64,000 nt of DNA, from positions 23,999,001-24,063,000 of the forward strand of contig NC_092673.1 in NCBI RefSeq assembly GCF_964355755.1. The letters are read 5' to 3'. The position numbers and the translations under genes are program-made. Below the pieces are notes generated by a model. That model was not told the origin of the DNA, ran no database searches, and saw only the letters and a program-made list of their open reading frames with translations. This document shows positions 1 through 64,000 of the stretch, one piece after another; positions within the stretch are counted from its first letter, which is position 1; each line of letters starts with the position of its first letter. This stretch comes from Antedon mediterranea (Eukaryota > Echinodermata > Crinoidea > Comatulida > Antedonidae).

Positions 1-2302
1 CCGTTACAAATTGTATTGAAATAACATAGAGCCTTTAGCGAAATACACAACTGCAAATAACAGACTAAACTAAGTGTAAAATGGAAGTGGATTAGTGAGT
101 AATTTTGTTCAATGTCTTCTAATTATTGTATTTATAAATAGTATACAGAATTAGTCATCAAGAAAAGGTCCTAAAAAAACTGCACCTCTGACGTAGCTCA
201 TGTTAGTTATCACACTGCTGGTCAATGCCACATGGAATTTCCAAAGTGCCTTGATGGTCCACCAGAAATTCTTTAATACATTGTGATGGAATCTTTAAAG
301 ATTAGGAATAATTAAATTGTGCCGTATTTACACTTTGGATGCAAATTTGTTGTCCGATGTTGTTTGTGATTAAATTCAACTCCCTCATTAAACTACTGCT
401 TCTAATGTACCGAGACTATGTAGTAAAATACGGTAGGAAAGAAATCCATAAAACTGCTTTGTGTAACCAAATAAAATTCAGCTGTATACAATTTGACATA
501 TTAATTGTAGACAAAAATAATTCAGTAATGTCAGCCAATCCCTGAACTTGTCTCAAAATCCTTTAGAATGGCTGCTTTATCAAAACCTCAAAATCCTAAA
601 ACAGTAAAATCCATACTGTATGCAAAGAGAACGTCTTACTCAGTCTTATTGTTATTCACTGTACCCACTGAAACAATTTATAAGCTAAACCAAGTAACCA
701 CTATTAAAAAAAATACATCCCAAGTCAAACACAAACACTGGTCACTTGGTGTCTATTCCACAGTGGTGCTTTATTTGTTTCTGAAGTACAATTCACAATA
801 GAACAGTAATGGTTTGTTACACAGAAAAATAAAATATTTTTCCAGGACACTTCAGAAGCAAAGAAACCACAATAGGAAATGTATTCCAAAGCATCCAGAC
901 ACAAATAAGATGATCTATAAAGAGTTCTTCTGTAATAATATCGACTCACTCTGACGATAGACACTATAACATCTGTAATATGCTAAAAGACAACCATGTA
1001 CCTCAGGCGTGCTCACGATGTGTACTGTATTGCTCAATGTTAAATAATGAAGTTTGTGTTCAACGCCAAAGCAAAGTTGAAGAAAGGAGCAAGCCAATGG
1101 TGGATGGTTGCTTTGTTTGTTTCCAAAGTACAATTCCTTTTCAATGATAAAATGACAAAAGAACTATAATCAATAAACAAACTATTTAGCCCTTTGTTAT
1201 CTGTCTGTGAACTTACTATTACTATTAAGGAAGTTGATTACATAATACAAGGCAACAGCTGATGTAAGTTTGTTCATTCACAGAGACATGTCAATATCTC
1301 TATGGTTAAATTCATTCCAAATTCTACCCACACATGTTCAGTAAACAATAAGTGCAGCCCCCATGATTTTGAAATAAAAAAGAAAGAGGAGGGGAATTTC
1401 AATTGTTTAAAAATGATCAAATGAATTGCTGATCTTAAACTAATGTTCTATCTTTTGCATTGTCAATTTTGAAATTTAGGGACACATAACCACCTATATG
1501 TTAGGCCAATTTATACAAACGAGCGTTAACGGTAATACAGTACAAATATAGAATCTATATTATTTCTTATTACCATTTACACACAACATGGAGCAGACAA
1601 GCGGTTACCGCCCACGAGATAGATACAGATTCTACTGTACGTGGGAAAAGCTATGTGGTTTTCCGCTTATTGTCATCACTCGTCTGTGTAAATTGGCCTT
1701 TTAAATTTTAAACTATTGTGCCATGTAGGTATGAGCACAATATTGTATATCATGTCATAATCATTCAATTAATCAACATGAGGTAGACTCACGCTTTAAC
1801 CTAGATCATTTATCGTGATCTAATCAACACATAAATCATTACCATTCATTATTCACAGTTTAATGAGAGTTAATTACTGTAAATGTTATTGAATTGGCCA
1901 TAGGTTTACAACAGTATAGACAAAATAATTACACAAAAAAATGCATTTAATATTTAATCTTCTTTACAATCACAACCACCACCATCCCTCCCACACATGA
2001 CATAAAATAACCTTGCTTGTTTGTTAATATTTGATTTGATTTACAGTAAGAAAATAAATGAATTCACAAAAATAATGTCATACACTACATACAAATGCTA
2101 AGGATTGTCTAAAACAAATTGAATTACTGCTAGAGATTATTTTTTAATAAAGAAAATTATAGAAAATTTAACAAAATTCATAGAATTTTTAAAACACTAA
2201 ACAATTTCATTAATATTAAAGCACTGGGATAAACAGTAAGGCCGAAAACTTTGTTTCTATAGTATCGTTCGTCAATGCCAAGAATACAAAAATGATATTA
2301 TC
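1..2302. other. Non-coding stretch with one MITE
   Basis: No exon with a credible splice pair or recognisable protein was found on either strand. The open frames here are short and AT-rich. The only structured element is a MITE at about 1502-1701, listed separately. The stretch could be intergenic or 3' UTR of a gene outside the window. Confidence 0.5.
1502..1701. mobile_element. MITE family B, copy 1
   Basis: About 200 bp. It starts with AGGCCAATTTATAC and ends with the complement, GTGTAAATTGGCCTTT. Related copies lie at 34843-35032 and 60320-60504, all with AAGGCCAATTTACAC-type inverted ends and an internal TAGAATCT block. There is no coding capacity, so it is a non-autonomous DNA element. 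Confidence 0.75.
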
Positions 2303-2645
2303 ACTAGTTAGTATCAAACTAGTTTGACAAAAAAAGTGTGATGTACCAAAATATTGTAGTGATATGCAGGGAATAATTTCGCCAGTGTAGCATAGCAAAA
2401 AGCTATACAAAACAACCTTTTTGCTACACATTTCTACAATTGTGTAGCAAAAAATACAATACAAAACTATGTTTCTTTACCAAAAAATCAGTTTGATTGC
2501 TAAACAAAATTTTCAAATGAAATTTTTCCCTGATATGCCCAAACATGTTAGTGATGCCCAAATTATGTTAGTGATATGACATCATCATGTCTATATATGG
2601 GAATATCACATTTTTTGTCACATAAAGTTTGATGTTAGAGCTAAT
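2303..2645. mobile_element. MITE family A, expanded copy
   Basis: The left side contains TATCAAACTAGTTTGAC and GTGTGATG. The right side contains CATAAAGTTTGATG. Both match the family A element found about ten times in the window. The middle is longer than in other copies because of diverged AT-rich sequence at about 2360-2520. Confidence 0.6.
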
Positions 2646-3040
2646 ACACAGTAAACCAAATTGTAAACATGTGTAGACAGATTATAAATGTGAGTGACTA
2701 ACAAGCTACAGTAAGCTAACCGCTAAAGGTAGGCATGTCCCACACTATAAGTAGTGTACAAAAGTATTAATTAGTTATTTAAAGTGGCACTCTCAAGATT
2801 AAATTACTACTACAGTACTGTACAATTACCAACAGCATCCTAGTTTTCAACTCTTTTAATTAAAAGTTCTGTATAACGGCAACAATCAAATCCATTTTTG
2901 ATAAGAGAATTCCTAGAAAAACTCATTGAATTTTACAAGACCCTACCCATTTTATGGCACTATGTTTTTAAGTTCTTGGGACTGGCAGACACTATAGGTC
3001 CATCAGATTCCGTAATAGCTACAATTCAAGTTAGTTTCTA

Positions 3041-3232
3041 AAGCTCTGCCTACAGTTTAAGTTACTAACACTATCAAACATACATTATGTGACAAAAAAG
3101 TGTGATGCACCCAAAATATGGTGTAGTGATATAATATGCTTAAATATGGTAGTGATATGACATCATTGTGTACATATATGGGCACATCACATTTTTTTGT
3201 CACGTAAAGTTTGATAGTGTAGACAGAGCTTT
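3041..3232. mobile_element. MITE family A copy
   Basis: It is bounded by AAGCTCTGCCTACAG and TAGTGTAGACAGAGCTTT and carries the family's GTGTGATG, GGTAGTGATATGACATCAT and GGGCACATCACA blocks. The inverted ends pair with each other. There is no open frame. Confidence 0.8.
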
Positions 3233-3779
3233 ACAGTAGCTTTGAAAACAATAGAAACTAAGCTAGTACAGTACAACATTTGCAGTGTACAGTCAGTACA
3301 CTAATAATTGTAAATTAATGCTAGTAGAGTGTGTGCCTTAAAGGTTTTTGGTTGAATTACTAATGATGATGATCAACGTATTGTTTTCTAGGTAGAATAC
3401 ATTGAAATTCCATCTTCATATTACTTGGATCTTAAATCTTGAATAATTTTGATTCTTATGCAGTAATTAAGTAGTCAATGACCGAATTTACTATTAGGAT
3501 TGCATTCATACATAATGCTGGATTGCACTTGTATTCAACAGCCCACATGAACTTGTGACTACTTCATTGGCAGCATTCATTGTATTTTCACCAAAGTTTA
3601 ATAATGCAAAAACATTGGAATGGATCCAGGGGCGTGGAAAATCATGTCAATATTTACATAAAAAAATTAAAAATCAAAAGAAAAAGAATATACAACTTTA
3701 ATTCAATTATAAAACAAACCAAAGCTTCGGATTATATTGGGAACTAAGTACGACACATATCTTAACGCACTTAAAAGTA

Positions 3780-4235
3780 CTAATCTTCAGACGCTTGATA
3801 CGAGAAGAATTAAATTATGTTAAGAATTTGCACATCGATGCGTCTGTTCCAATTCCTTCAAAGAGTGGTTTCCTATTAATTCTCGTTCTCACAGTATGCT
3901 CCTTAGAAAATCCAACGAATTTCTGATCCCTCGTGCTCGAACTGAAAGATATGCCAAAGGTGCTATACCATTTCTCGCCAAACTCCTCAATGACAAATGA
4001 TTCTTGTTTTATTGGTCGTCATGTGCAATTTCTCCTCGCGTGTTTGTGTTTTTGCAAATTTTCAATTTTGTATATTTTTTATAGATTCTTGAATTTTGCA
4101 CCTTTATATTTTTATATATTGTAAATTTTTAGATTTTTGTCCTTTTGATGTGTACATTATCCTGTTAATATTGTTTTAATTCAGCCTTGTGCTGCGATTA
4201 TGATATATTGAATAAATAAATAAATAAATAAAACC
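3780..4235 (+). mobile_element. LINE 3' end fragment
   Basis: An open frame ending at a TGA near 4000 encodes NSRSHSMLLRKSNEFLIPRA and then ERYAKGAIPFLAKLLNDK. This is the kind of C-terminal tail seen at the end of non-LTR retrotransposon reverse transcriptase ORFs. A short 3' UTR follows, ending in an AATA-repeat tail near 4208-4232. It is 5'-truncated, with no catalytic domain left. The clade cannot be assigned. Confidence 0.65.
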
Positions 4236-6997
4236 TTTAAAAAATAACAGTTTTATGTTTATAATACATCACAATAAGTTCAATTTCATATCTCTAATCA
4301 AACCGGACTACAGTAGATCTAAAGAAAGGTTATACCACAAAATCACTTCCATAACAAACATCGACTGTCATTGACAAACCAACAACAGAGGGTTGTCATT
4401 ACACCCTAAGGCAGGCGTGGTTATGTTAACATGATCATGAAAACTCTAAACAGTTTATAATATTATAATAATTGACATTAAATATGTTATTTGATGTTAG
4501 TACTTGTTATTCCCAGTAAACTTAATTACTATACCGACAAACAAAAAAAGTAATATGGAAAAAATTAACTAAAAATTGACTAAACATTAAAATAAACGTA
4601 AAAAATAAAATGTTATGAATTGAGAAAAATGAAATGATAATCAAGAAATATATTTAAAGTATAATTATTAAACAGAAAAATGTTAACACAAACTATAAAC
4701 AAATACTTACTTATTGATTGTAATTCATTGTGCTTGTAAACGCTGTTTAATTAAAGTCAGATATTGCAATACACATCACAACACATTGCTAACGAGGAGG
4801 CAGATCGCATTATGGTTGACTCGGTTTAGACATCATTTTGGATTCAATCTCAATGCTTCAAAAATTGCAAGCTTCAAAAAAATAAATTGTTATGCAATTT
4901 CACAGTAGAATTGTTAGTTTAAATGTTCTGGTTTTTCCTCTTTATTAAATGTATGTACGTAGTAAATGTTGTTACTGTGTATTAGTTTAAACTAACTATT
5001 TTACTTACATTACAATAATACTTTAATTTACCAGCTTCCGTTTCTGTTCAACATATTTTCCTAGAATTTGTTATGTACTAGTATAGTGTCTAGAAGGGGA
5101 GCAATTTTCCAAAGAAATTAAAACCATATTCTACAAATTTTTTTTATTCTAACATTAATTTTATCTCTTTTTAGTAGTAGGTTCTGGGTTTCTCATATTA
5201 TCCCTTATTTTATTAACTTGCCAAATAATAATTATTAGAAATAAAATAAAACATTTAAAGACACCTACTGTACAATTTGTGACATTTTGTAAAAATAATA
5301 CATATTAATATTACTTTAAAAACATTAAACCAGGTCATTCCTTGTCCTAAATATACGTTTTATTGTAAATTATGACAAAAAGTGAGAAACAATGCACTAC
5401 CTAAGTAGCTTGCGGCAAATGACCTCTCGTGGACGGTCTTTAGGCCTAGCCTAGCTAGGCTTAGTTTTGTAGGCCTAGCTGGTAAACATTGGTAAAGTAC
5501 GAACATTGTACGCTAGCTATATACCTAGCCTGACGTTGTAAAATTGCTGCATTAAGTGTCTTTCTATTTTTGCCAGACTCCGTTGATACAAATTGGGGAA
5601 AAACCGGTATTTTCGCTGAAAAGTTAAGGATAGATAGATAGAAATATAGATAGATAGAAATATAGATAGATCGAAAAGTGGGTGAATTACAGATGAAAAA
5701 CAATCAGTGCGTAATGCATTTTGGGATTTATAGCGGGCCGCTATAATTATTAGAATCGACTTATTTTTCACATTTTTAAAACCGTTTAAAGACGAAAAAA
5801 GTTATCGCAATAGGATCATATAGTATTATTTTTACATTAAATATAGTTTGTGATCTTAAATTAGATCTAAAAAACGTAGGGAAGGGGTATTTAAAAAAAT
5901 CATACGTTAATTAAAAGTAATATTAAATTCTTATTAAGTAGCCTCTCTCTAGACAAAACTTATCAAACTGACTAAGAAAGTGTTACATGATAACAGTAAC
6001 AATTAATTCTCCGTCGTTTAAACGGGAGCTACGAAATAACACTACTAGGCCTAGGCCTGGGTGCGACTGCTAATATTTCATTTGTTAGATTGCTATCCAT
6101 CCCGCTGTGCTATGTTTATTGTGCATGCATGTGCCTTCTTTTTTGTTGTGGGGCTTGACGCTAGGCCTAGCCTATCTGGGTAGGTAGGCTATCCGGCTTG
6201 TGATGTAAACAAACCTTGAGTTATACAATGGTACAAGTAAAATACAAGTTTATCAAAAACATGAATTACTATTCTATGTAAATGTACTTACCGATGAAAT
6301 ACTATAGTAATTATTTCAGTTGTTCTGAATAATTATATTATTCTATTATATGTTTTCTTTTTTTTCCTCTTCTCTCTCTTCTGTCGTCGCGGTCGGTTGG
6401 TTCTCTTTATTTAGGTTTTTCCGTCTAGAGATCACGTCTGGGAAGACGGAGTCTAGTGATAAAATAGATCGAATAAATTACGGCCCAAACCGATTTTTTA
6501 ATACAAACGTATGGAAATTTATCTGTTTGAAGACTAAGAAGTAAACAACAATAAACTGATTTTCATCCTGGGTTGTGAACCATTCGAAGTCATTCATTGT
6601 TTTGTTACAATTATAGGTTAGGAAATATTATTTAGAATGTTTTATAATCATTTTGAAATATAAAGTTATGTGTCTGTAATATTTAGAAACGATAAATTAT
6701 CTCATACATGCCGACACAACGTGTATGTCCCAGTTATTTCCCCTTATGATTTATATCGTCGTACTCTAGCAGCGCGCAGGGGTGGATGTCCTCCTCCTCC
6801 ATCCACAGTAAACGTATTGTCATTGACCATGAAATCGTTTATGATATACGGCGTTTGAAATTCTTTGGTATGCGTCATCCTCCCCTGCCTTTTAAGGCCT
6901 AGCTAGCCTAGATATGAGTGATCATTATATTTGTATTGTTAAGACATAATAACAGCTACTGAATCATGAATGCTGGCTGAAAGAGACCGAGAGAATT
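4236..6997. other. Upstream region of the BTBD8-like gene
   Basis: No coding exon was recognised. It contains a GATA-rich microsatellite (about 5625-5675) and several AGGCCTAG clusters (about 5440-5480, 6045-6060, 6165-6190). It is probably intergenic DNA plus the promoter and 5' UTR of the gene that follows. No clear TATA box was seen close to 6998. Confidence 0.4.
6919..6997 (+). promoter_or_regulatory. Probable 5' UTR of the BTBD8-like gene
   Basis: This sequence lies directly before the two adjacent ATG codons at 6998 and 7001. The transcription start is not visible. The assignment depends on the first exon being real, which rests on frame and splice-phase agreement only. Confidence 0.25.
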
Positions 6998-9900
6998 ATG
7001 ATGGATTATTGTGGTGTTGATGTTGATGTACGGAACCAAAACATTATGGTTCCATTGGAATTGCCAAAAAGACGACAAAGAAGAAGGATACATATACCAC
7101 GGTCAAAGTATGATATTGACCCAATAATAAGTGGGTCCATGGTCTTGCCAGTGGTTACAGTATGTAAGAAACAATTGTTTAATTTAGTTATGTTTATTGG
7201 GCCGTACTATTACGTGTAGACATAATTAAAAAGCGCATGTGTTGTGCATGCTGGTTTTCTTTGCATGACATTAATTAGAACTCAGAAAGAAACCAATGGG
7301 TTATTTGGTTCTCAATGTAGTCTAGATGGTAAAGATAGGTGTGATGCAGCAAGGAGGTATCTCTTTAATCATGCTTTCATTTAGTCCTTTCTGTTCGTTT
7401 GATTTCAAACCAGCTCACCAACATGAGTATTGTACTGTATTTCATATTGTATTTCATCGTTAGTAATAAAATCAACAATTTTATAATCAGGTCGTGAGTA
7501 ACCAATTTGTTTTTCATGTAGGAAAGTTTTCTATTTACTCCCATCAAAATCTCCCTACCCTCTCTCTTTCTCCCATCAAAATCTCCCTACTTTCTCTTTT
7601 CCTCCCATCAAAATCTCCCTACGTTCTCTCTTCCTCCCATCACAATCTTCCTTCCCTCGCATTCTTCCTCCATTCACAATCTCTCTTTCTTCTCTCTTCC
7701 TCCCTTCACAATCTTCCTCCCTTAACAATCTCCATCCCTTTGCAATTCCCCTCTACTTACAATCTCCCTACCTTCTCTATTTCTCCCATCACAATCTCCC
7801 TACCTTCTCTTTTCTTCCATCACAATCTCCCTACCTTTTCTTTTCCCATCACAATCTTCCTCCCCTCGTATTCTCCCTCCCTTCACAATCTCCCTTATTT
7901 CATAATCTCAAAAATATGTTGGTTTATATCCATGAAGTAACTGAAGTTAGCTAAAACTAAAATAGTATAGTTATAATTATATTACAAGTTTGTATGATAA
8001 ATTTATTGATATTTCAGCCCACACCATGACAGAAACAACAATGAGTGATTCATTTGTAGAGCGAGAAAAAAAGGAAAAAGCAAAACTGATTTTGTCTAAC
8101 TCTAAAAAACTTCAGGAAGATTTGCATAGGTAAAAAATAATTGTTTTCAATTTTAAACTAGTGTATGATTTATATTAAGCTTAAGCCCATATTTATGAAA
8201 GATGACTATCAATCCTGTAACCAGGGAGATTCAAGCATTCAAACAAACTCCATTTTTTCTGAAGTTGTATCACTGTAGGGCACATTCCAACAAAAGAATT
8301 TATGTAAAAAGAACCCCCTATAACATTCAGTCTACTGACTTAGGCTTTCATCCTGAACTACTGTAGTCAGTCCAGAACGAAAATTACTCCAGGACTAAAG
8401 TTACTCCTTCAACAATTAAGACACTTCACACTCTTATGGATATTATCTAGATTTCTAATAGTATTATTAATGATACATATATTAATTATGTTTATTTATT
8501 TATTTATTTTTTTAAAATTTCTTTTTTAGCATTTTTGAACGAGAAGAAAACTTTGATCTAACTTTGATATATAAAGACAGCAAATGGAATTTACACACAG
8601 CGATTCTGGAACAACGTGCTCCTGATTTCTTTAAGCATTTAAAAGATTATGGGGAGGAAGTAAGACTGAAGTTTTTACAAGAAGAAGATTATGGTAATTT
8701 TGGAAATTGGCTTAGGTAGGTTGGACAAGCCAAATAAGTGAAAGTATGTTTCTTGTACACTGTTCTGATATCATACTATTTAGATATATATCTCCAAAGG
8801 CAAATTACTGAAAAAATGACAATGCTGTGGGTATCAGTGACTGGATCTCAATGGAGATACAGTACAAAAAAAAAAAAGCGAACAGCTAAATCAAAACAAT
8901 AAAGTAAAACAGCCAAAAAAGTTAGCAGAGCACTAGCCCTTTATCAGTGCATTATTTAGATTAAATACCAACAGCATATTATGATAGGAAAATTAATTGC
9001 CTCTGTGACATCGTTTAGCAAATAAAAAGTATTCTCAATGACGTAACCTAGCCCACCTGGTTAAATGAACAATATTCCCCTCTCTCCAAAGTTATTATTT
9101 ATACAAGAAGTTTAGTTGAATACCCGATTAGATAATGGAACATCCCAGCATAAATATGAACCTACCTAAATTTATAGTTACATGCAATATAGGCCTAAAC
9201 ATTATAAAATCAAATATTTACTGTAGGTAAAACTATATTTTTATGTATTTCATAATATTTTTTTTATTTAAAAGGGCACTTTACACTGAGGATAATTTAG
9301 ATATATATGAAGCAAGTGTAAAGCTATGGATATCAAAGCTAGAGAAAAGTAGAGAAAACAGAATAAATAATAGTGACCAAGATATGACAAATGTGCAGGA
9401 AAATGAATCTATACCGACACAGCCCTCCACATTTGAAGATGGAGTTGAGGATGTAACATCCATTATAAATGATAAGTTAAGCATAGACAAACAAAGTGAT
9501 GTACCAATACAAGGATCGTGTACAGGGGATGTAATGGAGGTTGATGCTTCTAAAAGAGTTGAAACAAAGTTTCCAAGTGTACCAGAGTGTTCCAGTCGGC
9601 TTGGAAATGATTTAATATCATTGCTGCTTAGTGGAAAAGGTGCCGATCTAGAATTAAGAGTGGTTGATGGTGCTGTTATGGTCCATAAGTAAGTGACGTT
9701 TTTCAGGTTCATCATTCTTAAAATAATATTCTAATATATCATTATTATTGATATTATAATTGATATTATATATTATCTGCCTGGCTATTCCAGAGAATGG
9801 TAGTACTGTAATACCTAAAATGTTGAGACATTTCAAATTTTTCTTTTTAAATTAAATGACTGATGAGAAATAATTTGGTACAGTACATAATTTGTTAATC

Positions 9901-12900
9901 TGGGATTGAGATAAACCTTCTGAGAGGGAAAAGTATATATTGACCCATTCATAACTCACCATTTCTAATTGCATCATGTAGTACAATCATATTATATTCT
10001 TTGTTCAGGTTTATAGTCAGTGGTCGTACTCACTATTTTGCTGCAATGTTAAGTGGTGCTTGGAGTGAGAGCTCAAAGCCTTACATTTATCTTCAAAAGT
10101 GAGTACAGTACATACTTCATAATCTCTCGGCAATTCTTCTATTTTTCTAAACCAATTTATAACACTATCAAACTATTTTAACAAAAGAAATGTGATGTGC
10201 CCAATATGGTAGTGATATGCTCAAATATGGGCACACATCACATTTTTTGTCACATACCGTAATGTTTAATAGTGTAGACTAATTCTTCTGAACTTTTCAG
10301 TAAGTAAATTTTCTAAATTGTGCACAGTTTCAGCCTGTCTGCGTTGTTATCTATCTTGTACTATATCTATGGAGGTGTGCTTGATATTCCAGAAACTGCT
10401 AGTATTTGGTAAGATTTTTTTATTTATCTCCTTTATTTTATGTTTTTTTATTCTTTAGAATATATTACATCATTTTATGTTTGTTAGTATTCTTGTATTT
10501 GTTGTACAATGTGGTATTCCAAAAAAAGACACATGCAGATGTTTCTCTGCTATGTGGCTAAATGTGAATTATTATATACATTCAATTCAAGATGGAAACA
10601 GCTGATTAATTTAATTAAAGTTTACTCTAGAAACAGTACTTACAAGATTAATGTTTTGTATGCATTATTAGTGAATCTTCCAACTCAAGAAATTAAATCT
10701 CTATCTACACTATAACTAGTTTGAATGTGCTCTTTTCATAATTACTTTGTTATATTTGTCATCCTTTTACTATCATAAATATCACTACCATTATGCTTTT
10801 GTTAAAGTGAGGTGCTAGTTCTAGCAGACATATATAATCTTCAAGCTTTCAAAGATGTTTTAATGCTTCGACTAAAACGTGAAAATTGCCATTTCTTTCA
10901 CAAAGTAAGAATCTTTTTTATTTGGTTTAACTTTATTATATAAATGATTTTGTCAACAACAATTGTTAATATGAGAATATAAATCATTACAATTATGAAA
11001 TGGTACTTTAATCAAATCGAATTCAATCCAAGTTCTAAAATAAATAAATTTTACATAATATAAATAATTTTTAAAAGATGAAAAGAAATAAGAATACTAT
11101 GTTGTTGCTCAAAAACAACTGTTTTGTGTCATTTGAATCCACCATTCAGTTAGACAGCCTTTTAGTAAAGTTTGAGAACCGTACATATTAGTAAAATAAC
11201 TATTGATATTTCAGCCTTGTGCAGAATGTCTAGCTGCTGTACCAGAAGCATTGGCATTATCAGTTCGATTTAGAGACACAAATTTTACTAAGGCGTGCTT
11301 AAGGTATTTGCAAAAAAATGTTAGTACTCTAGAAATTGTAAATCCAGGGTGATTATATCAACCATCCATTGAAATTGTCTCCAATATATAAATCCAAATT
11401 TTCAAATTAAATTGGATAACTAGAAGGTTGTTAAAGTATAGTGTTCAAAGCCATTTGATTACATCAACCGTCCAAAGAAATGTTTACAATCCTTCCAATC
11501 TCCATCATATCAATCCTAATTTACAAAGTTAATTTAAATATTTAATTTGCATACAGGTGGATGACTAAACATTTTGTTAAAGTATGGCGTTCAAAGTCAT
11601 TTGCTGCCATGGGTAAGCAACTAATGGAAATTTGTTATGAAAGTGCATTAGAAGAGTTGGTAAGTACCTTTATGTAACGTTAATAAATTTGTAGATATGG
11701 GGGAATAACCTTTGTCTCGCAGCCTAACTGTGTTTAATTCCGCACTAATGTGGACATTATTTTCTTCTTTCTGCTGACAATCACTTACATATATACATGT
11801 TTGTATTGTACTGAAAGTGGCTGCCCTAATCATTTTTTTTTTATAAATTTTTACTTTTAGAAACCTGACACTGTGGTTTCCTTGGTAACTCAAAGTGATA
11901 AACTACTAGAAACACTTCCTAGAGTCAAATGGAATGAACCGCTTGTCGAGCTGGTTGAACGACTACGAGATGCCGCTCTTGATTACATCGCTGAGAACTT
12001 CACGGTTGTTTCACGGCATAAGAACTTTCAACCATTGATACAAGTGAGTTTTAAGAGAACATGCTTGATAGTTAAGATGCTTGGCTATCCATCCTGGGTT
12101 TGAAGCGTGTATAAATTAAGACTTTTTTCAGACAAAAAACAACTCAAAGACTTGTATAATAACAATAATTTATTTGGAGTTTACTCTTTTACAACAGTGG
12201 CACTTGACCAAATGGAAGGTGCATCCATAAGAAATATACAAAAAAAAAAACATGATATAGTAAACAACAATTACATGTCAAAACAATTCGACTACAGTAA
12301 CTACAATACCATTGATAATTGACACCTAAAAATAAAAGAAATAAACATAAGATTAAGATTAAGTTATAAGATTTAAATTTATTATGTGTGATATAGAACG
12401 CATTAAAAAAATATAAATAAACAAAATAACAATTTTGTTGATTTTTTAGGGTATGGGTTGGAGTTGCACCCTTCTTGAGCTGATGTTCAACAAAGTTGTG
12501 GCAGTTTTAAATGCGAAGACAGCAAACTCGGTTTTCATGTCTGCAAACCAGCTGAAAAGGATGGCTGAAATGGAGGAATTTTCAAAAGTATGTATGATTT
12601 TTCGATTTAATGACTTTCTCTTGAGTAACACTTCTCATCTCTATCAAAAAAAAAATTGAAAATTTGATTAGATTATACATCTTGGCCCATCCATCGTTCA
12701 TGGTAGGCACTGGACTGTTTACTGCCGTGGGTTTGTAGAGGACCTAATCTGAATTCCCTCAATTGACGATGAGGATGAACGATGTAAAGATTTATTTATT
12801 ATAAATAGGGAAACTCTGTTACTTACAAATTGTTATCAAATTACATTAGAACACCTACCTCGGTACATCCCTGTTTAGGAGGAACTTTCCAGTAAAACAA

Positions 12901-15900
12901 ACAAGATGCAATATATACTAAGGGGCAGTTCCAAGTAAAACAAACAAGGGGGCAATATAGCCTACAGTTTGTTTGCTCCCTAATGTGTCCCTTAATAGAG
13001 GTTCTACTGAACTAACATATGAACATTATGAATTATCTTGTTTTAAATGACTTCTTTTACAGGGTGTATGTTCCGTATTAGTTGAGTTCTATTATAAGTG
13101 CTATACTTACATGGTTAGTAATGCTAATCATCAGATTCTAAGAGACGATTGGAATAATCTTCCTGAAGAACTTAAAAGCAAGATTAAACAAGGTACGCTC
13201 TGTCTACACTATCGAACTAGTTTGACAAAAAAAACTGCGATGTTCCCATGGTAGTGAAAATTAATAAAATAAAACAAAAATTATTCACGTTCTCAAAACA
13301 AAAAAAGTCCAAAAAGACAAAAAAGGGGTCACATTTAACCAGAAGCCCATTGTCTTCCAGACAACCAATGTTTTGTCTTTAATTTATGGTTTATATGGTG
13401 TAAATAATTTTCTTCTATCACATTTTTGTTTAAAAGTGAATAATTATGTGACATGATAATTGCCTATTCAGCAACAACTTTTTTCCATACTATTTTAATA
13501 ATATTTACTTAGATGCTGTTTACGTAGATGAAAGAAAGAAAACTGTAGTGCCTAAACCAAAGTTAACAAGTTCATCAAGGGTTAGTATTGTTATAATTTT
13601 TTTATATTTTTAAATATTAAAATGTGCCTAAACTCAAGCTTCATCTGAAAAGTAAGTTGCATCTATCACATTATTTTGTTTAGATTCTATTCACAATATG
13701 TGTCATTTTGTTTCGAACATTTTCAGTTTTATTGTTGCTTTTTTTGTAGAAAAATGTAATAATAGATAAATGTACCAGTTATGTGGTGGAAATAATATGT
13801 AACAGATATAATTTTAAACATAATTAGTTTTGATCAAGTATTAAAACTTAAATATTAATAGAATAAATTCAAATTTATATAAGGTAGTATGATCAAAATA
13901 TATGTACTGTATATAACGATGTTTTTTTTTTTAGCCAAAAACAAAACCACCACAAATTGAGAAAGCAGACGCAACTAAATCTAAAGGTGCAAAACCTAAA
14001 ATAAGAGGTGTTCATACGAAACCACCAGAAGTAACTAAAAAAACATCTGTTAAGCCCAAAACTGTGAATAATCCACCATCAACTATATCAGCCAGTGCAC
14101 CATCAAAATCTACTTCCTTACAACCAAGAGGACTGAAATCAGAATCTACCAAATCAAAGGATTCTTCAGCAAAATCTAGTAAAATCCAGATACAGTCGAG
14201 AGTACTTTCTTCTACTTCTACAAAATCTACAGGATCCCCTGCCAAACCTAAAGAATCTTCAAAAAAGCCTTCAGGTTCTACAAGTCTGACGGCTGCAAAG
14301 TCTAAAGAAGTTTCTGTGAAAGTAAAAAAACCTGCAAAGGCAAAAGAGCCTCTTAAGGATGCTAAACTTCCTCATCGACCACCTACAGCACCAGGTTCTT
14401 TAAATCTTCCAGTTCAACCGAGAAAAACCAATAAGGAAGTCAAATCTCGTGCAGCAACTTCAGTCCAATTAAAAAAGAGTAACTCCTTACAAAAGTTTTC
14501 TGACGAAAGTAGGCCAGCTTCTTCCAAAACCAATACTTCATTGAATAGCTCTAAAGCAAGCCTTGTGTCTAATGGAAACGTCTCAAGTAAAACACAGAAA
14601 GTTACTAAAACTTCCCATGATAAACTTTTGGATACAAAAATTAAGACAAGGTCGAGAGATGTTACAGCCACAAAGGATAAAACAGCTACAAAAAAGAAAG
14701 AAGACTCATTAAAAAATAGTGGTAGTTCAAAACCAGCAACAGAAATCGTGAAAAAGATCGATCCTATACCATCTACTTCCTCAGATGTAAACACAACAAA
14801 TAAAGAACCTTCTGTAGCAGTGAATGAAGCTAACAATATGACCCAAGATGCATTCGGAGAACAAGAGGATAGGGGTGACAAAGCTGAACAAGTAGATAAT
14901 ACTAACTCTGAAACAGAGGGAAAAGTTGATATGGTTGAAGATTTTGATAAATTGTCTGGCATTACTGAAAACAACGTAACTGTTAGACTTCCTGAGAATT
15001 CTGAAGAAATTGATAAAATCGAATTTTTAAAAAATGAACCATCATTTTGTACAGATGGTTTTAAAACACAATGCCCTCTTGAGAAAGAAGATGATTTAAG
15101 TTTCTCTACCACTTCTCTCAGTAATAGTGAAGTTTTAACTGGAAATGTAGATAATTCATTGGCAAGTTTGCAGTCTACTGAAGAAAAGAGTCGCAGTAGC
15201 AGTCAAATTCCTTCAGAGACTGCCATTAAATGTGATGATGTATTTGATGAGAAGTCAAATAATACTGAAGCAAGTGACATAGCAATGGATGACTGTGATC
15301 CTATTATAACATCAGACAATGAAGTCGAACAAGTTTATGAAGAAGAGGAAGGTATGGTTTCTGAAGACACCAATAGAGTTTCAGATGATAACAAAGCTAT
15401 GGAGATTAAGATAAATGAAATTGAACTTGACTTTGAAGTTCCGATGGACATGACACCAGATGAAAGTGAAGAAGTTGTCAATGAATTGTCTGAAAACAAA
15501 CATGAATGTGATTATGAGGCTAGTGAAAAAAGAATAGAAGATGGAGTCAAAGAAAAAGAACTAGAATATGTTGAAGAAAATGATATACATTTTGCTAAAG
15601 CAGAAAGTAGTGAATGTGCGATAATTACAGATGACGTTCTTGAACATAAAGATGATTCATTTACAGAACATGTATTTTGTGAGATCAAAGACAATGAGCA
15701 TGCTGGACGCATACCCGAAGAAGACAATTCTGCAGATTTATCTTGTTTTCTGGAGAGATCAAATGATTGCATAGAAGTTGAAATGGATAAAGATGGCCAA
15801 ATATATACATCAGATCACGGTGATGAAGACAATACAGGTATAGGTTCAGTTTCCAATAAGGAAATTAGTAATGAAAACATAGATAAGGAACAATTCAATG

Positions 15901-16442
15901 CTACAAATGACAGTATTCCATTTGAGGATGACAATGACTTGGAAAGAGAGGCTGACAATATTCAATATGAACACCTTTCTGAAGACCGGAAGGATGAACC
16001 ATTACCTTTAGTATGTGAAGTCCATAGCCTTGAAGCTGATAAAAAGATGTTGGATAATTTCTCTAATGATACTACTGAGGGAGAGTCTGAAGAAAGTCAG
16101 TATAAAGAAGAATCTTGTGTGGAGACTGGAGGAATTGATTGTGTGCATGTTGAAGCTACTGAAAACAAGATGGCAGAACATGTGGTATATTCTAATGATG
16201 ATAAAGAAGCAACTAAAGATATTCTCTATAGCCAAGAAGAAAATGGTATTTATACTGCAGAACCTGATGATAGCATGATGTCCAATGGTGCCTCTAATGG
16301 AGTGCAGAATGGTGTGGACATAACAGGAACATACAGTGAATTGGATACAGACGAAGGCGAAAGGAGCAATGGCAGATTGATATTAAGTAAAGCACTGCAG
16401 TTTGGTTCTTCAAATGGTGCTTCTCTAGAACCAGAATCATAA
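6998..16442 (+). CDS. BTBD8: BTB/POZ domain-containing protein 8 (BTBD8-like), 14 exons
   Basis: Exons: 6998-7163, 8018-8129, 8530-8715, 9275-9688, 10009-10098, 10328-10408, 10808-10904, 11215-11303, 11557-11659, 11861-12043, 12450-12587, 13063-13192, 13513-13580, 13935-16442. All junctions are GT..AG and keep frame, giving 1,454 codons. A first BTB-like region (about residues 80-160) includes HTAILEQRAPDFF. The second BTB domain (about 265-380) includes HYFAAMLSGAWSESS and YYIYGGVLDIP, which match recalled vertebrate BTBD8. A BACK-like helical region (about 380-600) contains LPRVKW, also conserved. The last exon encodes a Lys/Ser-rich and then a Glu/Asp-rich disordered tail. In vertebrates the long form (APache/KIAA1107) binds AP-2 and acts in clathrin-mediated endocytosis and synaptic-vesicle recycling; here that role is inferred. 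Exon 1 is the least certain part. Without it, translation would start at ATG 8026 and give 1,396 residues. Confidence 0.88.
7535..7905. repeat. CT-rich minisatellite in intron 1 of the BTBD8-like gene
   Basis: Units of roughly 25-35 bp built on CCCATCACAATCTCCCTACC and runs of TCTCTTTCC are repeated with many small changes. The resulting open frame is low-complexity (Ser/Pro/Leu/Phe) and is not a credible exon. Confidence 0.8.
10161..10279. mobile_element. MITE family A copy in a BTBD8 intron
   Basis: It lies in the intron between 10098 and 10328. It contains AACACTATCAAACTATTTTA, GTGTGATG-type blocks, GGTAGTGATATG and a closing TTTAATAGTGTAGAC. It is slightly shortened compared with the other copies. 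Confidence 0.7.
13197..13255. mobile_element. MITE family A, 5' half, abutting a splice donor
   Basis: It starts GCTCTGTCTACACTATCGAA, continues into AGTTTGACAAAAAAAAC, then decays. Its first base lies only four bases inside the intron that begins at 13193, so the donor (GTACGC) reads directly into the MITE end. Confidence 0.7.
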
Positions 16443-16776
16443 GGTATTGAGTAATCAAATTGAGAATGGTGTTCATATTACAGATATTCAATTTCAGAAT
16501 CAACCAATATTTGATGATGATTGATTTTAAGTAATGTGTTCTTCAAATGGAGTATGGTGTTCATAAATACAGATCTGTATCGAACTACAAAAGCAACCAA
16601 TGGAAAATGATTTTTATGTAAAGTGCTACAGTTTGTTTTTGTCAAGTGGTGCTTCTCTAGAATCAGAATCAGTTATCAATTTAAGAATGGTGTCAATTAT
16701 ACAACCAACAGCATTTTTTTTTGTAAGCCTCTAACATTTGGTTCTACATTGGTCTTCACTAAAACTTGAATCATAA
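16272..16776 (+). repeat. Degenerate tandem array across the BTBD8 stop codon
   Basis: Five imperfect copies begin near 16272, 16387, 16531, 16617 and 16723. Shared words are GTAAAGCACTGCAG / GTAAAGTGCTACAG, TTCTTCAAATGG, GGTGCTTCTCTAGAA and AGAATGGTGT. The 16531 copy lacks about 58 bases. The stop codon (16440-16442) lies in the second copy, so the array is part coding and part 3' UTR. Confidence 0.65.
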
Positions 16777-16918
16777 ACCCAAACATTAAATTGTATGAAA
16801 ATTAAAATATTGTCTTTAATTAAATCATACATCTCAAAAGTTTGCCAAAATCATTTCACCCCCCCCCCCCTCAACTGTGATTCAGATCTGAAGAGATGGC
16901 ATGTTGATTTTACTCCAA

Positions 16919-17048
16919 AATAAAGCAATGATTTATATATATCGTACTGTACTCTGTTTAGTGTATGTATTGTAAGCTACAAACAATTATGTTGTCATGT
17001 TTGTCAATCTATGGAATGGTAACATGTTGTTAACATTATTGGAATAAA
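16919..17048 (+). terminator. Polyadenylation signals of the BTBD8-like gene
   Basis: AATAAA occurs at 16919-16924 and at 17043-17048, about 480 and 600 bases after the stop codon. These are the first canonical hexamers after the stop. Which one is used is not known. Confidence 0.45.
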
Positions 17049-19191
17049 ATCGTACATGTGTGTGCTGAATACATGTATAATTGCCTCATATAAGTACTGT
17101 GTTATGTGTGCATTAGTAGTAGTAGATTGCAGTAGGGCCTGTATTAAGAGGACACGTAACCTTCAGAACCCAACAAAACTTCCCCTGAATAAGCGTTTGT
17201 TAAAGTTTATGTATATTCTTCTTCGTTCGTTCCATGAGAAAGTGTCAAAGGGTTGTTCCAAAGCAGTGGTTCTACTTATACTGTAAGTTTGATCTGGACG
17301 TAGATTATCAATGTTGCGTAACTTTTACTTTATGTGCAAATAGTATAATACGATATACTGCAATGTAATAATAATAAATCCAAAGTAAAATTTCTGAAAA
17401 GTGCTGTTGGTATCTCAATTGAGATATAAATAAATAAATATATATATATATGCTAATTATATGGGTATGTAGAAAATAATATAGATTTTTGTTTTTACTC
17501 GAATCATGTTTAATAAAGTAATTACGTACTATTATTATTTAATTACTTAAATTTATTATATGTATATTTGGTTTTGTTTGGTTTTACTGATTTCATTGTG
17601 TGCTTTATTTCTTATAATGATAATTTGAAGAATAAGTAAGTATGTAGGTAAATTAGCAATGATTGAACAAATACATATGCTTTTATTTTTAAAAATGAAA
17701 CAATCATGGGATACATAATTTGTGTGTGACTTAGTTTGTTGTTGCCTTGGTGTGTCTTTTTGTATAAAAAATGTTACGAGATAAAAATGTTGAAAATTAT
17801 GCCTGTAATTCATGCTGTGGGATATATCTGTCTTGAATCAATATTTAATATTTTTGGAACTGTCATGTATTCAGTACAGTATATGAGAAAATGTATGTAG
17901 GCCTAGTTACGGTGTTGTGTCCAAGCCTGCGGATTTTTGCTGTATTCCAATAATTCCAAAGTGCTATATTTTAGGCCTACACTTTTGTTCTGATCTTTAT
18001 CGTTCGTAAAAATGTTAAAATTAAAATATAATTGTAAGGTGTTCATTGTTGTGTAGGCCATTATTGTGACATTTTTGGTTCGTAAATTTACAAGGAAATT
18101 TGTTTTAATATGCATTAAAAATAATACCCCCATAAACGGATTTACACGATTAAGTTTGGCAAATGTCCACCCGTTTGTTAGATGATCTTTGTATAGTCAA
18201 ATTCGTGATCGTCGAATCAGTCCTAAAGTACTTTAATTCTTATCTTAAGGATGTTAGGAAATTCGAAAGGTGCACATGCACATTTTTGGGTCTATTTTGC
18301 TTTCACCTGTTTAGATATTGCCATTGGTGGTTAAGCTGTTGTTAAGTTCCATTTATGTGTTTTATTCTTCTAAAACATTAAATACTGTAAGATCTGTCAC
18401 CATGAGTGCTCGTAGCAGCCTACTTAATAACCTGCAATGGATAGACCTACACTTGTTATAACTTTGAATTGATAACATATAAATAACCGTAGGACAAAAT
18501 ATGGTGCCTGTTTTTTAATTAAGTGATTTCGAAAATTCCAAACCTTTCCTATAAGATGTAAGTTATTCAATGTTAATTTTGATACAATCATGTTTTGATA
18601 TAAATTGAGAGTGTGTTTATTGCTGGATTTAATTTCTTTTGCCAATAAAATGTGTTGTAATTATTTATTTCTGGTGTAATGTTTGTATAATTATTCATAA
18701 TCGGTGCCAATTAATAAATAGAGCTGGGAGTTATTCCAAACAAATGTCCACGTATAGGTGTGGTATGTTTGTTGGTCGTGGAGTGCACTGATCGATCTAA
18801 AGCCGAATGCCCTTTAACCAATCTTAGAAATGTGTCCAAAGTAATTTTATAACAAAATAGATACGAATAGTAGGCCTATTATCAGTGTTTTTTTCTTACA
18901 TTTTCACCAAGTACGACTTTCATCATGAATAAGCCAAAATATAACATCAAAACTAGAAACATTAACAAAAAATAGCAAGATTGACTTTATCGGGAAAATG
19001 TAAAAATTACTTGTACTTTTACTCTCTTAAAGAATGAAATCCACTTGATTGGAAATACCGTACCTTTCAGAGGAGTGTTATCATCAGTGATTACATATGT
19101 CTACTACAGCTGAGCCTCTTAAAGACTCCTGGAATTACTGAATTATTCTGTGAATATTGATATGTTACATGGTCTATCCTTGCGTATTTTT
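17049..19191. other. Non-coding stretch downstream of BTBD8
   Basis: Only short, AT-rich open frames on both strands. No domain, RNA gene or clear mobile element was recognised. It includes a TA-rich microsatellite near 17430-17455. Confidence 0.45.
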
Positions 19192-19340
19192 AAGCTCTGT
19201 CTACACTATCAAATTAGTTTGACAAAAAAAAAAGTGTGATGTGCCCAAATAATATGGTAGTGATATTCTCAAATACGGTAGTGTTATGACATCATCATGT
19301 CATTTTGTCACATAAAGTTTGATAGTGTAGACAGAGCTTT
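19192..19340. mobile_element. MITE family A, well preserved copy
   Basis: It is bounded by AAGCTCTGTCTACACTATCA and the inverted TGATAGTGTAGACAGAGCTT. The internal GTGTGATGTGCCCAAAT and GACATCATCATG blocks are intact. This is one of the best copies for defining the family consensus. Confidence 0.85.
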
Positions 19341-19390
19341 CGGTGTGTTTAATTTGTAATGAAATTCAATTATTATTAAACGCTTCGAAA

Positions 19391-19460
19391 GTTCTGTCTA
19401 CACTACAAACTTGATGTGACAAAAGTGCCCATAAATGGACACAATGATGTCATAGCACTA
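19391..19460. mobile_element. MITE family A, partial copy
   Basis: GTTCTGTCTACACTACAAAC is followed by TTGATGTGACAAAAGTGCCC and ATGATGTCATAGCAC. The right half is missing. It lies only 50 bases from the preceding copy. Confidence 0.5.
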
Positions 19461-19983
19461 AGGACATCCATAACCTATTGTATTGTAACAATGTGACAAG
19501 TTTTATCGACGTTTTACAGGAAACGTGTTTGATTCTTTAAACATATCTTTGTCGGCGTAGGAGTTATTTAGTAGGCCTACCAGTCTTGAGTTGTTATAAT
19601 AATAATTTAGTCACAATTTACCAAAGTTAACAATGTCATATGATCTTCATGCTCGGTTAATTAACCATCAAACGTGATATTACAATGATTACGTTTTTTT
19701 AAACAAAAGATCCCGGTTAGAAATCTTCTCCAGCTGCCTACCTACTACTAGAATCAATAACGGACACCATGCATTCTCTATTTATTCTTTCTTTTATTTA
19801 TTAAGGTTTTTCATTTGTATTTAAAGGCCATATTTTTATATTTTATTTGAATTTTTAACTTTGAATAAAAAAATATATAATTTTAAACCATTTAGGGCTG
19901 CTATACTTTACGGTGTTTGACCATGAATAAATTAAATTAAATGAAAGAGTGAAAATGTAATAGACCACATCCATCCATGGACC

Positions 19984-20007
19984 TAGCTCTGTCTACACTA
20001 TCAAACT
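19984..20007. mobile_element. Left part of a MITE family A copy, split by a large insertion
   Basis: AGCTCTGTCTACACTATCAA plus ACT stops abruptly at CCCAGC. The rest of the same element, starting TAGTTTGAC, resumes at 32559. An uninterrupted copy reads CAAACTAGTTTGAC across this point. Confidence 0.85.
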
Positions 20008-20009
20008 CC

Positions 20010-22078
20010 CAGCAAACACATAACGTTCAGCTAACGTTATATTTTGGTTAGCGTTTGGTTAGGTTTACTACGAACGTTCGTATAACATCCAAATAACGTT
20101 CATTCACAGAATATTTTTTTCATAACATCATTTAAACGTTATAAGAACGTTCAGAATAACATTCAAAATATGTTATTTACATAACATTGATGATAACATT
20201 TTTCTAACGTTATAAGAACGTTCAAAATAACGTTAAAAAATGATATTTACATAAGGTTATTGGTAACATCTATCTAACGTTATAAGAACGTTCAGAATAA
20301 CATTCAAAATATGTTATTTACCTAACATTGATGGTAACATTTTCCTAACGTTAGAAGAACGTTCAAAATAACGTTGAAAATGATATTTACATAACGTTAT
20401 TGGTAACATCTACCTAACGTTAAAAGAACGTTCGGAATAACATTCAACATATCTTATTTACATAACATTAATGATAACATTTTCCTAACGTTAGAAGAAC
20501 GTTCAAAATAACGTTTAAAATGATGTTTACATAACTTTATAGGTAACATCTACCTAACGTTATAAGAACGTTCAGAATAACATTCATAATATGTTATTTA
20601 TATAACATTAATGATAACATTTTCCTAACGTTAGAAGAACGTTGAAAATAACGTTAAAAATTATATTTACATAACGTTATTAATAATATCTACCTAATAT
20701 GTTATAAGAACGTTCGGAATAACATTCACAATAAGTTATTTACATAACATTATTAATAACATTTTCCTAACGTTATAAAAATGTTCAAAATAACGTTAAA
20801 ATTATAATTACATAATGTTATTAATAAAATCTACCAAACGTTATAAGAACGTTCGGAATAACATTCAAAATATGTTATTTACCTAACCTTATTGATAACA
20901 TTTTCGTAACGTTATAAGAACATTCAAAATAACGTTAAAAAAAATATTTACATAACGTTATTGGTAACATCTACCTAACGTTATAAGAACGTTCGGAATA
21001 ACATTCAATATATGTTATTTACAAAACATTATTAATAACATTTACCTAACGTTATAAAACCGTTCAAAATAACGTTAAAAATGATGTTTACATAACTTTA
21101 TAGGTAACATCTACCTAACGTTATAGGAACGTTCAGAATAACATTCACAATATGTTATTTACATAACATTTTCCTAACGTTATAAGAATGTTTAAAATTA
21201 TAATTACATAATACATATTAATAACATCTACCTAACGTTATAAGAACGTTCGGAATAACATTTTAAACATGTTATTTTCCTAACCTTATTAATAACATTT
21301 TCCTAACGCTAAAGTTAAAAGAACGTTCGGAATAACATTCAACATATGTTATTTACATAACATTAATGATAACATTTTCCTAACGTTAGAAGAACGTTCC
21401 AAATAATGTTAAAAATGATATTTACATAACGTTATTGATAACATCTACCTAACTTTATAAGAAAGTTCGGAACAACATTAAAATAGGTTATTTACATAAC
21501 ATTATTGATAACATTTTCGTAACGTTATAAGAACATTCAAAATAACGTTAAAAATTATATTTACATAACGTTATTGGTAACATCTACCTAACTTTATAAG
21601 AATGTTCAGTATAACATTCAATATATGTTATTTACATAACATTATTTAAGAAAATAACGTTAAAATTATAATTACATAATGCTAATAATAACATCTACCT
21701 TACGTTATAAGAACGTTGGGAATAATGTTAACAATTATACTTTCCATAAAGTTATTGATAACATCTACCTAACTTTATAAGAAAGTTCTGAAAAACATTC
21801 AAAAATGTTATTTACATAACGTTTTTGATGGCATTTTCCTAACGTTGTAAGAACATACAAGATAACGTTTACAATTATATTTACCTAACGTTATAGATAA
21901 CATCTACCCAACATCATAAGAACGTTCGGAATAACATTCAAACAGTTTCCTAACGTTATAAGGACGTTCAAAATAACGTTAACAAATTATATTTACATAA
22001 CAATATTGATAACATTTTCCTAACGTTATAAGGACGTTCAAAATAACGTTGAAATGAGGTTTACATAACGTTATTGAT
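20010..22078. repeat. 140-bp AACGTT satellite (left array)
   Basis: The word GGTAACATCTACCTAACGTT recurs at 140-base spacing (for example 20264, 20404, 20544, 20684 for TAACATC or its variants). Each unit is two related halves of about 70 bp, each with TAACGTTATAAGAACGTTC-like cores. AACGTT is itself a palindrome and occurs several times per unit. The array is interrupted at 22078 by a LINE and resumes at about 22742. Confidence 0.9.
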
Positions 22079-22741
22079 TGGGCCAATGACGTAAAACAAA
22101 TACTATGCATAAATGGATTTGGTAACATATGGTACTCACAACAGGTTAATAATATATATACTTTTATTTCAAATTTTAAACAAAGGCTTACAGACATTGA
22201 ACGACAGAAATTCTACGAAGATACTAGGCTACACTCTAAGCTCCAATATTACAAGCACGTTAAATATAAGTTTGGAATTGAAGAATATCTAACAAAAGTA
22301 ACAAATTACAAACATAGACAAATTATGACTAAGATACGACTAGGAATTTTAGAATTAGAAATTTAAAAAGGAAGATGGAATTGTATAAATAGAAATGAAA
22401 GATTATGCAAATTATGTGCTTTACAATCAATTGAAGATGAATATCATTTCACTTTAGTTTGTCCATTATATTCAGATATTAGAACTAAATATATGTTTTC
22501 CTTTTATACAAACAACCCAACTAAATTAAAATATATTTATCTTATGTCTGCCACAAATACTGATCTTATTGTTAAACTTGGAAAATATTTATTCTTTTCA
22601 TTTAAACGTAGAACAGAATTTCTAAACGCACTCAACTGATATTTATTTAATATTGTATTACATTGTATATTATTTGGGCCAAAGGCCATATATAATAAAT
22701 GTTTCTTGGATCTCCAAGAAAGAAAGAAAGAAAGAAAAGAA
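22079..22741 (+). mobile_element. 5'-truncated LINE inserted in the AACGTT array
   Basis: It encodes the C-terminal end of a non-LTR retrotransposon ORF in one frame (about 22090-22639), with one in-frame TAA at about 22363. It includes a Cys-x2-Cys...His...Cys knuckle (RLCKLCALQSIEDEYHFTLV, then C). The ORF ends FLNALN-stop near 22639. The tail contains the small hairpin GGGCCAAAGGCC and ends in AAAG repeats near 22740. There is no reverse transcriptase catalytic core, so it is dead on arrival. Confidence 0.8.
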
Positions 22742-22980
22742 GATAACATCTACCTAACTTTATAAGAACGTTCGGAAAAATTGATAACGATCAAAAATTA
22801 TATTTACATAACATTTTTCTAGTGTTAGAAGAACCTTCAATTTCTGAAATTTACATAACATTTCTTGAAAACGTTTTACCATGGACAGAATGTTCATAAT
22901 TATAGGCATTTCAATACAATATTTACACATTTTTCTATGGTTTCCTAACGTTTTACAAACATGCATGGTTAACATTAGCA
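22742..22980. repeat. Degraded tail of the left AACGTT array
   Basis: The array word GATAACATCTACC resumes directly after the LINE tail, followed by increasingly diverged units (TATTTACATAACATT, CCTAACGTTTTACAAAC). About 220 bases of non-repetitive sequence (22981-23204) separate it from the next satellite. Confidence 0.7.
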
Positions 22981-23204
22981 GATCGTGTGCATATTTCTAT
23001 GAGTGAAGTAAGAGTAATTGGTAATTCATGTATTTTTTTAGGCGATGTAATATAAACCGTTATTTTGTAAGGTTCAAATTGTGAATGACTCAATACATAT
23101 TCCATCATTGTAACAGTTGGTGGTTTTAAGTTTTGGAGGGAAGTTGTCGACATTTGTATTCTCTAACACAGCCATAAGAAAAAGGATTTCTACGGTATTT
23201 TGAT

Positions 23205-26200
23205 GGTGACGTCTAGATGTATTATTATGGTGACGTCTAGACGTATTATTATGGTGACGTCTAGACGTATTATTGTGGTGACGTCTAGACGTATTATTAT
23301 GGTGACGTCTAGACCTATTATTATGGTGACGTCTAGACGTATTATTATGGTGACGTCTAGACGTATTATTATGGTGACGTCTAGACGTACTATTATGGTG
23401 ACGTCTAGACGTACTATTATGGTGACGTCTAGACGTACTATTATGATGACGTCTAGACGTACTATTATGGTGACGTCTAGACGTACTATTATGGTGACGT
23501 CTAGACGTACTTTTATGGTGACGTCTAGACGTACTATTATGGTGACCTCTAGACGTAATAGTGATGTCTAGACGTACTGTCATAGTGACGTCTAGACGTA
23601 CTGTCCTAGTGACGTCTAGACGTACTGTCCTAGTGACGTCTAGATGTACTGTCCTAGTGACGTCTAGACGTACTGTCCAAGTGACGTCTAGACGTACTGT
23701 CCTAGTGACGTCTAGACGTACTGTCATAGTGACGTCTAGACGTACTGTCCTAGTGACGTCTAGACGTACTGTCATACTGACGTCTACACGTACTGTCATA
23801 GTGATGTCTAGACGTACTGTCATAGTGACGTCTAGACGTACTGTAAGAGTGACGTCTAGACGTACTGTCAAAGTGACGTCTATACGTAATAGTGACGTCT
23901 AGACGTAATAGTGACGTCTAGACGTACTGTCATAGTGACGTCTAGACGTACTGTCATAGTGACATCTAGACGTACAGTCTTAGTGACGTCTAGACGTACT
24001 GTCCTAGTGACGTCTAGACGTACTGTCCTAGTGACGTCTAGACGTACTGTCAAAGTGACGTCTAGACGTACTGTCATAGTGACGTCTAGACGTACTGTCA
24101 TAGTGACGTCTAGACGTACTGTCATAGTGACGTCTAGACGTACTGTCATAGTGACGTCTAGGCGTACTGTAATAGTGGCGTCTAGACGTACTGTTCTAGT
24201 GACGTCTAGACGTACTGTCCTAGTGACGTCTAGACGTACTGTCCTAGTGACGTCTAGACGTACTGTCCTAGTGATGTCTAGACGTCCTGTCCTAGTGACG
24301 TCTACAGTAGACGTACCGTCCTAATGACGTCTAGACGTACCGTCCTAGTGACGTCTAGACGTACCGTCCTAGTGACGTCTAGACGTACTGTCCTAGTGAC
24401 GTCGAGACGTACTGTCATAGTGACGTCTAGACGTACTGTCATAGTGACGTCTAGACGTACTGTCATAGTGACGTCTAGACGTACTGTCATAGGGACGTCT
24501 AGACGTACTGTCATTGTGAGGTCTAGACGTACTGTCCTAGTGACGTCTAGACGTACTGTCCTAGTGACGTCTAGACTTACTGACATAGTGACGACTAGAC
24601 GTACTGTCCTAGTGACGTCTAGACATACTGTCCTAGTGACATCTAGACGTACTGTCCTAGTGACGTCTAGACGTACTGTCATAGTGACGTCTAGACGTAC
24701 TGTCATATTGACGTCTAGACGTACTGTCATAGTGACGTCTAGACGTACTGTCATAGTGACGTCTAGACGTACTGTCATAGTGACGTCTAGACGTACTGTA
24801 ATAGTGGCGTCTAGACGTACTGTAATAGTGACGTCTAGACGTACCGTCCTAGTGACGTCTAGACGTACCGTCCTAGTGATGTCTAGACATACTGTCCTAG
24901 TGACGTCGAGACGTACTGTCATGGTGACGTCTAGACGTACTGTCATAGTGACGCCTAGACGTACTGTCCTAGTGACGTCTAGACGTACTGTCATAGTGAC
25001 GTCTAGACGTACTGTCCTAGTGACGTCTAGACGTACTGTCATAGTGATGTCTAGACGTACTGTCATAGTGACGTCTAGAGGTACTGTCATAGTGACGTCT
25101 AGACGTACTGTAAGAGTGACGTCTAGACGTACTGTCAAAGTGACGTCTATACGTAATAGTGACGTCTAGACGTAATAGTGACGTCTAGACGTACTGTCAT
25201 AGTGACGTCTAGACGTACTGTCATAGTGACATCTAGACGTACAGTCTTAGTGACGTCTAGACGTACTGTCCTAGTGACGTCTAGACGTACTGTCCTAGTG
25301 ACGTCTAGACGTACTGTCAAAGTGACGTCTAGACGTACTGTCATAGTGACGTCTAGACGTACTGTCATAGTGACGTCTAGACGTACTGTCATAGTGACGT
25401 CTAGACGTACTGTCATAGTGACGTCTAGGCGTACTGTAATAGTGGCGTCTAGACGTACTGTTCTAGTGACGTCTAGACGTACTGTCCTAGTGACGTCTAG
25501 ACGTACTGTCCTAGTGACGTCTAGACGTACTGTCCTAGTGATGTCTAGACGTCCTGTCCTAGTGACGTCTACAGTAGACGTACCGTCCTAATGACGTCTA
25601 GACGTACCGTCCTAGTGACGTCTAGACGTACCGTCCTAGTGACGTCTAGACGTACTGTCCTAGTGACGTCGAGACGTACTGTCATAGTGACGTCTAGACG
25701 TACTGTCATAGTGACGTCTAGACGTACTGTCATAGTGACGTCTAGACGTACTGTCATAGGGACGTCTAGACGTACTGTCATTGTGAGGTCTAGACGTACT
25801 GTCCTAGTGACGTCTAGACGTACTGTCCTAGTGACGTCTAGACTTACTGACATAGTGACGACTAGACGTACTGTCCTAGTGACGTCTAGACATACTGTCC
25901 TAGTGACATCTAGACGTACTGTCCTAGTGACGTCTAGACGTACTGTCATAGTGACGTCTAGACGTACTGTCATATTGACGTCTAGACGTACTGTCATAGT
26001 GACGTCTAGACGTACTGTCATAGTGACGTCTAGACGTACTGTCATAGTGACGTCTAGACGTACTGTAATAGTGGCGTCTAGACGTACTGTAATAGTGACG
26101 TCTAGACGTACCGTCCTAGTGACGTCTAGACGTACCGTCCTAGTGATGTCTAGACATACTGTCCTAGTGACGTCGAGACGTACTGTCATGGTGACGTCTA

Positions 26201-27070
26201 GACGTACTGTCATAGTGACGCCTAGACGTACTGTCCTAGTGACGTCTAGACGTACTGTCATAGTGACGTCTAGACGTACTGTCCTAGTGACGTCTAGACG
26301 TACTGTCATAGTGATGTCTAGACGTACTGTCATAGTGACGTCTAGAGGTACTGTCATAGTGAGGTCTAGACGTACTGTCCTAGTGACGTCTAGACGTACT
26401 GTCATAGTGACGTCTAGATGTACTGTCCTAGTAACGTCTAGACGTACTGTCCTAGTGACGTCTAGACGTACTGTCCTAGTGACGTCTAGACTTACTGACA
26501 TAGTGACGACTAGACGTACTGTCCTAGTGACGTCTAGACGTACTGTCCTAGTGACGTCTAGACGTACTGTCCTAGTGACGTCTACACGTACTGTCATAGT
26601 GACGTCTAGACGTACTGTCATATTGACGTCTAGACGTACTGTCATAGTGACGTCTAGACGTACTGTCATATTGACGTCTAGACGTACTGTCATAGTGACG
26701 TCTAGACGTACGGTCATAGTGACGTCTAGACGTACTGTTATAGTGACGTCTAGACGTACTGTCATAGTGACGTCTAGACGTACTGTAATAGTGGCGTCTA
26801 GACGTACTGTAATAGTGACGTCTAGACGTACTGTCCTAGTGACATCTAGACGTACAGTCTTAGTGACGTCTAGACGTACTGTCCTAGTGACGTCTAGACA
26901 TACTGTCCTAGTGACGTCTAGCCGTACTGTCCTAGTGACGTCTAGACGGACTGTCATAGTGACATCTAGACGTACTGTCCTAGTGACGTCTAGACGTACT
27001 CTCCTAGTGACGTCTAGACATACTGTCATAGTGACGTCTAGACGTACTGTCATAGTGACGCCTAGACATA
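23205..27070. repeat. 24-bp satellite with a 12-bp palindrome per unit
   Basis: About 160 units, mostly 24 bp. Each contains the perfect palindrome ACGTCTAGACGT preceded by GTG and followed by ACTGTC plus a variable three to four bases (CTA, ATA, AAA, AAG). The first 14 or so units carry ATTATTATGG or ACTATTATGG instead of ACTGTCCTA, so there are two subtypes. Because 24 is divisible by 3 and the unit lacks stops in some frames on both strands, long open frames (up to about 550 codons) arise. These are artefacts, not genes. Confidence 0.95.
23840..26360. repeat. 1,267-bp higher-order tandem duplication in the 24-bp array
   Basis: The segment from about 23840 to 25106 is repeated from about 25107 to 26360. 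Rare unit variants recur at exactly 1,267-base spacing, for example the irregular CTACAGTAGACGTACC at about 24301 and 25568, and TCTATACGTAATAGTGACG at about 23879 and 25146. The translated frames of the two copies are identical over at least 137 codons. The period is not a multiple of 24 because a few units are shortened. Confidence 0.92.
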
Positions 27071-27888
27071 GGGCCTGTTTCTGCTGCAACTGCTCAAAAT
27101 ACGGTATAAAAATACGGTATAAAATACGGTATTTTTTATACCGTATTTTTTATTACCCCGTTTCTGCTAACAATACTTCTTGGGTGGTCGTGTTAAATTT
27201 CATCTTTTTTACCCAAATTGCCATTCATTTATTTGATCGATAATTAAAAGTCGCAATAAAGGAAGTTTTACGTCTCACTTTCAACAGCCTAACCCTTGTG
27301 ATAGAGATGTTGTGAGAGTACAGAAAACATCGTAATAGGGACAATTAATTCGTTCCCTCCCCGAGTTATTGTATTTTGCAATGTTGTACTGCTTTCGCAG
27401 GCTCTTCAGCTTTGAGTTTGCTTTGGAGACAAGTCTATTCCATACTCCTGCTTTATTTTTTTTAGAAATGTCTTTATAAATGTGGTTGTCCCTTTTATTA
27501 CCTTTTAGTTGGCCAGACATTTTAGCTTCCCCACACACATTTATTTAGTAAAACTGTGACGTCTTCGCTCCACATTTTCGCCGAATATATCTATACACGT
27601 GTGTAAAGCAGCTGACAGCGACAGAAAATAAAAACACAAATGTTGACCTTTTGTCATGTAAAAAAAAAATACGGTATTTTTTATTGGCAGCAGAAACGGG
27701 TACAAAAAATACGGTATAAATTTGTAAATACCGTATTTTATCCACAAATTTTGTGGGGAAAATACGGTATACAAAATACGGTATATTTTTTATGAGCGCA
27801 GTTTCTGCTGCCAAAAATATACCGTATATACGGTATTCAAAAAATACCGTATAATATACGGTATTTAGTTGGCAGCAGAAACAGGGCC
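27071..27888. mobile_element. Harbinger-like non-autonomous element inside the 24-bp array
   Basis: It starts GGGCCTGTTTCTGCTGC and ends GCAGCAGAAACAGGGCC. The flanking ATA (27068-27070 and 27889-27891) looks like a 3-bp target duplication of an array word GACATACTGTCC. Three-base duplications and GG-starting ends fit the PIF/Harbinger superfamily, although its usual target is TWA. The interior has many copies of the inverted words AATACGGTAT / ATACCGTATT. No transposase was recognised. Confidence 0.7.
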
Positions 27889-27891
27889 ATA

Positions 27892-28289
27892 CTGTCCTAG
27901 TAACGTCTAGACGTACTGTCCTAGTGACGTCTAGACGTACTGTCATAGTGACGTCTAGACGTAATAGTAACGTCTATACGTAATAGTGACGTCTAGACGT
28001 ACTGTAATAGTGGCGTCTAGACGTACTGTCATAGTGACGTCTAGACGTACTGTCCTAGTGACGTCTAGACGTAATAGTGATGTCTAGACGTACTGTCATA
28101 GTGACGTCTAGACGTACTGTCCTAGTGACGTCTAGACGTACTGTCCTAGTGACGTCTAGATGTACTGTCCTAGTGACGTCTAGACGTACTATCCTAGTGA
28201 TGTCTAGACGTACTGTCATAGTAACGTCTAGACGTACTGTCATAGTGACGTCTAGACGTACTGTCCTAGTGACGTCTAGACGTCACTAG
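27892..28289. repeat. 24-bp satellite, continuation after the insertion
   Basis: The same unit as at 23205-27070, about 16 copies, resumes directly after the Harbinger-like element. It ends at a junction (about 28270-28320) where ACGTCTAGACGT units give way to CTGTCTAGAC units. Confidence 0.93.
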
Positions 28290-30152
28290 ACTAGATGTCT
28301 GAACTGTCTAGACTGACTGTCTGTCTAGACTGTCTGTTTGTCTGAACTGTCTAGACTCTCTGTCTGTCTAGACTGTCTGTCTGAACTGTTTAGACTGTCT
28401 GTCTTTCTAGACTGTCTGTCTGTCCGAACTGTCTAGACTGTCTGTCTGTCTAGACTGTCTGTCTGTCTGAACTGTCTAAGCTGTCTGTCTAGACTGTCTG
28501 TCTGTCTGTCTGAACTGTCTAGACTGTCTGCCTGTCTAGAGCTGTCTGTCTGTCTTTCTGAACTGTCTAGACTGTCTGTCTGTCTAGACTGTCTGTCTAG
28601 ACTTTCTGTCTGTCTGTGTGTCTGAACTGTCTAGACTGTCTGTCTAGACTGTCTGTCTGTCTGAACTGTCTAGACTGTCTGTTTGTCTGTCTAGACTGTC
28701 TGTCTGTCTAGACTGTCTGTCTGTCTGAACTGTCTAGACTGTCTTTCTGTCTAGACTGTCTGTCTGTCTGTCTTAACTTCTAGATTGTCTGTCTGTCTAG
28801 ACTGTCTGTCTGTCTGAACTGTCTAGACTGTCTGTCTGTTTGGACTGTCTGTCTGTCTGAACTGTCTAGACTATCTGTCTGAACTGTCTAGACTGTCTTT
28901 CTGTCTAGACTGTCTGTCTGTCTGAACTGTCTAGACTGTCTGTCTGTCTAGACTGTCTGTCTGAACTGTCTAGACTGTCTGTCTAGACTGTCTGAACTGT
29001 CTAGACTGTCTGTCTATCTAGACTGTCTGTCTGTCTGTCTGAACTGTCTAGACTGTCTGTCTAGACTCTCTGTCTGTCTGAACTGTCTAAACTGTCTGTC
29101 TAGACTGTCTGTCTGTCTAGACTGTCTGTCTGTCTGAACTGTCTAGACTATCTGTCTGAACTGTCTAGACTGTCTTTCTGTCTAGACTGTGTGTCTGTCT
29201 AGACTATCTGTCTGAACTGTCTAGACTGTCTTTCTGTCTAGACTGTGTGTCTGTCTGAACTGTCTAGACTGTCTGTCTGTCTAGACTGTCTGTCTGAACT
29301 GTCTAGACTGTCTGTCTGTCTAGACTGTCTGTCTGTCTGAACTGTCTAGACTGTCTGTCTGTCTGTCTGAACTGTCTAGACTGTCTGAACTGTCTAGACT
29401 GTCTGTCTGTCTAGACTGTCTGAACTATCTAGACTGTCTGTTTGTCTAGACTGTCTGTCTGAACTGTCTAGACTGTCTGTCTGTCTGAACTGTCTAGACT
29501 GTCTAGACTGTCTGTCTGTCTGAACTGTCTAGATTGTCTGTCTGTCTAGACTGTCTGTCTCTCTGAACTGTCTAGACTCTCTGTCTGTCCAGACTGTCTG
29601 TCTGTCTAGACTGTCTAGACTGTCTGTCTGTCTGTCTAGACTGTCTGTCTGTTTGTCTAGACTGTCTGTCTTTCTAGACTGTATGTCTGTCTGTCTGAAC
29701 TATTTAGACTGTCTGTCTGTCTAGACTGTCTGTCTGTCTAGACTGTCTGTCTGTCTGAACTGTCTAGACTGTCTGTCTGTCTAGACTGTCTGTCTGTCTG
29801 AACTGTCTAGACTGTCTGTCTAGACTGTCTGTCTCTCTGAACTGTCTAGACTGTCTGTCTGTATAGACTGTCTGTCTGTCTGAACTGTCTAGACTGTGTG
29901 TCTGTCTAGACTGTCTGTCTGTCTGTCTGAACTGTCTAGACTGTCTGTCTGTCTAGACTTTCTGTCTTAACTGTCTAGACTGTTTGTCTGTCTAGACTGT
30001 CTGTCTGTCTGAACTTTCTAGACTGTCTGTCTGTCTAGACTGTCTGTTTGAACTGTCTAGACTGTCTGTCTGTCTGTCTGAACTGTCTAGACTGACGTCT
30101 GTCTAGACTGTCTGTCTGTCTGAACTGTCTTGACTGTCTGTCTGTCTAAACT
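28290..30152. repeat. CTGT/GTCTAGAC satellite
   Basis: Irregular units of about 20-45 bp are built from runs of CTGT, the palindrome-containing ACTGTCTAGACTGTC and CTGTCTGAACTGTC. The core GTCTAGAC is shared with the preceding 24-bp array. There is no coding capacity. Confidence 0.93.
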
Positions 30153-31720
30153 GTCGTTTGATGGTCCCAGGACCCCACTTGACATATTCTATGCCTCATA
30201 CCTTTTGTACTCGCAATGCTAAACAAATCTTCATGGGCTCCCGGACTATACGGGGAAGGATGGCAGGCAATACAAACGATTCACAGATATATAAACATCG
30301 TTAGCCTGGACTGGTGGTATGTAACGGGTGTACTTGTAACACAGAATCCTGGAGTCTCTCGGTATAATTCTCCCCCCACAAAATAATAAAAATCAAATGT
30401 TTAACATTTGATTGTTATTCGGTCTACATCGCGATCGTGGTTTTGCTGATCGTCTTCGATATCACGCAAATAAACAGCATGCTTTGTGACGTGAATAAGT
30501 TTGTCATACTCTAGAGGTCAAAGTGAGGTCAATAATCGGTAAAAACAAGAAATAATCGATTAAAACACGCAATGGATTGAGTGTTTTTAATCGGTTATTT
30601 TTAATCGGTTATTTTATTTTGCGCCGTTTCTGCTGCCCAAAAATAATCGATTAAAAAAATAAACGGTTAATAATCGATTATTTCTGCTCAGCAGAAACAG
30701 GCCCTTAAGAGCATTTTTAACCGGTTAAATTGCTTTATGCAGCAGAAACAGACCCTAAAGTACCACAGTGTTTTATTTGCAATTTAAGATCACTTTATGT
30801 CATCAATCATTTTGGTTAGTTTCTTAAAAGAAAGCTGAATATTCATAGATTCCTTACATACTTTTCTTATGAGCATTGGCTTAAAATAGACTTTGTCAAA
30901 ATAGCAGAATCTATTTTGAAAAAATCTAAAAAATCCTCAAAATCGCGGCAAAATGCAAATAGGGTTTGCCTGTGTTATCAAGCCTTCACTTGACAGACCG
31001 TTGGATTGTAGCTAAGTTTGGGGTTAATTTTTCATTATATATTTTGTAAGTAGCATTTTAATTTTTATATCATTCTAATGTTTGATATATAAGGAACAAT
31101 TATTAGGTGTTATTTAGTTCTATATGTCATTTTTTATATTCACAATTGCAAAATTAAGATACCAATGTTTGAATGCAAGCGAGCTGGGATCTACCATTTA
31201 TCACTCGGGTAATGGTTATGTTTATCTTTCTGTGACCTGTTTAATTAATAGATGGTAATTATTACGAAGTCTGGAAATATTCATACTATACTAGTTTATG
31301 TCATTTTAATTTCTTTGGTTAAAACATGTAATCAATAATTGTGGAAATTAGTTGTAGTTGTAATGGTTGACCCTCTCCTATATAATGGACGATGACAAGA
31401 CTTGGGTTGCATGAACTTGGTATGAACCTATAAGTAGATAAACAGCTCAATAGGTACATATTAAAAATCACTGTTTGGTTGCAAAATTTGCACCAAGTGA
31501 TTCATATTGAATCATTTAGGCCTATACTTTAATTGTTTTTGTATGATATATTCAATTAATACTTTATAAATAAATAATTTCTTTTTAATTAATACAGGTT
31601 GAGTATTTTTTATTCTTATTGTTTAATGATTTTGTTATGGTTACCGTGAGATGCGAGATTGGTTCCGAAATTAGTACATCGAAACAGCTGTTTGGCAATG
31701 GCCACATTAACAGACAAATT
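30153..31720. other. Unique-sequence interior of the large insertion
   Basis: It contains no recognisable ORF or RNA. The segment at about 30525-30757 is a relative of the Harbinger-like element (listed separately). The rest is AT-rich single-copy-looking sequence. A transposase for the surrounding insertion would be expected here if it were autonomous, and none is visible. Confidence 0.45.
30525..30757. mobile_element. Second Harbinger-like fragment
   Basis: It ends in GCAGCAGAAACAGACCC followed by TAA, and also holds an internal end, CAGCAGAAACAGGCCC followed by TTAA. CCGTTTCTGCTGCCC appears at about 30624. These ends match the element at 27071-27888. The interior repeats TAATCGATTA and AATCGGTTATTTT instead of ATACCGTAT. 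No matching 5' terminus was found, so it is incomplete or rearranged. Confidence 0.55.
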
Positions 31721-31734
31721 CAGCAACGTTGAGT

Positions 31735-32535
31735 GTCTTCAATAACGTCAAAAAGGGTTCACGTTATTTGAATGTTATTTCTAAACATTCAAAATACGTA
31801 ATGGTAATATTCAGCTAACGTTTGGTGAACGTTGGACTCAACGTTCTGTGAACGTTGTTCGAGGGTTAAAACTACGTTAGTCATAACGTTCAGCTGACGT
31901 CAAAAAGGGTCCACAACTTAATGTTATTTGAACGTTATTTCAAAACATTCAAAAAACATAAACGGCAACATTCAACTAATGTTCGCTGAACGTTGACTGA
32001 ACATTAAACTAACGTCAGTTTTGACGTTCTCCGGACGTCACAAAGGGTCCACATCTGAATGTTATTTGAACGTTATTTCAAAACATTCAAAAACATAAAC
32101 TGTAACATTCAACTAACGTTCGCTGAACGTTGTTTAAAAGTAAAACTAACGTTAGTTATAACGTTCTCCGGACGTCACAAAGGGTCCACATCTGAATGTT
32201 ATTTGAACGTTATTTCAAAACATTAAAAAAACATAAACTGTAACATTCAACTAACGTTCGCTGAACGTTGTTTAAAAGTTAACTAACGTTAGTTATAACG
32301 TTCCCCGGACGTCACAAAGGGTCCACATCTGAATGTTATTTGAACGTTATTTCAAAACATTAAAAAAACATAAACTGTAACATTCAACTAACGTTCGCTG
32401 AACGTTGTTTAAAAGTTAAACTAACGTTAGTTATAACGTTCTCCGGACGTCACAAAGGGTCCACATCTGAATGTTATTTGAACGTTATTTCAAAACATTC
32501 AAAAAACCTAACCGTAACATTTAGCTAACGTTATT
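31735..32535. repeat. 137-bp AACGTT satellite (right array)
   Basis: The word CCGGACGTCACAAAGGGTCC, or its variant, recurs at 31893, 32031, 32168, 32305 and 32443, a spacing of 137-138 bases. Each unit also has CAACTAACGTTCGCTGAACG and ACTAACGTTAGTTATAACGT. About 5.5 copies are present, ending close to the right end of the large insertion. Confidence 0.92.
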
Positions 32536-32558
32536 TGAACGTTAAATTTTTAGCTGGG

Positions 32559-32680
32559 TAGTTTGACAAAAAAAGTTTGATGCACCAAAAGATAGTAGTG
32601 ATATCCCCAAATATGAGTGATATGATGTCATCGTGTCCATATATGAGCACATTACATTTTTTTGTCATATAGGTTTGATA
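32559..32680. mobile_element. Right part of the split MITE family A copy
   Basis: It begins TAGTTTGACAAAAAAAG and continues TTTGATGCACC, GTAGTGATAT and TTTTTGTCATATAGGTTTGA. It is the continuation of the left part at 19984-20007. Its far terminal repeat has decayed. Confidence 0.8.
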
Positions 32681-32920
32681 TGATTATAACGAATAGACTG
32701 TAGTAGAATTGAATAGGCCCATCCTCGCACTGAAATATAAAACTTGTTCAAACTTGTTTAGGTTTCTGCAAGCCTAAAGTTTAACCCCAAATGACTTTGG
32801 CAAAATTCCGACTATTACTAATAATATAGTAAGATAATTAATTGACAAAGTTCACAATGACATTTTATGTTAAATTTAGACATTACGTAACCGAGCCGTC
32901 AAAATGATGAGTGAGAAAAC

Positions 32921-33055
32921 TGTATATAAACATTACTGTAAAACACAGCTGTTTATTCAAGCGTAACCAGAGGATAGGCTGCTAAGCACACACATTGTGT
33001 GTCGCTCGTCGTGTTGGGGAATAGGGAGTTTTTGAGGACTAACATTTAAATAAAA
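32921..33055 (+). promoter_or_regulatory. Candidate core promoter and 5' UTR of the EF-hand/deoxyribosyltransferase-like gene
   Basis: TATATAAA lies at 32923-32930, about 126 bases before the ATG at 33056. A start site about 25-30 bases downstream would give a 5' UTR of roughly 100 bases with no intervening ATG noticed. The match is to a consensus only. The region starts about 365 bases after the end of the large satellite-filled insertion. Confidence 0.4.
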
Positions 33056-36000
33056 ATGAGTTTTTTTAGACGTATTTATCGCAGAAATCAACCACAATGT
33101 GACGATGTTACTTTAAACTGGCTCAGGGAATCAAATATTGTGTTTGGTCCGACGACAAGGTAATTTAATACTCGAATCATTTAAGCCTAAGACTTGGTTA
33201 GAGACCACAAGACAGAGTTATGATGAACGGGCAACACTGCAACCAATCCCTGAAAGAAATCTTTGTACGAACTGATCAGCTTAGGCCTAGCTTTGATTGT
33301 GTTCTTACATTTTGTTTAGGTTGTCTTCAACCATGATAAATTGATTAGATAAGCTATCTGTTGTTCGACTAGGCCCACAGTACCTAACCTAAAAGTGTTT
33401 TTTTGTAGTAAAATATCAACACTACACTACATTACCCCTTTCACACCAAAAGCAAAACTCCGGAGACACCCCGGAGTTGACGTCCCGCTGTTTGGTGTGA
33501 AAGGTAAAATCAAGCAACTCTGGAGTTTAAAACTGCGGGGTTGAACAGCTGAACATTCTCCGGAGAGCGAACTGCGGGGACACCCCGGTGTTTTGGTGTG
33601 AAAGGGGTATAAGACACTGACAGAATAAAAACAAACAATAGCTGAAAAAAAAGGAAATGCCTGTACTACTACTAGCCTAGGCCCTAGTAGCAAATATTTG
33701 TTTGCCTCACTATCCAGTAATAGTATCCTAATTAGACTAGACTAGACCTATGTCTAAATAAAGATAAATAAACAATTGACCTGATAAATATATATTATAC
33801 TTTATAGGCTTATTATACTGTTCTGTAGCCTAGGCCTAAATATAGTTTGTACAAAAATGACCCTTTTTCTCCATTAATTAATTAATTTAACACTTTTTCA
33901 ATATGTTTAGAATAAAAACAAAAACCTTTTTTTTTCTCAGTTTTATCAACTTTCCTGGGCATTACAAAAAAAAGCACTGTGTTTTCCAATCTGTGGAGAG
34001 TCGATGGAAATTCATTATATTGTGTATTCAACCCCTATATAATATTAACCTCGCTCCTAAGTAATCACTGAACCTAACCCTCTATATACTGTATAATATG
34101 CCCCTCGTTAGTACTAACGTTTGTGGTATTATTATGTTGCATTGTGTCGTGTTTATTTCAGTGAAACAACAATTATCTCTTCGCTTTTAATTATTTTGGT
34201 AATGTTTTATTTTTTATAGGAATTTATTGAGTGTTTTTGAAAAATATGACAAAGAAACTGGAAAATTAGACAGAAAGTCTCTGACTGAAGCATTAAATGC
34301 ACTTGATCTGTTTCCAACAAAATCGCAAGGTTAGGACACATTTAAAAAAATCATAAATCATTCCGGTTGGAGCATTCAGTACATATTCATACATATGTCA
34401 ATATAAATTTATTAATGTATTTACAGTATAATTGATCTTGATTTATTTTTATCAATCGGAGGGCCAAGAATAAAATTGTTAATTTTTCAGTATATGAGAT
34501 GATCAAAGTTGCCAGTGAGTGTTCACATAGGAAACCCGAGGATCATGTATTGTTTGGAGAATTTTGTATATTTGCTACTGAACTGATTGAACAATATGAG
34601 CAACAAAAGTAAATATGTTGTAATGACTCACTCACATAAGCATTAAATGTATCTTCAACATTCTAAAAGATTTTTTTAGTAAATTTTTAGGTTCTTAATT
34701 TTTCCCTTGTCAATAATTTATTGGAATTTAAAGTAATACATACTTTAATTATCTATACCCTTTTTGTAATCTAATATTTTAATTGTTCACATCTTAATTC
34801 TTATTATCACTTTATGATTTAATAGTGCCTAGTTAAATTCTAAAGGCCAATTTACACTGATCAGTGGGAAAGGTAAATGGAAAACGGCTTAGCTTGTATC
34901 ATGTAGATTCTGTGATCTATCCTTAGCTGAAACTGCCCCTCCACCCCAAGCTTTGTGTAAATGTTCATAAGGAATAACAGAGATCCTATATTTGTATTTC
35001 CGTTACCGCTCATCTGTGTAATTAGGCCTTTGTACTTAGATATCAAATTTCAACTCAAATGATCTACATTACTTATTATAATGTAAAATACAGGGAAATT
35101 ATCAATATTAAATCTTCCTCTGGATTATTATTTTTTTATTTGATATAAATATACCTATATTTTATACTACTAGCTGAACTTTGAATAAATAAGATTAGGT
35201 TATTCAATTTCAATTAAAAGTACAATCAGTTCCTACAAACAAATTAAATGTTTTTATTTGTCTATTGCAATAATAAGATACAAGAAACTTTCTATTTTTT
35301 CGTAAAAAAAACAAAACATATGTCAGTTGTCAGCAAATCCAATTAAAAAGATATGACTAGTTAGCAGCCACTTTTAGATATATTAGATTATATTTTGTAA
35401 TACCATTTTTCAAAAAAAATTTTATTTTACAGACTTTGTCTTTCAACCGACGATGCAGGCTATTCCTCAACACATCCACCTCTACGTCCACCATTTTTGT
35501 CATATATGTCCAGTTTTCAAGGTACAGTATCAACACCAATAAAATAACCACTCTCTTTTGCAAAGAGCATTTATGTTACCAATATAAATAATAATAATAT
35601 ACAATGATATTTGTGTGTTTGTCATTAAAATACAGTAGAATTGCTATCAAGGGGACATGTGCATTACCCAACAAAGTGTCCCCTTGATAGGGGTTCCAGA
35701 ATAGAGGTTCAACTGTACTATGGTCTTATTGTAATGTATATGTACACACTTAGTTGGCCATACTAACAGATAATTTGTATTATACCTCAAGAGTGTATTC
35801 ATTATCTTTAAAGAAATAATGTTTGTTGTTGTTGATAATTCCTTTTTAATGTCACATACTAGTTATCCATGTTGAACAAAGATTCAATTTTATTTACCTA
35901 AAAAACTTTAATTTAGAGCAACAACAAAAATTCAAATTCACTGCCAGCCAATTTGTTGAATTTTATTATTTATTTTGTCATTTTATAATTATGAGAAAAC

Positions 36001-39000
36001 ATTATTATGTTTTTCTTGTTTTGAATTAAAGGGATTAACTACATTAAAACTTCAAATTAACCTATTCAAAGTCTGATTTAATTAATGTTCTTGGGGGACA
36101 ATACATCTTTTTTCGAAAGACAATACATCTTTAAATGTTTACAACAGTATAAATTGAATGTTTTGCAGTGTTTCTTGGTGGATCATGCAACCCAACAACA
36201 TGGCGACATGACATTGCTATACCCTTACTCAAGCAATATGGGTTAACATATTATAATCCTGTAAGTATAGTTATAACAGATTGCATAGATTTACTAATAA
36301 CTATTCTTAGCTGGCTTCTTGCATGCTCTTTAGATATTATTATAATTACCGTGATCAGTAATTGTAATTTCCTAAATAAGATGCAAAATCAGTATTCAGC
36401 ATTCCCTTATGAATATGATATTCATTAACATTTGCTGTAAAAGCAAGTAAAATTTGTAAAATTATGCATTGCTGGGTGCAGCAGGAAAGGGGTGCAGCAG
36501 GAAATGGAATATGAGAGACAAGAATAAAAACAATTATAATAATTGGTGTTTCTGCTTTTTACAATTGATAGTAGGTCTTTGTATGGTCCAAAGACCTGCT
36601 ATGTGTGTCTTTGGACCATACAAAGAAAAGTCTTGTACTTCTTGTCAATCTCTTAATTCATTCATTCCAACATTCATCTCTAACAATGGATGAATTGGAA
36701 TAGTACAGATAAAGGTACTCTCTTTCAATTAATTAATCAATTTCCCAATAATTAATTCATTCTAAAAAATAATAATAATAATAATGGCAATCATTTTAAT
36801 TACATTTGAAAAACAAAACAAACTACTGTAGTTATGGATAAAAATGGATGAATTGGAGTAGTAGAAATATTAAATTAAAAATATGTTTTCCATCTTCTCT
36901 CTCAGCAAGTAGATGAGTGGGACCCTCATCTCATTGAGGTAGAAGAACAAGCCAAGCAGCTTGCTCAACTGCTTGTGTTTGTCATAGATAATACAACACG
37001 CAGTACAGCTTCGCTTGTAGAGGCAGCTTACCTTGCAGGTAATGTGATGAAGGAAAAATGGTAAAGCCACTTTTGACCAACTTTATCATCATTTAACATA
37101 TTGTAAAGCTCTATCAAATTTTATGTGTCAAAAAAAATGTGATGTGCCCATATATGAACATTATGACATCTATCACTACCATATTTAGGCATCACTATCA
37201 TATTTAAATGGCATATCACTGCCATATTTGGCACATCACACTTTTTTTGTCGAACTAGTTTGATAGTGTAGACAGAGCTTTAGCCAACAATAAATCCACA
37301 CATCCATACTATCACGGTGGGCCTGGCAATATATTATACAGTATTGTTGAATGAAATTTGTCTGCTTATGACTACAGTATGTCTGCTACAGCCATGTATG
37401 TGTTTAATTTTAAACTCCTTGTTAATTGAATGTGCATTTTTTATGTTTTAGGAAATGACCGTCCAGTTATACTTGTGATCAAAGGTCTACCTATTGAAGT
37501 TGCTGGAGAAAAACTAACAGAATCGTAAGGATTTAAACAAATTTACAAACACAATCTGCATTGATTAGTCTTTTAATATTATTTCTAATCTAATAACTAA
37601 CATTAATCTAATAACTGTAAAAACAGCTTTGTATGTTTGACTGTGAATATTTTTTGTAGAAAGAAATGCACAGAAGTTGGCAACTGTTAGAAATTCAATG
37701 TGTTCAATTGGAATTATTATAATTCAATTTCATAGTATCTCTGATCAGCTATCAAAACTTAATTTACTTCCATCGTAAAACAATCATTTCAAATAAATCA
37801 TTTTAGCCACAAAAAAAAATACCCGTATATTTCGGTGTATAAGTCGCACTTTTGAGACGCAAATTTGACCTCTAAATCAAGGGTGCGTCTTATACACCGA
37901 ACATAAATGCCTCACCACACAGATTGTACATAGGCGTAGGCCAATAGTATAGGCTATCGTCACCTCGTTTGCTAGGCCTAGCTACAGTAACTAACGTAAC
38001 GGCAACCTGCTTGTGCCTAGTTTTCAAGGCATTTTAGCATGATGTTATACTAAATATGATGAAAAGATTTGTTCATTATGGCGCTCCGATAAAATTTCAT
38101 TTGTAAACGTTTACGTACGATCGATTGGAATAGTATTTATTTATACAGTAGTTATACGCACGATCGCCGTACCCCCAGTGCAAGCCCTCCTTTGGCGGCC
38201 ACATGGTGAACGGTATTCGACTAGTATATTCTCCAGGTGATTATAGCATGGACCTAGCGTACACACTTCTTGGATACATAGATACTGATCGAATACGATT
38301 GTCCGTGAAAACATGCGCCCTCTCGAAATGATCGAGCGAGGCTAGCCCACACACGTACATGTTACACACACGGTCATGCACTCGATGTTGCGGCGAAACT
38401 CATGAATAACAAGTTAGAAAGAACTTGTTGAGGCTGGGTGCGGCCGAGCCTAGGTAAGAAAAAACCTAAATAAAGGACGCCGTTGTAGATATAACAAAAT
38501 ATATTATTAGAATAATATTGATTACAATTTAAAAAAACATTGTTTTGATGAAATATAAGGTGCGTCTTATACATCGACGATATAAAAAATACCGGTATTT
38601 TACTCTCAGTTAGGGGGTGCATCTTATACACAGGTGCGACTTATACACCGAAATATACGGTAAATATAAAAATAGAGTTTGTATTAAATACATTACACTA
38701 TGCTCAGTTATACACAAACTTGATATGTTTTCTTGTTCATCAAGATACCAAACATCCACACACATTGTTGTATATACCTTTTTTCCTTATGCTGTCTAAT
38801 GTCACCATTCAGTTCTTTTATTTTAAAATTTCTGCACCTTGTTAGTCTAAAATAATCATTTGAAATTATAAAACTTATATGCACTTTTTGATTTTAAATC
38901 TCTAATTTTATAATTTAAAATTTAACTTTATTTTTCTTTCAGTTTTTAACCACAAAGAAATCTTTTTATATGTTTTAATTATATGCATTGTTCATTTGAC

Positions 39001-42000
39001 AGATGCTCACAGAGTCCCGTACTTAATGAATATGATTCCCAATGGTAATTGCATTTTATCACCAAAATGTTGTTTTTTTCATTTGCACGATAAACTAATG
39101 ATTATATTCATTTGTCTCTGATATGCATAACATTATATTGTCTGAATAAAAAGTAGTTTTTTTATAGGTATTGTGCTTCCAAAACTAATAATTTTAAAAT
39201 GATTGCTTGGTTATTTTTTATTGTCATCAAGTAGCAAGTACAACTCGCGTGTGAAGGTGTTGAAGAATTGTGTGGGGTGTTATGAGGTTCGTCCAGGGAA
39301 GGAGATTCTTTTTTTAAATTGGCCCCTTTTCAACTTTCAAAAGTGTAATATTCATTTGAATAATTGTTGAACTTTGATTCGTAATTGTCTACAAAAATGA
39401 ATTAAAAAATGTTATTTATTTCATTTACATTGAGAAAGTAAATAGAACATTTGTTGCAACTATACCGTCTTTGCATAAAATATATAGAATGTATATTAGA
39501 TTTAGATGTTTAATATTTTAAAACAATATTATTATATACATGCATCAAAATATGAAACATATTCTGAAACTAATAACTTATTTGCATTAGAAAAAATAGA
39601 ATGTAGATGTTTAATCCTATAAAAAAATATATGATATTTTTTATTACATCCTACTCTTGCATAAACACAATGTTAAATAATAATTATTACCATGAATGCT
39701 ACTTCTTTATACTTATCATTATTATTTATTTAAATTTATGTTGTAATTTGTTTTGTTTGCTTGTATTTTGTTCATTTTTTAAAAACCAAACTAAATCAAC
39801 ACTTTCCAATATTTGTATGCCAACAAAAAACAAAATCCTTATAAGACAAAATCATGACATCATTTTGATTAAATTCACTTTTATTAGTGATGTACCCATT
39901 ATGTAAATATTAACATATTTTACAAAATAGTAATAATATTTTATAGTTGCTTGGTTTTTGTAAACACTATTTTATGAACAACTATGAAATACAATGGACC
40001 CCATACCTATAAAGAAATCTTGAAACATCTTTTTATCTTAATCAAATAATTTCTTTCGGATGATCCAAAGCGAATGAAACCGTAAACTTGTTTTTACTCT
40101 AGGTTTTGCTGGTTCAAAGACGCAGCTTAATCATGAGTGAGTCTATGTGACTCTATTGTTACCATGAAATCTCGTATTTGGTATATCACCATCTATGGAA
40201 CGTTCAGGTTTACCCAAATGGGTACAAAATTATTTGAATACTATACAGAGATCCGGATGAACCTTTTTACTTATATATTTATCTTGTCTTTTCACATTTA
40301 TTTACGTGCCCTTCTAAACTGCAGTTCTCAAATTTGTGCTGTTAGGCTATAATAAACAGATTTCACTTTGTTTGCTTCCAATGCAATAAAAAGAATTGCC
40401 TCTCATCACCCATATATCATTACTTTATTTGGTGTGATAACATTTTTATTAAATCAATATTTACATTTTATCATTGCAATTAAAACAAAATCTACAATGC
40501 ACTGTCATAAATCGTCATTATCATGATTAATATTATATCATTGACTTCACTCAGAAATCTAAAGTATACAGCAGAACCCTCCTCCATTGGTACACCCCTA
40601 TTTAGGGGACATGCCTATTAGGGCACACTTTCTTATGGTATTGATGAAGGGAAACGTATGTTTTTAACGATATGGCCACCCTCTGGGACTCTATTAAAGA
40701 GACACTATTTTGGATCACAAAGGTGCTCCTTAATGGTGGTCTACTGTCATTTTAAAGATAATTATTTAATTAATATATATTTTTCTTGCAGTGAATTGAA
40801 TGACTTAAATAGAGGACATCATTTTTTAATAGATCTTGTCCAGCGAAAGTGTCTACCGATATTTGAAGACATCGAAACTGCCGTACATTGTGCGGCAAAG
40901 GTCATAAATCAAGGCATTTCGATCTCGGAACTGGACATCAAGGATGGTGCTCAGCCAGTCAAATATCCTAATGTTCGTGTCGGGCAAAAATTAATGTGAG
41001 TTGTGCACAATTTAATGGAAAAACAACTCCATTCTTCCTCAAAGACTTAGTGTAAGACATTGTTTTTGCAGAGAATCTTGCGTGTACTGTATGTTTTTCA
41101 ATGAATTGTCACATGTATTTTTGGACATTCGCTATTGATAGTCTTTGGCCTAAATAAAATAATATATAATACATCATCAGCATATTTTCAATTTGTTTAT
41201 TTATCAATTTTTTTTCTCTTTCAGTAATACAAAATGTGCCTTCAAAGAATTCCACCAAAAAGATATTAGTAAAATCAGCATAAAAGATGTAAGTATACTT
41301 TATGTATACATTGATTGTAAAAGATTACAAAAAAAACTAAATCTCTGTCCACACTATCTCAATCTAGTTTGACAAAAAAGTGTGATGTGCCCAAACATAA
41401 TAGTGATATGACATCATCATACCTATGTATGGACACATCACATTTTTTTGTCACATAAAGTTTGATAATCTATTTTTTAAGCAATAATTGATGCCAATAT
41501 GAGAGTTCCCATTATTTGTAGTATAACGAGTATAAACCTCTTTTTAAATAATATAAAAATAGCCATGAAAAAGAGACAAGTGTCAAGTCCATCAAAACAC
41601 ATACTGTATACTCTAACAACTTGTAACAAGTTGTAACCATGTTTGTATAGTGTGAAGACAATTTTCAGGAAATTCTCTCGAGATTTTACATAGGACCCAC
41701 GATGAGAGACCTGATTTTGTTCTGAGATGTTCCGAGTTGTTACTGCATGCACGTGTATTGCCCTGGTATTACTGACTGACCAATCATAGTAATAAATAAC
41801 GCTACTATGCTTTCTCCCAAAGATTTCTTATGGTTCGCATGCGTGTTTAAAAACGTGCCGAAAATCGCGAGATCAAACCTACAGGTTGTATATTATACCG
41901 TTTTCCAGATACACTACTAAATTATTTTTTTTTATTCAGTCATTATTAGCCATGAAGTCACTGCATCACAAGGAATTCTCTTTCCCCGTCTACTGGCAAA

Positions 42001-45000
42001 TTGAAGAGAGTTCAAGATTTTCAAACGAAGATGAAAAGTGCTTTGATTTCAACGAGTTCTGTTGCTTAGTAACACAGTATAGAAATTACGAACAACCAAC
42101 TCATCCATTTTCTAGAGTATTTTCATATCTACAGAGTAGTATAAGTAGTAAGTATTTATTAATTTAGTAAATTTAAAACTGAATTTAAAATGTAGCTATT
42201 TACACCTTACACATGACATGGTTGTTTGCCTTTGAGTCCAAATCTTACTTCGGACAAACCAATTTGTCCTTGTTGATAATATTTTGGCCACGAAACATCT
42301 TGTGCATACATGCTGGAGTATTATAGTATATGTGTATACAACAGACTTTCTGAATGCTCGGCGATTCCCTGTGTTTTAGCAAATTTCAATCTATCTATTG
42401 AATATTTCCGACTACTACAGTAAATGGTCAGATGTACTCCACAGTAGTTACAAACGATTTCAAGCCTGTTGGTGCAGTACCTGCTGCTTACTTGGGCTCG
42501 AATCTAACCTCTAGCCATCAGCGCAAGCTCGGTGTTGAGGTATGAACGCCAGGCTAGTGATCTGGAGGCCGTTGGTCCCACTTAAGAATTACTTGCATAT
42601 TTAAGTATTCTCAATGTACTTAGTATGATGAAGTACAAATTACGTCAGAGTAGGGCAAAACATCTGACCATTATTACTCAACTCCCTGACGCAAAGATAT
42701 TTAACAGTAGTTCCAAACAATTACAATACTACAGTAAAAGGACTTCTGTGGGACACTCCAAGTGAAATGAATGGAGGGATATATGCGTTTATATATACAA
42801 TAGTAATACTGTTGCCAACACCTCTAATTGTTTTGTGCATTTAATAGAGGTTTTACTTGATTTCAAGTTGTCTATTATTCTATTTAATGTATAATAATAT
42901 ATTTTGTTTGTTTTCATAAGGTGTTGTATCTAGGTGGTCCCATCACCCTCCTACATGTGTACCTGTCCTCAAACGAGACGTCTATCTTGGTGGTACCTGT
43001 CGTAATACTACATGGCGAGAAGAAATATCAATTCCCTTACTCAGGTATTTAATGGTAGTGTTATGGAAATCTTTTAGATGGTGCATGTCATTTGCATAGC
43101 CAATTTGTATGTTATTATAGTAGTGGAGCTGTAGCTTGGTGGCTAACATGCTTGCTTTCCAATCTCAAGGTCCAGGGTTCAATCCTGACCTAGTGCAGGG
43201 TTGTAACTCACAACTCTTTTAACTCCATCCCATAAGCCTCAAATGAGACTTAGTTTATAAGCATGATAAATTTTTAAATACTTTATCTATTCTGTAATTG
43301 GCGAGTTACTTGCTGTTGAATGCGTATGAAAAAGGGCAGCATACTTGAATAAGTGCATTTTGTAGAATTGTAAATAATAAATAAATTATTTTGTTTGACA
43401 AATCCAGTCAAGAATTTACTCACGTTCTTTAGCTTTCGCTATCTTGGCTGATGGCTTGATCACAAGTGATCCGGTACACTGCTACTTCCTGGAAATCTGT
43501 TGTTATAGTTTGAATGTGAGTAAATTCTTTACTGGATTTGTCAAGCAAAATGATTTATTTAGGGCAGTATACTGTTTTCAGTATACTGCCCTCTCCTCAT
43601 CTCAATTATTATCAGTTTATTATTATTTATTGCATGTGACTACAGCTTTATCTATGTATTACATACAGAAAAAATATCTCATAAATAGATTTAAGTTCAT
43701 TGTCCAACTTCTTAAAAGCTTGTTTCAGCTGTGGCACAGATCATGTTCAGATTCAGTAACCGTATTCACCATTCACACTTGGCTAATGAAAACACTCTTA
43801 AAATTTAAAAAATATCTTATCTAAGAGAATACAATGTAAGGGAAAATACTTATTGAGTTATAAGCGAAATACCTATAAGGGAAATATCTCACTTAAGTGT
43901 GATTGGTGGAAAAGGGATTGGCCTCTCAACCCTCTCCACCCCCTTTGAACGAGCCAAGGCCAACCCCTATTAGGGAATACCTTTTTGTGTCCCGCAGATG
44001 CCCTATTAATAGAGATTCTAATCGATATTTTTGTATAAAAAAAAAAAGATTAATCTGTCCTATAAACACTACCTCCAGTTTTTGATTACTTTGTTTTGAT
44101 GGAAGATGACTCATGATAATATTTGCCGTGATCATCATTAATTGAGGAGACACCCTGTAAATTGTCATATTTTAGAAATCTGACAGCATCAAAACCAACA
44201 CTTTATGTCAGAAAGAGACAAGTCGTAGGTCGATGGATGAGTAATTCTCTGATAACATCTCCCTCGGTCAACATCCTCAACACATTTCTTATAATTATAC
44301 AGGATGTTGTCAACAAGATTTTAGCAAGTTCTATCAACAAAAAACCTGTTCTAACAGAATTACTAAAAGAAGGTGTTTATAATAGTTGCCATTTGTTAAT
44401 GAAAGTGTTAGTTGATTTTGAACATAGTTCTGTCCTATCCCCTCTCTACCTTTCTCCAGGCAAACTGATTATATTTGTTAAAAGAAAGCCTACCCAATAG
44501 GCCATTCTGTAAAAATGGTAAACAATTAGTAAGTTCCAAAGCTTCTTTCAAAATAAAGGTATTTGTATCCCCAAAATTTGAAATAATCTATAGAAATGTG
44601 TCAGGCAAGGTTATGTTCTCATGCTCTCTCTTAAACCCTCAAAGGTATGAAAACATCTAGTAAGAAGCTGAGAATTTTATACAATTAGTAAGTTTCCAAT
44701 CTTCTTTATCAAAGTAAAGATATTTGCACTCCCCAAAGTTCATGAAATATCTATAGAAATGTGTCTGGCTAGGTTCTGTTCACATTCTCTCTATTAAACC
44801 CTCAAAAGTATGAACCTTTTAAGACCTTTCAGTGGTTATCAATCCACTAGAATTAGAGTTTTTTTCTGACTGACCCCTAATTTGAATGGCACTGTGATCA
44901 ACTTGGTTTACCCACTCCATGTTTATAGTCATACTGAAAATTGAGTTTAAATACAGTAATATTTTAAACCTTAGTGTAAACCATCCCTTGATAATTTGCA

Positions 45001-48000
45001 TCTACTGTTTGATTAACTCTTTCATTCCTATAACTTTAAAGTATTTTGTCATTGACACATAGGATGGTATGCTGCCCTTTATTGCCCTGTAGAGCATTTA
45101 TTTTTATCCGTACATGACATTCACGCTAGAAAAGGAATTATTTATAAGGAAAATCTTAAGTGATAAAACGGTTTGCAGGAAATTAATATAGACATAAAAA
45201 AAGGGGTTTATAAAAAAAAATTGTATTAATAATAGCTTTATCATCACCATGATTTAATTCAAAACTTAAAGCATCAACCCTCTCCAAAATTTATTTATTT
45301 TTCTCACGCTTTGTATTTTTTAACTTTCACTGTATACTAAAAGCTCACTTATATCCAAATGCATTGACATTTTTGCTGTATGCATCAAAACTCCTAAACT
45401 GTCATTACAATTACTGTGGTGTATTTATAAATGAATTATTCTTTATTGAGAATATAATTGACATCTTTTTCTAGATTTATAAAATATTTATTCCCCCCAA
45501 TGCACCCCCTCTCCTGTATTCCCCCTCTAAATGTATCCCCCTCCAAAGTATTCCCCTCAATGTATTCCGCCTTCAGGATGTGATGCTTATTATGGTGACT
45601 TGTGTTAAATCTAGTTACTCTGATGTACTATTTAAAAATAAGCTTTGATCTTGTACAAAATGTTTGCTAATGACCTCCCAATGAGGAGTGAGTGTTTTGC
45701 AAGTAGTGAGTGAGTAGTCTTGAGTCTGCTACTCTCTGCTCTAAATCTCAAACATCTCATACATGTATATTTACAGGGATTTCATGTTGATCGTTTGTAT
45801 ACAACAGGAAGAAATGTCATGTGTACCTCTGTCCTACATTTAGCTACTGAGTTTTACAGAATTAGCACATGGGTCACTAGGTCCTGTGAAGTTGCAATTT
45901 GTCGTGTGGAATCCTTTACATTTCGCAACAGCTGAATTTACATTTCTATGTCAATAATAGGCTTAATAACTAGAAGTATTTTAGCAAATGTTAAATGATT
46001 CAATATTTAGAGATGGAGTAGATTATTGGCACATTTGTTTTATTCATCATAAATTTTGTTTTATCAGAACTTTTGATTTTTTTAACATGACCAATTTTAT
46101 TAGTAAATTTATTTCATTGGGAGTGAATGCATCTTAATTTTCTGCAGAAATTGTTTGGGTGTAGCAACACTATACATTTATTTAAAAACTACTTATGCAA
46201 AACAGCTTTTATCTATCCTAATATACACAGTAGTAAAAGAAGTTTCTTTAGAATTATTCATAATTCTGACTCTGTATGCTGCTATATGCTGCTGCTATAT
46301 GTCGAATATCCTACCACTAATGACATGCTTGGTCAAATTTTGTCACTCTAGACTCATCTAGTGCTAGCACTAAATCAGCACTAGGTCTGGTCCCTCGAAA
46401 TGTATGTATTCAAATAAATTAATTCCTAATTTCATTGATGGCCACTACAGATAATATGATGTATTTAATTCATGTAACCCTCTTCAGCATTTTACATGTT
46501 CTGAAGATATTGTCTAGTCCTTGTTTTTAATTAAGTGTATACACTTACTTCACAAGGAAACACACATTATCAATCAAAAACAGGTCTTTATAATTGGTCT
46601 AATTGGTCTATCAAAACTCATGGTAAAGAAGTGATGTTGGAAATAGGGCAGCTGACAATTATAGCAAGAAAAGGTTAAATATGAATGATCTTTCTCATTT
46701 CTCTTGGGACTCTCTATCGAAAGTTGACTAACGTCCATTAGGATTTTGAACTATTCCTATTGGTCATTTCAATTCTTGGAAAGAAAAACATTATGGTCAA
46801 CTGCGGCACATTGAATGAAATTGAAAGTTAAGCATAGATTTGATGTCAAACACCTAGGGATCTCAGCTGTTACTTTGTTTTTTCAAGATAACACTAAAAT
46901 ATGGGACCATAATTTATTCTATGTAGAATCCTATTGTTCTTAAGGAGACACCATTGAGACCTTTATACCTGTAGGCGGAGTTGGATTGAACATAAGTGTA
47001 AATTTTGTAATGGTTGGTACTTGATTGTTTGAAACATCTTCGATATGCAATTGGTATTGCTACAGTGTGGTGGTTAGAACAGGGAGTAACTCCCTGGTTA
47101 GAAGATTTTCACAGCATACAGTACCTCATGTGATGTCCAAATACAACTTGACTAATAGTCAGTCAATACTGGTCATCTAAACCCAATTAGTTTATCACTG
47201 TTATCGGTTTAAGAAGGTTTGCCTAAAGGGAGGGCTGAATGCCCATGGGAAGGTAATGTTCTCAATCCTGTGTAAACAGTTTAAATATATGAGTTAATTC
47301 TGTCATTCACACGAATATATAGTAACAACCATGTCATGCCTGTGGTGCCAAATAAATCCCCCTACTTGAGTCAGATCTGTTGTAAAAACAAGGCCTTGAA
47401 ACCAGGAAAACATACTTTAGTCAGTAAGAACACATCTATGAATCTTACGAGTTTGTGATAAAGATGTGCGTGTGGCACGGTGTGTTTGACGTTAGATTAC
47501 AGATCGTGAGTTCGAATCCAACAATTAAAATTATGCTCAGAATAAAATGTGTACATTTATTTTGGACAAATAACAAAGTAGGAATGAAAAAGTGTGTTCC
47601 TTGAACTAAATATGTCAGTATAATAGAAATTACAAAACTGTTTTTCATTTGGAATATCTTTATATTAGATTCTTTCTATCACTGACTGTCATTTTATTCA
47701 TTAAAATGAATAAAATAAACATTTCATAAAATAAAAGTTGAAGAGTTAACACTGAGATTACAGTATGTGTTGCCATAGACTAAAAAATATTGGTGGTGGT
47801 ACTGCTGCAGCTCCTACTCTCTTTCATGATCTCTGATTTAGTGTCAATATTTTGACCGGCTTACTGTATCTGCCACTACATGTTTTTTAATTTCATTGAT
47901 TCTGAATATCTGCTTGAACTGTTAACTATGAAGTGTGTCAATCCCAGTTTTATGACAGTCAATGTATTAGTAAATCTGTCAAGTGAATATGAAATACTTA

Positions 48001-51000
48001 TTGTAGTATTTAGTACTTTAAGCTATATGTCGTCATCAAGTACTTATAAATTATATGTACTAGATGGTACGCTCGCTTCGCTCGCGTACCATCTAGGTCG
48101 TGCCCACAGATGGTTCTCGAATACATAATAATTTCAGCGTTAAAAAACTGGCGATTTCAAATGTATGTACAATAATACATGTCGTTTACAGGAAAGAATA
48201 AATAGACAATGATTTATGTACTCAATTAAAATTAGCACCCTGAGAATTACTTCCGAAAGAGAAACTTGTCACAAAATGAGACCAATTGTTTAAGTCAAAT
48301 TTAAACAAACTTAATTTGTGTTTTGTATGTAACATTAGGGGTGAGGGATGGGGAAGAGGATGGGTGCAAAGAGGAACAATTTTTAAATATATTAAATATA
48401 TTCTTTATCCATTTAGTAACGAAATATTAATTGTTTTCATGTTTTACAAATAATATACCACTAAACACAGTAAAACATTGCTATGTAATACTTTGTTGAA
48501 ACTATCACCGTCCTAGTCGATTGAAATAGTACAGTACATGTAACGATACATCACTACGACGTGTATGTTTATATAATGTAAAACAATTTGTGAAAACCAC
48601 CTCCATTCGAGGAAAATCATAAATTCGATTTAATCGTCAATAAATATTAAATTATCTAACTCAACTTAATTAGTAGGCCTAATGGTTTTCAATTGTTTCT
48701 TAGAGCCAATTCATACTTAAGTTGGTTCTTACCCTACCCACCAAAGTTGTTCTGCGTTTAGGGGATGTGATGCACCGTAGGCCTATCCTGTACTGGCTTT
48801 ACAACGCTACTCGTGCCAGTGAGGGAAGGGTGATGATGTGGGTGGTTTAAATGCAATAATAAAGATGTTTACATAATATACTGCGACTGAAAACGCTAGC
48901 TCATTATCCGTTTAAAAAAAATTATATCCAACCTCTGCAGCACAGATTGAAAAAAAAAATGGATCAAATTTCTGTTATGAGTATACAGCACTTGCCTTTA
49001 CGACGCCTGAGGGAATAGACACTTGTGGAACAGAGATTGGAATGTTCCATTCATCGCAAATCAATACATTTGTATAAACGTATATTAAATCTATCAAAAT
49101 AGTATTTTTTAAAGAAAAGCGGCCTGTCTTCAACATTATGATGCTGTACTCGAGCTGTTCAACCGGTTTTCAGCCATTAAAAACAATTATCGTAGGAGGA
49201 GATAGGAAAATGCGAAGCATCCTCGTATTATTGTCTGTGGGTATTTTTCAAGACGGACATCCATTAGACAGTGTATACCACGATCGAAAAACACCCCTAT
49301 TTGGGGCAAATCGTTGAACCTAAATTCGTTTTAATTGTCAATAACTAATTATCTAACTCAATTTAATTAGTAAACAGGGTTACATCAGGTGGTTAAAATC
49401 AGTACCGAGATTCTAACCAACTTTATATACCATCGAGTAAACATTCTAGAAATAACGCGCGATTTACCGAATTTTGCCCTTACGTAAATTTATATATAGA
49501 TATATTAATGTTCATTATTCAGTCCAGCTAGTTCCAAAATATACAATATAATACTAATAGAGAAAACACAATCATTGGCTCCACTTTATCATCCCTTTCA
49601 TTTTCAATTTCTCCTTCCGCCAACATCAATATCTTATTGACATTTATTTGGCTATGAGAGTTGTTGTTACCATTTCTTTTAAAATTGATGTCGTCCCAAT
49701 AGAATCCTACAGACTGTTAGGAAGCTTTGAATAAATTGACAAACCAATCTGGATACAAACAATAGTTGGCACTATGCTAAATGCTTGTCAGTTAATCTTG
49801 GCCAAATTTCAACTGGATACAAACATTCCGGATCCCTTCACTTTAATGGTTTGTAATATTTCGTGTAAAGCTTTAAATTACACCGATTGTTGTTTACCTT
49901 TTTTTTAAATATGATGATTTAGGTATGATGTTTGATAGAAACCTGTTTTAGAATGATACATTTGTTTTCATTTGCACGCCCGTAGATAGCTTTGTTTGCT
50001 GGAGTGTCCTTTTCAAGCTGGAGACTAGTAGAAGAAGTAGTAGCCTAGCTCATGACAATCCTTTCATTTTTTGTGGAAACATCTCTATACTAGCCACTTC
50101 TCCCCCTATACAAGTCCTGGTTTAGAGAGGGGACACCCATAAGGCTTATTCAGACAGTGTTGACAAGGAGCCAGGTTGTCTTGAGGCTAAGTTGACTGGA
50201 GCTTAGTGGTTTAGGATCAAATTCATTCAGACATTGGTCCATAAAGGTCTGTCTACACTATCAAACTAATAGAAATATGGTAGTGATATGACATCATCAC
50301 CTATATATGGGCACATCATACTTTTTGTCACATAAAGATTGATAGTGTCGACAGAGCTTTAGAATGGAATTGGAGAAAGGGGAGGCTTTTATTTATTTAT
50401 TTATTTTTTTTTTTTTTTCAATCTTTCTTTAATACATTGAAATAAAAAAAAAAAGCAGACAGAGAAAAAATAGAAAGGAAGCTTTTATTGGTTTCAGATA
50501 TCCAATTGGAAGAAATGGAAAAGGAGGGAAACCATTATTGGTCATTAAAAAGGAATTAAAACTGATGCATTGTTGCAATTGTACTTGTTATTTTAGTCCC
50601 ATCATGCATTGCAAAAGTCCAGGTCCATATCATGAGAGATAGTTTGCGGTATTCCTCCTCATAGTTCACATAAGAAAGTTGGTAGTGTTCAACTAATTAA
50701 TTATCGCTTATGTATAGTGATCTTTATTAATAAACGATATTGCGCATCTCGGATCATTAAAGCTGAAAAGCTATAAAAATAGCACATATAATGAATAAAA
50801 AAATAATTTAATCATCTTACATTTTCATTTCAAAGTAATTAATGATAATTCAATATAACTTGGTTTCATATTTTAGACTCATTTTTAGCTAAAACATGTG
50901 AATGTATAATGAATAGCGATGTGTCACAGATAACATGTTACTTTGCACCTTTGGGAATATCACAGCATTGATTTAAAAAAAAACATTATTTAAAGTAAAT

Positions 51001-54000
51001 AATTTTTTTATGTTAGATGAATCATTCCTGCCTGTCATTGGTTATTTGTCTGGAATCTGTCAAGACAACATACAGTATGTCGTTCTAACTTGTGTTTTAC
51101 TGTAGTCTATATTTCTATTCATTGACATACACTTTAAACATACACTTAATTAAGTATGTGTGACTGTGACATAACAAGAGGAGCAACCCCATATATTTGT
51201 TCCATAAGGATATCTGAAATCAGTCTGTTAAAAACATGACATCCCGAGAAGTATTTGTGGATAGTATTTTTGTGGGTCTAGTAACACCATCTGCACATTC
51301 TCCAACGTATATTAAAATCATGTTAAATAAACGTATTTAACTTTCTCCAGATTCATATAGTATGTACTTCAAACTGTCTACTTCAATGTTTATCTCTCTC
51401 TTTTTGTTGTCGTTCTCAGTAGGACCGTCAACATTCTCTTGCATGCTACCAGAGAATTATAGGGCAATTGTTCTGCTGGAATGTCACTCTGTTGCAGATG
51501 CAGCAGGCTGGAATATAGTTTTCTCCAACTAGACATATATACCTATTGGTCGTGCTGCAGCAGACCTTTATTACCATTTTAACTGTCATACAGACATCAA
51601 AATATCTGCCTAAAATCATATATATTATGCTATGCTCTGTGTTAGCACCCATTCTCTTTTCACATAGTTCTAAGCTTATTGTATTTTAATTTATTTAAAA
51701 AAAATATGTCTATAATTAGGAGGGTTGTTCGCTCCATCAAACCCCTTCTACTGGCGCCTATGACTCTTTCATTTGTTTGATAAAACTATAATGCATTCTC
51801 ACTCCTGAGGACGATCAAAGTATATTGATCGAAACGTTGAGAAACTCAACAGTTGATTTCACCATGCAAACCTTCAAACAATATAAAACTATAATGGCCA
51901 TGAGCAATACATATAATTTCATTTAATTAACCGAGTATTTCATGTACAGTATAATTAGAATATTTGTCACGCTTCATAGACCTTGAGAGGTTTGTCAATT
52001 TAACGGTATCTCTTCTTTTGTCTGTGGCTTCCAAACTACTTGTGATAAGCCAGCATTTGATTGGCCGATGCTTGGTCCCTGGCACTCACTGGTACTGTAC
52101 CTTGTTAGTGTAATACTGTACTTTTATACAAGTGCAACAATTTTACTTTTAATTTTTCAATGGCTTGTTTATTATTTCCAGGTTAGAACATTAATATATA
52201 TATTGAATGATGAAAGGTTATATTTCCACGAGGTACGGTGAAGGTTATATTTCCATTGAATGCCATTATTTGTACCATTCCATGAATATAAAACATTCAT
52301 TATATGTTTTATATAACATCTAAATAAATTCATTTTAATTAGGTTGAATAAAAGGTACATTTGATTGAAAAAGAGTAACATTTATTTGTTTTTTGAATTT
52401 ACATAATTAATATATGCCTATAAATTCTCATTTGTTGTTTTTATAACATACTAAATAGATTTATCTGGATTTTTAAAAGCCAAACTTTTTTTGTCTTTAG
52501 ATTTTTACTTGTTTAAAAAAGTAACTGGCCCATGGAGGTGAAAGTGCTGTGATTTGTAATTAGATTCCTAAATACCATCATTTGATTGGTGTGGAACTTC
52601 ATTCATTTTTGTAGCAAAGTACAACTCATAGACTTTTTATTTTAATGTCACAGATTGTTTTTTAAAAATGATAACACTGTTATTGAAACAAAAACAAATC
52701 GTGGAAGTTGGGTTTGATATAAAAGAAAAATATTATTTTTTGGATGTGTTTTATTAAATTTACAAGATGGATTTTATTCTTCTTTATTTGTTCATGTTTT
52801 TTAATACATTTAGAATACAAACAAGATTTGTTTTAAAAACTGATGAAATATTGAAAGCAGCTCTGTAACAATCATCTTTACTTTGATAATTTGGATATAG
52901 CTTCCAAATAGGTTAAACATTTTTTAGAAAGAGAGTTGAAGTCACTTATATGTAAGTGGCTGGATAATTAACTTCAGATTTACCCATTTGACTTTACCAA
53001 TATTGGCAATGATTTTTTTCCGAATTAGTTTGTCACTGTCACCTAATATTGATGATTAGTGGCAGAATCTATTACTTTTCAAGTGTGCCAAGAAAAATGT
53101 CAAATCAGATCTTTTCTAGCGCTAAAGATTTTTTTTCCTGAATGTACCATTTCCCACAGATGTTTTTGTTTTTTATTTAATACTAGAATAATCATACATT
53201 TTACAAACTAACTTCAGCAGTTTTCTTATCAATTTCCTTATCTACTTATTGGTATACCCAGTTGTTTTTATCTGTCTTCCTGTGACTCAATTTGTTTACA
53301 CCTGTAATCAATCAAATGTGACACCTGTGACATGTTTAAATCATCACCTGGAATTCTTGACTTTCAACACCTGTAACTAGTTATGAATACTTTTGTTTAG
53401 GAAATTGCATAAAGCGAATGGCGTAGAAGCCATAGGTAATATAAGTATGATGTAAAGGGCTAATTCAAATTCATTATATTATAAAAATAATGAATGAATA
53501 TTTAATATTGCAAATAAAATTGCATCTGAAGTTTTCTCGGCACTTGACGTGGGTATACGCCAATCTTTTTAAATTGATATATGAATGGCTTGTCGCATCA
53601 TGAAAGCGAAAAGTTGCTAATGATGTACGCGCAATCTGACACAAACCTAAACTGAAGTCAGAGCAGGTATTAAAGACCCTGACTATTTTCACAGGCTGTA
53701 AAAACTTAGAGCCCCCCTCCCTCAACAACGTCCAAAGTGTTCCAAAAGGGTTTGACTGCAAAGTATCCAAGTTTATTTATTATGTTCTTGAATATGTCAC
53801 AGCAATATCATATAGTATAACATCAATTATTACTGAGGCTTGACACTAAATCCCATATCATTTTTTTAATTCATCAATTACTTATTTACAGTATATCAAC
53901 AAGACTAATATCATTAATAGAAATCACACATTACTAAATGTGTACATTCTTATGCATAATTGAATAATCCATTAGGGGCTTGAGAGGATTATAATAGTGT

Positions 54001-55542
54001 GAATATTTTGAAAGAAATTCATTTATCCTTGTAAAGTTTGTAATAAAAAAAAATAATCTTGTTACAATATACATTTTTCGTTAGTCATACCCTTTCCTAA
54101 GCTCCCAAAGGACTTGCATGTTATTGGTAGCAATTAGTACCATAAGGTTCAGGGAACTTACGAATTTGCGTCGAACCTGGATATTTTGCTAGTTATAATT
54201 TATAATAATAAGTTAAAGGAGTTCTCAGCAAGCAGCCTGTTGTTGCATTTCATATGAACCACCAAGAGCTAATTCTAAAAAAAAATAAAGTAGATAAAAG
54301 TAATTTTAAGAATGTTGTTATTGCTAAAGCATTATCAAATATTCAGAACACGCATCACACACACAAATAAAATACATTTTAACATTAGATACTGTAGTTT
54401 TTAAAAAGGAGTTTCACAGTGCTTGTTCTACATTTCTCAAATTAGTCAAAATACAAACTACAAGCTTGGTTTCTTTTGTTTTTTTTTCACTTATTGCACG
54501 CATGCTTTTTGCATCTTGAAAAACCAAAATGCCCTGGTTTTTGAGAACACATTTTATGAGATCTGTAAAAAAAAAAAATTCTTTACAAATCTTTACAGAA
54601 ACCATGGGCTTTCCAGTTTTAATCCACAATTAACAGAATGGGATCTTCGTTATATAGCAATTGAGGCGGAGGCTAAAGAAAACTCCGACTACATGTTGTA
54701 TGTGATCGGTAAAGGCAGCCGCGGCGTTGCATCAATGATTGAAGTTGCATACTACGTAGGACAAGGCCGAAAGCTTGTTTTATGCGTGCAGGATTTAGAG
54801 TATGGACTGACGATTGGAGGAGAAAAGGTGAGAAACTTTTTAGATTGTCTTTAAAAGAAACAGAGGAAATGCTGACTGGACACTCAACAGTTTCAGAGTA
54901 AGGGCTAAAATAACAGCATATTTCTGTGGTTTTGACAATAATAGCAAGTTATTATTTTTTTTTAATAGAGCTAATGAGCTCAATGTCCCTATTTTTGCTT
55001 TATGCCTAATTTTTATGATCTAACTTGATATATGATGTTTTTATGAATTGATAAATTTATTTAGTCTCTAGACAAAATTGTCAAGGACACTTGCTTTTTT
55101 CTTCCAAAAATATATTAGAAACAAGTTTTCACTAAATAAATTTATAAATTTCTTTATTCAACAAACCTTTGCTTTTTTATTATACTACAAACCATATGAA
55201 TATTGATGAGGTTTCAATCAATTTATGATTTCCAGTTTATCTATATTAGTTTCATTATTTCAGTTTTTGTTTTGGTATTTGGTTGAAATAATTGCGACCT
55301 TTTAGTTTTAGTTTCCTTTTCACATTAGATTTTCCTTTGTTTTCTCACTTCTCTTTTCTTTACAGCTTACTCAACGTGCAATAACAGACTACAACCGAGC
55401 TAGACAATATCTTACAGATGTTGTTAGTCGATGTGGTGTACCGATTCTCGACGATATCCAAACAGCGACAGTAACCCTCATTGAGAAAATTGAAGCAGAG
55501 AGGGCGCTCAAAGTACAGAAGTCGTTAGCAGTGTGTGAATAA
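33056..55542 (+). CDS. Tandem EF-hand / nucleoside 2-deoxyribosyltransferase-like protein, 13 exons
   Basis: Exons: 33056-33159, 34220-34329, 34491-34608, 35433-35521, 36169-36260, 36906-37038, 37452-37524, 40792-40995, 41225-41288, 41940-42147, 42921-43044, 54599-54827, 55366-55542. The frame is kept across all junctions, giving 574 residues. Order: degenerate EF-hand pair (about 30-115), deoxyribosyltransferase-like domain 1 (141-270), EF-hand-like segment (about 345-385, with CFDFNEF), domain 2 (419-560). The two enzyme-like domains align throughout: FLGGSC/YLGGTC, TTWR, IPLL, NPQ-x2-EWD, LVEAAYLAG/MIEVAYYVG, GEKLT. Glu210 and Glu488 sit where family enzymes carry the catalytic nucleophile. 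Known family members cleave or transfer the N-glycosidic bond of deoxynucleosides; activity here is unproven. No signal peptide or membrane segment was seen. From memory, a similar domain occurs in the Drosophila raw family (unchecked). I have no reliable symbol. Confidence 0.85.
33435..33607. mobile_element. Near-palindromic MITE with TA target duplication
   Basis: It starts CCCCTTTCACACCAAAA and ends TTTTGGTGTGAAAGGGG, with TA on both sides (33433-33434 and 33608-33609). CTCCGGAG motifs are repeated inside. At 173 bp it is non-coding and lies in intron 1 of the EF-hand/deoxyribosyltransferase-like gene. The TA duplication suggests a Tc1/mariner-type or similar mobiliser. Confidence 0.85.
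34843..35032. mobile_element. MITE family B, copy 2 (diverged)
   Basis: The ends are AAAGGCCAATTTACACTGAT and GTGTAATTAGGCCTTT. Internal blocks such as AGATTCTGTGATC are recognisable but shuffled relative to the other copies. It lies in intron 3 of the surrounding gene. Confidence 0.7.
35632..35717. repeat. Small inverted repeat around GGGGACA
   Basis: CTATCAAGGGGACA and TGTCCCCTTGATAG are inverted copies separated by about 20 bases. Similar TAGGGGACA-type words occur near 12890-13010, 40570-40630 and 50110-50130, so this is a dispersed low-copy repeat. Located in intron 4. Confidence 0.5.
36576..36626. other. Perfect 20-bp hairpin in intron 5
   Basis: The arm TCTTTGTATGGTCCAAAGAC (36576-36595) is followed by an 11-base loop and the exact complement GTCTTTGGACCATACAAAGA (36607-36626). 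It has no mismatch or bulge. It could be a tiny foldback, a replication snap-back product or a small-RNA hairpin. The stem is shorter than a usual animal pre-miRNA. Confidence 0.75.
37105..37281. mobile_element. MITE family A copy, opposite orientation
   Basis: The left end is AAAGCTCTATCAAATTTTAT and the right end is TTTGATAGTGTAGACAGAGC plus TTT. TA flanks both ends, as expected for a TA duplication. The internal GTGATGTGCCCATATATG and TGGCACATCACAC blocks are present. Intron 6. Confidence 0.8.
37829..38663. mobile_element. DNA element with long inverted ends (TATTTCGGTGTATAAG)
   Basis: The left end reads CGTATATTTCGGTGTATAAG followed by TCGCAC. The right end reads GTGCGACTTATACACCGAAA followed by TATACG. 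Extra internal copies of GCGTCTTATACACCGA and GCGTCTTATACATCGA occur near each end. The interior is about 800 bp with slightly higher GC and no credible protein. It is a non-autonomous DNA transposon in intron 7. Confidence 0.8.
41341..41468. mobile_element. MITE family A copy
   Basis: It begins TCTCTGTCCACACTATCTCA, contains TAGTTTGACAAAAAAGTGTG and GATATGACATCATCATAC, and ends CACATAAAGTTTGATA. The last part of the right terminal repeat is lost. Intron 9. Confidence 0.75.
43122..43390 (+). mobile_element. tRNA-derived SINE
   Basis: A box-like TAGCTTGGTGGCTAACATGC is followed by the B box GGTTCAATCCT, spaced as in a tRNA gene, then a tRNA-unrelated body (GGGTTGTAACTCACAACTCT, CATAAGCCTCAAATGAGAC) and an AT-rich tail. 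A second copy, in reverse, lies at 61960-62122. Intron 11. Confidence 0.75.
43378..43562. mobile_element. Foldback element directly after the SINE
   Basis: The arm at about 43380-43427 (TTGACAAATCCAGTCAAGAA, TTTACTCACGTTC) is matched in reverse by 43512-43560 (GAATGTGAGTAAATTCTTTA, CTGGATTTGTCAAG) over nearly 50 bases. The loop is about 85 bases. It is followed by a perfect 13-bp hairpin, GGGCAGTATACTG / CAGTATACTGCCC, at 43562-43591. Confidence 0.75.
44520..44815. repeat. Diverged tandem duplication, period about 158 bp
   Basis: The copy at about 44520-44655 is repeated at 44678-44815. Shared words include AACAATTAGTAAGTT, AAATCTATAGAAATGTGTC-type sequence, GGTTCTGTTC or GGTTATGTTC, and TAAACCCTCAAA. 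Neither copy has a conserved open frame. Confidence 0.75.
47455..47525 (+). pseudogene. tRNA-like sequence with a B box
   Basis: GTGGCACGGTGTGTTTGACG followed by GAGTTCGAATCC gives A- and B-box-like words at tRNA-like spacing. The T-stem does not pair and no acceptor stem was found. It is best read as a decayed tRNA gene or the head of a SINE. Confidence 0.4.
48058..48096. repeat. Perfect palindrome with a CTCGCTTCGCTCG centre
   Basis: CTAGATGGTACG and CGTACCATCTAG are exact inverted arms around CTCGCTTCGCTCG. The centre is GC-rich in an AT-rich region. The origin is unknown. Confidence 0.8.
50243..50360. mobile_element. MITE family A copy
   Basis: It begins AAGGTCTGTCTACACTATCA and ends TTGATAGTGTCGACAGAGCT plus TT, flanked by TA on the left and followed by TTAG. 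About 30 bases of the left interior are missing. Intron 11. Confidence 0.75.
51780..51896 (+). mobile_element. Short insert with 14-bp target duplication and hammerhead-like motif
   Basis: An 89-bp insert (51794-51882) is flanked by identical copies of ATAAAACTATAATG (51780-51793 and 51883-51896). It contains CTGAGGA, a 7-bp stem CGATCAA...TTGATCG, GAAAC and a second stem GTTGAG...CTCAAC. This layout resembles the hammerhead ribozyme motif carried by Penelope-like retroelements. One stem-II base is out of register, so self-cleavage is doubtful. Confidence 0.6.
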
Positions 55543-55723
55543 ACAAACAAATACTACAATTTTTATTTATATATTTTTTCAATATTACATTTTTATTAAA
55601 GCAATTAAAATCGACACTCCCAATATGGATTTTCACTCAAGTATCTCAATCCTTTGTATTTTGTTTTCTGTGCATTTCAATTTAAATTTCAATTTATTTC
55701 CACAATATAATAACATATAGGAT

Positions 55724-55942
55724 AATAAATACAATGAAGTAATCATCTGGGGGAGAGTCATATAAGTCAGAAAGACTTTAAGTTTGACCCACCCCAAGAT
55801 ATAACATTTGTCAGCATTTCATCTGCACGAAAACCTCAAAATAAGCTGGTGCTTAAATCAATCCAAATAAATGTAGATGGAGACTTTTCTATTTGTGCTA
55901 ATAATACATTGCACACTTGTTTAATCTATTATCTCAAATAAA
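55724..55942 (+). terminator. Polyadenylation signals of the EF-hand/deoxyribosyltransferase-like gene
   Basis: AATAAA lies at 55724-55729 and again at 55937-55942, about 180 and 395 bases after the stop codon. Which one is used is not visible. Confidence 0.4.
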
Positions 55943-58900
55943 CTACAACATAACAACGACAACTTCAGAAGTTCTAAATCGATTTTAATTAATTAAGACT
56001 TCTGTCCTCTTTTTTTCTATTTTTTGGCGAGTGTGTGCTTTTGTAATTAATCTGGACATCTGTATTGTAATGTATATATTCTACATGATATTGTGTTTTA
56101 ACTTTTTTACACATGAAATAATACTTAAGCGAGTGTTTGAACTACAGTAATACATTTCCATTTTCTGGGAAAGTTTAACAACATATGTACAGATGCTTCA
56201 AACTCTATTAGGCATTATAAACTGGATGCTACAATGATGACATTACATATATGGAGTTTAGTAATTGGCTGATAACACTCTCAAGAAAACAATAGTTTTT
56301 AGTGTCAACAAATGTGGTTCACATCTTATTTCTGGTTAGTATAGATTAGCATACATGGAGTACGCTTGTTTGAATTGATGCTACTGATTATATACCTGAG
56401 AAAAACATTAAATCATTATTCTTTCAAAACCTTCAATCCCCCTTCTGTAAGTAAGTAATAACTTACCGATACATACCCATATTTGGGCAGCATGCAAACA
56501 TTGGTGACGTTTTTATGAAACAATAACACTTTTTCTGACCTAGTATGTTTTACATATTACATGTACAATTATGTTTTGTAGAAATATATTCATGGTTGTT
56601 ACCCAAGAAACTAGACAAGATTAATAAAGAAGCCAGATATTTGACAGATGATTGAATGACATATAATCTAATTGTTAATCATAATGATTTGTTTATACAA
56701 ATATTATCATTGTTTTAAATGAAAACATTCTATAAAATAAATATAAATATACTATATATATATTGTTTTTATTAGCATACATATTTTCGTACGTTTTGTA
56801 AAGTTGTTTACCGTAGTAAGATTTTTATGAAGAAAATGATGAGTGTATGAAATTCATCAGAAAATTTGACTGATATAGTTTCAGTATTTTATCCTATTAC
56901 TGTAAGAATTTCCACTTAGGTGACATTTAGAACCCTTTTTAAGGGTTTACTCTGAAAAGAGTTAAGTCCATACATACATTTCCCCTTTCTCTTTGGTGTC
57001 CCTAATAGTGGGGGAGGGGTGGTTCCTACTGTAAAAGTATTAATATGAAGTAAATTATATGTCTGTGTGCTTCGGTCAATTATGTTGTCTATTGTGCCAA
57101 TAAACTTTTATTAATTTCTGTAAATATTTTGATTATTTTTAATGTTTGATCGTCACTGACAGAGTTATCATCAATGTTGTCTTCATAATCTTTATTATCA
57201 CAATCTGTCATCACTTATATCTGTTATCACGATCATCCTCAGAGTCCTGATAATATGAGCGATTTTTAGACACAAGCCGTCAATTCCAACAATCTGCAGA
57301 AAGTTGTCGATACATTTTAATTTTTCTCTATGCAGTTTAATTAACATTGATGGTTTATCTGAATATTTTAATCATGTTTCTTTTTGATATTTCATGTTAT
57401 TGTACATTTGCATTTTGTTTGCTATTACTCTTATATCATAGCGCCCTCAAGGTCTACAATTGGTATAAGATCTTTGATAGAGATTTTCAACACTTAACAT
57501 TTATTCCATTTTTCTTGTTCAACATGTTGGGCTTAATATACACACCTGTTGCCTCTCACGCAATGCGAACTTATATCAACTTATATCACTAAGATGCATT
57601 AAAAGGTTCCAGGTCTACCACTTCCTACAGGAAGCTTAAACATTGGCTTAAAAATTGAAACGTTGACTATATAATCAGTGGTGTGTTTGATCCAATAAAG
57701 CTAGAACACGTATATTGTCATCACTGTCTTTCTATAAATAGCCACTTTCCAAACTAGTACAGTGTTTTAAAATAATTAATGGTATAGCCATGAAGAACAC
57801 CAGAAATAAAATGAAAATGATCCAATATATTTAACTAAAAAATAGTACCACCAGTCCAGTAGGCATATGCCATCATTGTGTTCTACAGAAATAGCCATTG
57901 TCCAAACAACGTTCACCATGCTTAAATTAAAATATAAATATATCTAAATTTAAAGGTTATACAACCAGTGCAGTATATGTATATAAAACTAAGACTGTTA
58001 TGTTCAAACTAAAAATCTTGACAATGTAAATCCTAGTCTTGGCACAAAAATAGTCATTCACATTCCAATCAGACGCTTGAACCATTGAGGAATTAAAATT
58101 TATCCATGTTTGAATTTAGTCCAAAAGAACTAACATACTATGTCATCTGAATTTTGCATTTAGCACAAAACAATCTCAACAAAGTCTATTTTTCAATGTT
58201 TGTGAACTTAAGTGTTTCATTTGATTTTTGTCTTATGTGTGGTAAATTGATACTTGTTTTATAGGAACATTAAAGTGATCCACAGCCACACAAAAAAAAG
58301 AGAAATTCAGACAACCACTTCCATCCATCTGGAATTTATATTAAATTATTTTTGCCACCTGAACCAAAAAAGTTTATTTGAAATAAGAATGGTACTACAG
58401 GTTGCCAAAATGTAATGGAAGGAGGTTTGATGAGTTTATGGTCATTGGTCTCTAGTTAATCGTCGGTTTACTTTTTACTAGAACAGCTTAGAAGTTTTAA
58501 TTAGACAAACATCAGTAGTTGTCAGTAGGAACATTGACTTTTATCTTAAGCAACATCGTTTTTCTTCTAATTTTGGTAGGATAGGATAGACACCTGAGCT
58601 CCTTTGAATAGTGTTCCCGCGAGCTCTCATATGGGAGCTTCGAAGTGATGGAGAACGGAGTAGTGTAAATGGTTCCTCAGTTTTTCTTCTTTTTTTGTCT
58701 TGGGATTTTTTATGGATAATTTGTATGTAAAGAAACATTGTGTTATGTGCTATATAAGACTACATTATTATCTTTCTGTGCATATTTATAATAATTGATG
58801 ATAATAAAAGAAAGTGGGACGTTTGGTGATATACATACAAGGTATAACTTTGTGTTTGAATAGAACACTAATAAATATATCCTTTTTTTCATCATTAGCG

Positions 58901-60319
58901 GCACGTAACAATTACTGTAAAAATAATCCTTTATAGTGTGTCCTTGTGGCATGATCATTAAATTAATATTCATGATATTTGTAATTTTTACATGTTCATT
59001 ATTTTTATTTACAATGACAGGAAGCACATGTTGATAATAATGTTGTACGGTTCAAGGTAAGTTCTGTTTACAGCTCTAGTTAATGACATTTTGAACCTTT
59101 TTTTACACAACAAAATAGCACAGATATAGCACAGATATCGTTGATTACCGTATATTGGCAAAGCTTCCAATGTTAGGCTCAATATCAATTAAGTATTTGC
59201 TTTCATCTGTTTATAGATTAATCAATAACAGGTTGCTTGGCACGTGTGGTAGACTAAGTTATAGAGGAAGCTAAGATAGAGTCTAATTAAGGGGGACCCT
59301 AAAAACATTAGACGGGACCAACTTTTAGAAACTTCATCAAGATTTTTTGGTTACCATCAAATACATTTGTTATGTTCTTTTTAGCCAATGAAAAAAAAAA
59401 TTAAGAAACTTAATTATGCGTATATTCGTAAACATTCTGTTCATGATCAATAGGTGTCATTATGGCAATTATAAGATATATTGCATATTCATTAGATTAT
59501 TCTCTAAAACTGGTGTTGCCATAGTTTAACAAAATTATACCTGTGTGCTATGTGTAATTATGTAAACACTAAGTAAAAAATGTAGGATGTGATATATTTT
59601 GACTATATCTAAGTAATTTCATTAAGTATGTTACCAATAATTTAGGTTTATAAATTGTAGGAAAACCATTCGTCAGAAAAAATTACCAATTTAGAAGATA
59701 ACTTTGCTGCAGAATTGCGAAACTCATGTTGGGATCCTCCAGATGCGTTATCATATCATTTGATTCATTCACATTGACAGCAGTGTTGTACAGTTACCCC
59801 ATAATATAATTAGATCATGATTCATCTTATGTCAGAGTACCCTGGATGCTAAAAGGAAGTATGATGGCGTCCTTAAAACTTTGAACTTCTTATAATCGGC
59901 ATTTGGTTTTGCTGAGCATGTTCTATAATACTGTATTGGATATTTTCCGAGTCAAGCAACCTGTAGTTATTACATTTTTATTTGTTTATTTTTGAAAGTT
60001 ATAGAGTAAATATTTTATTGATATATTTTACATTCCTATGTGCAATTTAAATAATCCAGTTATGATATTGGAACTAAATCAAATAGTTACTGTAACAAAT
60101 ATGTAATGTAAATATATAAGTATTATGTATAAATGATATTTAGTGAAATCTTAAGTTGACAGGAAATACAAATGAGAACTGAATCCCTTACGGCTAAGAG
60201 ATTTTGTTCGTCTCTTACCTAGTACAACATATAAAGATAAAAAAAGTATATTATAACACTGTATTCGACATTCAAGTAACACAATGATCTGATGAATACA
60301 AATAAAGAAAACAAACTTA

Positions 60320-60504
60320 AGGCCAATTTACACCGACGAACGGTAACGGTAATATAAATATAGAATCTATGTGATTCCTTATGACCATTTACACAGTGCG
60401 GAACGGACGGGTGGTTTCAGCTGAGGATAGATACAAGTTCTACGTGGGACAAGTTACGCTGTTTTCCGCTGACCGTCTCGTCTACGCCTGTGTAAATTGG
60501 TCTT
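60320..60504. mobile_element. MITE family B, copy 3
   Basis: The ends are AAGGCCAATTTACACCGACG and TGTGTAAATTGGTCTTT. The interior shares AATATAGAATCTATGTGAT, ACGGTAACGGTAAT and TTTTCCGCTGACC-type blocks with copy 1. No coding capacity. Confidence 0.8.
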
Positions 60505-61959
60505 TGCTGAGGATGAACTTGAAAAAATAAGTTATCAAATCAAAAAATTAATCAAATTTTGTCATGTTCTTTTCAATTAAAATCTTTTGAAGCGTTCTTT
60601 ATGGAACAGAAAAACAAAGTGCAATTGTTTGAAAGAACGTACAATGTATTGCATTACGCACATGCCCAAACTGTCCAACATACGAGATAATGACCACTAT
60701 TCTTGCAATACAAATTGATTCATGAAAAGTGGATGATTAATTAATTCACTTAAGTTTTAGGAACTGTCTAATTTACTTGAGATTACAATGGGATTTCCTA
60801 ACAGAAACATACCATATGTTGTGTCATGTTTAAATCAATACATGATGTGTTCTTGATTGTATTCTTGTTTGAATTTAAAGATATAGGCCTACATTACAGT
60901 ATTGTCCCCCTGAAACAAATATTTTTAGAAAAAATGGTTATTAAATAGGCCATAGTTATTCACCTTGAACAAAGATGAAAGAAAAAAAATATTTACCTGA
61001 GAAAATCGTAATTTAAAAAAATTCATGAAAACATATACTAATGCCATCATAATTATAATGGCTTTAAGAAAGCAAGCCATGATTGTATTTGGTAAAATTG
61101 TATACATCCTTCCACAATAGATTTCGATTGTAAAGAAGTTTCTTTCTTCATTATATCGATTCACAGCTTTTATGTATTATTAAAATTAAACCCTCAGGCT
61201 AACATAACATAAGTTTCATCTAGTTTGCATTTTAATGTTATAGTATTTATGATATGAAGAGCTGTTATGAATTGAGAAAATACATGATATAGTACTATAC
61301 TTCTGCTCAATTTTATCAGAGGTACTTTAACCATGAAAAACACGTATTATGTTAGCCAGAATAATAATAATGTTCAGGGAAGATTTATTTTATACCGTAG
61401 CTTAGCAGACGACAAGTGGACTCCCATCATCATTTGTTGCTATTCTTCTTGTGTAGACATTGTGTTGTGTTCCCTAATCGTTTCTATGATTCTGTTTTGT
61501 TGTATTTTGTTTTTGTTTAAATGTTTTTGTTTCCTATCCAGGTTTTTGGTCCGCAAACTTGCTGTGAAAATTATGTTGCTAATTTGGCTAGAGTAGGCCT
61601 ATCAATTGGAACGCCATGTGACCCACATTCGTCCAATCAAATGCATTTATTTTGGTGTTTATATAAAGATTGTTATTTCACTCTAATCCCTGTGGTGAAT
61701 TTTCAAGCGAAACAAATCCGACATTTATAATGAATACTAGTATTTTACATAAAGCCACGTTTTCTTGATTTTTTTTTGTATAGATATTAGTGTAAAAATA
61801 ATAAACCACTTACACACTTTCCATCCTCCCTTGATACCGGTACTTCTTTCTTTGTGGTGTCCTTTTCGAGCATTACTAAACATATCAGATGCATTTGCAG
61901 TTCACGACTCTATTTTTGTTTTCCATACGCCAATATAGGATAGATCAACTATTTTATAA

Positions 61960-62122
61960 TTATCGTGCTTATAAACTAAGTCTCATTTGAGGCTTATGGA
62001 GTGGAATTGAAAGAGTTGTGAGTTACAACCCTGGCACTAGGCCAGGATGGAACTTTGGACCTTGGGGTTGGAAGGCAAGCACGTTACAAACCACTAAGCT
62101 ACAGATCCACTACAAGATACAC
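61960..62122 (-). mobile_element. tRNA-derived SINE, reverse copy
   Basis: On the minus strand it reads CTGTAGCTTAGTGGTTTG (A-box side), then GTCCAAAGTTCCATCCTGG (decayed B box), then AGGGTTGTAACTCACAACTC and CATAAGCCTCAAATGAGAC. This matches the SINE at 43122-43390 over more than 100 bases. Confidence 0.75.
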
Positions 62123-63499
62123 GAACAATTATTATCTATATCTTTGTATATAACAAACACAACAGAAATGGCAAGAAGCTGTTTTATATTTCATTTATTG
62201 TTATGGTTCCTCTATGTTGTTTATCATGGTAATATCTATGCTCTCTCTTTAAATGTCCAGTTTATCATACAAGTATTCACTTTCTGTACATTTTTATCTT
62301 TTTCTATTTATAACATAAAATATACATTTAATATACGCATACACATTAAAATGTTTTGATTACTGTATTCACGTTTAACAAAAACACCTTTATAATAAAA
62401 ATGCAGTACAGCCCCTATTATCTGAGATTAGGGAGCTTTCGATTTGCGACGACCGACGACGACGTCATGTTTATTCACTCTGCGCATGCGGGGATATTGA
62501 TAATATGTTTTCCGCTTTCCAACTCGACACGTGTGTGACGGTTTCTAGGCCCAAATGATTGACCTAGGTACAGTAGATCGTCGGTCGTTGAAATTCGAAA
62601 GGTCCCTACTATTAAATGATTATGTATTAAAGCACCATGTCGGTCGTTGAGAGAATAGATCTCATGACCTTGAAAATTCCACTATTTGGTTTATATGTAA
62701 TAACGTTTTTCTTTCTATATACTTGACCTTCATTAAACTTTCTAATTCAATTATTAATAATCTGGCTATAATAATTTATCAATGAAAGATACAGCTGTGA
62801 TCCTATATGCTGTGTCATGTGTTAATTAACATGTACAACAAACAGACGATCATCAGCCACGTAATCTTTCATTTTTGCGAACTAATTTAGCCTTAGATAA
62901 AAGTATCATCAATCGCGAGTTTCACGTATTAATTATCGTATTACCAATTAAACAAGATAATTCATTTTAATTACGCGTAGGAATTAGGTATTTTTCATTA
63001 AATAACGAAATCTATAATTAATTGACATTTCGTACTTTTTATCAAGTTTTCATTTAATAGTTAATAGAATTTGACAAGATAGCTGTCTTCTCGTCATCAA
63101 GTTTTGAGATGATCTTGATATCTGAAGATAATGTATGTTATATATTCACTTTTCTTTTAGAGGATGAAAAAGCATTTAAAATTCAAAATGAACGAAAAGA
63201 AAATGTTTAAACATTTGATAGTATACATTAGTAAAAAGGCATAAGTGTTAGTATATACGGTAGTTATTATAAATTTCAATTAGATGTAGAGGTAACATAT
63301 TGGATTATCATTAATAACAGATGTCTGTATGCTATTATAATGCCTTTATCTGCAGGCGATTTTCGTACGTCTAAAGACAATAAACTGTGGGACTGTTTTA
63401 TGCCAATCGACGTAACAATCCCATCCATTTCATAACACACAAGTATCACTATCGTGAATCTTAGCCCTCTAAATAATCTCTCTCATTATTGTAAAAATA

Positions 63500-63580
63500 A
63501 CAAACCACATTGTCGGTGTTCGAACCCTTGTCTGATTGGGAAGCTAAAGCACTAAATATTCAGCCAAACACTTGGCATAA
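63500..63580 (-). pseudogene. tRNA-like sequence, minus strand
   Basis: The minus strand reads TTGGCTGAATATTTAGTGC, CTTTAGCTTCCCAATCAGAC and then the B box GGGTTCGAACACC. The T-loop is one base short and the stems do not pair well, so it is probably a SINE head or tRNA pseudogene. Confidence 0.4.
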
Positions 63581-63648
63581 CCTATTTGAAAGAGGCAATG
63601 TGTAGTATATAAGTAAGTGGAGAAATGTCAAGAGACAAGAAACTGCTG

Positions 63649-63654
63649 TTTATT
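63649..63654 (-). terminator. Polyadenylation signal of the minus-strand coiled-coil gene
   Basis: AATAAA on the minus strand, 46 bases after the stop codon at 63701-63703. The short distance is plausible for a compact 3' UTR, but no cleavage site is visible. Confidence 0.4.
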
Positions 63655-63700
63655 GTCTATAGACTTAGTACCGTACGAGAACCGGGTTTTAGTTTACACC

Positions 63701-64000
63701 TTAAGCTGTTGGTATCGTGGGGCTTGCAACAACATTCTCCACAAGTGGGATGACCGATTCGGAAGACGATTGACGTTGAAGTTGTTGAGCACTATGATGC
63801 TCCTTCAAAAGTTCGTATTTTTGTTTCATTTGTGCGAATTTTGTCCATATTTCATCAAATCGTTGGTCTGCCTTCATATTCTCATTGTGAAGATTTTCAA
63901 ATGTTTCGTTAGCCTTTTGGAATTTCTCTTTCAATGACTGGGCTCGTTGTGGTTTTAAAGAAGTTTTTACCTTTTCATGTTCACTTTTAAGCGCCTCTAT
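63701..64000 (-). CDS. C-terminal end of an unidentified coiled-coil protein (partial)
   Basis: An open frame of 99 residues plus TAA runs off the window edge, so the start and most of the protein lie beyond 64000. The first 70 or so residues are rich in Lys, Glu, Gln and Leu, with heptad-like spacing (KYELLKEHHSAQQLQRQ) and no Pro except at KPQRAQSLKEKF. This suggests a long alpha-helical coiled coil. The last 20 residues (VIPLVENVVASPTIPTA) are likely a flexible tail. The frame carries no AT-driven low complexity, unlike random ORFs nearby, and an AATAAA follows at a sensible distance. Internal introns are not seen. The family was not recognised. The gene is convergent with the plus-strand EF-hand/deoxyribosyltransferase-like gene. 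Confidence 0.6.
   Translation of the reverse strand: MEALKSEHEKVKTSLKPQRAQSLKEKFQKANETFENLHNENMKADQRFDEIWTKFAQMKQKYELLKEHHSAQQLQRQSSSESVIPLVENVVASPTIPTA

Follow-up and report, generated by a model that had tools for sequence, protein, structure and literature searches.

The window analysed, a 64,000-nucleotide stretch of Antedon mediterranea DNA, contains a gene (33056-55542, + strand) whose predicted spliced product of 574 aa is composed of two modules, in each of which a degenerate EF-hand lobe precedes a PF15891 (Nuc_deoxyri_tr2) domain. This architecture, the homology of the domains and the family-invariant residues in both copies were established computationally. The gene is real, and the domain family itself is already catalogued; its interest lies in the concrete, testable biochemistry that it offers for a signalling family of unexplained mechanism. 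Taken as a whole, the protein is best explained as a Raw-type brake made of two tandem modules with retained nucleotide N-glycosidase pockets, a reading of the sequence to which we give a probability of about 0.5. It would probably be a cytosolic signalling brake of the type of Drosophila Raw and C. elegans OLRN-1, in each module of which a calmodulin/centrin-type EF-hand lobe, its calcium ligands mostly lost, would precede a nucleotide domain of the NDT/DNPH1/TIR superfamily (PF15891). The brake may restrain Ca2+/CaMKII-MAPK (JNK/p38) signalling. With less confidence, each pocket might bind a nucleotide and cleave its N-glycosidic bond by means of the pairs Glu210/Glu184 and Glu488/Glu462, module 1 possibly preferring a 2'-hydroxyl (NAD-like) substrate because of Phe142 and module 2 a 2'-deoxy one because of Tyr420, and the EF lobes might act as calcium-insensitive docking units.

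The gene was rebuilt by phase-keeping GT-AG joins, which gave 13 phase-consistent, stop-free exons predicted from the sequence, all on the + strand; the borders are GT-AG at 12 of 12 introns and the phases match. Coding exon 1 (33056..33159), with an ATG and a GT donor, encodes aa 1-35. Exons 2 (34220-34329) and 3 (34491-34608), joined by phase-consistent splicing, encode EF-hand lobe 1 with its degenerate loops (34220..34608, aa 35-110). Exon 4 (35433..35521), encoding a Pro-containing linker (aa 111-141), is the least certain one and was taken as the longest among four frame-compatible candidates passing the splice filter. Exons 5-8 (36169-36260, 36906-37038, 37452-37524 and 40792-40995; 36169..40995 in total) encode a linker in addition to NDT-like domain 1 (about aa 141-280). 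EF-hand lobe 2 (about aa 308-385) is encoded by exons 9 (41225-41288) and 10 (41940-42147), spanning 41225..42147. Exon 11 (42921..43044) carries a linker and the start of NDT-like domain 2, exon 12 (54599..54827) the core of this domain, and exon 13 (55366..55542) its C-terminus and the TAA stop. An 11.5-kb intron interrupts module 2. Intron positions were examined for signs of a recent module duplication and gave none: the two modules have no exactly common intron position when compared by alignment, the nearest pair being three residues apart and differing in phase. It is very improbable that the gene is an artefact in which the prediction fused two adjacent genes: the model rests on splice prediction from DNA and includes the 11.5-kb intron within module 2, but the phase is consistent at every junction, the long intron divides module 2 itself and does not separate module 1 from module 2, and OLRN-1 has the same two-repeat layout.

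The Pfam search of the whole protein detected PF15891 over two stretches (E=1.4e-42, 144.7 bits against a cut-off of 30), in agreement with the order proposed in the preliminary description, namely an EF-hand lobe followed by a deoxyribosyltransferase-like domain, twice. Each domain was also recognised singly, with 82.6 bits for domain 1 and 65.9 bits for domain 2 against the same 30-bit cut-off. The two are 41% identical to each other, and their alignment score of 308 was reached by none of 500 shuffles (shuffle mean 27). The motifs listed earlier are all present: FLGGSC at aa 142, EWD at 175, Glu210 in LVEAAY and GEKLT at 234 in module 1, and YLGGTC at 420, EWD at 453, Glu488 in MIEVAY and GEKLT at 514 in module 2. 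The profile searches recommended in the preliminary description had a divided outcome, being positive for PF15891 and negative for PF05014, which reached 13 bits against a cut-off of 28.8 in the 574-aa protein, and for the single EF-hand copies, which stayed below the Pfam cut-offs. In an exon-wise search of the 354-Mb, 18-contig assembly two exons matched PF15891, both of this gene (exon 12 with E=1.4e-8), and none elsewhere at E<=0.001, this count being a floor; no PF05014 exon was found by the same kind of search, which could miss some. No TIR family was among the three Pfam families listed at E<=10 for the whole protein, a search in which HMMER filters drop many weak matches. When the whole protein was searched against PDB sequences, seven weak matches were obtained (E of at least 0.13), mostly centrins. 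No family was detected by NCBIfam for four proteins at E<=0.1, by PADLOC for six proteins at E<=0.01 or by PHROGs for five proteins at E<=0.001.

The EF-hand lobes are less easily recognised. Copy 1 remained below the Pfam cut-offs with three EF-hand models (E 0.019 for EF-hand_6, the best, then 0.064 and 0.072), and none was listed by Pfam for copy 2 alone. The two copies are nevertheless related to each other, with an alignment score of 52 that was reached by 0 of 500 shuffles (shuffle score 25.6), and a two-row profile made of them matched centrin-2 (E=2.5e-8) and a calmodulin (E=8.6e-5). The EF-hand assignment is right, because the copies are mutually related and their joint profile finds both centrin-2 and calmodulin. 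The canonical ligand pattern of an EF-hand occupies a loop of 12 residues. As read from the translation, the complete calcium-ligand pattern is present in none of the four loops, and the loop SNEDEKCFDFNE retains some acids; the lobes were thus rightly described as degenerate.

Relatives of module 1 were found in bacteria and in viral contigs. A scan of 84,980 prokaryotic genomes gave four relatives from 38 pattern matches, all 42-43% identical to module 1, in Lentisphaerae (L003), Uhrbacteria (L004), an uncultured bacterium (L005) and Parcubacteria (L006). L003 and L004 are almost duplicates (87% for the small protein), and the reading frame of L005 is broken, for which reason it was omitted from the small-protein alignments. 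The viral-contig scans yielded 4 relatives of 44, the broader alignment 211 of 229, from which the best 80 of the 211 were kept, and a single-protein query 2 of 7; the nearest to module 1 by identity is that of viral contig L007. Distant PF15891 proteins are sparse: draws of 288 and 286 genomes from the phyla of genomes G001 and G002 each contained 20 genomes with a match at E<=0.001, of which 7 and 5, respectively, were above the cut-off. A 45-row alignment (A3) was assembled from L003, L004, L006, L007 and 41 ORFs chosen by hand from 70 distinct viral-contig ORFs. Against PDB sequences the relatives' profile gave seven matches, all with E of at least 0.36 and no NDT among them.

The fold was approached through the Lentisphaerae relative (43% identical), the model of which, folded with the 45-row alignment, had pLDDT 93.4 and pTM 0.88. 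In a Foldseek search the top match of this model was the plant TIR domain RUN1 (7.8e-5), with the NDTs 8qc0 (6.8e-4) and 4mcj (8.7e-4) in the same range. A second aligner placed the putative NDT 4mcj first (Z 12.8, rmsd 2.1, 121 residues aligned), followed by YtoQ (Z 11.4), an Enterococcus protein (11.1), MilB (10.5), human DNPH1 (10.4) and a T. brucei NDT (10.1); TIR domains had Z of 8.6-9.5 among the best 50 matches listed. Z alone fails to single out NDT, since unrelated Rossmann folds fall within the NDT/TIR range, including LarB (10.3), PurE (9.8), a de novo design (9.6) and KRAS (8.7). The piece encoded by exon 12, modelled with AF2 at lower confidence (pLDDT 74.3, pTM 0.60), consists of a helix, a strand, a further helix that carries Glu488 and another strand, and the order of its elements agrees with the model of the bacterial relative. 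An NDT/DNPH1/TIR-type fold of the PF15891 domains is therefore supported by homology to a confidently modelled relative, and the NDT-like fold predicted from the first inspection is borne out in this way. The view that such domains are mainly bacterial or protist is not supported: one of the close structural matches is human DNPH1, and Raw and OLRN-1 are likely animal relatives.

The 45 relatives share eight invariant columns, namely Gly145, Arg153, Asn170, Pro171, Val173, Trp176, Glu184 and Glu210 in module 1 numbering. Module 1 retains all eight and module 2 seven, the Val being replaced by Leu451. The two modules carry the same residue at 7 of the 8 invariant columns and at 50 of the 135 other columns (Fisher p=0.007), suggesting that the invariant positions are what selection keeps. 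In the tree, modules 1 and 2 are paired (97/59) within a seven-row set that includes L003, L004, L006, L007 and L015 (98/95). Bacterial ancestry or transfer was considered, and no direction is claimed from the tree, because module 2 and L015 have long branches, the bootstrap is unsettled and the tree is unrooted.

NDT catalysis uses a Glu and an Asp. Here, Glu210 (37020..37022, + strand) aligns with the corresponding catalytic Glu in the PF05014 set, from which L128 was left out as having no clear frame and in which L131 was kept though below the PF05014 cut-off. Glu210 (four runs) or its module 2 counterpart Glu488 (54741-54743; one run) met the Glu of the PF05014 motif (D)xGTxxExG in five of five hhalign runs, with modest probabilities of 45-69% and E of 5.6e-6 to 2.2e-4 when the profiles included relatives, and of 8-24% with the window-only profile. 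The preliminary description had noted that this Glu is kept in both modules, and it is indeed a Glu in 45 of 45 relatives. The second acid that it named, the Asp of EWD (D177), was rejected as the catalytic partner, since only one of the 45 relatives has Asp there; the second acid that never varies is Glu184 (36942..36944, + strand; 45 of 45), with Glu462 (54663-54665) as its equivalent in module 2. Glu184 is a candidate equivalent of the NDT Asp; it aligns to that residue, eight residues ahead of the strand's Asp, only with the window-only profile, and broader profiles have a gap there.

A third position may bear on the substrate. In NDTs and DNPH1 an active-site Tyr is hydrogen-bonded to the Glu and linked to 2'-deoxy specificity, whereas NADase-active TIR domains usually have Phe or Ala there (PMC11204291). 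In three global hhalign alignments this Tyr position is occupied by Phe142 (36171..36173, + strand) in module 1 and by Tyr420 (42983-42985) in module 2; the confidence at that end is low, and local alignments stop short of it. Among the 45 relatives the position is Phe in 39, Gly in 5, a gap in 1 and Tyr in none. From Phe142 and Tyr420 we infer that a 2'-hydroxyl substrate would suit module 1 and its bacterial relatives and that the substrate of module 2 would be a deoxy one. To speak of a 'deoxyribosyltransferase' is probably too narrow and may mislead, as PF05014 is below its cut-off and module 1 is without the Tyr tied to 2'-deoxy specificity.

Retention of the Glu is no proof of catalysis, and the sequence is compatible alike with an enzyme, a sensor and a scaffold. 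The protein might, with appreciably lower probability than the reading preferred here, be a pseudoenzyme scaffold whose NDT-like domains serve as TIR-like protein-binding platforms that neither bind nor cleave nucleotides, the braking being due to sequestration of a kinase, a calmodulin target or a TIR partner. The fusion of the domains to calmodulin-like lobes would suit such a role. So would the finding that OLRN-1 without its repeat 2 suffered no great loss of activity; removal of repeat 1 or of the C-terminal region nearly abolished the activity of OLRN-1 (PMC2213652). Both copies, however, keep the Glu pair and 7-8 of the 8 family-invariant positions despite a mutual identity of 41%, which argues against a scaffold. 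It is improbable that the protein is instead a housekeeping enzyme of nucleotide sanitation of the DNPH1 type, unrelated to Raw signalling. The match of the L003 fold to human DNPH1, Tyr420 in module 2 and the failure of the exon-wise search to find a PF05014 exon in the genome point that way, but the EF-hand lobes and the OLRN-1-like two-repeat layout do not, module 1 is without the Tyr, and PF05014 exons may be missed by such a search.

The genomic neighbourhood of the close bacterial relatives brings a nucleotide-binding partner into consideration. In 4 of 4 bacterial loci the relative lies tail to tail with a gene for a protein of 750-945 aa, as sequenced, which carries a C-terminal TRPM-type SLOG domain (LSDAT_prok, 'SLOG in TRPM, prokaryote'; 32.1, 32.8, 37.7 and 37.2 bits against a cut-off of 25.4); that of L006 also touches LSDAT_euk below its cut-off (18 against 25.7 bits). 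Where the frame is intact, in three of the loci, 242, 240 and 140 nt separate the two genes. The pairing is a conserved adjacency and not an operon, since the genes are convergent, and it amounts to about three independent cases, L003 and L004 being near copies. Two draws of 379 and 286 genomes, taken from the phyla of G002 and G004 and overlapping in many genomes, contained the SLOG neighbour at E<=1e-20 once each, both times in the genome with the small gene. Among 134 loci it occurred only in those of the same four genomes, a weak control as most loci have flanks of 1.5 kb, and it was absent from viral contig L007 within the 6.4 kb examined. SLOG domains bind nucleotides, and TIR and DrHyd enzymes make nucleotide signals, according to PMC9503650 and PMC13143021.

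Such a neighbour is one ground for supposing that the pocket is a non-catalytic nucleotide sensor, which would bind, for example, NAD+, ADPR or dNMP and switch the brake as nucleotide-binding SLOG domains do. The retained family-invariant residues and the adjacency to a SLOG protein, a domain known from nucleotide signalling (PMC9503650), favour this alternative, which we consider rather unlikely: the catalytic Glu is present in both modules as in all 45 relatives, and a pure sensor need not keep it. The window genome itself has 20 exon matches to LSDAT_euk, the TRPM-type SLOG domain, at five places. A more speculative extension, which seems doubtful, is that Raw-family proteins might be active nucleotide N-glycosidases making or removing a nucleotide ligand read by SLOG domains of the TRPM type. 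On this view the bacterial enzyme-SLOG pairing would survive in animals, with Raw tuning calcium entry and then JNK/p38, in parallel to the SARM1 NADase. The link to SLOG/TRPM, if true, would join two nucleotide-signalling systems.

The preferred reading, a Raw-type brake with retained pockets, draws its functional side from what has been published on Raw and OLRN-1. According to PMC2213652, OLRN-1 opposes voltage-gated calcium channels and inhibits a CaMKII-ASK1 pathway, and JNK/p38 signalling is held back by Raw and OLRN-1 during dorsal closure and in the asymmetry of neurons. The same authors suggested that OLRN-1 might inhibit calmodulin, which is of interest as the protein described here bears calmodulin-like lobes. 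PMC10566725 adds a role in the control of worm growth and PMC10719852 one in axon degeneration; the latter paper still calls the mechanism of Raw a challenging question and reports a TIR-like prediction for its repeat domain, and the fold search made here gives TIR and NDT neighbours alike. Raw is described as without additional domains in PMC5973607. The Pfam name and three accessions matched no paper in the open-access literature searched, and no paper stating a link between Raw and PF15891 was found there. PANTHER places PF15891 proteins under the name RAW.

The protein is probably the counterpart of Drosophila Raw and C. elegans OLRN-1, judging from its match in layout to published repeat spacing and lengths. 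The OLRN-1b deletion constructs (PMC2213652) place the two repeats at 77-108 and 396-428, with a hydrophobic stretch (265-304) between them and a tail that ends at 539. The repeats of 32 and 33 aa fit the conserved blocks V141-Q172 and V419-L451 found here, which have the same lengths and lie 278 residues apart; the spacing in OLRN-1 is 319, or 279 when the hydrophobic insert of 40 residues is subtracted. The C-terminal tails (111 aa in OLRN-1 and 123 here) and the total lengths (539 and 574) are also similar on these figures. In contrast, OLRN-1b has 76 residues before the first repeat against 140 here, leaving little room for a full EF lobe, and its hydrophobic hairpin has no counterpart: no membrane segment is visible in the 574-aa protein, the maximal 19-residue hydropathy being 1.04. 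The hydrophobic region of OLRN-1 is absent from Raw according to PMC2213652, but Raw is called transmembrane in PMC5973607 and PMC10719852. A simple offset would put the change ky626 (G466E) close to Glu488, a few residues away at most; being arithmetic and not alignment, this is not counted as evidence. If the protein is the Raw/OLRN-1 counterpart, the Raw repeat would form the beginning of a nucleotide-enzyme domain, and the change of one glutamate would allow the activity of the Raw family to be tested.

The protein shares features with several other known systems as well. With the PF05014 enzymes NDT, DNPH1 and MilB it has in common the fold of its modelled bacterial relative, the catalytic Glu and probably a second acid, and it differs from them in having Phe in module 1 where the Tyr stands and in a PF05014 score below the cut-off. 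TIR domains (RUN1, RPS4 and others) are the top Foldseek matches of the relative's model and likewise agree with module 1 in the Phe that replaces the Tyr, although no TIR family appears among the Pfam matches at E<=10 for the window protein. Centrin and calmodulin resemble it through the homology of the EF-hand lobes, but here the canonical calcium ligands are mostly lost and the first loop is one residue shorter than that of centrin. The bacterial and phage PF15891 proteins, the nearest of which are 42-45% identical to module 1, have the same invariant residues, whereas the relatives examined are mostly proteins of 128-170 aa with one domain and without EF lobes.

In all four bacterial loci that carry a close relative of module 1 of the gene, the animal-like PF15891 gene is adjoined by a gene encoding a large protein with a SLOG domain of the TRPM type (LSDAT_prok). 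This neighbour lies on the minus strand in each case, at positions 3469-5721 in the Lentisphaerae locus (L003), 3673-6390 in the Uhrbacteria locus (L004), 3619-6456 in the uncultured bacterium (L005) and 3573-6263 in the Parcubacteria locus (L006). Outside the LSDAT_prok domain, no Pfam family reached the cut-off in the rest of the large protein at the four loci.

IMG/VR contigs commonly encode short proteins of the FLGGTCNxSTWR type; a relative is encoded in 211 of the 229 pattern matches. A PHROGs search with five proteins, three of them from viral contigs, gave no family matches at E<=0.001.

The region 5' of the gene contains several tandem arrays. The repeat search identified 161.5 copies of a 24-base unit with 91% match (window 23206-27067), in which long open stretches occur on the plus and minus strands alike. 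A second long array (28291-30155) has periods of 17, 26 and 43 bases, with up to 110.6 copies, and its plus strand is richer in T than in A (AT skew -0.41). Two further arrays consist of AACGTT-containing units, of 70/140 bases at 20135-22078 and of 137 bases at 31840-32543, the latter ending about 500 bases upstream of the start codon. Within the 11.5-kb intron 11, a 163-base imperfect tandem duplication is located at 44522-44814. An open frame of 835 codons on the plus strand (13935-16439), Lys/Ser-rich and then Asp/Glu-rich, gave no Pfam matches at E<=0.1; it is possibly a large exon belonging to another gene.

An exon-wise search of the whole A. mediterranea genome found no exons for PF05014 (DNPH1-type). 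Exons for PF18139 are clustered in five places, which are likely to be TRPM-like genes.
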